Part shown: positions 1-64,000 of the stretch, one piece after another
Position numbering within the stretch: position 1 is the stretch's first letter
How the letters are laid out: every line of letters begins with the position of its first letter
Assembly (NCBI GenBank): GCA_004321915.1
Contig: SCQE01000081.1
Coordinates: 62,001-126,000, forward strand
Direction of reading: 5' to 3'
Length of the DNA stretch: 64,000 bases
Origin: Nitrospirota bacterium
GTDB taxonomy: Bacteria; Nitrospirota; Thermodesulfovibrionia; Thermodesulfovibrionales; Dissulfurispiraceae
Made by a program: the position numbers and the translations under genes
The notes under the pieces: model-generated
Told to the model about the DNA's origin: nothing
Seen by the model: the letters and a program-made list of their open reading frames with translations, nothing else
Database searches by the model: none

Positions 1-86
1 ACGCTAGAATGCTTGATCCGGACTGTCTGAAATGTTCCGAATGCGCAGGCGTATGCCCTAAAGGGGCGCTGAGCTTTCCACGCTGA
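1..86 (+). CDS. 4Fe-4S ferredoxin-type protein, C-terminal fragment (5' end outside window)
   Basis: The frame open from position 3 ends at TGA 84-86 and encodes a CxxCxxCxxxCP cluster motif (residues CLKCSECAGVCP), the signature of a [4Fe-4S] binding segment. Only about 27 residues are visible, so the full protein cannot be identified. It may be a small ferredoxin or the ferredoxin-like tail of a larger oxidoreductase. The zinc-ribbon gene begins 30 bases downstream on the same strand, which suggests co-transcription. Confidence 0.7.
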   Translation, partial: ARMLDPDCLKCSECAGVCPKGALSFPR

Positions 87-116
87 TTTCATGACTGATA
101 AAAAGGAGGCGTAAAA

Positions 117-251
117 ATGGCTGATGATTTTTTGTGCATGAGTTGCGGGGGTTGTTATCAGACAGGCACTGCAAAAAGCGATAAATGCCCGAGATGCGGA
201 AACGCGAATGTCATTAAAATCGATTTGGCGAAACTTTTCGGAGGCGGCTGA
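117..251 (+). CDS. small zinc-ribbon protein (44 aa)
   Basis: A short gene starts at ATG 117 after a strong Shine-Dalgarno (AAGGAGG, 103-109) and ends at TGA 249-251. The 44-residue product has a CMSCGGC pair near the N-terminus and CPRCG in the middle, a classic four-cysteine zinc ribbon or rubredoxin-like knuckle. It ends in a Gly-rich tail. Function is unknown; such proteins often bind metal or nucleic acid. It lies just downstream of the ferredoxin fragment and is probably in its operon. Confidence 0.65.
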   Translation: MADDFLCMSCGGCYQTGTAKSDKCPRCGNANVIKIDLAKLFGGG

Positions 252-265
252 AACACCTACTCCTG

Positions 266-796
266 TTAAGACCCGGTCGGGTCTTGGCCGCCGTATTTGG
301 CGCAAAGTCCGGCAATAAAGTTTTCCAATTCGTCAGGCGTACAAGGCGAATCAGGAAGGTTTTCTTCAAGCATGCAGGCTTGAAATATTAGCTTCAGTAG
401 ATGCACCGGGGCATAAGCGGTCAGTTCCATAGGCAACGAGCTGACCGCATTTTCTATGAACAAGGTCTCCGAATACCATAACTCATCAGCTATCGGCTTG
501 GCCGATACACAGTCTTTTCCTTTAAAGGGTTTCAAAGCTGCTCCGCGTTCCAAGGCCAGAGACCTCACCCCTAAATTGACCGACTGAAGGCCTTTTACAG
601 CCGGATTCTGCCCAAGCCTATGCCGGCCTTTTGTAATAGACAGCAACCTTTCGAGGTTTACGCCGGAGCAGTATATAAACGATGCAGGTGCGTCGTCCGC
701 CTGCTTGAAGACAAAATACATAAACGAGGTTTTATATTCGAAGACCGGAAGACTATCGGGGCCGGCAGGACGGTTCAGCAAACTTCTCCGCCCCAT
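266..796 (-). CDS. hypothetical protein
   Basis: The 176-residue product is not recognised. It has no obvious signal peptide or membrane segment and ends with an acidic, Cys-containing helix-like stretch (residues about 140-170). The start is uncertain. The upstream ATG overlaps the end of the acyltransferase gene by 22 bases and has a GGTGA just before it; an internal ATG at 721 would also give a sensible protein (MYFVFKQADDAP). The order suggests it is translated after the acyltransferase. A GC-rich hairpin (268-285) coincides with the stop codon but has no T-run. Confidence 0.5.
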   Translation of the reverse strand: MGRRSLLNRPAGPDSLPVFEYKTSFMYFVFKQADDAPASFIYCSGVNLERLLSITKGRHRLGQNPAVKGLQSVNLGVRSLALERGAALKPFKGKDCVSAKPIADELWYSETLFIENAVSSLPMELTAYAPVHLLKLIFQACMLEENLPDSPCTPDELENFIAGLCAKYGGQDPTGS

Positions 797-1563
797 TCAC
801 CGAGCTTTTTAGTAATAAAGTCTATAATCAAATTGTGCTCTTCCGTTCCTCTGTCTTTTATAAAGAGCGGGGCGCCGAAAGCGATATGCGCGGTTTTATC
901 AGGTGATATCCTGCCGAAGTCTTTCAGGCGCTTGCCGTTGCCCCATGCATCGGTCTTAAGCGCAAAAGGTACTATAGGGACTTCCGCCCTCTTTGCCAGT
1001 TTCAGCCCTATGGTGTTAAACGCCTTGGCGTCGAACACTGCTATACGCGTCGTCTGCGGAAATATTATTACCGAAATGCCCGATTTAAGGCGTTCTGTGC
1101 CTTCTTCGAGGACTTTTTTCAAATCTTCGCGCGGATTTGAACGGCCTACCGCTATAGGGTTTGTGGCGCGCATAAGGTGTTTGAAAACAGGATAGTCGAT
1201 AAGGCCTTCCTTGATCACGAAGGTAGCCTGCTTTTCGGAAGATATGATGCCGGGCAACACAAAGGTTTCAAGAGCGCTCATATGATTTCCGATGAACACG
1301 GCCGGCCCATCGAGCGAAATGAAATTATCAACACCGTCTATCTCTAAGCGGATCCCGACCTTTTCGAGCGCATTCATAACATCCAAGCTGCTTCTCCACC
1401 AAGCCTCATTGTCGTATTTCCCTTGCTTGGCCATAGACGCGCATTTAAAGACTATCCTGAAAAGATTCCGATAAAAAGACAACTCAGGCATCAGCCGTGA
1501 AAAAACAGAAACACTCCTTTTGGGAGTGGCGTAAAAGCCGTTTATGTATTGCAGCCTGTCCAT
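775..1563 (-). CDS. 1-acyl-sn-glycerol-3-phosphate acyltransferase family protein (PlsC-like)
   Basis: This is probably a lysophosphatidate-type acyltransferase acting in membrane phospholipid synthesis at the inner membrane. The 262-aa length fits the PlsC family. The acyl-acceptor motif normally written NHxxxxD appears as GNHMSALETF (residues about 92-101), so the catalytic Asp is replaced by Glu. The second motif (FPEGTR in the family) appears as FPQTTR near residue 168. Both changes are conservative-to-moderate, so activity is likely but the substrate is uncertain. No clear Shine-Dalgarno precedes the chosen start. It is divergent from the Crp/Fnr gene. Confidence 0.75.
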   Translation of the reverse strand: MDRLQYINGFYATPKRSVSVFSRLMPELSFYRNLFRIVFKCASMAKQGKYDNEAWWRSSLDVMNALEKVGIRLEIDGVDNFISLDGPAVFIGNHMSALETFVLPGIISSEKQATFVIKEGLIDYPVFKHLMRATNPIAVGRSNPREDLKKVLEEGTERLKSGISVIIFPQTTRIAVFDAKAFNTIGLKLAKRAEVPIVPFALKTDAWGNGKRLKDFGRISPDKTAHIAFGAPLFIKDRGTEEHNLIIDFITKKLGEWGGEVC

Positions 1564-1643
1564 AAGGAATTAGTTTATTTGCCGATTATGCGGCTTGTCA
1601 ATAAAACCGGTGAAATGTTTACACATTTTTGCTAATATAACAC

Positions 1644-2309
1644 ATGCTTTCGGAAATCGGAATATTCGCAAACCTCGGCAAAGCAGAACTCTCTTCGCTC
1701 GAAACAGCGTGCCACGCCGAGAGTTATAAAAAAAGGAACGCTATCTTTTCCGAGGGCGATCCTGCCGATTGGCTTTTTATTCTGCTCAAAGGCAAAGTCA
1801 AGATCACCAAGCTTTCGAATGAGGGCAAGGAGCTTATATTGGAAATGATAAGCCCGCCCGATTTCTTCGGAGGCCTCGCTGTGGTCAAGGGCTTTCCGTA
1901 TCCCGCCAATGCCGTAGCTATCGAAGACTGCGAAATATTAAAGATGCCCAAATCCGCCTTTCTCAAAACGATCGAAAAACATCCTGACATGACCGTGAAG
2001 ATGCTCGGCAACCTTATAGAGCGTGTCAGGGCTTCGCACGAGAACATGAAGAACATAGCTCTCGAAAAGGTCGATTCCCGCATAGCATATACTCTGGTCA
2101 AGCTCGCCGACAAATACGGCGTGAAGAAAAAAGAAGGAATACTCCTTGACACGAAAGTAACCAAACAGGAACTTGCGGACATGGTCGGCACCACCGTAGA
2201 GACCACTATACGCATTATGAGCAAGTTCAAAAAATCGGGCTACCTAGACGACACTGATGGAAAAATCCTGATCAAAAAAATAGACGTGCTGAAGGATTTT
2301 ACAGCGTAA
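1644..2309 (+). CDS. Crp/Fnr family transcriptional regulator
   Basis: The 221-aa protein has the family's two-part layout. An N-terminal cyclic-nucleotide-binding-type beta barrel (residues about 10-125, with FSEGDPADWLFILLKGKVK) is followed by a long helix and a C-terminal winged helix (about 150-215). The recognition region reads TKQELADMVGTTVETTIRIM, matching the Crp-type helix-turn-helix. There is no N-terminal cysteine cluster, so it is not an iron-sulfur Fnr sensor. The effector could be a nucleotide, CO, NO or redox signal; the sequence does not decide. It is a stand-alone gene, convergent with the ATPase gene 4 bases away. Confidence 0.88.
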   Translation: MLSEIGIFANLGKAELSSLETACHAESYKKRNAIFSEGDPADWLFILLKGKVKITKLSNEGKELILEMISPPDFFGGLAVVKGFPYPANAVAIEDCEILKMPKSAFLKTIEKHPDMTVKMLGNLIERVRASHENMKNIALEKVDSRIAYTLVKLADKYGVKKKEGILLDTKVTKQELADMVGTTVETTIRIMSKFKKSGYLDDTDGKILIKKIDVLKDFTA

Positions 2310-2313
2310 GACT

Positions 2314-3585
2314 TCAGATTAATCTATCCCTGATACTCCAGTATTTCCAGTAGGGGACAGCCTCGACTAAAAGCCCCTCTTTCTCGAATTTGGTTTCGGT
2401 ATCGAGGGTAATGAGCAACGCCTTCCTGAGATTGTTCTTGTCAAGAAACTTGAAAAGCGTCTTAACGTCATCCATGCCTATTTTCGCCCTTATCTTAACC
2501 TCAACAGGCAAAACCGTCTTGTTATGGACGTGGATTATGTCTATCTCCTCTTTTTGCGGGGTTTTAAGGAAGAATTTAGCATCGAGGCAGTTGACAAAGA
2601 ATTGTTCGAGAACAGCCGGCAGGCCAACCTCCGGGTTCATGGCCAGAGTAAATGCCGTATTGCTCGGATAGAGCCTTTTCACCTTCTTCTCGCTCGTAAG
2701 GAAATTCCGGGAATAGTTATAAAGCTTATGCAAAAACAGGGCATATTCAAGGTATGAAATATAATTCGCAATAGTCCGATGGTCAACCTTCAGATCGTTG
2801 CTCAGGTTCTTGTAATCAAGATAAAAGCCCGGATTCGAGGCCGTAATAGTCAACAGCTTCACAAGCAGTTCAGGCAGGTCGAGCTTGAAGGTTTGCGGAA
2901 TGTCCACAAAAGCGACCCGCTCCAGAAGACTCTCTTTTATATACTTCCTGAGCATAGGCTCGTCCATATCGAGCGCCTCGATAAATCCGCCGGTCTTCAG
3001 GAATGCGGCCAGATGCCTTTTCAGTTCCTTTTCGAATATCTTTTCCCTGCGGCTGTCTATGACGGCCCCTTTAAAATCGAGATACTCCTCGAAATCCAGC
3101 GGCTTTATCATAAAATCAAAAAACCGCCCTGCAAGGCTCTCCCTCGTTCCCTGCCACATGGTTATCTGCGCCGAGCCGGTCAGAAAGATTTTCAATTTGG
3201 GATTTGTGTCGTACAGGAGCTTTATCTTTGAAGGCCAGCCGTCGAGTTTCTGTATCTCGTCGAGGAAAATATAGACCTTCTTTTTGGATATGTCCTCCCT
3301 AAGCGCATCCGTCTCGTACTGCTTGATAAGCCCTTCCAGATCATACCTTGACTCGTCGAACGAGAAATACATGACGCTATAAGGACTCACGCCCTTTCTA
3401 AGGAGCTCGTCGATGATCCGGTACATCAGGGTCGTCTTGCCGACCCTCCGCAAGCCGGTGAGCAGCACTATCTGACGTTTGTCCATATACTTCAAGAGCT
3501 CGCCGAATATCTTTCTTTTTCTTCCCGTGAACTCCGGCGAGACCTTTCCCGACTTCCACCACGGGTTAAAATCCTGCAATTCCAT
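2314..3585 (-). CDS. ATPase of the AAA/DUF4143 family
   Basis: The 423-aa protein has a P-loop near residues 43-51 (TGLRRVGKTT), a Walker B with YIFLDEIQKL (about 105-115), the sensor LTGSAQ (about 135), and a C-terminal DUF4143 region containing a PD-(D/E)XK-like patch (EEIDIIHVHNKTVLPVEVKI). This matches the widespread prokaryotic ATPases that pair a STAND/AAA-like ATPase with a nuclease-like C-terminal domain. Their biological role is mostly unknown; defence or mobile-element functions have been proposed for relatives. It is a single gene with its own promoter and palindromic operator directly upstream. Confidence 0.85.
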   Translation of the reverse strand: MELQDFNPWWKSGKVSPEFTGRKRKIFGELLKYMDKRQIVLLTGLRRVGKTTLMYRIIDELLRKGVSPYSVMYFSFDESRYDLEGLIKQYETDALREDISKKKVYIFLDEIQKLDGWPSKIKLLYDTNPKLKIFLTGSAQITMWQGTRESLAGRFFDFMIKPLDFEEYLDFKGAVIDSRREKIFEKELKRHLAAFLKTGGFIEALDMDEPMLRKYIKESLLERVAFVDIPQTFKLDLPELLVKLLTITASNPGFYLDYKNLSNDLKVDHRTIANYISYLEYALFLHKLYNYSRNFLTSEKKVKRLYPSNTAFTLAMNPEVGLPAVLEQFFVNCLDAKFFLKTPQKEEIDIIHVHNKTVLPVEVKIRAKIGMDDVKTLFKFLDKNNLRKALLITLDTETKFEKEGLLVEAVPYWKYWSIRDRLI

Positions 3586-3597
3586 TAGCTCTCCGAT

Positions 3598-3622
3598 GTA
3601 ATTGAAATTAAATTTCAGTTAC
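3598..3622. promoter_or_regulatory. 25-bp palindromic operator-like site upstream of the ATPase gene
   Basis: The half-sites GTAA-N-TGAAATT and AATTTCA-N-TTAC form a near-perfect 25-bp palindrome that is broken only at two symmetric positions and at the centre. It lies 13-37 bases upstream of the ATPase start, just downstream of a strong -10 box, so a bound protein would block transcription initiation. No other copy was noticed in the window. Confidence 0.5.
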
Positions 3623-3651
3623 ATTATATTGTTAATAAAAAATAATTGCAA
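3623..3651 (-). promoter_or_regulatory. sigma-70 type promoter of the ATPase gene
   Basis: On the minus strand there is TTGCAA (3651-3646), a 17-base spacer and TATAAT (3628-3623). The expected transcription start falls inside the 25-bp palindrome. Confidence 0.55.
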
Positions 3652-3737
3652 GGGGGATAGACAGGACGGGGCGAATAGGGACTATTGATTGGAATAGTCT
3701 TTACAAACTTTGCCTTTAGAAAATAAACAAAATACCC

Positions 3738-4778
3738 TTAGCTTTCTAAATCTTTCAAACGCTTTAAATCACTCACTGTTTTCACTCGCAATAATTCACT
3801 CATTTTTGTTTTAAATTTAACCTGCCCTATTGTTTTGCCGCCTTTATTAAATGGAATTTCCTTATCTAATTCTATAAGTTCGCCAAGTTGATATTGTTTA
3901 TGTGTATCCTTCAAATCTTTTTTCCGTTCCATCAAATACCAACTTTTCAACTCTGGAACGCCTTCAACTGTTTTAAACAGCGGCACATTAATTTCAGTTG
4001 ATATAACATTTGCGATATGAGTGATGGCTTGGGGCTTATCCTTTCTGTGTGTCCTGTAAAACGCTAAATACTGTGCATCGGGAGTACCATTATCTTGAAC
4101 TGCTATTTTTTTATTTTTAATAAGTTGCCAATTTTCTTCATTTGTAACAATAACCAAAACTTCAACAACATCTTTGATTTTTTGTTCGTTTATTTTCTTT
4201 TTCGAGTACATTTTATCTCCCATGTATTCATTAAATTGTTTATAAATATCCATCCTTATTTTCCTGCATTCTTGAATTAGCTTGAGCAGTTCCTCCCAAC
4301 AGAGACAAGATATCTTGTTTCTTTCAATATTAACCTTTGCTTTTAGTTCATCATGGTTTATTGGGAACTTGGTAATGCAAACTAATGCGGTTTGTTTATA
4401 CTCCTCAGAAATCGTGTTTAATATTTGGGCATACTTGTTAAGCTGATCACTTAATCTGTCTATGTTGTCTTTTCTTATGATTTTTGATTCTATAAAAACT
4501 ATGAATTCCCCATATAGTCTTAATTGTACGTCGATACGACTTTTCCCATCATCATAAGCGACTTGTGTTTCAATGTCAACCTGTTTAAGTTTTCCCTTGG
4601 ACACTGTGATATTTAGTTTCCTAAGAAAAGTACTAAGTATTTGTGTATTTTGTGTCAACAAAAATCCGAAACCCGCAGATATTCTATCCTCTTCTTTATC
4701 AAACTTATTCAGTAGGTTAAATATATTATTAACATTCATTGCAAAATTTACTCCACAAAAAAAGTTGTTTTCCCCCAA
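3738..4778 (-). CDS. PD-(D/E)XK nuclease-like protein of unknown function
   Basis: The 346-aa product carries a plausible PD-(D/E)XK core around residues 75-100: RIDVQLRLYGEF followed by IVFIESKI, which supplies the Asp and the E-x-K. Proteins of this kind often act as restriction-like or defence nucleases, but the rest of the sequence is not recognised. A second in-frame ATG at 4739 (MNVNNIFNLL) is an alternative start. The region is visibly more A+T-rich than its neighbours, a sign of recent transfer. It has no evident partner gene; 152 and 220 non-coding bases flank it. Confidence 0.55.
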   Translation of the reverse strand: MGENNFFCGVNFAMNVNNIFNLLNKFDKEEDRISAGFGFLLTQNTQILSTFLRKLNITVSKGKLKQVDIETQVAYDDGKSRIDVQLRLYGEFIVFIESKIIRKDNIDRLSDQLNKYAQILNTISEEYKQTALVCITKFPINHDELKAKVNIERNKISCLCWEELLKLIQECRKIRMDIYKQFNEYMGDKMYSKKKINEQKIKDVVEVLVIVTNEENWQLIKNKKIAVQDNGTPDAQYLAFYRTHRKDKPQAITHIANVISTEINVPLFKTVEGVPELKSWYLMERKKDLKDTHKQYQLGELIELDKEIPFNKGGKTIGQVKFKTKMSELLRVKTVSDLKRLKDLES

Positions 4779-4998
4779 AACGATGCCTACAATTGTCGCT
4801 ATTATACCAAAGTTTTGCTATTTTTGATATCGGCGCGTATGTGAGCTATGCAATCAAGTGTAGCAGGCTTGCCAAATTATCAATATGTCGTATAAATTTT
4901 TGCTTTTTCCACCCTTACTAAATCTATATGGGTTCGAATAAATTCAACAGTCAGTTTCTTGTAATGCTTTGTTCGCTCTTTCACTTCCTTTAGGCTAC
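4779..4998. other. 220-bp A+T-rich intergenic stretch, no feature recognised
   Basis: I see no gene, RNA or convincing repeat here. Its low G+C matches the adjacent nuclease-like gene and may be part of the same acquired segment. Confidence 0.4.
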
Positions 4999-7197
4999 TT
5001 ATCTTCCTCCCCCGAAACCTATCATTATTTTCTCGCCCTTCTTATGCTTCACCTCAGCCACAAGCGCGTCAATCAGCCGCCGGTGCGTTATCTCCGCCCT
5101 ATCGGAAAATTCAAACCGGTCTCTGACCGCGATAAAATCGCCCGGCGTTAAATTGCAAATGTTTTTGAGAACAGCGATCTGTTCTGCGCTGGGTTTTGCC
5201 TCACCTGAAAACAACGGCATCAGCAGGGTGTTGTAAAAGTGCAGATTGCCTTCCGGTTTTAGCGGCCTGAATTCTATCTTGAACTTGAACCGTCTCAGCG
5301 CCGCGTGGTCAAGCCCGTCAATATCGTTTGTGGCAAAGACGGTTATGCCTGAGTAGGCGTCAAGCTGGGCCAAAATTTCGTTCGTAAAGCTCTTCTCCCA
5401 AGACCTCTGCGCCGAACTACGCGGATAAAGAAAGGTGTCTGCTTCGTCAAAAAAGAGAATGCCTTCATCTCGTTTTGCCTCATGAAAGGCCTCCGCGATG
5501 TTCTTTTCTGTCTCGCCCACCCATTTTGACTGAATATCGCTCGCCCTTTTAAGCAGCACCTGCTTGTCGAGCACATGGCCGAGATAATGCACAAACTCGC
5601 TCTTGCCTGTGCCGGGCATGCCGTAGAGCAACAGCGCCAAAGACCTTGTTTCAGAACTTGCGCGGCGGAAATCTTCATAGCGCCTTATGATGGGGATTAT
5701 TTCGCCTAAATCCTGCGAGGCATTCAGCCCTTCGAGGGAATAGGTTCCGAAGCTTTTTTTCACTTTGTTTGTTTCGGCCTTCCCTGTCGTAACCCTTTCA
5801 TGGCTTTTAAGCACCGCCCTGACTTTCTTTAACAGGGCATCTTTGTTCTGTTTCCTTTTTATGCCCGCAAGCGCGACGGCATTGACTATGCCTCCGGCAT
5901 CGACAGAATAGTCGTGTGATATTTCTTTCAATTCCTCATCCGTAAAAATGCCGTCAAGCTTTTTCTTTCTGAGTTCATGCTGCAAAACCTTGATCCTGTC
6001 TTTGCTGCCGAGTTTCTTGAATTCAAGCGTGTAGGAAAAGCGCCGCATCGTTGAGGGGTGTATCGCATAAGTATCGTTGCTTATCCAGATGATCTTATGC
6101 TTGTGATCATCAAGCAGCTCATTGACCTTGCTTTTGCTCAGCTCTTTCTTGAAAAAGAAAGACTCGGAACCCAGCAGTTCTTCGGCCTCGTCCACAAGCA
6201 CCAATGTTTTTGGGCCTTCCGCTAAATACAAAGCTGCCTGAAGCCCTGATATCCTCTCTTTGGGGTCGTCCGACTCGGGAATATTTATACTGATAAGGCC
6301 TTTGCCGTATTCTTTGGCAAGCGTTTTGGCGAGAGATGTCTTGCCTGTCCCCGGCCTTCCGTACAGAAGGATATTGCATCTTCCGGCACCCTTGAGCAAA
6401 TCCCTTAATACAAGCTGCTCGTCTTCAGCCAAGCTGAAATCCGAAAGCGAAAGCTCAGAATCATTGCCGGTTGTATAAAACTTGTGTTTCAGCTCTCTTT
6501 TTGATATGTCCGACAAATAATCCTTGCACCACCCGCTCAGCTCAATACCACGCTCAAGTTCGCTGCATATCAGCAGTCCGGTTTTTAGGAGCGTCCCCTT
6601 TGACAATGCCTTTAGTATCTCCCGCCGCTTAATCCCCAAGACACAGTGCCCGAAGCTTTTTAATTTGATATAAGAGGAAAAACTTAACCCGACATTTTCC
6701 AAAAAAGAATCGAGGTCATGCGATGTATCGCGGAGGTAATAAAAAAATACGACTTCAGCCTCTACATCCGAGAGGCCGAACATTTTTTTCAGGGTTAAAA
6801 GACGGGGCTGGAACTCGTTGTCCCTGCCGCGTCCGAGATTGTCCATCCGTTTTAAGACCATCGGCAGGACTTTATCCCTGAGATGACGCATGACAATGGT
6901 TTTAGGGATTTTGCTGATCCTGACAGTTTCATAATCTTCATCATCCTCATTAATCCTGTTCTTTGACGAACTGGCCCGATAGCCCTTAAGGCCTGCAAAG
7001 ACCGGTTTTTCTCCCAATATTGCCGATGCAAACTCCATAATCTCATTGGCTTTTCCATAAGCAATTTCAGAAGTTATGACGGATGCAAGATACTGACAGA
7101 ACTTGAGCTCCTCGAACCTTGTCCTTATCATCGAACTTTGTTGCATCCCATATTTCCGTCTTCGCCTCGACCTGAGTATCATTGCACTCACAGACAT
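4999..7197 (-). CDS. tandem AAA+ ATPase (two P-loop modules, 732 aa)
   Basis: The start at 7197 is supported by GGAGG five bases upstream. The N-terminal ~250 residues are a non-recognised helical region. The first AAA+ module has Walker A YGRPGTGKTS (about residue 280) and Walker B LVLVDEAEELL. The second has YGMPGTGKSE (about residue 545) and Walker B ILFFDEADTFLYPRS. Both have downstream sensor and arginine-rich segments (MRRFSYTLEFK, LRRFKFKIEFR), which resemble the FtsH/Cdc48-like classic clade. This points to an ATP-driven remodelling factor acting on proteins in the cytoplasm. Substrate and partners are unknown. It is divergent from the BrnT gene. Confidence 0.8.
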   Translation of the reverse strand: MSVSAMILRSRRRRKYGMQQSSMIRTRFEELKFCQYLASVITSEIAYGKANEIMEFASAILGEKPVFAGLKGYRASSSKNRINEDDEDYETVRISKIPKTIVMRHLRDKVLPMVLKRMDNLGRGRDNEFQPRLLTLKKMFGLSDVEAEVVFFYYLRDTSHDLDSFLENVGLSFSSYIKLKSFGHCVLGIKRREILKALSKGTLLKTGLLICSELERGIELSGWCKDYLSDISKRELKHKFYTTGNDSELSLSDFSLAEDEQLVLRDLLKGAGRCNILLYGRPGTGKTSLAKTLAKEYGKGLISINIPESDDPKERISGLQAALYLAEGPKTLVLVDEAEELLGSESFFFKKELSKSKVNELLDDHKHKIIWISNDTYAIHPSTMRRFSYTLEFKKLGSKDRIKVLQHELRKKKLDGIFTDEELKEISHDYSVDAGGIVNAVALAGIKRKQNKDALLKKVRAVLKSHERVTTGKAETNKVKKSFGTYSLEGLNASQDLGEIIPIIRRYEDFRRASSETRSLALLLYGMPGTGKSEFVHYLGHVLDKQVLLKRASDIQSKWVGETEKNIAEAFHEAKRDEGILFFDEADTFLYPRSSAQRSWEKSFTNEILAQLDAYSGITVFATNDIDGLDHAALRRFKFKIEFRPLKPEGNLHFYNTLLMPLFSGEAKPSAEQIAVLKNICNLTPGDFIAVRDRFEFSDRAEITHRRLIDALVAEVKHKKGEKIMIGFGGGR

Positions 7198-7304
7198 ACC
7201 CGCCTCCTAAAATTGTCTTCTCTCTTTATTTATGACACACGCCTGTGACAACAGTATGTCAGCGCACTACAAGCAAAGAAAACAAGGTATTTTTTGCAGT
7301 TGTG

Positions 7305-7333
7305 TTGACAGCATTGGTATATGGTGATAATAT
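7305..7333 (+). promoter_or_regulatory. strong sigma-70 promoter for brnT, possibly giving a leaderless mRNA
   Basis: TTGACA (7305-7310), a 17-base spacer and TATAAT-like TAATAT (7328-7333) form a near-consensus promoter. The brnT ATG is at 7341, eight bases after the -10 box, so the transcript would start at or within a base or two of the start codon. Confidence 0.65.
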
Positions 7334-7340
7334 ACATTTG

Positions 7341-7652
7341 ATGATAGACCTTGGGTTGATAGAGGGTTTCGACTGGGACGAAGGCAATGCCTATAAAAGC
7401 GACAAACACGGAATAAGTTCTTCCGAAGCCGAGCAAATATTTATAAATGAGCCATTGCTGCTTTTATGCGATGAAAAGCACAGCCAAAAAGAACCCAGAT
7501 ATCATGCGCTCGGCAAAACGAACGATGGGAGGATTCTTCATGTAACATTCACATTGCGCGAGAAGGGGACAAAGATCCGTGTTATATCGGCCCGTCCTGC
7601 GCACAAGAAAGAGAGGGTTATTTATGAACAAAAAACTAAAGCCGGCGCCTAA
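7341..7652 (+). CDS. brnT: BrnT family toxin (DUF497, RelE-like ribonuclease)
   Basis: From ATG 7341 the 103-aa product begins MIDLGLIEGFDWDEGNAYKS and contains the BrnT hallmarks FDWDEGN, SDKHGIS, SEAEQIF, RYHALGKTNDGRILHVTFT and IRVISARPA. BrnT toxins are RelE-fold ribonucleases that inhibit translation and are held by a DNA-binding antitoxin. The longer upstream reading is less likely because the family begins at this point and the promoter lies inside the extension. The antitoxin gene overlaps the 3' end, the usual BrnT-antitoxin order. Confidence 0.88.
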   Translation: MIDLGLIEGFDWDEGNAYKSDKHGISSSEAEQIFINEPLLLLCDEKHSQKEPRYHALGKTNDGRILHVTFTLREKGTKIRVISARPAHKKERVIYEQKTKAGA

Positions 7653-7884
7653 ATTCAGATCAGAGTCTGAGGAGCGCAAATTTTGGGAAACTCACAGCAC
7701 TGACGAGTACCTTGATTGGTCCAAATCGCAGGCCGTACGGTTTCCGAATCTCAAGCCCTCAACGCAGTCAATATCTATCCGGCTGCCTGTCTCGCTGCTT
7801 GAGCGCATAAAAATCGAGGCCAATAAAAGAGATGTGCCTTATCAGTCCTTAATAAAGGTCTGGCTGTCGGAAAAACTGGCATAA
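7624..7884 (+). CDS. CopG-family antitoxin (BrnA-type partner)
   Basis: The start at ATG 7624 (MNKKLKPAPK) lies within the last 29 bases of brnT, consistent with coupled translation. The 86-aa protein has SEEREFWE-like text (SEERKFWETHST) and a C-terminal ribbon-helix-helix segment SISIRLPVSLLERIKIEANK followed by VPYQSLIKVWL. These match the CopG-type antitoxin family that commonly pairs with BrnT-like toxins. It should bind the toxin and repress the operon promoter at 7305-7333. Confidence 0.85.
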   Translation: MNKKLKPAPKFRSESEERKFWETHSTDEYLDWSKSQAVRFPNLKPSTQSISIRLPVSLLERIKIEANKRDVPYQSLIKVWLSEKLA

Positions 7885-7888
7885 TTTC

Positions 7889-8893
7889 ATGCGCAATAAG
7901 AATTTCAATAACCTGAATGCCGGTAAAGGGGGGACCCGCAAATCAGGCATTTCCTCCAAGCTTGTGAACGTGCTTAAGACTTACACTCTCATTGCGCAGA
8001 ACAAATATCCCTCCGTTGAGCAATTGATGGACAGGTTCGAGGTTTCAAAGCGGACTATTTTCCGCTACCTTGAGATTGTCGGAATGATCGACCCGATAAT
8101 TTTTGATCAGGACAGGCATGGATACAAATTTGTCAGCGGGGACAGGATCAAGAAGATGCTGCTCTCGGACGATGAGTTCCTCCTGCTCCTGACAATGGGC
8201 GAAACAGTCTCCCATCTGGGGGCCCCTTTGAAGGCCGGATTTCATAGGTTTGTCGACCATCTTGTAAACATCGCAAAAGAGCCGGGCGTAAAACATACTG
8301 TGCCCGTCATGATAAAGATCCCCGATGCCTTCGAGACCGAGAAGATGGGTGAATACTTTAAGGCGATCTCGGAAAGCATAAGTTTTCAGCGCTCGATAAA
8401 AATGCTGTATAAAACACGCGATGAACAGGACCCCAAAGAACGCATGGTCGACCCGTACGGCTTGATATTTTACGAAGGCTCGTGGATATTGATAGCCTAC
8501 TGTCACCTCCGGGAGGAGATACGGAGGTTCGCCCTCGACAGGATTGTCGAACTGAAAGAGACCGGCTTCGCTTTTCAACCGCTGGAAGGCTTCGATTTTC
8601 ATGAGCATCTTTCGCACAGCTGGGGCGTTTATGACGGAAAAGAGGTCAATGTGAAAGTCCGGTTTAACGCCTCCGTTGCGGATTTGATCGCAAGAAAGAA
8701 AAGCTGGCATCCTTCCGAAAAACGTGAATTCTTGCCCAACGGAGACTTAGTGATGTCCGTTACTGTCAAAGGCGAGCGGGAGATCAAGAAATGGATTTAC
8801 ACATGGCTGCCCGATGTGGAGATTGTCGAGCCTGTGTGGTTTAGAAAACAGGTGAAAAAAGAATTGTCGGACGCGGCAAGAAAGCACAGCTAA
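7889..8893 (+). CDS. WYL-domain transcriptional regulator
   Basis: The 334-aa protein starts 4 bases after the antitoxin stop. It has an N-terminal winged helix (residues about 30-75, PSVEQLMDRFEVSKRTIFRYL) and a WYL domain (about 150-240, with DPYGLIFYEGSWILIAYCH and RFALDRIVEL), followed by a C-terminal WCX extension. WYL regulators sense ligands, often nucleic acids or nucleotides, and recur in defence loci. The tight spacing makes a three-gene unit with brnT and the antitoxin. Which genes it controls is unknown. Confidence 0.88.
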   Translation: MRNKNFNNLNAGKGGTRKSGISSKLVNVLKTYTLIAQNKYPSVEQLMDRFEVSKRTIFRYLEIVGMIDPIIFDQDRHGYKFVSGDRIKKMLLSDDEFLLLLTMGETVSHLGAPLKAGFHRFVDHLVNIAKEPGVKHTVPVMIKIPDAFETEKMGEYFKAISESISFQRSIKMLYKTRDEQDPKERMVDPYGLIFYEGSWILIAYCHLREEIRRFALDRIVELKETGFAFQPLEGFDFHEHLSHSWGVYDGKEVNVKVRFNASVADLIARKKSWHPSEKREFLPNGDLVMSVTVKGEREIKKWIYTWLPDVEIVEPVWFRKQVKKELSDAARKHS

Positions 8894-8897
8894 AACG

Positions 8898-9260
8898 TTA
8901 CGTCTGAAGACTGCTGCTGACCGCCCTTATCTGGCTTGATTTTTCAGAGGTCAAATTGCGGAATTTAATCGCCACCTTTACGAATTCGGAATCGGTATCG
9001 GCCTCTATCGCCTGAAGCCTTATCACGATCCCTTCGATATCTCTTATCATTTTGATCCCGACCGTAAATTCTGCGGTCACTTTTTCGAGTATGGGCGGGA
9101 TGCCTGTTTTGATAGAGAAGCGGCCGAGCGCTCCGCCTGAGCTTATGTCCAGAAGTTCACCCTCAACCGAGACTTCGCCGTAACGAAGCGACATCTCGCC
9201 GTCAAGGCCAAGTCTTTCGCTCTCTCTTCTTTCGTCCAACGACCTTGTTATATCTTCCAC
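8898..9260 (-). CDS. PilZ-domain protein
   Basis: The 120-aa protein consists of a single PilZ domain. The c-di-GMP-binding RxxxR motif is seen as RRESER near residue 11 and the D/NxSxxG motif as LDISSGG near residue 37, so nucleotide binding is likely. The product is probably a cytoplasmic c-di-GMP receptor controlling surface or motility functions. It is the last gene of the trpB-purB operon (6 bases after purB) and converges on the WYL gene. Confidence 0.82.
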   Translation of the reverse strand: MEDITRSLDERRESERLGLDGEMSLRYGEVSVEGELLDISSGGALGRFSIKTGIPPILEKVTAEFTVGIKMIRDIEGIVIRLQAIEADTDSEFVKVAIKFRNLTSEKSSQIRAVSSSLQT

Positions 9261-9266
9261 TAACGA

Positions 9267-10562
9267 TCACTCCTTGAAAACCCTATCGTATATATAGTCC
9301 ACATGCCTGAGGTAATAGCTTAAATCGAAAATCTCGTTTATATTGTTGTCGTCGAGTTTTTCTTTTATTTGAGGATCTTTCATAAGCAGTGTCTTAAAGT
9401 CCGTGGCTGTGCGCCAGCTTTCCATCGCATTCTTTTGCACCAAAGCGTAAGCGTCTTCGCGCAGCATGCCCTTTTCGGTCAGCATCAACATCGTGCGCTG
9501 TGAGTTGTGCAGCCCATAGCTCCTTCCCATGTTTTCCAGCATCCGATCTGGATATACATGCATGTTTTTGATTATGCCGCACAGCCTGTTCAGCATATAG
9601 TCAACCAGAATCGTGCTGTCGGGTATTATGACCCTCTCGACCGACGAATGCGATATGTCCCTCTCGTGCCAAAGCGCGATATTCTCAAAAGCTGCAAGGG
9701 CATTGGTGCGTACCACCCTCGCAAGCCCCGACAGGTTTTCGCATCCGACCGGGTTTCTTTTGTGCGGCATTGCGGACGAACCCTTCTGCCCTGCGCTGAA
9801 CGGCTCTTCAGCTTCGCGCACCTCTGTCCTCTGCAGGTGTCTCATCTCGACAGATATTTTCTCGACGGATGCGGCAACAAGCGCAAGCGCAGACATATAT
9901 TCCGCATGACGGTCGCGCTGAACAACTTGGGTTGCAACGGTCTCGGGCTTCAGTCCCAGCTTCGCGCAAACGAGCTCTTCGAGTCTTGTCGGGACGTTCG
10001 AAAAAGTCCCTACGGCCCCGGAAAGCTTGCCGATGCCGATGACCTCTTTCGCCTGCTCCATCCGCCGCAGACTCCTCTTTGCGTCTTCGTACCACAAAGC
10101 GAATTTCAGTCCGAAGGTCATAGGCTCTGCGTGGACCCCGTGGCTTCTGCCTATACAGGGGGTCTCTTTATATTTGAACGCCTGCTCCTTGAGCGCTGAC
10201 ATGAGCCCGCTTATGTCCTCGATTATAATCTCCGCGGCTTCCTTCATCAGCAGCGATAAGGCGGTATCCACCACATCGGAGGAGGTGAGACCTTTATGCA
10301 CAAACCTCGACTCCGGACCTACGAATTCCGCTACTGAGGTCAGAAATGCTATCACGTCATGTTTGACTGTGCTTTCGATTTCGTCTATGCGGGCCACGTC
10401 AAAGCCTGCCTTTTCTTTTATCGTCTTTACGGCATCCTGAGGGATTTCGCCGAGTTCAGCCCACGCTTCGCAGGCCGCAATCTCCACATCGAGCCATTTG
10501 CGGAACCTGTTCTCCGGCTCCCAGAGTTTTCCCATCTCAGGTCTTGTATATCGCGGTATCAT
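9267..10562 (-). CDS. purB: adenylosuccinate lyase
   Basis: PurB cleaves SAICAR to AICAR and adenylosuccinate to AMP in purine synthesis. The 431-aa length is typical of the short PurB type. The fumarase/aspartase superfamily signature GSSAMPHKRNP is at about residue 262. The catalytic histidine regions RSHGVHAEP (about 140) and TSSDVVDTA (about 94) are intact. It begins 12 bases after truB in the long minus-strand operon. Confidence 0.95.
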   Translation of the reverse strand: MIPRYTRPEMGKLWEPENRFRKWLDVEIAACEAWAELGEIPQDAVKTIKEKAGFDVARIDEIESTVKHDVIAFLTSVAEFVGPESRFVHKGLTSSDVVDTALSLLMKEAAEIIIEDISGLMSALKEQAFKYKETPCIGRSHGVHAEPMTFGLKFALWYEDAKRSLRRMEQAKEVIGIGKLSGAVGTFSNVPTRLEELVCAKLGLKPETVATQVVQRDRHAEYMSALALVAASVEKISVEMRHLQRTEVREAEEPFSAGQKGSSAMPHKRNPVGCENLSGLARVVRTNALAAFENIALWHERDISHSSVERVIIPDSTILVDYMLNRLCGIIKNMHVYPDRMLENMGRSYGLHNSQRTMLMLTEKGMLREDAYALVQKNAMESWRTATDFKTLLMKDPQIKEKLDDNNINEIFDLSYYLRHVDYIYDRVFKE

Positions 10563-10574
10563 ATATTTGCCCCC

Positions 10575-11474
10575 TTAGTTGAACAGTCTTTCAATTTTAA
10601 TCGAGTCCTTTACAACCTTGCCTATGCCAAACAGGTTTCCCTTTAAATCTTTGAGCCTTACATATATGTCCCGGCCTTCCGGAGTAATCAGGTCTATCAG
10701 CGCCCTTCTGTAATCGTTAAGAAGATTGATGATCTTTATCGGATTGCCGTTCTTGGCCCTTCTGAAATTGTCCCCGTCGAGCAGCGCTTCGGTGAATCCG
10801 GCCAAGGCATTATCGATCGTATAAATACAGTCCGTCTTTTGCGGAAGCTCGTTGATGAGCGCCGAATCTTCGACCCTGAAGCGGCCTATCCTCGTCCTCA
10901 CAAGCCCCGTCACATGCGCGCCTGTAGCAAGGGCGGCGCCTATATCATTGCAAAGAGAACGCACGTAGGTGCCTTTGGAACATTCCACCGAAAGGGTAAC
11001 AAACGGGTCGTTATAGCTTACGAGTTCAAGCCTGTCGATCCTTATCCTGCGCGGCTTTCTCTCAACCTCGATGCCTTTTCTCGCCAGCTCATAAAGAGGT
11101 TTGCCCGAAAGTTTTATCGCCGAATACATCGGGGGTATCTGATCGATCTCTCCCATAAAATTTCCAAGGACCCGCTCTATTTTCTCTTTAGTGACCGAAT
11201 AATCCTTTACAGTCGAAATTACGGCCCCCTCCGAATCATAGGTGTCGGTGTTCTCTCCCAGTTTTATCGTCATCAAATAACCTTTATCCATGTCAGAGAG
11301 GTATCCGGTAATCTTTGTGGCTTCGTTCAAACAGACAAGCAGCACTCCGGTCGCAATGGGGTCGAGCGTTCCGGCATGTCCGGCCTTCCTGACCTTGAAC
11401 GCTTTTTTGACCGCTTGCACCGCATCGTGCGAGGTTATGCCGGCGGGCTTATTGAGGACAACGACTATGTTCAC
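10575..11474 (-). CDS. truB: tRNA pseudouridine(55) synthase
   Basis: TruB converts U55 of tRNA to pseudouridine in the T loop. The catalytic Asp lies in the motif GHAGTLDPIATGVL (about residue 30-43); YxxA-like and KGTYVRSL segments follow, then a C-terminal PUA-like part. I place the start at GTG 11474, because that codon overlaps the lptD stop as GTGA and gives the conserved N-terminus NIVVVLNKPAGITS. A longer upstream reading would run into lptD coding sequence. Length 299 aa is typical. Confidence 0.92.
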   Translation of the reverse strand: MNIVVVLNKPAGITSHDAVQAVKKAFKVRKAGHAGTLDPIATGVLLVCLNEATKITGYLSDMDKGYLMTIKLGENTDTYDSEGAVISTVKDYSVTKEKIERVLGNFMGEIDQIPPMYSAIKLSGKPLYELARKGIEVERKPRRIRIDRLELVSYNDPFVTLSVECSKGTYVRSLCNDIGAALATGAHVTGLVRTRIGRFRVEDSALINELPQKTDCIYTIDNALAGFTEALLDGDNFRRAKNGNPIKIINLLNDYRRALIDLITPEGRDIYVRLKDLKGNLFGIGKVVKDSIKIERLFN

Positions 11475-13483
11475 AGAAACCGGTGCTCCCCGCCCAAACC
11501 CTTTAACTCGAAGAATACCATGAATCCGTATTCGGGCGGACGCGTCCCGTATCCCGGCCTTCTCGTGATGGCGGTATTCAGGGCCCAGCACTTCTGCGAA
11601 TATATGATCTTTGCGGTGGCATCCCTGAATTCGTGCATCTTGAAGTCATACGAGGCGTCCGATTTTACAGCCCATTGTTTGTTTATGACCGCATCGATGC
11701 CGGCCTTGTAGAGTTTTATGTTCGCCTCTCTGTTATAGCGCTCTCCGACCGAAAAAGAACTCTTGTCCGTCACCTTTACGGACAATTCCGAATTTGTGCT
11801 GTCGGTCCTTCCCTTTGCAAAATCTTGGGTAACATCAAATCTCAATACTGCGGGGCCGCTTATTACCGCCTCAAGCTTGGTCGGCAAAAGAGGCTGCGTT
11901 TGAGGTTGAGGATTGAAGTCATAGGGCTGAAGGGCCTTGGCCGATACGGTCAGGTCCTTCATTACCAAGCTGTTGTAAAGAGATGCGTAGGCTTGGGTGG
12001 TCCTCTGGAACAGTTCCGTAGAATCCAACAGCGGCACGGATTTAGTGCCGGATATGAATCTGTATCCTACCGAAGGTTCCAATATGTGCGTGGCGCCTTC
12101 ATAGCTTCTGGACAGCCGCGTAAGCGTAGAGGCCGAGTATTCGACCGCGCCTTTTTTAATCCACGACTCATAAGTCTGCGTATTGTGCATATTGTAAACG
12201 GTCTCTCTTAATGAGAGTTTCTGCGTTAAGGTGACGTCGTTCCCTACGGTATGCGAAACCGCAGGGTGTATATCAAACCTCTGCGCCTTGGTGTCCCTGT
12301 CCCTCGTAAAATTGGCCAGAGAGGAAGACAGGTTGAAAACAAAAGGGCCCGCAGGGGTCGGGTTCAGCACATAACCCAGTTCCGGCAGCCTCTGCGGTAT
12401 CCTGTCATCAGTTCCTTTCAGGTCCTTCCATGACTGGCCGAGCAGGTACAGCCGCCAGTTCTTCCCGGGCAGGGAAGCCTCGGCCGATGATTGGAGGAAA
12501 CGCTGTATCCTCGCGTCCTGATGGCGCGCGTATTCCTTGTAAAAATCCCTCTCGTTCAGATAATTGATGTCGGTGAAAGCCTTGACCTCGCCGATATTGT
12601 GGCGATGCTCGCCTTTGAATTCGAGAAAAGTTTTGTTCATCCTGTTGTCGCGCAGATGATAGCCGTACCATTTGCCGTTGCTGTCGGGATAGATATAGCG
12701 GTACTCCAAGCCCTTTCCGAGTCCGCGTTTGCCGTAATAGTCGAGTCCGATAGTCGCGTCTTTATTCTCGTCGATCGCCCAGAAATAGGAGGGGCTGAAC
12801 TGAACGCCTTTCTGCGAGCTGTTGCCGATTGCAGGGAAAAGAAGTCCGGACTGCCGTTCGGTAAGCACCGGCGCCCAGACGTAAGGCGAATAAGCCACAG
12901 GAATTCCGGCCACGTTGAAAGACGCTTCGTTTGCCGTAATGCGACGGCCCACAACAACATCCACATTTCTCCCTTTGAAGCACCAGTCGGGTTCCTTGCC
13001 TTCCTCGGAGCCGCAGGTGGTAAAGGAAGCGGTTTTTACATAGTAATGGTCGGCGCTCAAACGCTGCACGTTGTCTCCGCTAAACCGGTATTTCACATCC
13101 TGCCCCGTGTCTCTGCTCTTTTTGTCTTTAAGCTGGATTATCGCATTGAAGAGTTTACCTGTCTTGTTGTCGATGTTTATCTCTGCCTTCTCGGCGTTTA
13201 TAAGCGCATATTCGTCTTCGTACATGACTTTGCCTTCAAGTATGGCCTCGGCGCGGCTTTGATAGTATATGGCCTTTTCCGCTGTTACGACAGTCCCATT
13301 CCTTTCTATCCTGACATTGCCCGAGGCCGTGAATTTGTCCTCGTTCTTGAAATGTTCAAGCTTGTCTGCGGTTATGTTCGTCGCCGATGCATTTGAGGCA
13401 AAGAACAAGAGTGCTGCGATAAAGACCATGAGACTGCCGACTGCCGACTGCCAACTGCCGACTGTTTGCCTTGCGCCTCTCAA
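11471..13483 (-). CDS. lptD: LPS-assembly outer-membrane protein LptD (OstA)
   Basis: LptD inserts lipopolysaccharide into the outer leaflet of the outer membrane. After a hydrophobic signal (VFIAALLFFASNASA) comes the OstA/LptA-like N-domain (ITADKLEHFKNEDKFTASGNV), then the long beta-barrel region with family text such as WAPVLTERQSGLLFPAIG. I favour TTG 13483, which overlaps the folC stop as TTGA and has GAGGG upstream; it also gives a positively charged signal-peptide N-region. ATG 13429 is the alternative but lacks a Shine-Dalgarno. The intervening bases are a GGCAGTC heptamer array. The gene is about 670 aa long. Confidence 0.88.
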   Translation of the reverse strand: MRGARQTVGSWQSAVGSLMVFIAALLFFASNASATNITADKLEHFKNEDKFTASGNVRIERNGTVVTAEKAIYYQSRAEAILEGKVMYEDEYALINAEKAEINIDNKTGKLFNAIIQLKDKKSRDTGQDVKYRFSGDNVQRLSADHYYVKTASFTTCGSEEGKEPDWCFKGRNVDVVVGRRITANEASFNVAGIPVAYSPYVWAPVLTERQSGLLFPAIGNSSQKGVQFSPSYFWAIDENKDATIGLDYYGKRGLGKGLEYRYIYPDSNGKWYGYHLRDNRMNKTFLEFKGEHRHNIGEVKAFTDINYLNERDFYKEYARHQDARIQRFLQSSAEASLPGKNWRLYLLGQSWKDLKGTDDRIPQRLPELGYVLNPTPAGPFVFNLSSSLANFTRDRDTKAQRFDIHPAVSHTVGNDVTLTQKLSLRETVYNMHNTQTYESWIKKGAVEYSASTLTRLSRSYEGATHILEPSVGYRFISGTKSVPLLDSTELFQRTTQAYASLYNSLVMKDLTVSAKALQPYDFNPQPQTQPLLPTKLEAVISGPAVLRFDVTQDFAKGRTDSTNSELSVKVTDKSSFSVGERYNREANIKLYKAGIDAVINKQWAVKSDASYDFKMHEFRDATAKIIYSQKCWALNTAITRRPGYGTRPPEYGFMVFFELKGLGGEHRFL
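13433..13466. repeat. heptameric tandem repeat GACTGCC at the lptD start
   Basis: About four and a half copies of a 7-bp unit (GACTGCC, one copy AACTGCC) lie between the folC stop and the ATG at 13429. Because seven is not a multiple of three, copy-number change would shift the frame of lptD if translation starts at the TTG upstream. Confidence 0.6.
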
Positions 13484-14802
13484 ACTGTTTCCCTCAGATC
13501 GCCGAGCACAGCCTTTTCCCCAAGCAGCTCTTTTGCCTCGCCGATGGTATAGAACGAACCTGTTATAAGAATGAGCGGAGCTTCCGTGCGCAGAGAAATT
13601 TCCCGCGCCCTCTGCAGGGCCGCATATACGGAACTTGCCGTCTCTGTATTTGAAAAGCCTATCTGCGATGCCTTTGCCGCAAGGCTTCCGGCCGATGCCG
13701 CCCTGCCATAGTTCGGGGCGCAAAAAATAGTACTGGTTGCCGAAGGAAGCAACTGTTTTAAAATTCCGTCTATATCCTTGTCCGCCATAATACCGAGTAC
13801 AAGTATGATATTCTTCCCGGCGAGATGTTTCCCGACAAAACAGGACAGGCTTTCCGCCGCATCGGGATTATGCGCGCCGTCAATAAGCATCGGGGGGTCT
13901 CCTTGAATAAACTCAAGCCTTCCTGCCCAGCGCGTTTCGTTAAGACCCCTCGCCACCGCAGAATATTTAATGTCTTCGCCCAGCGCGGTCATTGCCGCTT
14001 TGACCGCTAAACAGGCGTTTTCGAGTTGGTGCTCTCCTGCAAGCCTGACCCGCAAGCCGTCTAAAGAGGAAGCGCCGTTGCGGTATCCGAAGGCTATCCC
14101 GTCTATAGCCGAATTCCAGAGATCTCCGGAGAAGTCATTGCCGTAGATAAAAAGTTTCGACCCGTTTTTCAGGGCCGCGGCGTTTATAACTTGTGCAGCA
14201 TCGTCGGGCTGGGACGCGGAAACAACAGGAACTCCGGCTTTTATGATCCCGGCTTTTTCGAAGGCTATATCTTTGATCGTTTCTCCTAAAAACTCTTTAT
14301 GGTCAAGGCCGATCTTGGTAATTACAGAGACCGCGGGCATAATCAGATTGGTGGCATCGAGCCTGCCTCCCATTCCGGTTTCAATGACAGCCCAGTCTAC
14401 CCCGTTTCTCTTAAAATAGAGGAAGGCCATCGCAGTGACGAACTCAAAGAAAGTCGGCTCCGGAAGGACGGTTCTTAAACCGGCAATGCCGTCGCGTATT
14501 TCAGACGTAAGAGAAACGACCTCTTCCTCCGTTATCCGTTTCCCGTTTATGCGTATTCTTTCGGTAAAACTGACAAGGTGGGGAGAGGTAAAAAGCCCGA
14601 CCTTAAAACCATGCGCCTGCAATATCGAAGCGGTCATTGCCGACACGGAGCCTTTGCCGTTTGTCCCTGCGACATGGACGGTCTTGAAATCCGCGAAAGG
14701 GTCGCCGAGTTCCGACATTATGGCCTTTGTTTTGTCGAGACCTAATTTAATGCCGAATTTCTGAAGACCGTAAAGATAATCGATAGCGGCCGGATAGCTC
14801 AT
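13480..14802 (-). CDS. folC: bifunctional folylpolyglutamate synthase / dihydrofolate synthase
   Basis: FolC adds glutamate to dihydropteroate and to folates. The Mur-ligase P-loop reads VAGTNGKGSVSAMT (about residue 43-56), and ETGMGGRLDATN, HKEFLG and DGAHNPDA are also conserved. Start ATG 14802 overlaps the accD stop as ATGA and gives the usual N-terminus MSYPAAIDYLYGL. The stop overlaps the TTG of lptD. About 440 aa. Confidence 0.94.
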   Translation of the reverse strand: MSYPAAIDYLYGLQKFGIKLGLDKTKAIMSELGDPFADFKTVHVAGTNGKGSVSAMTASILQAHGFKVGLFTSPHLVSFTERIRINGKRITEEEVVSLTSEIRDGIAGLRTVLPEPTFFEFVTAMAFLYFKRNGVDWAVIETGMGGRLDATNLIMPAVSVITKIGLDHKEFLGETIKDIAFEKAGIIKAGVPVVSASQPDDAAQVINAAALKNGSKLFIYGNDFSGDLWNSAIDGIAFGYRNGASSLDGLRVRLAGEHQLENACLAVKAAMTALGEDIKYSAVARGLNETRWAGRLEFIQGDPPMLIDGAHNPDAAESLSCFVGKHLAGKNIILVLGIMADKDIDGILKQLLPSATSTIFCAPNYGRAASAGSLAAKASQIGFSNTETASSVYAALQRAREISLRTEAPLILITGSFYTIGEAKELLGEKAVLGDLRETV

Positions 14803-15650
14803 GGCTCGTTGACTACAGGCATGAAATGGTCGCAAAGTTTGCTGATGGTATTCTTAAGTTCTTTCCTCTCTGTCACGCAGTCCAGCATGCCGTGCTCGAG
14901 CAGAAACTCCGCCCGCTGAAAATTCTCGGGAAGCTGCTGTTTTATGGTCTGCTCTATCACGCGAGGGCCTGCGAAGCCCACAAGGCCCTTGGGTTCCGCG
15001 ATGATTATATCGCCGAGCATCGCAAAGCTTGCAGTAACGCCTCCGAAGGTCGGATCGGCCAGCACCGATATGTATAGCACGCTATTGTCTTTGAGCCGGG
15101 CTATCGCCGCGGACACCTTGGACATCTGCATCAGGGAAAACATGCCTTCCTGCATGCGGGCCCCGCCCGACGAGGAGATCGTGACGAGCGGTTCGCGTTT
15201 TTCGAGTGCGCGCTCCGCAGCCCTGGTTATTTTTTCCCCGACCACAGAACCCATGCTTCCGCCCATGAACGAAAAATCCATAATGGCCAAAACCAAGGGC
15301 CTGCCGTTTATCGTGATGTCCCCGTAAATGGCCGCATCGTTCATCCCGCTCTTTTTTTTGTTCTCTTCGATCCTTTCGGCATAGGACATGGTGTCCTTAA
15401 AATTCAGCAGGTCAACGGCCGTCAGATCGGAATCGAGTTCCGAAAAGCTGCCTTCGTCCGCAATGAACTCTATGCGTTCCATAGCGCTTATCCTGAAATG
15501 GTAGTTGCATTTCGGGCATACCTTCAGATTTTTCTCTATCTCTTTTTTGTAAATGATCTCCTTGCAGCCGTCGCATTTGACCCACAAGCCTTCCGGGATC
15601 TTTACCTTCCTGTCCGGCTTTATCTCTTTTTTTCTTTTGAACCAAGCCAT
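14799..15650 (-). CDS. accD: acetyl-CoA carboxylase carboxyltransferase subunit beta
   Basis: AccD with AccA transfers carboxyl from biotin to acetyl-CoA, the first step in fatty-acid synthesis. The N-terminal four-cysteine zinc ribbon (CDGCKEI and CPKCNYHF) lies at residues about 27-52. The crotonase-like core follows with GGSMGSVVGEK, SSSGGARMQEG and PTFGGVTASFA. Length 283 aa is typical. The gene starts directly after trpA. Confidence 0.96.
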   Translation of the reverse strand: MAWFKRKKEIKPDRKVKIPEGLWVKCDGCKEIIYKKEIEKNLKVCPKCNYHFRISAMERIEFIADEGSFSELDSDLTAVDLLNFKDTMSYAERIEENKKKSGMNDAAIYGDITINGRPLVLAIMDFSFMGGSMGSVVGEKITRAAERALEKREPLVTISSSGGARMQEGMFSLMQMSKVSAAIARLKDNSVLYISVLADPTFGGVTASFAMLGDIIIAEPKGLVGFAGPRVIEQTIKQQLPENFQRAEFLLEHGMLDCVTERKELKNTISKLCDHFMPVVNEP

Positions 15651-16433
15651 TTAAGCAACCGCCTCCCTGAGATGTTTTATAAAATCCCTTGCCCCTTCAG
15701 GGTCTTCGTGCAGCTTTTTTACTATAGCGCTGCCGACTATCACTCCGTCCGCCACGCCCGCGATAGTCCGAGCATCGTCAGGCGTTGAAACACCGAAACC
15801 CACGGCAACCGGGGCTTTCGACGCCTGTTTCACTTTGTTGATATGATCGAGAAATGAGGCTTCAAGGGTGAGTTTAGTGCCTGTGATGCCCGTCATCGAG
15901 ACATAGTAGAGAAAACCGCTCGAAGCCGACGCAACTTTTTTTATCCTCTTATCGTTCGATGTCGGCGCTATCAGAAATATCGTGTCGAGGCCTGCCGCGC
16001 GGGAGAGCTTGATCAACCGGCCCGCTTCATCCGGCGGAAGGTCGGGGATTATGACTCCGTCGACACCTGCGTCTACGGCATCGCTTACGAATTTTTCTTC
16101 GCCGTATTTAAAAACAGGATTATAGTAGGTCATCAGTATCAAGGGTATTTCTGTCTGCGTTCTAACCTCACGCACAAATGAGATGACTTTCCTCAAGGTC
16201 ACACCCGCAGCCACCGCCCTTTCTGCAGCCATCTGTATCGTAGGCCCGTCTGCAAGCGGATCGGAAAACGGGACGCCGAGCTCGATTATATCAGCGCCGC
16301 ACTCTTCAAGCAGCGAGATGTATTGCCGTGTGCGCCCTATATCCGGATCGCCTGCCATAATGTACGGGATAAAGGCTTTTTTGCCCGAGGCCTTAAGCCT
16401 TGAAAAGGTTTTTGATATGCGGGTCTGTTTCAC
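15651..16433 (-). CDS. trpA: tryptophan synthase alpha subunit
   Basis: TrpA cleaves indole-3-glycerol phosphate and passes indole to TrpB. The catalytic Glu is in [20 protein letters not shown] (about residue 49) and Asp in [14 protein letters not shown] (about 128). The phosphate-binding [10 protein letters not shown] and [10 protein letters not shown] motifs are present. It is a 260-aa TIM barrel. The start overlaps the trpB stop by 4 bases (ATGA). Confidence 0.96.
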
Positions 16434-17623
16434 TGAAGATTTATCCCCCTGATTGCCGCGACCTGCTGAACATCTTTATCTCCTCTTCCCGAGAGGTTTA
16501 CGATGATTATTTTTTCTTTGTCCATTTGGGGAGCGAGTTTTACGGCTTCGGCAACGGCATGCGCTGATTCGAGCGCAGGAATGATGCCCTCGGTTTTTGA
16601 AAGCAGATCGAAGGCGGCCAAGGCCTCTTCATCGGTGGCGTACGTGTAACAGACCCTGCCTGCTTCTCTGAAAAATGCATGCTCAGGCCCTACCGATGCG
16701 TAATCCAGCCCTGCCGAGACCGAATGCGTGCCGAGTACATTTCCGTCCTCGTCCTGAAGCAGATAGCTTTTGGTCCCCTGAAGCACTCCGATGGAGCCGC
16801 CCGCAAAACGCGCAGCATGCTCGCCGCTCTCTATGCCTTTGCCTCCTGCCTCCACCCCGACCATCTTCACATCGCTTTCTATGAACTCATTAAACAGGCC
16901 CATCGCATTGCTGCCTCCGCCAACGCAGGCTATAAGACAATCAGGCATACGGCCCTCTGCCTTAAGGACCTGTTTTTTAGCTTCACTCCCGATTACCGAC
17001 TGAAAATCCCTTACGAGCATCGGGAACGGATGTGGCCCGAACACCGTGCCCATCACATAATGAGTATGGCGCACATTCGTGGTCCAATCCCGCAGCGCCT
17101 CGTTTATCGCGTCTTTCAAGGTCTTTGAACCGAGATTGACCTCGTTCACTTTTGCCCCTAACAGCTTCATTCTGAAAACATTCAAGGCCTGTCTTTTTAC
17201 ATCGACCGAGCCCATATATATTTCACATTCAAGCCCTGTGAGCGCGGCCCCGGTTGCGGTTGCGACTCCGTGCTGGCCTGCGCCGGTCTCGGCGATGACC
17301 CTGCTCTTGCCCATTTTTTTCGCGAGCAGCGCCTGACCGATGGCGTTGTTTATCTTGTGCGCGCCTGTATGCGCCAAGTCTTCCCTTTTGAGATAAATCT
17401 TGGCGCCTCCCAGATGCGCCGAAAGCCTTGCCGCAAAATAAAGCGGCGTGGGCCTGCCCACATAGGTCGCGCGGAGCTGGTCCAGCTCGTCCTTAAAAGC
17501 CTTGTCTTTTTTTGCGGCAGCGTAAGCCGCATCCAGCTCATCGAGTGCAGGGATAAGTGTTTCGGGCGCGAACCTGCCTCCGAATGGGCCGAAGTATCCG
17601 TTTTTATCTGGCTGTTTTTTGAT
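16430..17623 (-). CDS. trpB: tryptophan synthase beta subunit (apparent AUC start)
   Basis: TrpB condenses indole with serine. The PLP lysine is in [14 protein letters not shown], with GGGSNAMG and the C-terminal LSGRGDKD also present. No ATG, GTG or TTG exists in frame upstream of the conserved N-terminus; the frame is closed by a TAA about 13 codons before ATC 17623. That ATC has GGAGG six bases upstream and yields the family N-terminus [20 protein letters not shown] and a 397-aa protein, the usual TrpB length. GTG 17461 would delete about 54 conserved residues. I infer an AUC start, or a sequence error at that codon. Confidence 0.9.
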
Positions 17624-17661
17624 TTTGCGCCTCCGTGTTCTTTTGCTTACAAAAGAATGTT

Positions 17662-17667
17662 ATTATA
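17662..17667 (-). promoter_or_regulatory. candidate -10 box for the trpB operon
   Basis: A perfect TATAAT on the minus strand lies about 40 bases upstream of the trpB start in the divergent trpB/trpB2 intergenic region. No good -35 hexamer is visible, so an activator or attenuation control is possible. I saw no clear Trp leader peptide. Confidence 0.3.
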
Positions 17668-17741
17668 TCATATATTTGACCCTGAAATATTGATTTTGAA
17701 CGCTTTTAAAGGGCCATACAGAACATTTGAGGAGGCGGATA

Positions 17742-19094
17742 ATGCGGGAAACAAAAATAACGCTGAGTGAAAAAGAGATACCGAGACAGTGGTACAACAT
17801 CATGGCCGATATGCCGAACCTGCCGAAACCGCCGCTGCACCCCGGAACAAAGCAGCCTGTCGGCCCGGACGACCTGAGCGCAATATTCCCCATGTCTCTG
17901 ATAGAGCAGGAGGTCTCGACCCAGCGCTGGATAGACATACCTGAAGAGGTGCTCGAAATTTATACGCTCTGGAGGCCTGCGCCGCTTTATCGCGCAAAAA
18001 GGCTGGAAGCTGCCTTAAAAACCCCTGCGCGCATATATTACAAGTACGAGGGCGTAAGTCCTGCGGGCAGTCACAAACCGAACACCTCTATACCTCAAGC
18101 CTACTACAATAAAAAAGCGGGCACCAAAAGGATCGCAACAGAAACAGGAGCAGGCCAGTGGGGCTCGTCCATGGCGCTTGCAGGAAGCCTCTTCGGGCTG
18201 GATGTTACTGTTTACATGGTGCGCGTAAGTTATGATCAAAAACCATATAGGCGCATCGCTATGGAAACATGGGGCGCAACTGTCCATGCGAGCCCTTCAA
18301 ACATTACAAACTCCGGCCGCAAAATACTGGAGACCTCGCCCGACTGCCCCGGAAGCCTTGGTATGGCCATATCCGAAGCGGTTGAGGACGCCGCAACACA
18401 CAGCGACACCAACTATGCGCTCGGCTCGGTATTAAACCATGTAATGTTACATCAGACCGTCATCGGGCTCGAAGCGAAAAAACAACTCGAAATGGTGGGA
18501 GAGTATCCTGATGTAGTCATCGGCTGCTGCGGCGGCGGAAGCAATTTTGCAGGACTGAGCTTCCCGTTCGTACACGATAAGATAAACGGCAAACAGGTGC
18601 GGGCCATAGCCGTAGAACCGATCTCCTGCCCCACTCTCACAAAAGGCGAATTCAGATACGACTTCGGCGATACGGCAGGATTAACGCCGCTTATAATGAT
18701 GTACACGCTCGGACATGACTTCATGCCTCCCGGGATCCATGCAGGCGGCCTGCGCTATCACGGCGACTCTGCATTGGTTTCTCAACTATACAATGACAAA
18801 ATAATCGAGGCCAAGGCTTACGGCCAAACCTCGGTGTTTGAGGCTGCGCTCACCTTCTCCAAGAGCGAAGGAATAATCCCTGCGCCCGAAAGCTCGCACG
18901 CCATAAGGGCCGCTATAGACGAAGCTTTGGTGTGCAAAGAAGAGGGCAAAGAAAAATGCATACTCTTTAATCTAAGCGGCCACGGCTATCTTGATTTGAC
19001 CGCTTACGCCGATTATATGTCCGGCAAGCTTGTGGATTACGAATACCCGGAAGAGAAAATAAAAGAGTCTTTGGCAAAACTGCCTACAATCTAA
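17742..19094 (+). CDS. trpB2: TrpB2-type tryptophan synthase beta-like protein
   Basis: The start ATG 17742 follows GGAGG by six bases. At about 450 residues this is the longer TrpB2 form with an N-terminal extension ([24 protein letters not shown]). The PLP lysine is in [17 protein letters not shown], with [10 protein letters not shown] and the C-terminal LSGHGYLDL. TrpB2 enzymes do not need TrpA and can use serine or O-phosphoserine with free indole. The gene is divergent from trpBA and directly upstream of trpF, so the cell has two beta-type enzymes. Confidence 0.92.
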
Positions 19095-19095
19095 T

Positions 19096-19704
19096 ATGGT
19101 CAGGGTCAAAATATGCGGTATAACCAATCTGGACGACGCGCTTGCCGCGATCGATTTCGGGGCAGACGCGCTAGGTTTTGTTCTTTACGAAAAAAGCCCG
19201 CGTTACGTCAGCCCTGAAAAAGCGGGCGAGATCATAGCACGGCTGCCTTCCTTCGTAACCACGGTCGGCGTGTTTGTAAACGAGGAGAGCACGAAGATAA
19301 GGGCGATAATGGAATTTGCAGGAATAAACCTTCCTCAACTCCACGGCGATGAAACGCCAGACGCCTGCGCTTTATGGCACAGGGCCATAAAGGCATTCAG
19401 GGTAAGGAATTTCACCGACCTCGATGCCCTACGCAAATATCGGGCGTCGGCCTTTCTGCTCGATACATACACTCCCGATTCTTACGGCGGCACAGGTCAA
19501 GTCTTCAACTGGGACATCGCGGTCGAAGCAACGCGCTACGGCAAGATAATATTGTCCGGCGGGCTTACGCCCGAAAACGTAGAGCAGGCCATAAAAAGAG
19601 TGGTGCCGTATGCGGTCGATGTAAGCAGCGGGGTCGAGGCCGACAAAGGCAGGAAAGATCATAAAAAGCTTAAGGCGTTTATAAATAAGGCTAAGGCTTT
19701 TTAG
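19096..19704 (+). CDS. trpF: phosphoribosylanthranilate isomerase
   Basis: TrpF converts phosphoribosylanthranilate to CdRP. The N-terminal [12 protein letters not shown] carries the catalytic Cys, and the catalytic Asp lies in [14 protein letters not shown] (about residue 127). The phosphate-binding [10 protein letters not shown] and DVSSGVE motifs are present in the 202-aa TIM barrel. The start is 1 base after the trpB2 stop. The 3' end overlaps queF on the other strand by 14 bases. Confidence 0.95.
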
Positions 19705-20080
19705 AACTGACACGTATAACGGTTTTTACGTTTCCCCTCGGATTGAAATCTCCGACCACCTCTAAAAATCTCGGCTTGAGCTGTTTTTCGAGTTCCGAGA
19801 ATATTTTATTAGTCAGTTCTTCGTGCGAAATGTGCTCGTCGCGAAAAGAGTTCAGGTAAAGCTTAAGCGCTTTCAGTTCGACTATTTTTTTGTCCGGCAC
19901 ATACTTGATATTTATCACCGCAAAATCCGGATAGCCCGAACGCGGACAGAGACATGTGAACTCAGGGAACGAGATATCGACCTCGTAATCCCTTTCAGGA
20001 TTCGGGTTGTCCCAGATCTCGAGCCTAGCTCTTTTTATGTTCTTTTCGCCGTAGCGCATGAATTTTTTAAGCGTATGCAA
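19691..20080 (-). CDS. queF: NADPH-dependent 7-cyano-7-deazaguanine reductase
   Basis: QueF reduces preQ0 to preQ1 in queuosine synthesis. The catalytic Cys is in [13 protein letters not shown] (about residue 45), followed by [21 protein letters not shown]-type text that matches the substrate-binding part of the short (unimodular) QueF family. The 129-aa length fits. The first ATG overlaps the hicB stop by 14 bases; ATG 20059 ([11 protein letters not shown]) is a possible later start. Confidence 0.9.
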
Positions 20081-20279
20081 GTTTTCCTTTAGGCTGAGGT
20101 ATTTCTCGATTCATTTTTTCTGCGGTTTCTATCCATTCTGAAATAACTATTTGAGCATTCTTTATAGCTTTTTCATACGTTGGTCCATCAGACATACATC
20201 CCGGAAGTTCAGGAACTTCTGCGATATAAGCCTTATCTTCCTCGCTCCAATATACGATTACTTCATATTTAAACATCAT
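20067..20279 (-). CDS. hicB: HicB-family antitoxin
   Basis: The 70-aa protein is a single HicB-like domain: [23 protein letters not shown] followed by the amphipathic [16 protein letters not shown] helix. It lacks the C-terminal DNA-binding domain of longer HicB proteins, so it may only neutralise HicA. It overlaps hicA by 11 bases and has GGAGG just before the start. Confidence 0.85.
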
Positions 20280-20529
20280 GCTCCTCCTTATGGAGTTTGT
20301 ATTTCAGTATAACATTTCGCGTTTGCTTAACCTGATAAGGTTTTGCCTTGCCATCTTTAAGCGGCTGCAAATTTATAATCTCCTCTATGCCTTCTTTTGA
20401 GAAAATATGATGGTCGCCTTTTATACGACACTCAAAACCAAAGCTTGTTAGAAATTTCTTTAGGTCATCAAAACGAATGTTTCTGTCTGAAAGGCCTGAA
20501 AGTATCGCCGCTAAAATATTTTTGGCCAT
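20269..20529 (-). CDS. hicA: HicA-family mRNA interferase toxin
   Basis: HicA toxins are dsRBD-fold ribonucleases. The catalytic His is in KGDHHIFSKEG (about residue 40), with the N-terminal helix FDDLKKFLTSFGFE typical of the family. The 86-aa gene is first in a toxin-antitoxin pair with hicB. No clear operator was identified upstream. Confidence 0.85.
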   Translation of the reverse strand: MAKNILAAILSGLSDRNIRFDDLKKFLTSFGFECRIKGDHHIFSKEGIEEIINLQPLKDGKAKPYQVKQTRNVILKYKLHKEEHDV

Positions 20530-20589
20530 TTATCGAAGTATCTCGTATAAGAAACAGTTATCATTATTTTTATATTAAATAGAACCGTC

Positions 20590-22551
20590 CTATGGATAAG
20601 GATAAAAACTGATGCCGAAACTCGAAATGAGAATATCTTGTGTTATAGTTCCAGTGCCTGTACCTTGAGTAAATCCATAAATATAGTTGGTTGCACCAGT
20701 TGCATTAAAACAATCTTTAACTGTTGGGGTAGTTGTAGGAGAGGCTGCAGTTTGAGATATGTTATTACAGGCAACGCAATCCACCCATGCCCTTATCCTC
20801 GAATCCCCTGTTCTTCCATTAATGCCGGTAGTACATTCCACATCATGATCGACTTCAACCCTAACCCTGTGAGTTAACTGCGTGTTATCTTCAAACCATA
20901 AGATACCATAAGTATTCCCAAAGGTGCATGCAGAATCAGTGCTTGTAGTATAAGTTGCATCAACAGAACAAGACGCATTGGTGACATTATCATGATTATT
21001 TCTCCGGTTTTTCACAATAGCTACATGGTTATAACTATTGTTGTTAACTGCCGCAGCACGGTCTGGATCAGCTCGTGTCGGTGCTACTGTCAAGTTTGGA
21101 TATGTATCGAATTCTACTGCAATAGTGTTTCCGGTCAAATTTCCGGAAGTAAGAGTGCCAGTATCATATCCCAAATAGGCTCCGGTGTCACCACAAACAT
21201 TTGTATCAGCGGTATCTTTAAGCGCAAAAGTAAACCCGTGCCCATAAGTTATGCTGTTGCCAGTATCAACTTTTAAGTTTTTAAACTCAAAGTATGCTTT
21301 CATTACTTTAGTGTCTAATCTATCACCTGTGGACGTATACCATATACACCCCCTCGAACTAAGCACATTATTCCCCAATGCAAGCGTATTATTCGTTGTA
21401 TCAGGTGAAACAGAGTTTGCGGTTGATACGCTTGCAGGTGTCGAAAAATTTGCCATATTATTTGCAAAGCTTACCTGCGAGCCCGCAGGCGCATAACTCC
21501 CGGCCGACACTGATGGATAAATAGTCAGTATAAACATCTTTTGTCCTATATTGTCATTTGTTCCTGTTGGATCGTTATTATCTCTAACAAAAAATGTGAG
21601 GCTATTGCTGCTGGATGATCCGGTAGGCGTTCCTGCTATCACGACATGTGTGGACCATGCAGACCATGAGCCCTCGGCAAGACCTTGGCAGTTCGTCGAA
21701 AACGGTATAGATACGGAATTATTATCGGAATAAGTAATACCCGAAGGAGCGCTTGCGCCCGTAGCGTTCTGGATACACCATCTATAGCCACCGGCATTAG
21801 GCACCCCTCCGTTAGGATAAACATTTATTGGGCCGTACGCCGAACCTATTTGTCCGAATGGAAGACTATCGTTGATTAGGCTCAACTGTGCCCCTGTGCA
21901 GTTGGCCTTGATACGAAGCTCGCTGAGGGTCACCCATTTTACGATGTCGTCGTAAGGCTCGTTTCGCGTGCCGCCGACATCGCCTGCGTAGTTGTCAACC
22001 TGCACGTTGGGATTATCGAGAGGCAGATATGTGTTGATTGTAACGACCCCGGCGCTAGTGCCCGCATCACCTGTCGGCCCTGCTGTCTGGTTGTTAAAGT
22101 TCGCACCACCGCTGAAGACTATAAACGCGACATTATCTATGTTTGTGGTGGTGCCTGTGGTAGCGTCAATTATGGCCAGCCTTAGGTTTGTGCTTTTTCT
22201 TCCACATATTCCGCCTTCGGCTGTCGTGGCGGTTTTATTGTCGTAAATATACCAGAACCGGTTCCCCCACGGATCGTTAGGATTGCGAAGCCCGGTCGGG
22301 AACTCCCCGGTATTTGGCAGACGCTGATTGCCCATTCCGAAGCTGATCACAGATTGGATCGCCCCTTCGAGATAGTCCTGTGCTTGTTTTATCTTTGCTC
22401 CCTTGAGCAGCGGGCCGACAACGCCTATTCCGAGCCCCATGATAATGCCGATTATGATGAGAACTATGGACAGTTCTATGAGGGTGAAGCCCTTGGCGTT
22501 CCGCAATGCATTATAATTGTTCACCCTATCGCTCCTTTTTTCAGCAACCAT
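20590..22551 (-). CDS. pilin-like surface protein with C-terminal L-type-lectin-like domain (653 aa)
   Basis: The N-terminus has a class III signal peptide, AKG^FTLIELSIVLIIIG, with the conserved Glu5 used in type IV pilins and type II pseudopilins. About 140 further residues form a pilin-like head. A cadherin/Ig-like stretch (VVIAGTPTGSSSSN) follows. From about residue 360 the sequence looks like an L-type lectin: VSFANNMANFS, HGFTFALKD, AVEFDTYPN, and FTQGTGTGT near the end. It should be exported, processed by a prepilin peptidase and displayed on a pilus or secretion pseudopilus as a carbohydrate-binding tip or shaft protein. Third gene of a three-gene run; the gap to the second gene is 98 bases. 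Confidence 0.8.
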   Translation of the reverse strand: MVAEKRSDRVNNYNALRNAKGFTLIELSIVLIIIGIIMGLGIGVVGPLLKGAKIKQAQDYLEGAIQSVISFGMGNQRLPNTGEFPTGLRNPNDPWGNRFWYIYDNKTATTAEGGICGRKSTNLRLAIIDATTGTTTNIDNVAFIVFSGGANFNNQTAGPTGDAGTSAGVVTINTYLPLDNPNVQVDNYAGDVGGTRNEPYDDIVKWVTLSELRIKANCTGAQLSLINDSLPFGQIGSAYGPINVYPNGGVPNAGGYRWCIQNATGASAPSGITYSDNNSVSIPFSTNCQGLAEGSWSAWSTHVVIAGTPTGSSSSNSLTFFVRDNNDPTGTNDNIGQKMFILTIYPSVSAGSYAPAGSQVSFANNMANFSTPASVSTANSVSPDTTNNTLALGNNVLSSRGCIWYTSTGDRLDTKVMKAYFEFKNLKVDTGNSITYGHGFTFALKDTADTNVCGDTGAYLGYDTGTLTSGNLTGNTIAVEFDTYPNLTVAPTRADPDRAAAVNNNSYNHVAIVKNRRNNHDNVTNASCSVDATYTTSTDSACTFGNTYGILWFEDNTQLTHRVRVEVDHDVECTTGINGRTGDSRIRAWVDCVACNNISQTAASPTTTPTVKDCFNATGATNYIYGFTQGTGTGTITQDILISSFGISFYPYP

Positions 22552-22649
22552 ATTGTTTCAACTCTTATTTTTAAAGAATATCAGAAGCTTAGGGGGATGT
22601 CAAAAACTTTTCTCCTCATGAAAACAGGTTTTGAAGGGATGTGTCGCGT

Positions 22650-25346
22650 TCACTGGAATGGAACATAATACACGGTGTTTTGTGCGCCTGCGCCGGCATT
22701 TCCTCCAATGACATACAAATAGCCGTTATTCACTATGCTCGTATGAGCGTAACGTGGTTTGGTGCCGCCGACATTAATGGATTGAGTTGTGCTCCATGCG
22801 CCTATAGTGCCGTTGTCGTTGGTTTTTGCATAGTACACCGTATCCTGAGCAAGGCCGTTGTTGCCGCCAATGATATATAAATAGCCGTTATTGACAACGC
22901 TGGTATGGTTATAACGTGCCTGAGCAGTGCCATTGTCGATTGCGGTTGTGGTTTGCCATCCTGTCGCATCAATAGAGCCGTCAGATTTTAGTTTTGCATA
23001 ATGCACAGTATTCCTGATGGTGCTTGTATTATCAACGCCTCCAATAACATACAAATAGCCATTGTTGACCACACTGGTATGAGCATAACGCTTCTGAGCA
23101 GTGCCATTGTCAATTGCAGTTGCGGTCTGCCATCCAGTTGGATCAATAGAGCCGTCAGATTTTAGCTTTGCATAATACACGGTGTTTTGCACATTGGTTG
23201 CATCCGCTCCGCCTATCACATACAGATACCCGTTGTTCACCACGCTCGCATGGTATCTGCGGGCGGCTGGAAGGGTAGTAGTTGAGGCCCATGTGCCGAA
23301 GGAACCGTTTGAATTTATCGGGGCATAATACACGGTGTTTTTGACAACGCCTGTATCATCAATTCCGCCGACAACATACAAATAGCCGTTGTTGACAACG
23401 CTCGTATGATTATAACGTTTGGTCCCCGCAGTTCCATTAATATAGTTCGGTGTTGTACTCCATGCGCCTATAGTGCCGTTGTCGTTGGTTTTTGCGTAGT
23501 ACACCGTATCCTGAGCAAGGCCGTTGTTGCCGCCGATGACATACAGGTAGCCGTTGTTGACAACGCTGGTATGATTATCGCGCGCCTGCGCAGTGCCGTT
23601 GTCAATTGCGGTCGTGGCGGTCCAACTTCCAACAGGGCCGTTTGTCTGCGTATAAAAGCCTGTCCCAAAATTCGAGATTGTTATATTGTCAACCGCTGTT
23701 GACGTGCCTTGTGTAAATCCGAATTTTACGTTGTCCATATTCGAAGACAAAGAATAACACCTCTTTATCAGGGGGGTTTGCGTATAATCGCTTGTAAGAT
23801 CATTGCAATCATTGCAGTCAACCCAAGCCCTGAGCAGCGCATAACGGCTTGTTGTAGAGTTGTTATCAAATGTATTACAGGCGCTGTCGTATCCGTTCCG
23901 CAACTCTATCCTTGCGCTATGGGTCTGGCCGTCTTCGAGCCAAGCGGCAGCGCTTGTGTAATAGCAGCCTTCATATGGGATGGCATTCAGAGGGGCAGGC
24001 CCTGCAGGACAGGCCGCATTAGGACTTGAATGCGTATTATTAGCCGCACCTACCGAAGCAATGTGATTATTGGCAGGGTCACTTTTATTATTAGAGGGGT
24101 TAGAAGTAGCATTATCCGAACGTGTATCGACCTCTACCGCAAGGCTGTTTGTCCCGATAGTGCCGTTAGCAAATCCCAAATCAGGGCCTGAATTTCCACA
24201 AACACTTGTGGCATTGCCCCCAGTCATTAAAGCAAAAGTGAAGCCGTCGCCAAAATCCGTGAAGCCGGTTTCGGTGTTGGCAAACTTGAAATTAAAATAT
24301 GCCCGCATGGTTTTTCCTAAAAGGGTCTTATTATCAGGGTACCAAGAGCAGCCTGCGGTAGAGAGTGCGCCGTTTCCAAGAACAAGCGCCTTTAATGCCG
24401 TGTCGACCACGACCCCGCTTCCGGTCTGCGAGAAACGTCCGATATTGCTTGCAAAACTTATTTGGGCTCCTTGTGGAGGCGTGCCGCATCTGACTTTCAA
24501 ATTGAATGTCTTTGACATAGTATTGACTGCCGTTGTCTGGTTGTCGCTTGCCTGAACAGTGACCAAATAAGAAGCTGCCCCGCTTGGGAGGGTGCCGGAT
24601 AGAACGCCGGTAGCATTATCAATTGTTAGCCATGCAGGTGGAGAGATTAAAGAGAAGCTGTAACCGCTTGGCACCACACCCGTTGCAAACGGCACCCCGC
24701 CTGCCGCATAAATAGTCGCTGAATATGTAGTGCCTGAAGAGTTGCAATCGGACAAATACGCATCCGGCAGGGAGCTGTTCAGTATCGCAAACCGCCCTCC
24801 TCCGGGGCCGTAACATCCGGCCTTGTTTTTTAGCTCTTCAAGAGTGATAACTTTGTAAAGGTCCGTGTTTTTTAAGGCACCGGTAAAAGTTGAATTGTCA
24901 TAAGGTCCCGATGTTCCTGTAACTGATGATTCCAAGGTAAAATCCGGCCCCTTGCTTAGCACCACAAATGCTATATAGACCCCATTGCCGTTATCATATA
25001 TGCCAGTGGTTGTTCTCCCGCAAAGACCACCTGTTGATATGCTTGTCATTGTGCCGTCGTACAAGTAAATCAAATCATTTCCCCAAGGGTCTTTTGAGTT
25101 TGAGACAATCGTTGGAAAGGTAGCCGCATCCGGCAAAGCCTTGTTTTGGATTGACCAGCCTATTATTGAGTTAACCGCTGAATCGAGCGAGAGGGTGGCT
25201 TGTTTGATCTTTTCGCTCTTTGCCCTTGATCCGACAATCCATATAGCCGCGCTAATGGTTGCGGTTAGGATTATCATGATGATAGCTGCCCATATAAGCA
25301 ACGAGCCTCTGTTGTTTGACAACAAAGAAAATCTAAACGGTTTCAT
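22650..25346 (-). CDS. pilin-like protein with lectin-like domain and six Kelch-like repeats (898 aa)
   Basis: The N-terminus (SLLSNNRG then SLLIWAAIIMIILTATISA) is a degenerate prepilin signal that lacks FTLIE and Glu5, so it may be a minor pilin-like component or a simple membrane anchor. The pilin-like head matches both neighbours (DPWGNDLIYLYD, GGLCGRTT). An Ig-like segment (LSGTLPSGAASYLVTVQA) precedes a lectin-like domain (ISFASNIGRFS, DGFTFALMT, LAVEVDTRS, FGFTQGTS). From about residue 575 to the C-terminus six repeats of about 50 residues carry HTSVVNNGYLYVIGG, a Kelch/beta-propeller signature. Second gene of the run. Confidence 0.8.
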   Translation of the reverse strand: MKPFRFSLLSNNRGSLLIWAAIIMIILTATISAAIWIVGSRAKSEKIKQATLSLDSAVNSIIGWSIQNKALPDAATFPTIVSNSKDPWGNDLIYLYDGTMTSISTGGLCGRTTTGIYDNGNGVYIAFVVLSKGPDFTLESSVTGTSGPYDNSTFTGALKNTDLYKVITLEELKNKAGCYGPGGGRFAILNSSLPDAYLSDCNSSGTTYSATIYAAGGVPFATGVVPSGYSFSLISPPAWLTIDNATGVLSGTLPSGAASYLVTVQASDNQTTAVNTMSKTFNLKVRCGTPPQGAQISFASNIGRFSQTGSGVVVDTALKALVLGNGALSTAGCSWYPDNKTLLGKTMRAYFNFKFANTETGFTDFGDGFTFALMTGGNATSVCGNSGPDLGFANGTIGTNSLAVEVDTRSDNATSNPSNNKSDPANNHIASVGAANNTHSSPNAACPAGPAPLNAIPYEGCYYTSAAAWLEDGQTHSARIELRNGYDSACNTFDNNSTTSRYALLRAWVDCNDCNDLTSDYTQTPLIKRCYSLSSNMDNVKFGFTQGTSTAVDNITISNFGTGFYTQTNGPVGSWTATTAIDNGTAQARDNHTSVVNNGYLYVIGGNNGLAQDTVYYAKTNDNGTIGAWSTTPNYINGTAGTKRYNHTSVVNNGYLYVVGGIDDTGVVKNTVYYAPINSNGSFGTWASTTTLPAARRYHASVVNNGYLYVIGGADATNVQNTVYYAKLKSDGSIDPTGWQTATAIDNGTAQKRYAHTSVVNNGYLYVIGGVDNTSTIRNTVHYAKLKSDGSIDATGWQTTTAIDNGTAQARYNHTSVVNNGYLYIIGGNNGLAQDTVYYAKTNDNGTIGAWSTTQSINVGGTKPRYAHTSIVNNGYLYVIGGNAGAGAQNTVYYVPFQ
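22664..23640 (-). repeat. six tandem Kelch-coding DNA repeats (~160-170 bp each)
   Basis: The 3' third of the gene is made of six repeats that are highly similar at the DNA level. Two of them, near 22790-22880 and 23450-23560, are almost identical over about 90 bases. This leaves the region open to recombination and repeat-number change. Confidence 0.7.
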
Positions 25347-25352
25347 TTTATG

Positions 25353-26366
25353 TTATGGCCCTACGGTCAGGACAAAAGATTTATTGTCATAGTTATTATT
25401 CACAGTACTACCGTCTCTAACAGCAAAAGTGATTATATGACTTCCGTTATCAGAAGTAGCACTGGGAGTTCCTGAAATAGTAACATTGTCGCAGGTGTTC
25501 CATGATCCACTTGCATTACAAGTATTTGGTGTTGTGGTCTTGGAAAGAGTGCCATTACAGGAAAAAACCAAACCGGGAGAGTTATTTAATGTTGAATTAT
25601 TATACCAACACCATTGATACGTGCTGGCCCCTGTGCCTCCGTCAGCATAAATCCGTGTTGAGTATGTGCTGCTTAAACTCGCAGAAGGCAAATCATTATT
25701 TATTATTTTCAACTGACCGCCCTGACATCCTATTTTAGTGCGAAGTTCGCTAAGCGTTACCCATTTAACGATATCGTCAAATGGTAAGTTACTGCCAGCA
25801 GGTATAGGTGTGTTGGGATTTTCGAGCGGACTATAGGCATATGCAGTTGAAAGCAAAGTAACTGTTTTGGAACCCGGATACTCGACACCTGAGCCGTTAT
25901 CAATGCCTGTTTGTTGAACCGAATAGCTCGCACCGCTGCTGAAAATAATAAAAGATACGTTATCTATGGTTTTTGTTCCGTTTATTGCGTCCACAATCTG
26001 CAAGCGCAGCTTTGTAGTCTTCCTACCGCAAATTCCTCCGGTAGTGGAATTTGCGGTGTCATTGTCATAAATGTAATACAGGGGTTGACCCCAAGGATCA
26101 TTTGGGTTGCGCAATAAGGGCGTAAATTCATCTGTTCCTGCATAAGACGGCAGCCTCTTATTTGTCATTCCAAAACTGACTACCGACTCAATGGCGTTAT
26201 CAAGATATCCCTCTGCCTGCTTGACCTTTGCGCCTTTAAGCGTGGGGCCCAACACACCAAGACCGAGACCCATAATTATCCCTATTATGATAAGCACAAT
26301 AGAAAGTTCGATCAGCGTGAACCCTTTTGTGTTTCTGAATCTCGCGATAGCTGAAAAGATATGCAT
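25353..26366 (-). CDS. type IV pilin-like protein (337 aa)
   Basis: It begins with a class III signal peptide, TKG^FTLIELSIVLIIIG, with Glu5 in place. The head domain has PLLRNPNDPWGQPLYYIYD and GGICGRKTTKLRL, which matches the N-terminal halves of the two downstream proteins. After about residue 235 there is one Ig-like segment (GTPSATSDNGSHIITFAVRD). There is no lectin or Kelch region, so it may be the main subunit or a shortened paralog. The next gene starts 6 bases after its stop, consistent with a single operon. Confidence 0.85.
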   Translation of the reverse strand: MHIFSAIARFRNTKGFTLIELSIVLIIIGIIMGLGLGVLGPTLKGAKVKQAEGYLDNAIESVVSFGMTNKRLPSYAGTDEFTPLLRNPNDPWGQPLYYIYDNDTANSTTGGICGRKTTKLRLQIVDAINGTKTIDNVSFIIFSSGASYSVQQTGIDNGSGVEYPGSKTVTLLSTAYAYSPLENPNTPIPAGSNLPFDDIVKWVTLSELRTKIGCQGGQLKIINNDLPSASLSSTYSTRIYADGGTGASTYQWCWYNNSTLNNSPGLVFSCNGTLSKTTTPNTCNASGSWNTCDNVTISGTPSATSDNGSHIITFAVRDGSTVNNNYDNKSFVLTVGP

Positions 26367-26451
26367 TTTGTTATTCCCCCCGCCTCTCTAAGATGCAGAC
26401 ATGATTACATTTTATAGCTTTTTATTAGGATAAGCAATATTTTGGGGGATA

Positions 26452-27501
26452 ATGATTTGCATATTGGCAACTCAGCGGCAACTTGGTTATTGTATAGACA
26501 TGATACATGCTTTTATCCGGGGCAACGGGAAGAACATCGTTCAATACATATACGCTGCGACTTTTATTTTGCTGTTCTTAATCCTGCCTCCTTTCGTTCA
26601 AGCCGGGGATGTGCCCCCAAACGCATATGCATACTTCGAAAGAGGGGTCTCCTATGCCGACAAAAAACAATATGACAAGGCGATTCAGGATTTCAGCAAT
26701 GCCGTCGAGTTAAGCCCATATTATGTCCGCGCTTATATCGAGAGGGGACGTGCCTATGCGGCTAAAGGGCTGCACGAAAAAGCGCTCGTGGATTTAAACA
26801 GGGCCTTGAGGCTTGAACCGAAAAACAGCGACGCATCCGCACTCAAAAAGTTTATAGAGGAACAGAAAAAGGAGTCCGAACAGGCAGCTGCCGCAGGGCC
26901 GCAGAATGCAAGGGCATACATCGAACGTGGGGTAGCGTACATAGAGAAGGGACAGCACGAAAAAGGCATTCGGGACCTGAACAGCGCGCTTAGGCTTGAG
27001 CCAAACAATGCCGACGCCCATGTTCTGAGAGGCATAGCTTACTCCGAAATGGAACAGTATGACAAAGCCATTTCTGATTTAAGCCGGGCCATCGAGCTTG
27101 AGCCCGACAATGCCTACGCTTATTTCAGCAGGGGCATGGGGTACTATTATTTGAAGAGCTTCCAAACGTCGCTGAAAGATTTAAGCAGGTCTATAGAACT
27201 GAACGGCAAAGATCCCAATGTGTATCTGCTTAGGGGAATGGTGATGGCAAGATTAGGAAGGGCCGGCGCGGGACTTGAGGACTTCCAAAAGAGCGAGGGT
27301 CTAAAGGGACGGAAAGATTATCAATATCACTACGGTCTTGCAGGTTTTTATGCGGTTCTCAACGACCCGTTCAAGGCCTGCGAACATCTATCCAAAAGCA
27401 TAGCGACCGGATACAAAGGCTTTGCCTCGATAAAAAAGGATTTCGATTTCGACAACATAAGGACCGAACCCTGTTACCTGCAGATAATGAAAGGGCGATA
27501 G
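26452..27501 (+). CDS. secreted or membrane-anchored TPR protein
   Basis: A hydrophobic segment (YAATFILLFLILPPFVQA) is followed by six tetratricopeptide repeats (residues about 55-310), each with the A-Y-x-x-R-G-x-A-Y and AL/AI-x-D-L-x-x-A pattern. The protein is probably periplasmic or anchored in the inner membrane and acts as a protein-protein scaffold. Divergent transcription from the pilin operon makes a role in pilus assembly possible, but nothing direct shows it. ATG 26500 is an alternative start that gives a cleaner signal peptide. Its stop codon lies in the left inverted repeat of the adjacent MITE. Confidence 0.75.
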   Translation: MICILATQRQLGYCIDMIHAFIRGNGKNIVQYIYAATFILLFLILPPFVQAGDVPPNAYAYFERGVSYADKKQYDKAIQDFSNAVELSPYYVRAYIERGRAYAAKGLHEKALVDLNRALRLEPKNSDASALKKFIEEQKKESEQAAAAGPQNARAYIERGVAYIEKGQHEKGIRDLNSALRLEPNNADAHVLRGIAYSEMEQYDKAISDLSRAIELEPDNAYAYFSRGMGYYYLKSFQTSLKDLSRSIELNGKDPNVYLLRGMVMARLGRAGAGLEDFQKSEGLKGRKDYQYHYGLAGFYAVLNDPFKACEHLSKSIATGYKGFASIKKDFDFDNIRTEPCYLQIMKGR

Positions 27502-27635
27502 AGTCTGTCTATAAAATCTATTCTCTCTTCTGTCATTCCCGAAGTTCTTAATCGGGAATCCAGTGTTTTTAATATGTTCTGGATCCCCGGGTCAAGCCCG
27601 AGGATGACAACTGCTTACTTTATGGACAGACTCTA
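27499..27635. mobile_element. MITE-like element with 17-bp terminal inverted repeats
   Basis: Ends TAGAGTCTGTCTATAAA (27499-27515) and its reverse complement with one mismatch (27619-27635) enclose 103 bases. The inside contains a second, imperfect inverted repeat (27531-27563 against 27579-27609, TGTCATTCCCG... / ...GGATGACA). Each end begins with TA, the target duplication expected for IS630/Tc1-type transposition. There is no ORF, so it would be non-autonomous. It supplies the stop codon of the TPR gene. Confidence 0.65.
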
Positions 27636-27652
27636 AATAGTTGCTCCTCTGT

Positions 27653-28822
27653 TCAGCCCGCCCTTAACGCATCCACAATATTCATGCGCGCAGCCCTGAA
27701 GGCAGGCAGCACGCCGCCCGAAAACCCCATCACCAAAGAAAAGAGAAGCGATTCGACTATGATTTCTCCGGTAAGCGTGAAGGTAAACGCAAGCTCTGAA
27801 AAGGTCTGGAAGTTGAGCGTCGATATCGTGAGAAGCTGCATGAATGAGGCGAAAAACAGACCGGCACAACCGCCTATCATTCCGAGCAGCAAGGCCTCGG
27901 CCAAAAATGCAACAAGTATGTTTCTCCTGCCGAACCCGAGCGCCCGCATGGCGCCTATCTCCGCCGTCCTTCCTGCCACGGCGGCGTACATTGTAATCAT
28001 AGCTCCGATTACCGCGCCGACAGAAAATATTATGGTAAGCGAAACGCCTAAAATCCGGAGGAACTTCGCCATCATTTCGGACTGTTCTTCGTAGTATCTG
28101 GTCTCGCGCTTTATTTCGAGGGTAAGGCGAGGGTCGCTTTCTATGTTTTGCTTCAATCCCGCAAATTCGGAAGAGTCGTGCAGCTTGAAGGTCATGGATG
28201 AATATACAGGTCTTCTGAACGCCTGCATCAGCAGGTCTGCATCGCCCCATATCTCCGAGCTGAAACCCGTATTCCCCGCATCGAATATGCCTGTGACGGT
28301 CCATTCCCTTGCGCCGAAATTAAGGGTTTCGCCGATGCCTCCCCCCTTGAATCTCTGCGCGATGCTGCTTCCTGCAATAATCTCGGCAGATCCGGGCTTC
28401 GGCATGCGGCCCTGCACCAGTCTCACCTGAGGCCGCAATGCGAGCGATTTAGCTCCGATGCCCCTTATCACGACATTAGAAGGCTGATCGTCCTTGCGCT
28501 TGTTAAGGCTTATTATCACAACCACCTCTTTTGTCAGAAGAGGGGACCCGTCTTCTCCGAGGGCTATTTCGGGCCGGGTCTCGATCAAGAGGGACTGGTT
28601 CTTTTCGACCCCGCTCATGACTTCCGATACCGTGCCTTTTCTTATTACCACGACATTGTCGTAAGACCCGGTCGTGATGAGAGTTTTTCTCAAACCTTCC
28701 GCAAGCATCATCACCGAGGCAAAGACAAAGACGACAAGCGCCATTCCGGACGCGGTCAGTGCGGTGGTAAGCCTGCGCGTAACAAGGTTGCGAAAACTGT
28801 AAGACAACGGTATCCTTATCAC
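27653..28822 (-). CDS. ABC transporter permease (MacB/FtsX type)
   Basis: The start GTG 28822 overlaps the stop of the preceding permease as GTGA and gives [23 protein letters not shown]. It has one N-terminal membrane helix, a periplasmic MacB-PCD-like domain (about residues 60-260) and three C-terminal helices that form the FtsX domain (about 270-385, with GAMRALGFGRRNILVAFLAEA). With the ATPase, the second permease and the MFP gene it forms an exporter. Substrate is unknown; lipoprotein, peptide or drug are options. Confidence 0.88.
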   Translation of the reverse strand: MIRIPLSYSFRNLVTRRLTTALTASGMALVVFVFASVMMLAEGLRKTLITTGSYDNVVVIRKGTVSEVMSGVEKNQSLLIETRPEIALGEDGSPLLTKEVVVIISLNKRKDDQPSNVVIRGIGAKSLALRPQVRLVQGRMPKPGSAEIIAGSSIAQRFKGGGIGETLNFGAREWTVTGIFDAGNTGFSSEIWGDADLLMQAFRRPVYSSMTFKLHDSSEFAGLKQNIESDPRLTLEIKRETRYYEEQSEMMAKFLRILGVSLTIIFSVGAVIGAMITMYAAVAGRTAEIGAMRALGFGRRNILVAFLAEALLLGMIGGCAGLFFASFMQLLTISTLNFQTFSELAFTFTLTGEIIVESLLFSLVMGFSGGVLPAFRAARMNIVDALRAG

Positions 28823-29973
28823 CCTATCCTCCTGAGCCCCTCTGCTATAGGCACACGCACCGCCCGCCACACAGGAAGCGCGGCTGCCGACAGACCTACC
28901 AATAAACCGGCGGCAATATCCATATAGACAGTCTCTGCAGACACATTGAATATCGGGAAGAAATTGTCGAGCGCGTTGCCGAAAATCCTTGCCACAGGAA
29001 ATGTAAGCCCGATGCCTATTGCTGTGCCGATAAGGCTTATGACCAGCGACTCTCCTAGGATCATGACCGCTATATGCCTGCCGCCAAAGCCGAGCGTCTT
29101 AAATACCGCATACTCTCCCAACCGCTCCCTGACGGTCATCGCCATAGTGTTCGCCATGACCGCCATGATTATAAAAATAACTACATACGACACTGTTCTT
29201 ATTGCAATCACAATGGCCTCGGTCATCGAGACAAAGCTCATCTGGAACGCTTTTTCCGTTTCCGTAAGTGTCTCGGCCAAAGAGTTTTTGAAGGTGCGGT
29301 CAACCGCTTCCGAAACAGAAGACGCAAGGTCGGGGTTGTCTATGCCTATCATGTAAAAGCCGGCTTGGTCGGCCCTTAAAGGCATCTCTTTTTTGAGCCT
29401 TTCGTTCAGGTAGTCCCAGTGAAAAATAAGCTGCGTTTCGTCGGTGCTCTTGTCCCTTCCCTGATAAACGCCTTTGAGAACAAACTCGTAATTGCCCGGA
29501 AAGATTATGCCCTTTAGGGGAATGGTGTCGCCGATCTTCCAACCGAAGCGGTTGGCAAGCTTTCTGCCCACAATACAGGATTTGCGGTCCCTTAAGAATT
29601 CGGCCTTTTCGCGGTCGTCCAAAATGAATTCGGGATAAAGCTCGAGATAGCTTTTGGCCTCAACCGCAAAATTAGGGAAAAAGTTCTTGTGCTCTATGTA
29701 GACCCCTCCGAACCAGCGGCCGTAGGACACGAGCTTTACGCCGCTTATCTGCCTTATTTTTTCTTTGTACGCAACAGGCATCGTAAAAATAAGAGATATC
29801 GAATTTCTAGTAACAAGCCTGCTTGCCGAAGATGCGTCGACCCCGGCGTACCACGCGCTCACAACGGTCCTCAGAAGTCCGAAGGCCAAAATCGCAACGG
29901 TGATCCCCGCAATGGTAAGCATGGTGCGGAGTTTATGGCGGAAAGCGTTTTTGGCTATGAGCTTAATGCTCAT
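28819..29973 (-). CDS. ABC transporter permease (MacB/FtsX type)
   Basis: This 384-aa paralog has the same architecture: N-terminal helix ([20 protein letters not shown]), MacB-PCD-like periplasmic domain, and C-terminal FtsX domain with [25 protein letters not shown]-type text. Its start overlaps the ATPase gene's end by 11 bases. Two different permeases suggest a heterodimeric transporter like LolCE rather than homodimeric MacB. Confidence 0.88.
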
Positions 29974-30646
29974 TCATGATGCCTTTTTCGAGGTGCTTTA
30001 TGATGCGGGCCTTTTCGGCTGCGCGCGGATCGTGGGTGACCATTATTATCGTCTTGCCGAGCTCATCATTCAACCGCCGCATAAGTTCGAGAATATCTGT
30101 GGCGGAAACTTTGTCCAAATCTCCCGTAGGCTCGTCCGCAACAAGTATCGCCGGGTCTGTGACCACCGCCCTAGCTATGGCGACGCGCTGCTGCTGTCCG
30201 CCCGAAAGCTGCGACGGATAATGCTCCATCCTGTCTTCGAGGTTCACCGCTCTGAGCGCGGCCTCTGCGTGTTCCTGCCTCTCCTTGCGTGAGAGGCTTG
30301 TCAAAAGCAGCGGCAGCTCTACATTTTCGAAGGCGGTGAGCACCGGGATAAGATTGTAAAACTGAAAAATGAACCCGACATTATTGGCCCGCCAATACGC
30401 CAAATCGGTCTCGGAAAGGGTTGTTATGTCTATGCCGCCGACATTTACCGAGCCGCTGTCAGGCTTGTCGATTCCGGCAATGAGATTAAGCAGCGTGCTC
30501 TTCCCCGAACCCGAAGGCCCCATGAGCGCAAGAAACTCGCCTTCCCTGATATCCAAGTTGATATCATCCAATACCTGTATGATCTGGCTGCCCCGGCTGT
30601 AGGACTTGTTGAGGCTCCTTATAGCTACTAAAGGAGTGGAACTCAC
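29963..30646 (-). CDS. ABC transporter ATP-binding protein (LolD/MacB family)
   Basis: The 227-aa ATPase has Walker [12 protein letters not shown] (about residue 41), the Q-loop in [22 protein letters not shown], signature [16 protein letters not shown] and Walker [13 protein letters not shown]. The [11 protein letters not shown] text is typical of LolD/MacB/FtsE-type mechanotransmission ATPases. It starts at GTG 30646, which overlaps the MFP stop by one base (TAGTG). Confidence 0.93.
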
Positions 30647-31866
30647 TACTTTTCCTGAATCTTGATCTTCTTTTCGTTCTTGAGTCCGGCGGGAGGGGAG
30701 ACCACAACCTTGTCTCCTAGCTGAAGGCCTTCGAGTATCTCTATCATGTCGCCGAGCTGCGCTCCTGTTTTAACAACCGTTTCCAGAGCGCGGTTGTCCA
30801 TGACCTTATACACAAATGACGTCCCGTTTTTTGAAACTATCGCCTTATGGCTGACTGCCGTGCGGGGCCTTTGTTCTTCAGGGCTTGCCTGTCGTTCGAG
30901 AAACGCAACCTTTGCGCTCATCTCGGGCAGAATGCGGCTGTCTGATTTCAGGAATTTCACCTTGACCAAAACCGAGGCCTTGCTGCGGTCTGCTGTCGGC
31001 ACTACCATATGGACAACGCCGCTCAATCTCGTGTCAGGCAGTGCGTCGAGCTGTATCTCGCACGGCTGTCCGGCTTTTACCTTGGATATGTTGGATTCCG
31101 AGACATCCACCTCGACATAAAGCGAATTCATATCGGCAATGGTCACCACCGCGGCTTTAGCGTTTGCGGCCGCGCCTATAGGGGTCACTATATCGCCGAT
31201 ATCCGCGCTTTTTGTCAAAACCACTCCGTCAAAAGGGGCGCGAATAGTTGCGTATTCGAGCGATACCTCGGTGCCCTGAATTGCCGCCTTGTTGGCGTTT
31301 ATCGATGCCTCTGCGCTGTCCGCTGCCGCGCGGGCTTTCTTGTGCCGCGCGTCAGCAGTGTCGTATGAAGACTTGGTTGTAAACCCCTCTTTAAGCAGGT
31401 TCTTTTCTCTCTCGAGATGTACGGTCGCATCATGCAGTTCGGCCTTCGCCTGTTCGAGATTCGCCTGTGCCACACTCAAATTGGCGCGCGCCTGCTCCCT
31501 AGATGCAAGCACATCCTCGTTTTCGAGCCGCGCAAGGATCTGTCCCTTTTTTACCTTGTTCCCTTCCTCGACCCCAAGCCATACGAGCCGTCCCGTTGTC
31601 TTTGACGCCACAGCAGCTTTTCTCTGCGCCGCCACATATCCGCTTCCGTTAAGCAGCGTAAAAGTTTGAGAGGGATAGACTTTAGAAACGCTCACCGCTT
31701 GCACATCAATGGCAGGGCTGAAAAATCCGGCCTTAAAAAGAAAAATTACAGCAGCTGCCGCTACTGCCGCAAACACAAGCCAGAAAATCCGCCTGCGCCT
31801 GCCGCGTGCCTTAAAGGCATCCGCGGATTTCTCTATTTTGAGTTTTGAGAGGTCTTCTTTGGACAT
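30646..31866 (-). CDS. periplasmic adaptor (membrane fusion) protein of an efflux ABC system
   Basis: The 406-aa protein has one N-terminal transmembrane helix (residues about 27-47), then the HlyD/AcrA-type barrel-sandwich ([39 protein letters not shown]). A coiled-coil hairpin (about 115-190) and the second lipoyl half ([13 protein letters not shown]) follow. It would connect the permeases to an outer-membrane channel, which is not encoded here. First gene of the four-gene operon. Confidence 0.92.
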
Positions 31867-31904
31867 TCGTAGATTATATCAAAACCTAACACCGTACGCG
31901 AAAT

Positions 31905-32552
31905 TCAGTTGGACGAAAAAAATTGGCAGTATTCTTTTATCGAACATTCGGGGCATTTAGGCGAAACAGGCCTGCATACGCCCTGCCCGAACGCGACAAG
32001 ATTGCTGTTTATATCGAGCCAATATTTCCGAGGCAAAATTTTTCTCAGCGCAAATTCGGTCTCTGTCGGATTTTTTGTTTTGACCAGTCCCCACCTGTTC
32101 GTAATCCTGTGCACATGGGTATCGACACAGATCCCGTCTTTGCCGTATCCGAGCGATACCACGAGATTGGCTGTTTTCCGGCCTACTCCTTCAAGTCCAA
32201 GGAGTCCCTCGATAGTATCAGGGACCTTCGAGCCGTAATCGTTTAAAAGCACGGCGCTGATTTTCTTTATCCTACCCGCCTTTACCCTGTAAAACCCGAC
32301 AGGATATATGGCCTTTTGAATCGCAGGAACGGAAAGTTTAGACATCTCTTCAGGCGAGGATGCGAGAGAAAAAAGCCTTTTGGATGCCTCGGCGGTTGTC
32401 CTGTCCTTTGTTCTCAAACTTAAAAGGCAGGATATCAGGATTTTGAAGGGGTCGCGGTTGCGGGATGCAAGCTCGTCGAGCCACGGCAGATCGAGCGTCT
32501 TTACCTGTTTCTTTAGAAGAGGCCACGCCTTGGCAAACTCTTTTACCGTCAT
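31905..32552 (-). CDS. nth: endonuclease III (DNA glycosylase/AP lyase)
   Basis: Nth removes oxidised pyrimidines in base-excision repair. The helix-hairpin-helix [12 protein letters not shown] (about residue 121) and the catalytic Asp in [12 protein letters not shown] (about 144) are present. Four cysteines near the C-terminus (C-x6-C-x2-C-x5-C) bind the [4Fe-4S] cluster. It overlaps the ferredoxin stop by 4 bases. Confidence 0.94.
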
Positions 32553-32740
32553 TCCTCTACTGTAATGGCTTCGACAGGGCAGTTCTCGGCAGCGGCTTCG
32601 CAGCAGCCCACAAACTCACAGGCCTCGGCATCGATCACCTCGGACTTGCCGGTCGCCTCCCTCACGTGAAAGACGGCAGGGCATATCTCTTCGCACCTGC
32701 CGCAGCCTATACATTTTTCTTCGTCGACCTTTACGTTCAT
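32549..32740 (-). CDS. small [4Fe-4S] ferredoxin
   Basis: The 63-aa protein has one clear cluster motif [12 protein letters not shown] (residues 11-22) and a distal C (C47 [13 protein letters not shown]) that provides the last ligand. It fits the single-cluster ferredoxin family (Thermotoga/Desulfovibrio Fd I type). It sits between a chemoreceptor and nth; the start of nth overlaps its stop as ATGA. Confidence 0.9.
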
Positions 32741-32755
32741 AACAATTTTTTAAAC

Positions 32756-33871
32756 TTATCTCCCCGCTATCTCATCGAGATTGCGCGTTATATCGTTCGA
32801 GGTCATCGCCTGTTCCTCGGCCGCAGTAGCTATCTGCGCCACCATGTCCTTCACCCGCTGTATGTCGTCAACTATCCTTACGAGGGCCTCTTCAGCCTTG
32901 TTGGACGCAACCTCTCCGGACTCCGCCTCTCTTCTGCCGGACTCCATGGCGCTGACCGCATCAGATGTCTGGCCCTGCATCTCTTTAATCATGGCGCCGA
33001 TCTCTTTTGTCGCGCTTCCTGTGCGCTCGGCAAGTTTTCTGACCTCGTCGGCGACCACCGCAAAACCGCGCCCCTGCTCGCCTGCGCGGGCAGCCTCTAT
33101 GGCGGCGTTAAGGGCGAGAAGGTTCGTCTGGTCCGCTATATCGTTAATAACAGTAACAATGCGCCCTATCTCGTTCGATTTTTCACCGAGCTTGTCCATG
33201 AGAGAAGCGGAATCTCTAACGATCCTCGCCACATTCTGCATTCCTATCGCTGCATCTTTTACGACCTCTTGACCGCTCATGGCATTTTCGACAACAGTGT
33301 TCGAGGCTGTGGAGGCTTCGGTCGTGTTCTTTGCCACATCGTTGACCGTCACGCTCATCTCTTCCATGGCCGTTGCTATCTGATGCACCCTCTCCTCGAG
33401 ATATCTCTTCCTCTCGATTTCAGCCGCTGTTTTGGCCACAACTTCTTTTTCCGCGGTTATTTCTGTCCAGCAGGCGAGATAACAGGCAGGCCTCTTTGAA
33501 TCGCTGCGGTCCCAAATAGGATAGAATTTAAGCCTGAACCATATGCCGCCTATAGAAAACTCGGCCTCATGAATTTTATTGGTCAGGTCGGCAAGTATAC
33601 GCCTCTGGCGGTCGGGATTTTTATGGAACTGATGTATAGAGTTGCCCATAGCGTTGGCCACGTCCGCCCCGCTCAAGGCGGTGTTGAGTTGGTGCCGGTA
33701 CTTCGACATGGTTTCGCGCGACTTTTTATTCATGAAAAATATCTTGTTTTCACGGCTGGTATCGCAAAGCATGACCAGCTCTTCGAGGTTGTCCAGTATC
33801 TGCGTTAAATTATGAAGATCGCTCTCCCTTTTATTAAGAGTTTCTCTGCATTTTTTGCCGAAGATATCCAT
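32756..33871 (-). CDS. soluble methyl-accepting chemotaxis protein with PAS-like sensor
   Basis: The start ATG 33871 follows GGAGG by five bases. No transmembrane segment is visible, so this receptor is cytoplasmic. Residues about 20-150 resemble a PAS domain ([21 protein letters not shown]). The rest is the coiled-coil signalling domain with the tip [20 protein letters not shown] and [13 protein letters not shown], and it ends with a [14 protein letters not shown] stretch. The PAS fold could bind haem, flavin or a small ligand. Confidence 0.9.
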
Positions 33872-33978
33872 AAGGCCCTCCTGAAAATAAGAAAATGGAA
33901 AGCCGGAAAATCGGCCTTTCTTTTCCATCGCCCCCTAAGTATAGCATAATGGACATACCCTGAAATGTACGTTTTTGT

Positions 33979-34008
33979 TTGACTTTTCACCGGCATATCG
34001 GATAAATT
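33979..34008 (+). promoter_or_regulatory. candidate sigma-70 promoter of tolQRAB
   Basis: TTGACT (33979-33984), an 18-base spacer and TAAATT (34003-34008) lie 29 bases upstream of the tolQ ATG. Confidence 0.45.
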
Positions 34009-34036
34009 TTATAAATTTCTTGGAGGCGCGCTACTT

Positions 34037-34660
34037 ATGGAACATTCCGTAATTCAAATAATTCTTCAGGCCGGCTATGTCGTCAAAGGCGTGCTCCTGC
34101 TGCTTCTTTTTTTCTCGATAGTCTCGTGGACCATCATCTTTCAGAAATGGCGCCACTTTTCAAAAGCGGACAGAGAGAACGACACCTTTCTCAGGATTTA
34201 CAGCTCCACACATAATCCGAAAGACCTTTTGTCCTCAACTAAAAAATATCCTATAAGTCCGCTTTCGAACCTGTTCAGGCAGGTGTTTTCGGAAAAGGTC
34301 TATACGGAGAGGGACGAACTTAAGCGCATGCTCAGAAGATACAGCCTGCTCGAATCCGCAAGGCTCGAACGCTATCTGAACTTTCTCGCAACAACCGGTT
34401 CGACCACCCCTTTTATCGGACTGTTCGGCACCGTATGGGGGATTATGGCCGCATTCAGGGGCATAGGCGCCGCAGGCTCGGCCTCGTTAGCGGTGGTGGC
34501 CCCGGGTATTGCAGAAGCGCTCATCGCCACAGCCATAGGACTTCTCGCCGCAATACCCGCGGTCATAGCGTACAACTACTATCTCAGCCGGGCGAACCGA
34601 ATGATAATAGACATGGAAGACTTTTCGGAAGAGCTCGTCGATTATATCCTCAGGCAATAG
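34037..34660 (+). CDS. tolQ: TolQ/ExbB-type proton channel protein
   Basis: The 207-aa inner-membrane protein has three hydrophobic segments (residues about 13-35, 115-137 and 160-182). The ExbB/TolQ core reads TTGSTTPFIGLFGTVWGIMAAF and PGIAEALIATAIGLLAAIPAV. With TolR it converts proton flow into force for TolA. First gene of tolQRAB; tolR follows at once. Confidence 0.94.
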   Translation: MEHSVIQIILQAGYVVKGVLLLLLFFSIVSWTIIFQKWRHFSKADRENDTFLRIYSSTHNPKDLLSSTKKYPISPLSNLFRQVFSEKVYTERDELKRMLRRYSLLESARLERYLNFLATTGSTTPFIGLFGTVWGIMAAFRGIGAAGSASLAVVAPGIAEALIATAIGLLAAIPAVIAYNYYLSRANRMIIDMEDFSEELVDYILRQ

Positions 34661-35062
34661 ATGAAGTTATCGAGACAGCGGACAGTCCTTTCCGAGATAA
34701 ACGTAACACCCTTTGTTGACGTAATGCTGGTGCTCCTTATCATCTTTATGGTCACCGCGCCCCTGCTTCAACAGGGAATAGATGTCAACCTTCCTCAGGC
34801 AAAAGGCAAAGAGCTCCCGCCCGAAGAAAGGCTCACGATAGTCGTCAAAAAAGGCGGGGTCATTTTTCTCAACGACAACCCGATTTCAAAAGCGGAGCTT
34901 ATGAAAAAACTTTCGGCGATAGGCCGGAACAATCCCAATGTATATTTAAAGGCCGACAGAGACGTTTCATACGGCATAGTCGCCGAGATAATGGGCGACA
35001 TCAAGGAGGCGGGTATAGAAAAGCTCGGTATGGTCACCGAGCCTAAAGCATCCCTGAAATGA
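34661..35062 (+). CDS. tolR: TolR/ExbD-type protein
   Basis: The 133-aa protein has a short cytoplasmic N-terminus (SEINVTPFVDVMLVLLIIFMV) with the conserved channel Asp in its single membrane helix, then a periplasmic domain. It starts directly after the tolQ stop and overlaps tolA as ATGA. Confidence 0.94.
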   Translation: MKLSRQRTVLSEINVTPFVDVMLVLLIIFMVTAPLLQQGIDVNLPQAKGKELPPEERLTIVVKKGGVIFLNDNPISKAELMKKLSAIGRNNPNVYLKADRDVSYGIVAEIMGDIKEAGIEKLGMVTEPKASLK

Positions 35063-35724
35063 GACCCGTCGGAGTTTACAGCGCTTTTACCTTCTCTGTC
35101 TTTATCCATCTCTTCCTTTTTATATTCGGTTTCATCCTCATCAAGTATTCTCCGGTCAAACATAAAACCACCTATCTCGTATCTCTCGTAAGCGAAACTG
35201 CAACGACCGTAAAAGAAGCGCCGGCCCCCGATGCAGCGGCGCCTTCCGAAAAGGCCCCTGCACCGGCCGCAGCCATGCCGCAGCCCAAGACAAAGCATCA
35301 GAACGAAACCCGGCTTCAGGACAGGCTCTCCGAGCTTCAGGCAAAAAAGAAACTCGAAAAGATCGCAACGCTCAGAAAAGTAATAGACATCGGAAACAGA
35401 TCTGAAACAAAGACGTCCGGCCAAGCTAGGGGCAAAACCGCGGTCGCCGCAGGCAAACAAAGCCCATCAGGCAAGACCGATTATTATTCTCTTGTCGAAA
35501 ACAGGATCAGGCAGAACTGGATATTCCCGGAAACAACCGACAAAGACCTTGAAACTGTCATTTCGATAAAAATTGCACGGGACGGTACCGTTACGATAGG
35601 CGCTGTCGAAAAAAAATCGGGTAATCCCTTGTTCGACAGATCGGTGCTTCGGGCCATAAACAACGCAAGCCCGTTCCCGAACCCGAACGAAGAAATGGAA
35701 ATAGGAGTAAGGTTCAGACCATGA
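35059..35724 (+). CDS. tolA: TolA/TonB-type energy-transducing protein
   Basis: The 221-aa protein has an N-terminal membrane anchor (FTFSVFIHLFLFIFGFILI), an Ala/Pro/Lys-rich linker (residues about 40-130), and a C-terminal TonB/TolA fold: RIRQNWIFPE, VISIKIARDGTV and FDRSVLRAINNASPFPNP. Its position between tolR and tolB supports TolA. The linker is short compared with E. coli TolA, so it may span less of the periplasm. Confidence 0.85.
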   Translation: MRPVGVYSAFTFSVFIHLFLFIFGFILIKYSPVKHKTTYLVSLVSETATTVKEAPAPDAAAPSEKAPAPAAAMPQPKTKHQNETRLQDRLSELQAKKKLEKIATLRKVIDIGNRSETKTSGQARGKTAVAAGKQSPSGKTDYYSLVENRIRQNWIFPETTDKDLETVISIKIARDGTVTIGAVEKKSGNPLFDRSVLRAINNASPFPNPNEEMEIGVRFRP

Positions 35725-36971
35725 AAAAAATCATTCTTTTATTAAGCGTCTTTCTCTGTTCAACCCCGTATTCATTCGCCGATATCGGGAAAACGTATAT
35801 AGACATCTCTTCCCCGGGGGTCAAGGCCTTGCCGATAGCCGTGCAGAATTTCACAGGCAACAAAGAAATATCGGATATCGTACAGGACGACCTCAACTTT
35901 ACCGGGCTTTTTAAATGCGTTGACGAGGCCGCGCAGATAGAGAAACCCGAGCAGCCGTTCAATGCCGCGAACTGGAAAGGCGTCGGGGTCGAGGTGGTGG
36001 TAAAAGGAAAAGCGGTCAACGGCAGGGAGCTGGGCCTGTCCATCTCGGTATATGATGCGGCCAACGGAAGAGAACTGCTGTCAAAGGAATACTCCGCCTA
36101 TCCCAGTGCGCTGCGTTCGATAGCGCATACGGTTTCCAACGACATACATAAACTGCTTACAGGGCAGCAAGGCATTTTCAGGTCCAGAATAGCCTTTGTG
36201 GCAGAGAGGAGCGGAAGAAAAGAGTTGCACCTCATGGACTGGGACGGGGCCCGGATGCACGCCACAGGCGTAACTGCCGGAATACTCCTGACCCCGCGCT
36301 GGGCCAAGAGCGGAAAAAAACTGCTTTACTCTGCCGAAAGGAACAGGGAGTGGGGGATTTATATCCTCGATATGGTTTCGATGCGAGAGAAGAGCATCGT
36401 GGCATTAAGCGGCACGACTGTGGCCGGAAACTTTTTCCCGAACGAGCAGGACTTCGTATTCTCTTCATCAAAAGAAGGCAAATTGAAAATATATGTTGGG
36501 AATACAAATTCAATGCAAGGACGCGAGTTAATATCTTCGCCGTGGATAGACGTTTCCCCTACGGTATCGCCCGACGGAAACAATGTCCTCTTCGTGTCGA
36601 ACAGGGCCGGAGGGCCTCAGGTCTATATTTCGGACAAAAACGGAAACGGAATAAGACGCCTTACCTTTGAGGGCAACTATAATACATCTCCTGTCTGGTC
36701 GCCGAAAGGGGACAGGATCGCGTTTGTAAGAATGATCGGAGGCAAGAACCAGATATTCACCGCCAAGCTTGACGGCAACGGCCTGACGCAGCTTACGAAT
36801 ATCGGAAGCAACGAAGACCCGTCATTCTCCCCTGACGGCAGATACATAGTTTTTACATCCGACAGAAACGGCCCGAAAGGCATTTATATAATGCGCTTTA
36901 ACGGCGAAGGGCAGAAGAACATAACACCGAAAGGGTTTAAAGCGGCCAGTCCGAACTGGTCGCCGTTTTAG
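35721..36971 (+). CDS. tolB: Tol-Pal system periplasmic protein TolB
   Basis: A signal peptide (MKKIILLLSVFLCSTPYSFA) is followed by the N-terminal TolB domain (residues about 25-155) and a WD40-like beta propeller whose blades end in the TolB/PD40 text SPDGRYIVFTSDRNG and WSPKGDRIAFVR. TolB binds Pal and outer-membrane proteins at cell division. No pal gene follows; the next gene is on the opposite strand and overlaps by 4 bases. Confidence 0.95.
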   Translation: MKKIILLLSVFLCSTPYSFADIGKTYIDISSPGVKALPIAVQNFTGNKEISDIVQDDLNFTGLFKCVDEAAQIEKPEQPFNAANWKGVGVEVVVKGKAVNGRELGLSISVYDAANGRELLSKEYSAYPSALRSIAHTVSNDIHKLLTGQQGIFRSRIAFVAERSGRKELHLMDWDGARMHATGVTAGILLTPRWAKSGKKLLYSAERNREWGIYILDMVSMREKSIVALSGTTVAGNFFPNEQDFVFSSSKEGKLKIYVGNTNSMQGRELISSPWIDVSPTVSPDGNNVLFVSNRAGGPQVYISDKNGNGIRRLTFEGNYNTSPVWSPKGDRIAFVRMIGGKNQIFTAKLDGNGLTQLTNIGSNEDPSFSPDGRYIVFTSDRNGPKGIYIMRFNGEGQKNITPKGFKAASPNWSPF

Positions 36972-37672
36972 CGCAGGTAGAGCCCGAACAACTCCTCTAT
37001 ATCTTCGAGCGCGTCCCTGTTTATCGAAAACTTCACTGAATCGGCAAAACAATCCAGAATAATAAGCGCGTTGATGTTGGCGTCTTCTATCTTTATACTC
37101 GTCAGTCTTTTGGCGATATAACTGTTGACGACCCGCACGTCTTCGTAAATTTTTACGAGGCCTTTCATTTCCCAGTCAGGGGCCTTGCCTCGTCTGGACC
37201 TCAAGAACTGCGCGAGAAGATACATGGAAAACACCCGGTATTTGGTTTCATCCTCTGTGGCGAACGGCAGATGGTAGCGGGCCATCGGCCTTAGTTTCTC
37301 CATGACAGGGCAGCCGCTCGCAGCCATGTATATGCCGATTAGAGGACTCAGGCCCTTCTGCAGCGTGGTGCGTTTTAGATAGGTCCTTTCGTCCGTTTCG
37401 ATCGAAACCTCCACGTCCTCGAAAGAAAGCGAACTCTTGAAAGCGTTTACCAGCTCTGCAAGACTCAATGCGGCAGGACAGAAATCGTCCGTTTTTTCAT
37501 CGAGGGGGCAACACGGACATTTGTTGAACCCGAGCGCCGCCCATTCCGGACAACCGTCCTCTTTCGCTGCCAACAGCCCCGAATTTCCGGTGTCGAGCGC
37601 AACGACAAACAGTTTTTCTTCCCCGCTTGCAAAACGGAACCTGTATTTGTAAATGACCGGTTTGTCGCTCAT
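36968..37672 (-). CDS. hypothetical Cys-rich protein (234 aa)
   Basis: I do not recognise this family. A compact cysteine group, CPEWAALGFNKCPCCPLDE then DFCP (residues about 41-66), looks like a metal-binding knuckle. Two beta-rich halves flank it, followed by a helical C-terminus. No signal peptide or membrane segment is seen. The gene is single, convergent with tolB, and divergent from the phosphofructokinase gene about 130 bases away. Confidence 0.6.
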   Translation of the reverse strand: MSDKPVIYKYRFRFASGEEKLFVVALDTGNSGLLAAKEDGCPEWAALGFNKCPCCPLDEKTDDFCPAALSLAELVNAFKSSLSFEDVEVSIETDERTYLKRTTLQKGLSPLIGIYMAASGCPVMEKLRPMARYHLPFATEDETKYRVFSMYLLAQFLRSRRGKAPDWEMKGLVKIYEDVRVVNSYIAKRLTSIKIEDANINALIILDCFADSVKFSINRDALEDIEELFGLYLR

Positions 37673-37801
37673 GACAACTGCATGTCTTCCGCCATATCAA
37701 AGTATATCATAAGCTTTTGAGAGCGCAGCCCTAAAGGTATCTGCTATAATTCCAAAGAACGGCCCAAAGGACCATAGACGAATAAAGGAGCGCAAGATTT
37801 T

Positions 37802-39046
37802 ATGCCTAAAAAAGAGAGACTCGGAATAATCGTAGGCGGCGGTCCTGCGCCGGGCATTAACGGAGTAATAAGTTCGGCCGTGATCGAGGCCGTAAACGAA
37901 GGGCACCAAGTCCTCGGCATCAGGGGCGGATTCAAAAGCCTGTTCGACGGGGACCTGTCCGCCGCAATACCGCTCACAATAGACGATGTTTCTAGGATCC
38001 ACGCTCAGGGCGGCTCTATCCTCAGGACCTCACGCGAATATCCGGACAGGGTAAAAGAGAAGTTCAAGAAACTGATGGAAACCCTGAAGCGCCTCCAAAT
38101 CCGGTATCTGCTCACCATCGGAGGCGAAGGCACGCTATTCATGGCCAACTGGATAGAACGCGAAGGCAAAGGAAAAATAAGCGTAATACATGTGCCTAAA
38201 ACCATCGACAACGACATTGCCCTGCCGGGCGGCGTGCCGACCTTCGGATACGAGACTGCCAGACATTACGGCGTGCAAATAACCGAGAACCTTATGGAAG
38301 ACGCAAAGACAACGGGCCGCTGGTATTTTGTGACCGCTATGGGACGGCATGCAGGCCACCTTGCGCTCGGCATAGGAAAGGCCGCTGGCGCTACAGTGAC
38401 CTTGATCGCCGAAGAATTCCCCGGAAAAAAGATTTCGCTCAAAAAGGTCTCGGACATACTTACCGGTTCTATAATAAAGCGGCTTTCTATGAACAGAGAC
38501 CACGGGGTCGCGATATTGGCGGAAGGCATCTCAGAAAAATTCGACCTCGACGAACTCAGCCGTTACGAGAAACTCGAAAAGGACGAGACCGGAAGGGTAA
38601 GGCTTTCGGAAATACAGTTGGGCCGGGTGCTGAAAAATTTCGTAAAGAAAAACCTCGACGGGCTTGGTATCAAAATCACGATCGTGGACAAAAACATCGG
38701 CTACGAACTCAGGTGCGCAGACCCTATCCCCTTTGACGTGGAATACACGAGAAACTTGGGCTACGGCGCAGTAAAGGCGATACTGAGCGGCAGCAGCGGC
38801 TTCACTATTGTTTTTTATGACGGCAGGTTAAAACAGATACCCTTTGACGAAATGTTCGAGCCCGACACCGGCAGATCGGTGGTCAGAGTAGTGGACGTCT
38901 GTTCTGAAAATTACGAGGTCGGCAGAAAATACATGATACGCCTCGAAACGGAAGACCTGAAAGACCCGTCGGTAAAAAAACTTGCGCAGGTTTCAAAGAT
39001 TCCGGTCAAGGCCTTCGCAAAAAGATTCGAGCACATCTTCAGCTGA
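37802..39046 (+). CDS. 6-phosphofructokinase (ATP- or pyrophosphate-dependent)
   Basis: The 414-aa enzyme phosphorylates fructose-6-phosphate. The N-terminal loop is GGGPAPGINGV. The phosphoryl-donor region reads TIGGEGTLFMA and the substrate loop PKTIDNDIALPG, followed by MGRHAGHLALG. The Gly in GGEG is the ATP-type residue, while Lys in PKTIDND is the pyrophosphate-type residue. This mixed signature is known in group III PFKs, many of which use ATP, so the donor cannot be fixed from sequence alone. Confidence 0.88.
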   Translation: MPKKERLGIIVGGGPAPGINGVISSAVIEAVNEGHQVLGIRGGFKSLFDGDLSAAIPLTIDDVSRIHAQGGSILRTSREYPDRVKEKFKKLMETLKRLQIRYLLTIGGEGTLFMANWIEREGKGKISVIHVPKTIDNDIALPGGVPTFGYETARHYGVQITENLMEDAKTTGRWYFVTAMGRHAGHLALGIGKAAGATVTLIAEEFPGKKISLKKVSDILTGSIIKRLSMNRDHGVAILAEGISEKFDLDELSRYEKLEKDETGRVRLSEIQLGRVLKNFVKKNLDGLGIKITIVDKNIGYELRCADPIPFDVEYTRNLGYGAVKAILSGSSGFTIVFYDGRLKQIPFDEMFEPDTGRSVVRVVDVCSENYEVGRKYMIRLETEDLKDPSVKKLAQVSKIPVKAFAKRFEHIFS

Positions 39047-39059
39047 ACAACGCGCGGCC

Positions 39060-39818
39060 TTATGCCGCTGATTCGTCCCACGACTTTTTCAGATATTCGA
39101 GGGCATCGTAGTTCGTCAAGTCCAGATGGACCGGCGTTACCGACACATAGCCTGAAAGGACCGCCTGCACATCCATGCCCTCGCCCTGCTCCCAGTAAGG
39201 CGTTCCCCCGCCTATCCAGAAATGCTTGTCCCCCCACGGCGAGTATGTTTCCTGAATCGCCCCGTCATAGACCCTTTTGCCCTGCCGCGTAAGTCTCATG
39301 CCTTTTACCCCGGCTTTAGGGACATTAGGCACATTAACGTTCAACAGCGTGTCGTAGGGCAATGATTTGTCGAGTATGTAGTTGGCGACTTTTATGGCGT
39401 AAGGAACGGCAGTATCGTAATGGTGCGGCTTGTCTCCGACAACCGAAATTGCGAATGCCGGCGAATTCAGAATAGTCCCTTCTATAGCGGCCGCGACTGT
39501 GCCCGAATACGTGATGTCGTCGCCGAGATTGGCGCCTTTGTTGATCCCCGAGGCAACGAGATCGGGCCTTCGCGGCAACACCTTGCTGATGGCAAGGGCA
39601 ACGCAATCGGTCGGCGTCCCGTTTACGCTGTAAACATTCTCGCGCAACTCCTCGACCTTCAGCGGCTTGTGCAGCGTAAGCGAGTGGCCTGCCGCGCTCC
39701 TCTCCCGGTCGGGCGCAACGATATAAGCGTCGCCGACCTCCTTCATCGCCTTGAAAAGAGCAAGTATCCCGGGAGCGTGAACGCCGTCGTCATTGGTAAC
39801 AAGAATAAGTGGTCTCAT
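39060..39818 (-). CDS. surE: 5'-nucleotidase SurE
   Basis: SurE is a metal-dependent nucleoside monophosphate phosphatase. The N-terminal LVTNDDGVHAPGI holds the catalytic Asp pair, and VNGTPTDCVALAIS and SGINKGANLGDDITYSGTVAAA are conserved. I prefer ATG 39818 (MRPLILVTNDDG), which matches family N-termini; ATG 39839 is the alternative. Neither has a strong Shine-Dalgarno. About 252 aa. Confidence 0.94.
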   Translation of the reverse strand: MRPLILVTNDDGVHAPGILALFKAMKEVGDAYIVAPDRERSAAGHSLTLHKPLKVEELRENVYSVNGTPTDCVALAISKVLPRRPDLVASGINKGANLGDDITYSGTVAAAIEGTILNSPAFAISVVGDKPHHYDTAVPYAIKVANYILDKSLPYDTLLNVNVPNVPKAGVKGMRLTRQGKRVYDGAIQETYSPWGDKHFWIGGGTPYWEQGEGMDVQAVLSGYVSVTPVHLDLTNYDALEYLKKSWDESAA

Positions 39819-39907
39819 GGTTTGTAGGTGCTTGGACATTATAGAATTTGCAAGGCTTCAGGCGCAATCGCGCTTGAGGGAAACAGAGACCGCAGAATCA
39901 GACATCT

Positions 39908-39948
39908 GTGTGCCAAAGTGGCAACCCCCGTGTGCCAACTTGGCAATC
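39908..39948. promoter_or_regulatory. paired operator-like direct repeats GTGTGCCAA-NN-TGGCAA
   Basis: Two copies (39908-39926 and 39930-39948) with a 22-base period each contain an inner palindrome, TGCCAAAGTGGCA and TGCCAACTTGGCA. Such a pair suggests a dimeric regulator bound on one face of the helix. They lie 90-130 bases upstream of surE. The regulator is unknown. Confidence 0.4.
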
Positions 39949-40199
39949 CATATTCCGCTCATGCCCCAATCCGCAAAACAGCCAAAATAAAGACTCCACA
40001 CACAACCAACTGAAATATTTGCTCAATCTTTATTGCTCCGCTTCGTTCAGAAAAATCGGTCAACGCACCAAAAGGCGGGCACGAATCTTGTAATAGTAAG
40101 CTGATTGCTGATTGCTGATAACTGACCGCTGTTTTTGCTGCGGTTGTATAATAGGGCAAATGAAGATAAGTGGCAACGATGGACTACGGAGAAAAAAGA

Positions 40200-40248
40200 G
40201 TGAAGCTGAATGCTGATGGCTGATAGCTGAACGCTAATTGATTATGGG
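40200..40248 (+). repeat. 49-bp direct repeat, left copy (GCTGATN heptamers)
   Basis: This copy reads GTGAAGCTGAATGCTGATGG... to ...GATTATGGG and matches 40867-40915 at 47 of 49 positions. The core is a run of GCTGA(A/T)N heptamers. Together the copies flank the ORF6N gene. Confidence 0.75.
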
Positions 40249-40342
40249 TTGCGGTCAAAACTGATTGCTGATGCCTGAGAACTATGCTTTGTATCTGGTG
40301 TGATTGAGGCATGATTGGGGAAATATAATATTGGAGGCAACT

Positions 40343-40870
40343 ATGAGCGCAGTCGTTCCAATGGAAATTATTGAAGGGAAAATTCTGCTTATAAGGGGTA
40401 AAAAGGTCATGTTGGACAGGGATTTGGCCCTGCTCTATGGTGTTGAAACAAGGACGTTAAATCAGGCTGTAAGAAGGAATATCAGCCGGTTCCCCGAAGA
40501 CTTCATGTTTCAATTATCAAATGAAGAAATGGAAAATTGGAAATCACAAATTGTGATATCCAATAAGGAGAGGATGGGACTTAGAAAAAGGCCGAATGCT
40601 TTCACCGAAAACGGCGTCGCAATGCTGTCCAGCGTTCTGAACAGTGAACGGGCAATTGAAGTCAACATCCAGATAATGCGGACTTTTACGAAACTTCGGG
40701 AAATACTCTCCACTCATAAAGAGCTTGCCCATAAGCTGGCGCAGCTTGAAAATAGAATTGAACGACATGACGGAGAGATAAAGGCAATATTCAATGCCAT
40801 CAGGCAGTTGATGGCCGAGCCAAAGAAGCCGAGAAAGAAGGTCGGTTTTCTGCGGGAAAAAGAAGAGTGA
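40343..40870 (+). CDS. ORF6N-domain protein (KilA/antirepressor-related)
   Basis: The start ATG 40343 follows TTGGAGGC by a few bases. Residues about 7-100 form the ORF6N DNA-binding domain: IEGKILLIRGKKVMLDRDLALLYGVETRTLNQAVRRN, quoted here by its parts KVMLDRDLALLYGV and RFPEDFMFQLS. A C-terminal coiled coil (about 115-160) ends in a Lys/Arg tail. The family occurs in phages and mobile islands and probably regulates transcription. The gene is bracketed by 49-bp direct repeats; its stop codon falls in the right copy. Confidence 0.85.
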   Translation: MSAVVPMEIIEGKILLIRGKKVMLDRDLALLYGVETRTLNQAVRRNISRFPEDFMFQLSNEEMENWKSQIVISNKERMGLRKRPNAFTENGVAMLSSVLNSERAIEVNIQIMRTFTKLREILSTHKELAHKLAQLENRIERHDGEIKAIFNAIRQLMAEPKKPRKKVGFLREKEE

Positions 40871-40915
40871 AGCTGAATGCTGACGGCTGATAGCTGAACG
40901 CTGATTGATTATGGG
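40867..40915 (+). repeat. 49-bp direct repeat, right copy (GCTGATN heptamers)
   Basis: The match to 40200-40248 has two mismatches. The copy begins inside the last codons of the ORF6N gene and ends just before the Shine-Dalgarno of the WYL gene at 40924. Confidence 0.75.
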
Positions 40916-40923
40916 GAGGGATT

Positions 40924-41907
40924 ATGAGCAGTAAGCTTGCCTTTGAACGTTTTATTTGGTTTCACGAACAGGTGAAAGCCGGGGGTTTTCCCAATACCGG
41001 CCATCTTGCGCGCCAATTCGAGATCTCACAGCGCACCGCACAGCGGAACATCGAATTCATGCGCGACCGCCTCGGCGCTCCGTTGCTCTACAATAAGGAC
41101 AAACGGGGATATCTTTACAGCGACGATTCCTACGAACTGCCGCCTCAGCGGTTCAGCGAAGAAAGCGTCATGGCGCTCTCCCTTGCCGTAAGGCTTTCAT
41201 CCTCGGTGCCGGATGAAAAGATAAAGCACGACCTCTGCTCCGTTTTGGCCAAGATACTCGGCAGACGGCGCGGCAAGGCCTTTTGTTTCGAAGACATAGC
41301 CGAAAAGATATCGGTGAAGAACATCGAATATTCCAGAACGACAGGCGGCCTGTTCCATAATATCGTCACGGCCATCTTCAAGTCTAACCCGCTTGTAATA
41401 TCATACTACTCGCCGCATACGCGGGAGCAAAGCTCGCGGGTGATAATGCCTCTGCACTTGCTCCATTACATGGGCAGTTGGCATCTCGTGGCCTATTGTA
41501 CAAATAGAAAAGGTCTCAGAGATTTTGTCCTTGCAAGGATTAAATCCGTAGAACAAACGTCCAGCAATGTAATTCTGCCGGACAATCTGCCGCCTGTAAA
41601 AGAATACGTCAGGCACAATTTCGGCATAATGCAGGGTGGTAAGACCTTTGCGGTAAGACTGCTCTTTGCCCCTTCGGTGGCAGAATGGATAAGCGAACAG
41701 GTCTGGCATCCTGAACAAAAAACGATTGCAAAAAAAGACGGCAGCCTGCTCATGAGATTTCCGGCATCCGACCATCGCGAGCTAAAGAAAAAAATACTGG
41801 CCCACGGTGCGAATGTTGTAGTGGTTTCTCCAAAGTCACTTGCGGAAGAGATAAAAAATGAGATACATAAAATGTCAACGATATATCAGGACTACGACAT
41901 TATTTGA
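40924..41907 (+). CDS. WYL-domain transcriptional regulator, candidate CRISPR-Cas regulator
   Basis: The 327-aa protein has an N-terminal winged helix (residues about 20-65, HLARQFEISQRTAQRNIEFM), a WYL domain (about 135-215, PLHLLHYMGSWHLVAYC and DFVLARIKSV) and a WCX C-terminal domain. Related WYL proteins are known as repressors or activators of cas operons, and this one is encoded 750 bases upstream of cas3 on the same strand. That link is inference. It is only distantly similar to the WYL protein at 7889-8893. A GGAGGG lies before the start. Confidence 0.87.
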   Translation: MSSKLAFERFIWFHEQVKAGGFPNTGHLARQFEISQRTAQRNIEFMRDRLGAPLLYNKDKRGYLYSDDSYELPPQRFSEESVMALSLAVRLSSSVPDEKIKHDLCSVLAKILGRRRGKAFCFEDIAEKISVKNIEYSRTTGGLFHNIVTAIFKSNPLVISYYSPHTREQSSRVIMPLHLLHYMGSWHLVAYCTNRKGLRDFVLARIKSVEQTSSNVILPDNLPPVKEYVRHNFGIMQGGKTFAVRLLFAPSVAEWISEQVWHPEQKTIAKKDGSLLMRFPASDHRELKKKILAHGANVVVVSPKSLAEEIKNEIHKMSTIYQDYDII

Positions 41908-41949
41908 CATAGCGGGGGTGGTAAGATAGAACGCGAAAGGAAAGTTGCC

Positions 41950-42060
41950 ATGAGGGACGCAGTGCAAGCAGCATTGAAGGGACTTGAATACCTCCCTGAC
42001 GATGAAGAACTGAAGGGAAAGGCAAGCTCGGCGGAACTGCGGCTGAAAGGCCATAGTTGA
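41950..42060 (+). CDS. short hypothetical ORF (36 aa), possibly a gene remnant
   Basis: The frame ATG 41950 to TGA 42058-42060 encodes MRDAVQAALKGLEYLPDDE... with a helix-like acidic/basic pattern. It lacks a good Shine-Dalgarno and is not recognised. The codons before the ATG remain open back to 41910 and look protein-like, so it may be the tail of a lost gene. Confidence 0.25.
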   Translation: MRDAVQAALKGLEYLPDDEELKGKASSAELRLKGHS

Positions 42061-42087
42061 CAGCTTACGGCTGGTTTGTGTGGCGAA

Positions 42088-42107
42088 TTGTATAATAGGG
42101 CAAATGA
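42088..42107 (+). repeat. second copy of TTGTATAATAGGGCAAATGA (first at 40144-40163)
   Basis: The 20 bases are identical in both places and contain a perfect TATAAT. Each copy lies upstream of an antirepressor-type gene, ORF6N (40343) or Bro-N (42168), and next to GCTGATN heptamers. It could be a shared promoter -10 region or part of a repeat family. Confidence 0.6.
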
Positions 42108-42167
42108 CAGCCGATCGCTGATCGCTGTTTTTGATACTATTTGGAAATAATGGGAAAAGGAGACATT

Positions 42168-42490
42168 ATGACCGACAAACAATTAGCGGTTTTCAAAGGC
42201 AAACAAATCCGCAGGCATTGGGACGAAGACAATGAGAAGTGGTTATTTTCAATAATCGACATCGTTGAGGTTTTGACCGACAGTTCTATTCCAAAACGAT
42301 ACTGGTCCGACCTTAAGCGTAAGCTAAGGCAGGAAGGAAGTCAGGTGTACGAAAAAATCGTACACCTGAAAATGCAGGCTGCTGACGGCAAGTATTATCT
42401 CACCGACTGCGCTGATACGGAAAGGTCGTATCAAAAGAAAACTATCTGACAGAAGCGGAAAGCAAAAAAAGGCTGGAGAGAAAAAAGTAA
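42168..42490 (+). pseudogene. Bro-N/phage antirepressor-type gene with internal deletion and frameshift
   Basis: ATG 42168 has AAAAGGAGA upstream. The first about 85 codons (FKGKQIRRHWDEDNEKWLFS, IDIVEVLTD, YWSDLKRKL, KYYLTDCADTE) match the Bro-N domain family. The family protein continues for well over 100 residues, but here the frame ends at 42449. The expected C-terminal tail (KVVSKENYLTEAE...) appears straight after the junction at about 42422, in another frame, ending at TAA 42490. The simplest reading is an internal deletion that fused the two ends out of frame. Confidence 0.65.
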
Positions 42491-42501
42491 GAGGATTTGC
42501 A

Positions 42502-42660
42502 ATGGCACAGAACGCAAAGAAGACCGAACATTCCGGGGCGAAGAAAGGCAACGGAGCTTATTGGGGCAGGAAAGTTGCGGCGAAAAAAGAGTCGAACAAA
42601 AAGCGGCGGGAGAATGACAAAACAAGCGTCACTGACGATTGCGAAGTGAGGATAAAATGA
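42502..42660 (+). CDS. small basic protein (52 aa) upstream of cas3
   Basis: ATG 42502 follows AAGAGGATTTGC and the ORF ends at TGA 42658-42660, which overlaps the cas3 start as ATGA. The product, MAQNAKKTEHSGAKKGNGAY..., is very rich in Lys/Arg and contains a HSGAKKGNGAYWGRK motif. Similar small proteins follow Bro-N antirepressors in mobile islands. It may bind nucleic acid. The overlap implies translational coupling with cas3. Confidence 0.55.
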   Translation: MAQNAKKTEHSGAKKGNGAYWGRKVAAKKESNKKRRENDKTSVTDDCEVRIK

Positions 42661-44849
42661 GCGAACCTATTGCACATATCACTGAAGACGGTAGAGAGCA
42701 CGGTCTTTATGAGCATCTGACCGGTACGGCTAAGATAGCTTCTGAGTTTGCGGCTGGATTCGGGTGTGGAGAATGGGGCTATCTAGCGGGGTTATGGCAT
42801 GACTTGGGGAAGTTCTCACCGGCGTTCCAGAAGAAAATACGCGCCGCCGCAGGTTCCGGTATAGAAGCACATATCGAAGCGAAGGCTCGTGTTGACCACT
42901 CAACAGCAGGCGCTATTTATTCAGTCGAGAAATGCAATGGAATCGGACGCATTTTAGCGTACCTATCAGCGGGACATCATGCTGGGCTGGCCGACTGGCA
43001 ATCTCATGAAACCGGTTTAAAAGCGCTTTCACAAAGGCTATTAAATAATTCTCTGCTTGACGATGCCCGACAAGGATCAGTCCCTGATGAAATTCTCAAT
43101 TATTCCCTGCCAACACAAAAACCCAAATCCGGCTCTGACCATGCCTTCTGGATTCGCATGCTTTTTTCATGCCTTGTGGATGCCGACTTTCTTGATACCG
43201 AAAAATTCTTTGATTCCAACAAATCAAAACTTCGCGGTAATTACCCCAACATTGATGAATTATTAAAAATGTTTACCGAGTATATGCAGGGGAAAAGCAG
43301 CACTGCACCTGACACGCCGGTCAATCGCATTCGGGCAAAAGTGCTTAAAAGGTGCCTATCTATAGCCTCAGAACCTTCAGGAACATATTCGCTGACAGTA
43401 CCTACAGGAGGAGGCAAGACACTGTCATCTATGGCTTTCGCACTCAATCATGCCGCAACTCACGGCAAAAAACGGATTATCTATGTAATCCCTTACACCA
43501 GCATTATTGAACAGTCGGCAGACCAGTTCAGGCAGATATTTGGCGAGACGATAATCGAGCACCACAGCAATGTTGACATTGAGGATGACTCCTTGGAGAC
43601 AGCCAAGTCCCGGCTTGCCTCGGAAAATTGGGACGCCCCTGTTATAGTCACAACATCAGTCCAGTTTTTTGAGTCTTTGTTTGCGTCACGCACCAGCAGA
43701 TGCCGCAAGTTGCACAACATTGCAAACAGTGTCGTAATACTTGATGAGGCTCAACTTCTGCCTCCAGATTTTTTGAAGCCGTCGCTGCACATTTTAAAAG
43801 AGCTTGTGAAGTTTTACGGGGTAACGCTTTTACTTTGTACTGCAACTCAACCGGCGCTCGGCAAACGGGAAGGCTTCAGTGAAGGGCTTGAAGGTGTAAC
43901 CGAAATAATAGAAGACCCAAGGGCGCTGCACGATTCCCTTAAACGCTTTAATATCCATGTGCCGGATAATCTTAACGAACCTTGCAGTTGGGAACCTCTT
44001 GCAGAAGAGCTTGTCGGTCATAAGTCTGTCCTCTGCATTGTAAACAGACGTGATGATGCAAGAGTGCTCTGGTCGCACATGCCGGAGGGAACTGTTCATC
44101 TTTCTGCCCTAATGTGCGGCGCTCATCGCTCAAAGGTGATAAGCGAAATAAAAGAACGGCTTACTGCGAAAGAACCTGTACGGCTGATAAGCACTCAACT
44201 GGTTGAGGCGGGTGTTGATATTGATTTTCCTGTTGTGTACCGTGCAATCGCCGGTCTTGACTCCATTGCGCAAGCCGCAGGCAGGTGTAACCGTGAGGGT
44301 TTAATAAGTAGCGGGAGCGTTCATGTTTTTATCCCGCCTAAAGATTCACCTCCCGGAATATTGAGGCAAACAGCAAATATCGGGCGTCGCTTGCTGATGA
44401 ACAAAGACAATGATCCTATCGCGCCTGCCCGGTTTGAGGAATTTTTTAGAGAATTATACTGGCTCAGGGGAGATCAACTCGACAGCAAAGGAATTCTGCT
44501 TGACCTTGCAGCTGACATGGAACTTCGTTTTAGTTTCAGAACTGCGGCCAGGAAATTTCAACTTATTGATGAAACTGCACAGGCATCTGTCATCGTCAGA
44601 TATGACGAGGGGAATAAGTATGTTGATATGCTTGACCGGATTGGCCCGGAGCGCTGGTTAATGAGAAAGCTGCAGCGATATGTTATTAATCTGCCGCGTT
44701 ATTTGCACACTAAACTGCTGGCGTCAGGAGCAATAAAGCAATGTTACCCGGGCATCTTCATTCAAAGCCATCCATCATTCTACGATGACAATCTGGGCTT
44801 CTGTCCTGACAGGTCTATAATTTATGAACCGGATGATTTAATAGCATGA
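42657..44849 (+). CDS. cas3: CRISPR-associated helicase/nuclease Cas3 (type I-C, HD fused)
   Basis: Cas3 is recruited by Cascade to nick and degrade target DNA. An N-terminal HD nuclease domain is visible (LWHDLGKFSPAFQKK, with STAGAIYS and SAGHHAGLADW). A superfamily 2 helicase follows with Walker A VPTGGGKTLSSMAFA (about residue 250), DEAQ-type motif II VVILDEAQLLP and motif VI QAAGRCNREG. Start ATG 42657 has GAGG upstream and gives a 730-aa protein. First cas gene. Confidence 0.95.
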   Translation: MSEPIAHITEDGREHGLYEHLTGTAKIASEFAAGFGCGEWGYLAGLWHDLGKFSPAFQKKIRAAAGSGIEAHIEAKARVDHSTAGAIYSVEKCNGIGRILAYLSAGHHAGLADWQSHETGLKALSQRLLNNSLLDDARQGSVPDEILNYSLPTQKPKSGSDHAFWIRMLFSCLVDADFLDTEKFFDSNKSKLRGNYPNIDELLKMFTEYMQGKSSTAPDTPVNRIRAKVLKRCLSIASEPSGTYSLTVPTGGGKTLSSMAFALNHAATHGKKRIIYVIPYTSIIEQSADQFRQIFGETIIEHHSNVDIEDDSLETAKSRLASENWDAPVIVTTSVQFFESLFASRTSRCRKLHNIANSVVILDEAQLLPPDFLKPSLHILKELVKFYGVTLLLCTATQPALGKREGFSEGLEGVTEIIEDPRALHDSLKRFNIHVPDNLNEPCSWEPLAEELVGHKSVLCIVNRRDDARVLWSHMPEGTVHLSALMCGAHRSKVISEIKERLTAKEPVRLISTQLVEAGVDIDFPVVYRAIAGLDSIAQAAGRCNREGLISSGSVHVFIPPKDSPPGILRQTANIGRRLLMNKDNDPIAPARFEEFFRELYWLRGDQLDSKGILLDLAADMELRFSFRTAARKFQLIDETAQASVIVRYDEGNKYVDMLDRIGPERWLMRKLQRYVINLPRYLHTKLLASGAIKQCYPGIFIQSHPSFYDDNLGFCPDRSIIYEPDDLIA

Positions 44850-44864
44850 AAAAGAGGAGGTCTT

Positions 44865-45515
44865 ATGTCTGACAATCAACGACGAAGTAGCGTGTTCAGA
44901 CTCAAGGTGTGGGGAGACAATGCCTGTTTCACAAGGCCGGAGATGAAGGTTGAGCGCGTATCATACGATGTGATGACGCCTTCTGCCGCACGCGGTATTC
45001 TGGAGGCCATACACTGGAAACCGGCCATCAGATGGCATATCACACAAATTGACGTGCTTAACCCTATCAAATGGACATCGGTGCGGCGCAACGAGGTCGG
45101 GATTAAGATGTCACCGTCATCAAAGCATATATTTGTCGAGAATCAGCGTCAGCAGAGGGCCGGGTTGCTTCTCCGTGATGTCGCGTATATCATTCACGCC
45201 TTCTTTGATATAACAGACAAGGCAGGGGCTGAGGACAATGTTATAAAACATCAGGAGATATTTCTTCGACGGGCACGCAAGGGGCAATGCTTTCACCGTC
45301 CATGCTTAGGCTGCCGTGAGTTTGCGGCTGACTTTGATGTGCTTGCCGACAATCAATCACTGCCTCAAACTATTGCTGAAACAAGAGATTTAGGCTGGAT
45401 GCTTTATGATCTCGATTTCAGCGGCAACGAGCCCAAGCCGCTTTTCTTTCGGGCATCACTGGCCACCGGCTCAATAAAAGTTCCAGCTTGGGGCAGCCCG
45501 GAGGTGCGTGGATGA
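44865..45515 (+). CDS. cas5c: Cas5c (Cas5d), crRNA-processing endonuclease of type I-C
   Basis: In type I-C, Cas5 replaces Cas6 as the pre-crRNA nuclease and then caps the crRNA 5' handle. The 216-aa protein begins with the Cas5 beta strand SSVFRLKVWGDNACFTRPE and contains the Csd-type YDVMTPSAARGILEAIHWKP and RRNEVG. The predicted crRNA tag would be the last bases of the repeat. The stop overlaps cas8c as ATGA. Confidence 0.94.
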   Translation: MSDNQRRSSVFRLKVWGDNACFTRPEMKVERVSYDVMTPSAARGILEAIHWKPAIRWHITQIDVLNPIKWTSVRRNEVGIKMSPSSKHIFVENQRQQRAGLLLRDVAYIIHAFFDITDKAGAEDNVIKHQEIFLRRARKGQCFHRPCLGCREFAADFDVLADNQSLPQTIAETRDLGWMLYDLDFSGNEPKPLFFRASLATGSIKVPAWGSPEVRG

Positions 45516-47242
45516 TACTTCAGGCACTTACAGAATATTATGCCAAGCGGCTTGAGCTTCCGGTCGGGTATCAAAAAAAAGATATACCATTCATTATTTC
45601 TCTAAATACATCAGGGCATTTTGTAAATCTGCTTGACACGAGAACGATTGAAGGCAAATCAAAACGCTCTCGCGTATGCCTTGTGCCCCGCGAAGTTAAA
45701 CGCTCCGGCAGTAAGGCTTGGGAGAAAGCAAATCTGCTTTGGGATACACCGGCTTATGTTGTTGGAGTTTCCAGCAAAGACACTGAAAATGCCGGTCGAA
45801 AACATGGGAGCTTCATAAAACGCTTTCATGAGACTTTTCCCAACCCATCATTTGATGAGGGAATAGCTGCGGTGTCAGCTTTTCTGTCTGGTAACTCTTT
45901 TGAACTATTAAAGGCTCATAGCACATGGGCTGAGGTGCTCGATACGGATGGCTATTTAACCTTTAAACTTGAAGGCGAAGAAGGTCTTGTATGCGAGAGA
46001 GTCTCTGTAAAAGAGCTTTTAAGCGATACAAAACAGTCGGATAAAAAAGCAAACCACGGCGTTTGCCTTGTCAGCGGAGATAATGACGAAATAGCCCAAT
46101 TACACAATGCCATCAAGGGGGTGCGCGGGGCTCAATCAACCGGTGCTAATATCGTGTCTTTTAATCTGTCTGCGTTTGAATCGTTCGGAAAAGGGCAGGG
46201 ATATAACGCACCTATTGGAAAGAAGGCAGAGTTTGCCTATGTTACCGCCCTTAATGGTCTCCTTGATAAAGATTCAAGGCAAAAGATTCAGGTCGGTGAT
46301 GCAACCACCGTTTTTTGGGCTGAGAAAGAACATCAGATAGAAAGCTGGTTCTCCGATTTCTTTGGAGAGCCGCCAAAGGGTCAGTCAGAACAGGACAATG
46401 CAACAATCAAGGCCCTGTTTGAAGCCCTTAAGACCGGTGCTCTGCCACTAATTAATGCCAAGACTTATTTCTATGTTCTCGGACTTGCGCCTAATGCCTC
46501 TCGCATAGCAATACGATTTTGGTATCAAGGGTCAGTCGGAGAAGTAGTCGAAAAAATCAAACAGCATTTTGAGGACATCTCTATAGTTCATGGGCCGAAA
46601 GATCCTGAGCATCTCTCACTGTTCCGCCTTCTTGTCTCAACAGCAGTTCAAGGGAAGTCAGAAAATATCCAGCCTAATCTTGCGGGCGAGTTCATGAAGA
46701 CAATACTCACAGGCACCCCGTATCCGCAGACCTTGTTAGCTGCTGCTATAAGGCGTATAAGGGCTGAGCGAGAGATAACCTATCCGCGTATTGCCTTGAT
46801 AAAAGGCGTTCTAACGAGGGAATCAAGATATTATGGAAACAATAAAAAGGAGGTTGGTATGTCATTGGACACGAGCAACACAAATCCCGGCTATCTGATG
46901 GGGAGGCTTTTTGCAGTTCTGGAGCGAGCGCAGGAGCTGGCGAGCCCCGGCATAAATGCAACAATCCGTGATCGTTTCTCCGGTGCGGCATCAAGCACAC
47001 CCGTTGCAGTCTTTCCGCATCTGATGAAGCTGAAGACGCACCACATTGCAAAAATCGAAAATAAGGGCACAGCAGTCAATCTGGAGAAGCTGATTCAAGA
47101 GATTATGGATAAGGTGGATTCATCAAATGCGTTTCCGCCTCATTTAGCCCTTGATAATCAAGGTCGTTTCTGGGTCGGCTATTACCACCAGCGGCAGTCA
47201 TTTTTTACAAAAAAATCTGATGACAATACAAAGGAGGCCTAA
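45512..47242 (+). CDS. cas8c: Cas8c (Csd1), large subunit of type I-C Cascade
   Basis: The large subunit recognises the PAM and recruits Cas3. Start ATG 45512 overlaps the cas5c stop and gives [16 protein letters not shown], the family N-terminus. The 576-aa length and internal text ([28 protein letters not shown]-like region, [16 protein letters not shown]) are typical. An internal start with its own Shine-Dalgarno at 46859 encodes Cas11c from the same frame. Confidence 0.94.
46859..47242 (+). CDS. cas11c: Cas11c, small subunit translated from an internal start within cas8c
   Basis: Inside cas8c an ATG at 46859 (codon 450, in frame) has a perfect GGAGG (46849-46853) five bases upstream. This would give a 127-aa helical protein ([20 protein letters not shown]...). 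Type I-C systems in Desulfovibrio are known to produce Cas11c in just this way, as two copies in Cascade that hold the non-target strand. The ribosome site has no other use within the coding sequence, so I consider it real. Confidence 0.8.
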
Positions 47243-47244
47243 CC

Positions 47245-48099
47245 ATGAGCACAATCAATAATCGTTATGACTTCGTTCTGCTTTTTGATGTAAAAGACGG
47301 AAATCCAAATGGAGACCCTGATGCCGGCAACCTGCCCCGTGTTGACCCTGAGACCGGCAATGGCCTTGTTACCGATGTCTGTATCAAGCGCAAGGTCAGG
47401 AATTATGTGCAACTGATGAACAAAGGAACTGGCTACGATATTTTTGTCAAAGAGAAAGCCATTCTTAACAATCTAATAGATGAAGCACATGAACAGGAGG
47501 ATGTTAAAAAGAAAGAAAAAGCTGACAAGACAGAAGCAGCAAGACAATTTATGTGCGGCAAGTACTTTGATGTGAGAACATTTGGGGCAGTGATGTCTAC
47601 CGGTAAAAATGCCGGCCAAGTTCGCGGGCCGGTGCAGTTTACTTTTGCGCGCAGTGTTGATCAGGTTGTGCCGCTTGAACACAGCATAACTCGTATGGCT
47701 GTCACTACGCCTGCCGAAGCTGAAAAGCAAGAAGGCGACAATAGAACAATGGGCCGCAAGTTCACTGTGCCCTATGGCCTATACCGTTGCCACGGTTTTA
47801 TCTCTGCTCCACTAGCGGCACAAACCGGTTTCAGCGAAAATGACCTGACGCTTTTCTGGGATGCCTTGAAAATGATGTTTGAGCACGACCACTCAGCAGC
47901 ACGGGGACAGATGGCAACCCGCAAGCTCATTGTCTTTAAGCACGATTCGGCAATGGGTAACCATCCTGCGCATGTTTTGTTTGACAAGGTGAAGATAGAA
48001 GCAAAGCAAAAGCCTGCGAGAGATTTCAGCGATTACTCGGTTGTCATGCCGTCACAGGCAGACATGCCGGACGGCGTTACTATGGAGGTAAAATTGTAG
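47245..48099 (+). CDS. cas7c: Cas7c (Csd2), crRNA-backbone subunit
   Basis: Cas7 forms the helical backbone along the crRNA spacer. The 284-aa protein starts [28 protein letters not shown], quoted by its signature [15 protein letters not shown], and has [12 protein letters not shown] and [14 protein letters not shown], all typical of Csd2. It starts 2 bases after cas8c with AAAGGAGG upstream. Confidence 0.95.
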
Positions 48100-48105
48100 A
48101 GCATT

Positions 48106-48738
48106 ATGTATAACGAGGATAATCTCATCCAGATTTCTTCACTGCAGCACTACGCCTTCTGCACCCGGCAGTGCGCTCTTATTCATATCGAGCAGGTCTG
48201 GAGCGAAAACGTTTTCACTGCAGAGGGTCGCATAATGCACGACAAGGCTGACAGCAACAAGTCCGAATCGCGCGGTAAGGTGCGCATAGACTACAGCGTT
48301 CCTCTGCGTTCACTCAGGCTTGGGCTTATCGGCAAGGCTGATGTAGTCGAGTTTCATCGGCAAGAGAGCGGAGCGTGGCTGCCGTTCCCGGTCGAATACA
48401 AGCGTGGTAAGCCTAAGGCTGGCAATTGCGACAGGGTGCAGCTTTGCGCTCAGGCTATTTGTCTTGAAGAAATGCTAAATGTTGAGATTAAGGAAGGAGC
48501 TCTTTTTTATGGACAGACGCGCCGTCGGGAAGATGTTGTCTTCAATAATGCATTGCGGCAAGAGACAGAGGAAACGGCAAAAAAGGTGCATGAACTTATT
48601 GAATCCGGCATCACACCGAAAGCTGAATATTCCAAGAAATGCGACAGTTGTTCGCTGCTCAGTTTGTGTATGCCAAAAACTTGCGGCAAAGCAAAGTCGG
48701 CGAGCAGATATTTGCTTGCAGCTATGAGGGATGAATGA
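48106..48738 (+). CDS. cas4: Cas4, RecB-family adaptation nuclease
   Basis: Cas4 trims pre-spacers and helps select the PAM end with Cas1-Cas2. The [4Fe-4S] ligands are FCTRQCALIH (first Cys, about residue 18) and the C-terminal CDSCSLLSLCMPKTC (about 185). The RecB nuclease core is seen in GKADVVEF, PVEYKRGKPK and QLCAQAICLEE. 210 aa. The stop overlaps cas1 as ATGA. Confidence 0.95.
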   Translation: MYNEDNLIQISSLQHYAFCTRQCALIHIEQVWSENVFTAEGRIMHDKADSNKSESRGKVRIDYSVPLRSLRLGLIGKADVVEFHRQESGAWLPFPVEYKRGKPKAGNCDRVQLCAQAICLEEMLNVEIKEGALFYGQTRRREDVVFNNALRQETEETAKKVHELIESGITPKAEYSKKCDSCSLLSLCMPKTCGKAKSASRYLLAAMRDE

Positions 48739-49766
48739 AAAAACTTCTTAATACCCTATTTGTCACAACGCAGGGCGCATATCTCGCCAAAGAGGGCGAA
48801 ACCGTTGCGGTCAAGATTGACGGAGAGATAGCAATGCGTGTGCCTATACATACGCTCGGCGGGGTCGTCTGCTTCGGGCAGGTGTCATGCAGCCCTTATT
48901 TGATGGGCTTCTGCGCGGAGAATGGCGTAGCGGTGAGCTTTCTTACCGAAAACGGCCGATTTCTTGCAAAAGTTCAGGGGCCGGTGTCGGGCAATGTTTT
49001 GCTCAGGCGTGAGCAGTACCGCCGCGCCGATGATTTGAAATCTTCAGCATTGATTGCTCGCTCTGTGCTTACTGGTAAAATTGCAAATTGCCGGACAGTG
49101 CTGCAGAGAGCATTAAGAGACCATTCTGAAAAGCTCGATGCAGACGCAGTTACATCAGCTTCGCAGTGCCTTGTAAATTCTTTAAGAAGATTGCAGGTTG
49201 AGTCGCCGCTCGATTATGTGCGCGGAATAGAAGGGGATGCGGCAAACTCTTATTTCGGGGTGTTCGACAATCTGATAACTTCACAAAAAGATGATTTCAC
49301 TTTCAATGAGCGCAACCGCAGGCCTCCTTTGGATAACGTCAATTGCCTGCTTTCATTCCTCTATACGCTTTTGATGCATGATGTGCGGTCGGCGCTTGAA
49401 TCCGTGGGTCTTGATCCGGCAGTCGGATTTTTCCACAGAGACCGTCCGGGACGATACAGTCTTGCGCTCGACATAATGGAAGAGTTCAGGCCGTTTTTTG
49501 CCGACCGTCTGGGTCTTTCGTTGATAAATCTCTGTCAGGTGCAGGGCAAGGGGTTCAACAAAAAAGAATCTGGCGCGGTATGGATGGATGACGATACCCG
49601 AAAGACGGTGCTCGTTGCTTATCAAAAACGAAAACAGGAGGAGCTTGAACATCCGTTCATAAAGGAAAAGGTTGCGATTGGGCTTATCCCGTATGTGCAG
49701 GCGTTGTTGATGGCTCGTTACATACGGGGAGACCTTGATTGTTATCCACCGTTTATATGGAAGTAA
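48735..49766 (+). CDS. cas1: Cas1, integrase of the type I-C adaptation complex
   Basis: Cas1 inserts new spacers at the leader-repeat junction. The 343-aa protein has LFVTTQGAYLAKEG at the N-terminus, the catalytic Glu in the GIEGDAANSYFGVF helix (about residue 157), His in HRDRPGRYSLALDIMEEFRP (about 235) and a downstream Asp/Glu in the same stretch. Between it and cas2 a GIY-YIG gene is inserted. Confidence 0.95.
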   Translation: MKKLLNTLFVTTQGAYLAKEGETVAVKIDGEIAMRVPIHTLGGVVCFGQVSCSPYLMGFCAENGVAVSFLTENGRFLAKVQGPVSGNVLLRREQYRRADDLKSSALIARSVLTGKIANCRTVLQRALRDHSEKLDADAVTSASQCLVNSLRRLQVESPLDYVRGIEGDAANSYFGVFDNLITSQKDDFTFNERNRRPPLDNVNCLLSFLYTLLMHDVRSALESVGLDPAVGFFHRDRPGRYSLALDIMEEFRPFFADRLGLSLINLCQVQGKGFNKKESGAVWMDDDTRKTVLVAYQKRKQEELEHPFIKEKVAIGLIPYVQALLMARYIRGDLDCYPPFIWK

Positions 49767-49794
49767 TGATAGGATAAAATTACTGATGGGTTAT

Positions 49795-49825
49795 CGTCAT
49801 TCCACGGCTTGACCGGGGAATCCAG
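49795..49825. repeat. inverted repeat, left arm, before the GIY-YIG gene
   Basis: CGTCATTCCACGGCTTGACC...AATCCAG matches the reverse complement of 50121-50151 at 26 of 31 positions. The same 31-bp core is present inside the MITE at 27579-27609. Confidence 0.65.
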
Positions 49826-49831
49826 ACACAT

Positions 49832-50149
49832 ATGTCAAAGAGCTTTTATGTATACATATTAGCGAGCCGAAGGAATGGTACTTTGTACATTGGAGTCACC
49901 TCAGACCTCATAAAACGGATATGGGAACATAGGAATAAACTGGCGAAAGGATTTACAGAAAAATATGGCATAGATAAGCTTGTCTACTATGAGCAGTTTA
50001 TGGACGCTGAAAATGCCATAGGAAGAGAAAAAAGATTGAAGAAATATAATCGCAAATGGAAACTTGATCTTATTGAAAGTGTGAATCCGGCGTGGAATGA
50101 TTTGTATGATGAACTGCTAGCTGGATTCCCCGATCAAGTCGGAGAATGA
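49832..50149 (+). CDS. GIY-YIG nuclease family protein (URI-type), inserted between cas1 and cas2
   Basis: The 105-aa protein is one GIY-YIG domain: FYVYILASRRNGTLYIGVTS with the catalytic Arg in LIKRIWEHRN and a downstream Glu in YYEQF / DAENAIGREKRLKKY. This resembles the small single-domain UvrC/URI nucleases that are common and poorly characterised. The gene is not a normal cas component. It is bracketed by inverted repeats, and the last codons (LLAGFPDQVGE) are encoded by the right arm, so the repeat and gene appear to form one unit. Confidence 0.88.
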   Translation: MSKSFYVYILASRRNGTLYIGVTSDLIKRIWEHRNKLAKGFTEKYGIDKLVYYEQFMDAENAIGREKRLKKYNRKWKLDLIESVNPAWNDLYDELLAGFPDQVGE

Positions 50150-50151
50150 CA
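50121..50151. repeat. inverted repeat, right arm, at the end of the GIY-YIG gene
   Basis: CTGGATTCCCCGATCAAGTC...GAATGACA is the partner of 49795-49825 and encodes the C-terminal codons of the GIY-YIG ORF. Confidence 0.65.
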
Positions 50152-50182
50152 AGCAACGAATGCTGTTATCGGTGAGGTTTAT

Positions 50183-50473
50183 ATGTTTGTTATCGTAAGC
50201 TATGATGTTGCAACTTCGGATGATGGCGGACAACGCCGTCTGCGGCGTGTAGCGCGTGCCTGTCAGGATTACGGGCAAAGGGTGCAGTTTTCTGTGTTTG
50301 AATGCATCGTTGACCCGGCACAATGGGCGAAGTTAAAAAGCAGGCTAATTTCAGAAATCAATCCTGAAAAAGACAGTCTGAGATTCTACTATCTTGGCTC
50401 AAACTGGGAGCGCCGAGTTGAGCATGTTGGGGCCAAGGCCCCGTTGGATCAAGAGGGGCCGTTGATTGTCTGA
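50183..50473 (+). CDS. cas2: Cas2, adaptation complex scaffold
   Basis: The 96-aa protein has the ferredoxin-like N-terminus MFVIVSYDVATSDDGGQRRL with the conserved Asp, then VQFSVFECIVDPAQWAKLKS. Cas2 dimers bridge two Cas1 dimers. It is separated from cas1 by 416 bases that hold the GIY-YIG unit. The CRISPR leader begins after its stop. Confidence 0.95.
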   Translation: MFVIVSYDVATSDDGGQRRLRRVARACQDYGQRVQFSVFECIVDPAQWAKLKSRLISEINPEKDSLRFYYLGSNWERRVEHVGAKAPLDQEGPLIV

Positions 50474-50659
50474 AATAGGGCTGCGAACCTCAAGCTTGCA
50501 TAATTTGCCCGCGAGGTTCGCAGAAGGCAATAGGGGTTTTAAAAACATGGAGTTATGCAAATTGTTCTTTGACAACATTGATGTTCGCAGGCAAAAAAAT
50601 AGCGCCTTCGCAAATTTTAGAGATATTACCCTTTAATTTTAACGACTTTTAGCTTTACA
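50474..50659 (+). promoter_or_regulatory. CRISPR leader
   Basis: This 186-bp A+T-rich stretch lies between cas2 and the first repeat. It contains an 11-bp perfect stem, CTGCGAACCTC (50481-50491) with GAGGTTCGCAG (50513-50523), and two further TTCGCA motifs near 50584 and 50606. It should carry the array promoter and Cas1-Cas2 recognition sites. Confidence 0.8.
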
Positions 50660-57412
<6,753 letters not shown>

Positions 57413-57420
57413 TTAAGCTA

Positions 57421-57810
57421 CTACGGCTCTCTTACTCTGCAGTTCCCTTTTCCATCGGCTTTACGGACCAGTTTTTTATCAAAGGTGAAGAACTCTCCGC
57501 ATTCACGACAAGCGGCAATATGGAAGGCATCGGCAAAATCCAGACCTTCGGCATACCACTGAAGCGCCGTCAGCAGGTGCTGCGGGTTCTGTAAAACGAT
57601 ATTAGGCAGGCCGCACAATTTTAAAAACGCCTGATGTATCTCCTCCTGATCAAAACCGTAGGCATGTCTTAACACCCATTCTGTTTCGAGCATTACGGTC
57701 TCGGGAATGAAAACAGCGTTCTTTTTGAATACGGCTTTGGCCTTTGCGGATTGGGAAGGCTCGTCGCCGGTAAGGAGTCTTACAATAATATTTGTGTCAA
57801 CGCCGTACAT
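57421..57810 (-). CDS. vapC: VapC-type PIN-domain toxin
   Basis: The 129-aa PIN ribonuclease has the N-terminal YGVDTNIIVRLLTGD with the first catalytic Asp, Glu in MLETEWVLR, and the C-terminal DFADAFHIAACRE and FFTFDKKL with further acidic residues. VapC cleaves tRNA or rRNA and is neutralised by the upstream VapB. Its end is 9 bases from the decayed end of the CRISPR array. Confidence 0.92.
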   Translation of the reverse strand: MYGVDTNIIVRLLTGDEPSQSAKAKAVFKKNAVFIPETVMLETEWVLRHAYGFDQEEIHQAFLKLCGLPNIVLQNPQHLLTALQWYAEGLDFADAFHIAACRECGEFFTFDKKLVRKADGKGNCRVREP

Positions 57811-58060
57811 GCAACGATTCCAATGCGCCTTTTTTTATCGCCTCTTCCATGTCCTGCAGTGTTTTAGGCTTACCTGTATAGTGCAGGCAGGAAGCCGTTT
57901 CACGAAGCGTGGTTTCGGGGAAAAGCGCTGCGGGTTTGAGCAGAATGCCTTCTTCCATCTCCACGACAGCCAGTTCCTGCCCTTGCTCCCAGTGATGGCT
58001 GGTGCGCAGCGACTTGGGGATGATGACCTGCCCTTTGCTCGAAAGTTTTGTGGTCAGCAT
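57797..58060 (-). CDS. vapB: AbrB/MazE-type antitoxin (VapB)
   Basis: The 87-aa protein has an N-terminal SpoVT/AbrB swapped-hairpin domain, TTKLSSKGQVIIPKSLR followed by LAVVEMEEGILLKPA, and a C-terminal toxin-binding helix (LQDMEEAIKKGALES). GGAGG precedes the start by six bases. It overlaps vapC by 14 bases. Confidence 0.92.
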   Translation of the reverse strand: MLTTKLSSKGQVIIPKSLRTSHHWEQGQELAVVEMEEGILLKPAALFPETTLRETASCLHYTGKPKTLQDMEEAIKKGALESLHVRR

Positions 58061-58092
58061 GGAGACCTCCGGAAAAAGTAAGGCGTTTGTAA

Positions 58093-58133
58093 GACAATGT
58101 TAACCCGAAACTCCGGGACATGTCAACGTTGTC
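58093..58133 (-). promoter_or_regulatory. vapBC promoter and operator
   Basis: On the minus strand TTGACA (58126-58121), a 17-base spacer and TTAACA (58103-58098) form a promoter about 40 bases before vapB. An inverted repeat, GACAATGTTAAC (58093-58104) and GTCAACGTTGTC (58122-58133), overlaps both boxes and would fit autorepression by VapBC. Confidence 0.55.
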
Positions 58134-58226
58134 GCGGTAAGGTCCGCCTGTTGTAAAAACCCCGCCTTTTCTGATAAATTTACCCGCTGTATTTTTTAAA
58201 AGATTTTTTGACAGGAGGAAGCTAAA

Positions 58227-58766
58227 ATGGCTGAAGAAAAAAAAGAAAAATGGCTGAACTACGTTGCCCTTACGACCGTTGTGCTTGCGGTTTGCGCGAC
58301 CCTCTCGACTTTCAAGGCGGGCGGGTTCTCTACAAAGTCCGTGCTGTCGCAGACGCAGTCGTCCGACCAGTGGGCATACTTTCAATCGAAGAGCATCAAG
58401 GGTTATCTTTACGAACTCCAAAAAGAGAAGCTCGAGTTGGACATGAAAATGTCGGGCGCTAAAATGCCCAAAGCGCTCGCCGAGGAATACAATAAGAAAA
58501 TAGACGCTTACGACAAGAAGATAAAAAAATACGATGCTGAAAAAGCGAAGATAGAAAAAGACGCCCGCGCCCTCGAAACCGTGCGCGACGAGGCGCAGAA
58601 ACATTCCAAGTCGTTCGGCCTTGCGGTAATATATTTGCAGCTCGCGATAGTGCTTTCTTCGATATCCGCGCTCATGAAGAAAAAGCCCATGTGGTATATG
58701 GGACTCGCCCTCTCGATATTCGGCTTGGTATATTTCGCGGACGGCTTTCTTATGTTCATGAAATAA
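58227..58766 (+). CDS. DUF4337-family membrane protein
   Basis: The 179-aa protein has an N-terminal membrane helix (WLNYVALTTVVLAVCATLS), a central charged coiled coil (residues about 55-125) and two C-terminal helices (FGLAVIYLQLAIVLSSISAL and MGLALSIFGLVYFADGFL). The motif SSDQWAYFQSKSIKGYLYE is typical of DUF4337. Function is unknown. GGAGG precedes the start. A glycosyltransferase gene follows. Confidence 0.85.
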   Translation: MAEEKKEKWLNYVALTTVVLAVCATLSTFKAGGFSTKSVLSQTQSSDQWAYFQSKSIKGYLYELQKEKLELDMKMSGAKMPKALAEEYNKKIDAYDKKIKKYDAEKAKIEKDARALETVRDEAQKHSKSFGLAVIYLQLAIVLSSISALMKKKPMWYMGLALSIFGLVYFADGFLMFMK

Positions 58767-58780
58767 CGCGCGCAGCACAG

Positions 58781-59779
58781 GTGCGCTTATTTGTTCACCA
58801 TGACGGGGGCTTGGGGGATGTGCTGCTCTCGCTGCCGGTCATATCGAAGCTCAGGCAGACTGCCGGAACGCTGCATTTCGCAGGCAAAAAAGAGATCGGC
58901 CTGTTCCTTAAAAATATCGGTGTTGCGGATGAAATAACGGACCCGGGCGGGCCGCTCTATCTGCCTCTCTATTCGGGCCGCGAAGACGGGCGGCTTTCTT
59001 CTATGCTCGGAAACTTCGATTCAGCTTATGTTTTCTCTTCGAAAAAAAACTCTGTTGCTGCCGAAGGCATCAGAAAAAACATCCCGGACACAAAAACCAT
59101 CCTGACAATTCCGGATGATACATCAACGCACGCGGCAGATTATCGTTTTATGCAGGCATTCGGACAGACCCTGAATTCCCTTGAACATAACATGTTTATA
59201 GATCTGCCGGAAACTGTCAAAAGACACGCCGAAGACGCTCTCAGGTCCCGGGGACATTGTTTCGACAGGCCCTTGGTTTCTGTCCATGCCGGAAGCGGGG
59301 GCGCTTCTAAATACTGGCCCCTCGAAAGATACCTCGCGCTCGCGGAAAGGCTTATCACGGAAGAAAATCATTTCGTCGCGCTGTTTTCAGGGGAGGCGGA
59401 AAGCGGGGACTTTAAAAAAGAGGTTTCGTCGTTTTCCGGTAGATACGCAAAGCATTGTCTGCATGTCTGCTGTAAAGACCTGACCGCCGTCGCAGCCTTT
59501 ATCGGCCTGTCCGATATTTACATCGGGAACGATTCCGGCATATCGCACCTTGCAGGGACCATTGCAAAACGGGCTGTTGTTATATTCGGCCCCACAAACC
59601 CGGCTATATGGAGACCGTCGGGCAGCAATGTCGAAACAGTGTCGGCAAATGTCAGGTGCGCGCCGTGCGATCCAAAGGTTGCTTTATTGTGCGGCCGGGA
59701 ATGTCTTTTGAAAATTTCTATCGAAGATGTTTATGCGTCAATCAAGGGTGAAGGCCGGACAACCGGCCTTCACCCTTAA
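58781..59779 (+). CDS. glycosyltransferase family 9 (ADP-heptose:LPS heptosyltransferase-like)
   Basis: The start GTG 58781, 14 bases after the previous stop, gives RLFVHHDGGLGDVLLSLPVI, the GT9 N-terminal fold; a longer reading would overlap the DUF4337 gene. The donor-binding half includes VSVHAGSGGASKYWPLERY, GNDSGISHLAGT and FGPTNPAIWRP. It most likely adds heptose or a related sugar to LPS core or an outer-membrane glycan. The stop lies in a strong hairpin. Confidence 0.88.
   Translation: MRLFVHHDGGLGDVLLSLPVISKLRQTAGTLHFAGKKEIGLFLKNIGVADEITDPGGPLYLPLYSGREDGRLSSMLGNFDSAYVFSSKKNSVAAEGIRKNIPDTKTILTIPDDTSTHAADYRFMQAFGQTLNSLEHNMFIDLPETVKRHAEDALRSRGHCFDRPLVSVHAGSGGASKYWPLERYLALAERLITEENHFVALFSGEAESGDFKKEVSSFSGRYAKHCLHVCCKDLTAVAAFIGLSDIYIGNDSGISHLAGTIAKRAVVIFGPTNPAIWRPSGSNVETVSANVRCAPCDPKVALLCGRECLLKISIEDVYASIKGEGRTTGLHP
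59744..59777. terminator. strong hairpin (15-bp stem, 4-base loop) between convergent genes
   Basis: AAGGGTGAAGGCCGG and CCGGCCTTCACCCTT are exact reverse complements with ACAA between. On the plus strand AAAAATTTTATC follows. It overlaps the last codons of the glycosyltransferase and lies 12 bases from the nfnB stop, so it probably terminates transcription. Confidence 0.65.
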
Positions 59780-59788
59780 AAATTTTAT

Positions 59789-61231
59789 CTACCAAGTTCC
59801 GTTGCCTGACAAAAATGCGTGCATGTCTGCTGCTGCACGCTTGCCCGCGCCCATCGCGCTTATGACTGTGGCCGCGCCGGTAACTATGTCTCCGCCCGCC
59901 CAAACCTTGGGTTTGGTCGTCCTGCCTGTTTCGAGATTTGCAACGGTCGTGCCGTGCTTGGTCCTTTCGAGGCCGTCGGCATCCACGAAGACCAACGGGT
60001 TCGGGCTTGTGCCGAGAGCGACTATCACCGTATCCACTTCCATATCGAACTCGGAGCCTTTTATCTCCACCGGCCTTCTGCGGCCCGATGCGTCCGGCTC
60101 TCCCAACTCCATGCGTATGCAGCGCATGGCCTTAACATTGCCTTTGCCGTCGTCTATAATTTCGATAGGGTTGGTGAGCAGGTCGAAAATCACTCCTTCT
60201 TCTTGGGCATGATGCACCTCTTCCGCCCTTGCGGGGACCTCTTCCATAGAGCGGCGATAGACTATATGCACTTCGTGGTCCTCGCCCTCTTTCGCCTGCA
60301 TGGCCTGCAGTCTGTAAGCGCACCTTGCAGAGTCCATGGCCACGTTGCCCGCGCCGATTACAGCCACTTTCCTGCCCACTTTTACAGGGGTGTCGTATTC
60401 AGGGAACAGATAACCCTTCATAAGGTTGACCCTCGTAAGAAATTCGTTGGCAGACATTACGCCGTTCAGGTTTATGCCCGGGATCCTCATGAACATAGGC
60501 AAGCCTGCGCCGGTGCCGAGGAAAACAGCATCGTATTCTTCGAGAAGGTCCTTTAAAGTAAGCGTGCGGCCGATTACATAATCCGTGCGGATATCTATTC
60601 CCAAGCACTTTATAGCATAGTCTATCTCGCCGAAGACAACGCCTTTGGGCAGACGGAATTCAGGTATCCCGTAAACGAGAACGCCTCCGGGCGTGTGGAG
60701 CGACTCGAACATCGTCACCTTGTGGCCTTCCCTGCCGAGGTCTACCGCACAGGTCAAGCTTGCCGGGCCTGTGCCTACAACGGCAACCTTCTTGCCTGTA
60801 GCAGGGGCCTTTGTAAGCGGGCAGGTGCGGTGCTGAAGCTCATAGTCTCCGACAAACCTTTCGAGTCTGCCGACCGCTACGGGCTCGCCTTTTTTACCCA
60901 CTATGCATTTGCCTTCGCACTGATTTTCCTGAGGGCAGACCCTTCCGCATATTGCAGGAAGGTTGTTTTTGACCTTCATTTCAGCCACTGCCTTGGCCAT
61001 GTCACCCTCGCGCAGCGCCTTTATGAACTGCGGGATCCTTACGCCGACAGGACAGCCCTCCACGCACTGGGGCTTTTTGCACTGAAGGCAGCGCTCGGCC
61101 TCCAAACGCGCAGTCTCCTCCGAATATCCGGTCGCGACTTCAAGATAATTGCCTGCGCGCACCTTCGCGTCCTGCGCGGGCATTTCGTTCCTAGGTATTT
61201 CCATGCGTTGTTTTGCAGTCAGTTCAGCCAT
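59789..61231 (-). CDS. nfnB: NfnB/GltD-type NADPH-linked flavin oxidoreductase (large subunit)
   Basis: The 480-aa protein has two N-terminal [4Fe-4S] motifs (CLQCKKPQCVEGCPVGV and CGRVCPQENQCEGKCIVG). It then has a FAD-binding VAVVGTGPASLTCAVDLGREG (about residue 149) and NADPH-binding VAVIGAGNVAMDSARCA (about 287). Such proteins are annotated as glutamate synthase small chain, but pairing with the next gene indicates the NfnAB/SudAB type, which bifurcates electrons between NADPH, NADH and ferredoxin. The start lies directly after nfnA. Confidence 0.88.
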   Translation of the reverse strand: MAELTAKQRMEIPRNEMPAQDAKVRAGNYLEVATGYSEETARLEAERCLQCKKPQCVEGCPVGVRIPQFIKALREGDMAKAVAEMKVKNNLPAICGRVCPQENQCEGKCIVGKKGEPVAVGRLERFVGDYELQHRTCPLTKAPATGKKVAVVGTGPASLTCAVDLGREGHKVTMFESLHTPGGVLVYGIPEFRLPKGVVFGEIDYAIKCLGIDIRTDYVIGRTLTLKDLLEEYDAVFLGTGAGLPMFMRIPGINLNGVMSANEFLTRVNLMKGYLFPEYDTPVKVGRKVAVIGAGNVAMDSARCAYRLQAMQAKEGEDHEVHIVYRRSMEEVPARAEEVHHAQEEGVIFDLLTNPIEIIDDGKGNVKAMRCIRMELGEPDASGRRRPVEIKGSEFDMEVDTVIVALGTSPNPLVFVDADGLERTKHGTTVANLETGRTTKPKVWAGGDIVTGAATVISAMGAGKRAAADMHAFLSGNGTW

Positions 61232-62119
61232 TTACGCACCTCCCTTTTCTGCCGCTATATCAAGATTGCATTTGTGCTTGTAAGCCTCGACAGCCGCCTG
61301 CTCCTCGGTCTTATAGAACTGGAGCCTCGACATCAGGCTGTTCCAGTCCACCTTATGGCCGTCGAACTCGGGGCCGTCAACACAGACGAACTGCGCCCCT
61401 TCGGTCAGCGGCACGCGGCAGCCGCCGCACATCCCTGTGCCGTCGATCATAATGCTGTTAAGGCTGACGGTCGTAGGGGCATTGAAAGGCTTTGTTGCGA
61501 GGGCCACGAATTTCATCATAATGGCCGGGCCGATCGCCCAGATATGGGCCACGTCCCTTCTCTTGGATTCGAGCAGTTCCTTAAGCGGGTCGGTTACCAG
61601 ACACTTTCTGCCGTATGAGCCGTCGTCGGTGCAGATATGAAGCTCGTCGGAGACCGCCTTCATCTTTTCCTCCCAGAAGAGCAGGCCCTTGTTGCGGGCG
61701 CCGATTATCGAGACGACATAGTTGCCGGCCTCTTTCAGGGAACGCGCAATCGGATATATCGGGGCGATCCCTACACCGCCGCCGACACAAACCACCGTGC
61801 CGTAATTTTTTATTTCCGTGGGATGTCCGAGGGGCCCTGCGAAGCTGGCCACAGTGTCTCCGACCTTCATCGCGCCCAACTGCATTGTGGATTTGCCCAC
61901 CTCTTGAAGTATAAGCGTTATCGTCCCCGCGTTCCTGTCGTAATCCGCGATCGTAAGCGGAACGCGCTCCCCGCGTTCGTCGATCCTGATGATGATGAAC
62001 TGCCCTGCCTGAGCCTTTCTGGCGACCTGCGGGGCCTCGATTACCATAAGTTTGGTAACGTCGCTCAGGGTCTCTTTTTGCAGGATCTTATAACCGGTTG
62101 CTGCGGCTGTATCTCCCAT
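61232..62119 (-). CDS. nfnA: NfnA-type ferredoxin-NADP+ reductase (small subunit)
   Basis: The 295-aa protein has the PyrK/ferredoxin-reductase FAD domain (FIIIRIDERGERVPLTIADYD, quoted by its RVPLTIADYD core), the NAD-binding VCVGGGVGIAPIYPIAR, and a C-terminal [2Fe-2S] site GTGMCGGCRVPL with further Cys FVCVDGPEFDG. This is the usual NfnA layout. GGAGGG lies five bases before the start. First gene of the pair. Confidence 0.88.
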   Translation of the reverse strand: MGDTAAATGYKILQKETLSDVTKLMVIEAPQVARKAQAGQFIIIRIDERGERVPLTIADYDRNAGTITLILQEVGKSTMQLGAMKVGDTVASFAGPLGHPTEIKNYGTVVCVGGGVGIAPIYPIARSLKEAGNYVVSIIGARNKGLLFWEEKMKAVSDELHICTDDGSYGRKCLVTDPLKELLESKRRDVAHIWAIGPAIMMKFVALATKPFNAPTTVSLNSIMIDGTGMCGGCRVPLTEGAQFVCVDGPEFDGHKVDWNSLMSRLQFYKTEEQAAVEAYKHKCNLDIAAEKGGA

Positions 62120-62235
62120 ATCTTCCCTCCATGATTAAAAAGTTGAATTGAATTTTAGCATAACCTGCGGCTGAGTCAAAATATGTTTAGTTAATACAGG
62201 CATAAAAAAAATTAGGGCGCGGGTTCCGGATATTT

Positions 62236-62616
62236 CTAAGACCCGCTGTGCTGTTTTTTCTTCTTGCTCTCGCTCCAGCCGAGTATGAACACGCCGACCG
62301 ATATCAGCATGGTGCCTATAGTCAGCTGCACCGTGATCTTTTCGCCGAGCAAAAAATGGGACGCGAAAGCGATCGTAACATAGAGCAACGATGCTGCAGA
62401 AAGCGCAATGGAAAGCCTCGTGGTCTTGAGTATCTGCATCCACGCGATAAAGGAGAGCAGATAAAAACCGTATCCAAGCACAAGGAGGTGGTTCAACATA
62501 GAGCCGGACGAAGCGACCCTTAGCGCCCCCAGTTTCAACAACAACTGCGCCACAGTATCGGAAGAGATGAGCAGGAGCCAGAAGAATGCCGCTTTGAGAT
62601 TGTTATGGCCGGACAT
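62236..62616 (-). CDS. small EamA/SMR-type membrane transporter
   Basis: The 126-aa protein has four hydrophobic helices (residues about 8-25, 40-62, 70-90 and 96-115), with the DMT-type motifs KLGALRVAS and GEKITVQLTIGTMLISVGVFIL. It resembles ArnE/ArnF-like half-size transporters. Substrate unknown. It is divergent from the arginase-like gene with only 34 bases between them. A GC-rich hairpin overlaps its stop (62219-62246) and is followed by eight T on the minus strand, a possible terminator. Confidence 0.75.
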   Translation of the reverse strand: MSGHNNLKAAFFWLLLISSDTVAQLLLKLGALRVASSGSMLNHLLVLGYGFYLLSFIAWMQILKTTRLSIALSAASLLYVTIAFASHFLLGEKITVQLTIGTMLISVGVFILGWSESKKKKQHSGS

Positions 62617-62650
62617 TTCACATTATACACTTTTGGGGTATTATAAAATC

Positions 62651-63514
62651 ATGGGTCCAAGCGCCATTGTCCTCGATTTCGACGGTTCGGTCAGACCTCC
62701 CGGAGGATCGTCATGCTGCGATTTAAGGACATTCGAGGAGAGGATACGATATGCCGCAGGCTTTACCGGTATGCTTGCGCTCGAAAATGAACTGAAAGAT
62801 ATAGCCGCCGCGCATAGAATCTTTTTCTGCGGGAGCGGAGATTTTCATCATGTCAGCCACTCGCTTATCAAACTGCGGCCTTTGAAAAAAGTGCATGTAA
62901 TAGTGTTCGACAACCATCCGGACAATATGTTGTTCCCTTTCGGAATTCATTGCGGCTCTTGGGTTTGCCGCGCAGCTCAGCTTCCGAACGTTGCAAGCAT
63001 CGCTGTTTTCGGAATTGCCTCTCAGGACATAGAGGGCATAAATCTGTTCCAAAACAGGTTCGGGGTCTTGAGGTCCGGAAAGGTAAAATATTTCTGTCTT
63101 AAAACAGTATCGGAAGTCGGCTCGTTTTTAAGCGGCGGCGGGATGGTCCAAACGTCGTCTTTGGCCGGGTCGCTGAAAGAATATATCGCAAGCAAAGACG
63201 GGGCCTTCTACCTTTCCATCGATAAGGATGTGCTCTCTGCCGACTCGATTAAAACATCGTGGGACCAAGGGACACTGAAAGAAAAAGAGCTTTTGGAATG
63301 CATAGACCTGTTGTCGGGCCGCATAGCTGCAGCGGACATTTACGGAGACTTGTCGTTTTACAACTACAAAAGCCCTGCTAAAAAAATCCTCCGCCGCATC
63401 GACGGAAAGGACGCTTTAATCGAAAACCTCGAACAAGAACAGGCGCATCATCATGCTCTGAACGAGAGATTGCTTGCGCTGCTTGTCCCCTACCTAACCG
63501 CCAGCGTCAGGTAA
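62651..63514 (+). CDS. arginase/agmatinase superfamily protein
   Basis: From ATG 62651 the product is about 287 aa. Metal-binding motifs of ureohydrolases are visible: GSGDFHHVSH (cf. GGDHS), VFDNHPDN (cf. DAHxD) and SIDKDVLSAD (cf. SxDxDxxDP). The dimanganese ligands are therefore mostly kept but the guanidino-binding loops differ, so the substrate is uncertain. The earlier in-frame start would overlap the divergent transporter gene. The 3' end overlaps the protease gene by 25 bases. Confidence 0.75.
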   Translation: MGPSAIVLDFDGSVRPPGGSSCCDLRTFEERIRYAAGFTGMLALENELKDIAAAHRIFFCGSGDFHHVSHSLIKLRPLKKVHVIVFDNHPDNMLFPFGIHCGSWVCRAAQLPNVASIAVFGIASQDIEGINLFQNRFGVLRSGKVKYFCLKTVSEVGSFLSGGGMVQTSSLAGSLKEYIASKDGAFYLSIDKDVLSADSIKTSWDQGTLKEKELLECIDLLSGRIAAADIYGDLSFYNYKSPAKKILRRIDGKDALIENLEQEQAHHHALNERLLALLVPYLTASVR

Positions 63515-64000
63515 ATGGTCGAACCGTTCCTGTAAATCAGCATCAGAACACTCTGGTCCGCGCCTATCTTCGAAACAACGGCCTCGTATTCTTTACTGTT
63601 GTTTATCTTCTTTTTGTTTATCTCGATGATTATATCGCCCTTGGCCAGCATGCCTTCTGAAGGGCTGCCGTCGGCCATGTCGCTGATGATAACGCCTGTT
63701 ATGCGCTTGGGTATGTCGAGTTTCTTCCTTGCGTCCTGCTCGATATTCCGCACCTGAACGCCTTTGAGAATATTATCGACCCCTCCGCCCGACGAGGCCT
63801 TCTGCATATCGGAAGGAAGCTCGGCGATCAGCGCTTTAAGATTGACCGCTTTGCCTTCGCGCAAAACTTTTATCGTGACCTCTTTGCCGGGGGCCGTTGT
63901 CGCAACCATATTGCGAAATACCGCAGGGTCGGCCACCTCTTTGCCGTCGAACTCGACAACCACATCCCCGCGTTTGACTCCGGCCTTCTCGGCAGGACTG
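63490..64000 (-). CDS. HtrA/DegP-type serine protease, C-terminal PDZ part (5' end outside window)
   Basis: The visible 170 residues contain the end of one PDZ domain (SPAEKAGVKRGDVVVEFDG) and a complete second one (GVIISDMADGSPSEGMLAKG, DIIIEINKKKI). Two PDZ domains after a trypsin-like domain is the Do/DegP/MucD layout; the protease domain lies beyond the window. It should be a periplasmic quality-control protease. Confidence 0.88.
   Translation of the reverse strand, partial: SPAEKAGVKRGDVVVEFDGKEVADPAVFRNMVATTAPGKEVTIKVLREGKAVNLKALIAELPSDMQKASSGGGVDNILKGVQVRNIEQDARKKLDIPKRITGVIISDMADGSPSEGMLAKGDIIIEINKKKINNSKEYEAVVSKIGADQSVLMLIYRNGSTIYLTLAVR

Follow-up and report, generated by a model that had tools for sequence, protein, structure and literature searches.

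Three neighbouring genes, here called A, B and C, each encode a protein that begins like a type IV pilin and, in B and C, continues into large additional modules, which raises the question of what filament, if any, these proteins belong to and what the added modules would do there. The reading favored in this study is that all three are probably minor pilins of an MSHA-type pilus, with B as a tip cap that lacks Glu5 and carries a lectin and a propeller, A as its partner, and C as a duplicate of A with a lectin. This reading draws on observed domains, folds, the Glu5 pattern, paralogy, gene linkage and co-occurrence.

The window, meaning the whole stretch of 64,000 nucleotides that was analysed (G000:C143:62001-126000), comes from a 3.63-Mb genome of 145 contigs. 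According to the ORF listing of the window, A, B and C are exact ORFs lying head to tail, separated by 6 bp (A/B) and 98 bp (B/C), all on the reverse strand (Table 1). A promoter and terminator scan of the cassette region returned signals no better than those of shuffled sequences, Rfam gave no match there, and PHROGs gave weak N-terminal matches alone, to families of unknown function. The TPR gene upstream, at 26452-27501 (+), was weighed as a candidate MshN or PilW and set aside, being divergently transcribed, matching MshN as a generic TPR protein and staying below the pilus-specific curated cut-offs. Elsewhere in the window, two different tryptophan synthase beta-like genes stand adjacent and divergent at 16430-19094 (343 aa on the minus strand, 455 aa on the plus strand), and 42639-53350 holds a type I-C-like CRISPR-Cas locus (cas3, cas5, cas8, cas7, cas4 and cas1, assigned by eye) with an array of about 43 repeats, GTCGCGCCCCGCGCGGGCGCGTGGATTGAAAC, after the cas genes.

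Table 1. Features of the A-B-C cassette, in window positions (aa, residues of the encoded protein).
Feature	Position	Strand	Description	Evidence
Ribosome-binding-like stretch	26376..26386	-	Purine-rich, GAGGCGGGGGG, upstream of gene A's ATG	
Gene A	25353..26366	-	337 aa; class III signal, pilin, Ig-like domain, no further module	PF07963, 28.0 bits
A He_PIG-like Ig domain	25356..25715	-	About aa 218-337	Inferred from homologues with PF05345
Gene B	22650..25346	-	898 aa; Glu5-less pilin, Ig-like domain, L-type lectin, six-bladed Kelch propeller	Domain searches, AlphaFold, fold comparison
B hydrophobic N-terminal segment	25242..25304	-	S-L-L-I-W after NNRG	Alignment; AlphaFold helix 12-68
B pilin module	24807..25346	-	aa 1-180	Stalk HMM 1e-37, AlphaFold model
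B Ig-like domain	24477..24794	-	About aa 185-290	Alignment, stalk HMM, beta strands in model
B L-type (legume) lectin	23649..24458	-	aa 297-566	Alignment, lectin profile, 7elv TM 0.73
B six Kelch blades	22653..23645	-	aa 568-898	Kelch_1; LZTR1 Kelch Z 28
Tandem copies inside Kelch blades	22863..23180	.	174-bp unit, sign of internal duplication	84% match
Gene C	20590..22551	-	653 aa; Glu5 pilin, Ig-like domain, L-type lectin	Domain searches, AlphaFold, fold comparison
C Ig-like domain	21514..21885	-	About aa 223-346	Alignment, stalk HMM
C L-type lectin	20593..21483	-	aa 357-653	PF00139 31.2 bits; VIA-align Z 20.0 to 7elv

The N-terminal parts of the three proteins are homologous, with 50% identity between A and C and about 31-32% for A/B and B/C in alignment. 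The initial annotation had described a common pilin-like half at which A stops; the common half stands, but it is in fact a pilin followed by an Ig-like domain of the He_PIG type (about 290-350 residues, hereafter the stalk), and A continues into that second domain. Its assignment follows from homologues that exceed the PF05345 cut-off at the aligned position. The N-methylation motif PF07963 was matched above the Pfam cut-off of 21.2 by A (28.0 bits) and C (27.2 bits), and the N-terminus of A, KG/FTLIE, is a canonical class III signal with Glu5. The N-terminus of B reads NNRG/SLLIWAAIIM, with Trp instead of Glu at position 5 and Gly preceding the hydrophobic segment, and a Pfam scan of B gave no PF07963 match; B thus does lack FTLIE and Glu5, as had been noted at the outset. 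Despite the missing motif, the stalk of B is homologous to that of A (stalk HMM, 1e-37). A PDB sequence search with C alone as the query returned only geopilin N-termini, at E 0.001.

Beyond the stalk, C carries only a lectin, in agreement with its first description: Lectin_legB PF00139 was matched at 31.2 bits (cut-off 26.3), and an AlphaFold model of C (25 sequences, mean pLDDT 75.3) has legume lectins as its best fold matches, with a VIA-align Z of 20.0 to 7elv. The lectin of B was not detected by Pfam alone; it is 39% identical to that of C in alignment, and the B model matches the archaeal legume lectin 7elv with a Foldseek TM of 0.73. Additionally, a profile of four family lectins retrieved legume lectins of the PDB (pea, Pterocarpus) with a best E of 3.8e-5. 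Legume lectins bind metal through Glu-x-Asp, Asp-Pro and His residues, and the corresponding E, D, DP and H do not vary among the four lectin domains aligned, reading LAVEVDT..DP..NH in B and IAVEFDT..DP..NH in C; the alignment gave no assignable calcium Asn. In the carbohydrate loop, B (FGDGFTF) and two relatives retain the Asp, which is His in C (YGHGFTF), so sugar binding by C may be altered or lost.

The second added module of B consists of six Kelch stretches (Kelch_1 E 5e-25) that form six regular blades over aa 597-873 with a spacing of 52-58 aa. The AlphaFold model of B (22 sequences, mean pLDDT 76.8, pTM 0.45) shows a long N-terminal helix, beta domains and a propeller, the last matching the Kelch domain of LZTR1 with a target-normalised Foldseek TM of 0.77 and a VIA-align Z of 28.2 over 293 residues at 2.9 A. 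Unrelated six-bladed propellers such as sialidases also reach Z 25-27 against this model; the fold is therefore clear, and its identity as Kelch rests on sequence. Structure prediction had been set beforehand as the refuting test for the description of B as a lectin followed by six Kelch-like blades, and both folds were recovered. The alignments behind the B and C models are shallow (22-25 sequences, mean pLDDT 75-77), the placement of domains relative to each other is unreliable at pTM 0.45-0.54, and the VIA-align match lists are filled by the propeller and lectin, with the pilin and Ig parts barely covered. Blades 1 and 5 have long identical stretches, which suggests recent duplication or gene conversion.

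The search for this architecture in other genomes, proposed with the initial annotation, found the stalk family at 59 loci; the whole pilin-lectin-Kelch query was covered, among 230 genomes of the class, only in the source genome (G000) and its sister G001. Among the relatives searched, none showed a clear C. This narrow distribution, together with the His in the lectin loop of C and the internal duplication in the Kelch blades, would agree with C, the Kelch module or both being additions to a known pilus tip complex that are decaying or have no function. That explanation is nonetheless very improbable, as the ORFs are long and intact, the Kelch motif is retained in every one of the six blades in both species, whose blade sequences differ, and the metal-site residues are conserved in both lectins.

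The stalk family as a whole is present in 26 of 100 related genomes, and the 59 loci, obtained from a stalk-profile search of genome contigs with genes called by a simple ORF picker, are labelled Nitrospirota, Deltaproteobacteria, Aquificota, a few Campylobacterota and others. A recurrent order in these relatives is a small KGQDL-type pilin followed by A and then B; most relatives have this pilin adjacent, but the cassette of G000 has none beside it. A-B pairs occur at 19 loci, which represent at most 18 distinct pairs because L116 and L121 have B proteins that look almost the same. Glu5 is present in A at all 18 paired loci with a readable N-terminus and missing from B at 18 of the 19, where the homologues have P, I, Y, F, T or N, so that the loss seen in B is conserved across phyla. 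The only B retaining Glu5, read by eye, is L066:8372-10078 (GFSSVEIFF), which makes this protein a natural test of the Glu5 hypothesis.

In the stalk tree, all B proteins fall on one side and all A proteins on the other, with a clustering of labels far beyond that of shuffles and weak basal support for the split (74/68). A and B thus represent separate stalk lineages over Nitrospirota, Thermodesulfobacteriota, Myxococcota and Pseudomonadota. C groups as sister to the A pair of the genus (support 100/99), which makes it a copy of A particular to this lineage rather than a truncated B. Additional modules vary among relatives: L-type lectins recur, for example in members from Persephonella (L119), Geobacter (L116) and G008 (L061), and in other B proteins the added domains are of the LamG-type lectin, PKD or InlB type. 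A C-terminal domain of about 95 residues (..RVWN.G...DFRI...C...NG.EIT...Y.A...DTNGDCQVNF...TDR) is conserved on many A- and B-type pilins, for example L064:7728-8996, L073:8113-9969, L069:1415-5026 and L111:11517-14387; it gave no Pfam match in the members scanned, nearly all of its matches are on stalk-family proteins, and it is absent from A, B and C of the window. At a gammaproteobacterial MSHA-type locus (L151:5710-8199), a Glu5-less prepilin-like protein of 519 aa (GYALLMLMVVL) directly precedes an A-like pilin, and the pairing of Glu5-plus and Glu5-minus proteins may thus extend to classical MSHA loci.

The pairing also bears on whether these proteins belong to a filament at all. Cleaved prepilin-like proteins could be kept in the inner membrane or periplasm, or be released, and act there as adhesins or sensors; the missing Glu5 of B and the size of its extra modules, which would make a bulky subunit unfit for a filament shaft, fit such a role. 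Glu5 loss combined with a Glu5-bearing partner is, however, the tip-initiating pattern (PMC9934059), a large module fits at a tip, and the A-B pair is conserved in pilin operons, all of which make a role outside any filament improbable and favor the minor pilin reading.

As to which filament, the initial annotation had found no pilus machinery nearby and had suggested a shared system. The former is true within the window; about 14 kb beyond it, on the same contig and 35 kb from the cassette, lies an MSHA-type cluster (about C143:37.9-48.0 kb), and this specific candidate can replace the general notion of a shared system. The cluster comprises MshI-, J-, K-, L-, E-, G-, M- and N-like genes and a lytic transglycosylase-like gene. 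Its secretin (C143:41.1-42.0 kb) matches MshL TIGR02519 at 266.3 bits (cut-off 250.2), and its MshE-like ATPase has the c-di-GMP motif NF053729 at 55.5 bits (cut-off 38); the MshM-like gene, of which only part was covered, is recognised by AAA and SH3_3 domains and position alone. The sister genome has a similar spacing, with MshI at C21:86 kb and the cassette at 126-129 kb. In relatives the pilin genes are found inside or beside such clusters: mshI/L/E/G-like genes occur in 42 of the 59 loci, within at most about 9 kb on each side, where MshE or MshG matches alone could belong to other type IV systems; the MshL assignments in the related genomes come from a formal test. Across the 100 genomes, MshI or MshL was detected in 25 of 26 genomes with the stalk family vs. 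9 of 74 without it (Fisher 5e-15), and at the genus level MshI was present in 15/15 vs. 4/50, collapse by genus being the sole correction for phylogeny in these co-occurrence tests.

The genome also encodes other type IV filament machineries, namely several PilB/PilT-like ATPases and a T2SS-like cluster that includes pseudopilins of its own, and A, B and C could be subunits of one of these (a T2SS pseudopilus or a PilB/PilT pilus). B is like GspK in missing Glu5, and pilins can be interchangeable among filaments. We nevertheless consider this alternative unlikely, given that the family tracks MshI/MshL and not GspD, that 10 of the 26 family genomes are without GspD, that the relatives' genes lie inside or beside msh-type clusters, and that the T2SS cluster has a pilin set of its own. 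GspD, used as the control, was found in 16/26 family genomes vs. 63/74 without the family, and a T2SS origin is thus unsupported by co-occurrence.

For an MSHA-type pilus, the following model is proposed for the tip position, assembly order, ligand binding, regulation and use of the distant machinery. Glu5 ordinarily forms a pair with the N-terminus of the adjacent subunit, and a subunit without it enters the filament first and ends at the tip (PMC9934059). The initiating cap is therefore the role that fits B best; as a K-type (GspK/PilX-like) subunit, B would display its legume-type lectin and six-bladed Kelch propeller at the tip. A, bearing Glu5, would join B to the filament, and C would add a further lectin subunit close to the tip; since C gained its own lectin, the propeller could be accompanied by two different lectins in the tip complex. 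The small KGQDL-type pilin is the likely shaft subunit in relatives. The pilus would be built by the MSHA-type machinery 35 kb away, and its extension would probably be gated by c-di-GMP via the MshE-like ATPase, a control that is plausible here because c-di-GMP-bound MshE drives MSHA extension in V. cholerae (PMC7096442). The displayed modules may bind glycans or proteins on surfaces, matrix or partner cells. Points against this reading are the distance between cassette and machinery, the lack of an adjacent KGQDL-type pilin, the Glu5 of the L066 protein, the His in the loop of C, the shallow models, the 74/68 split and the presence of other filament systems.

A wider proposal, to which we give about an even chance, is that B-type Glu5-less modular pilins are a widespread class of MSHA-type tip proteins in which the initiating cap itself carries the adhesin, accompanied by an A-type partner across phyla and missed by surveys based on the N-methylation motif, and that this genus added a Kelch propeller and a second lectin pilin. 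The findings tie a large set of unnamed pilins of Nitrospirota, Thermodesulfobacteriota and Aquificota to MSHA-type pili and give them a testable role. They also suggest that the Glu5-less initiating subunit can itself be the base on which a tip adhesin is built, in which case searches by motif would miss part of the pilus adhesins. Should this hold, the cassette would help to foresee which MSHA-type pili bind glycans and at which point new modules for binding are exchanged.

Fusion of a pilin to a lectin and a propeller had been called unusual at the outset, yet modular pilins, including the order pilin-Ig-ConA lectin, have already been published (PMC8179133, PMC9934059). According to the main text of the survey by Raynaud et al. 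2021 (PMC8179133), over 1,200 such proteins fall into 264 architectures, with He_PIG (PF05345) and ConA-type lectin among the frequent additions. C (lectin) and B (lectin and Kelch) resemble them in joining a pilin module to C-terminal domains that are not pilus domains. As described there, the survey required the N-terminal IPR012902 motif; because B lacks the N-methylation motif by the Pfam model, B-type proteins would have been missed, and the main text makes no mention of Kelch. A literature search for a link between Kelch and pilus found nothing relevant. The propeller of PilY1/PilC adhesins at the type IV pilus tip provides an analogy to B, although PilY1 is not a pilin, its propeller is of a different family, and a Pfam search of B for the PilY1 C-terminal domain gave no Neisseria_PilC-type match (E up to 1).

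Likenesses are also found in minor pilins. In S. sanguinis, PilC has the order pilin-Ig-ConA lectin with proven glycan binding, and the PilABC tip complex includes a Glu5-less pilin, PilA; the tip-capping role of K subunits is a further precedent (PMC9934059). The order of modules in PilC is that of C and of the first part of B, a likeness of architecture; the S. sanguinis pilus is that of a monoderm and not MSHA-type. K-type minor pilins (GspK, PilX/PilK and TcpB-like initiators) are like B in lacking Glu5, in being encoded with other pilins and in being larger than their partners, whereas the extra module of B is C-terminal (Ig, lectin and propeller) and that of GspK is an inserted alpha domain. 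Vibrio and Shewanella MSHA systems share with this locus a machinery like MshL, MshE, MshG, MshI, MshM and MshN that includes the c-di-GMP motif, and also a large putative adhesin subunit encoded with the system, MshQ being the putative MSHA adhesin (PMC7096442). In S. sanguinis it is a pilin with Glu5 that carries the lectin, and PilA, which lacks Glu5, is small. What differs here is that the Glu5-less subunit itself bears the adhesive modules, that a Kelch propeller has been added to the lectin, and that the set belongs with MSHA-type loci.
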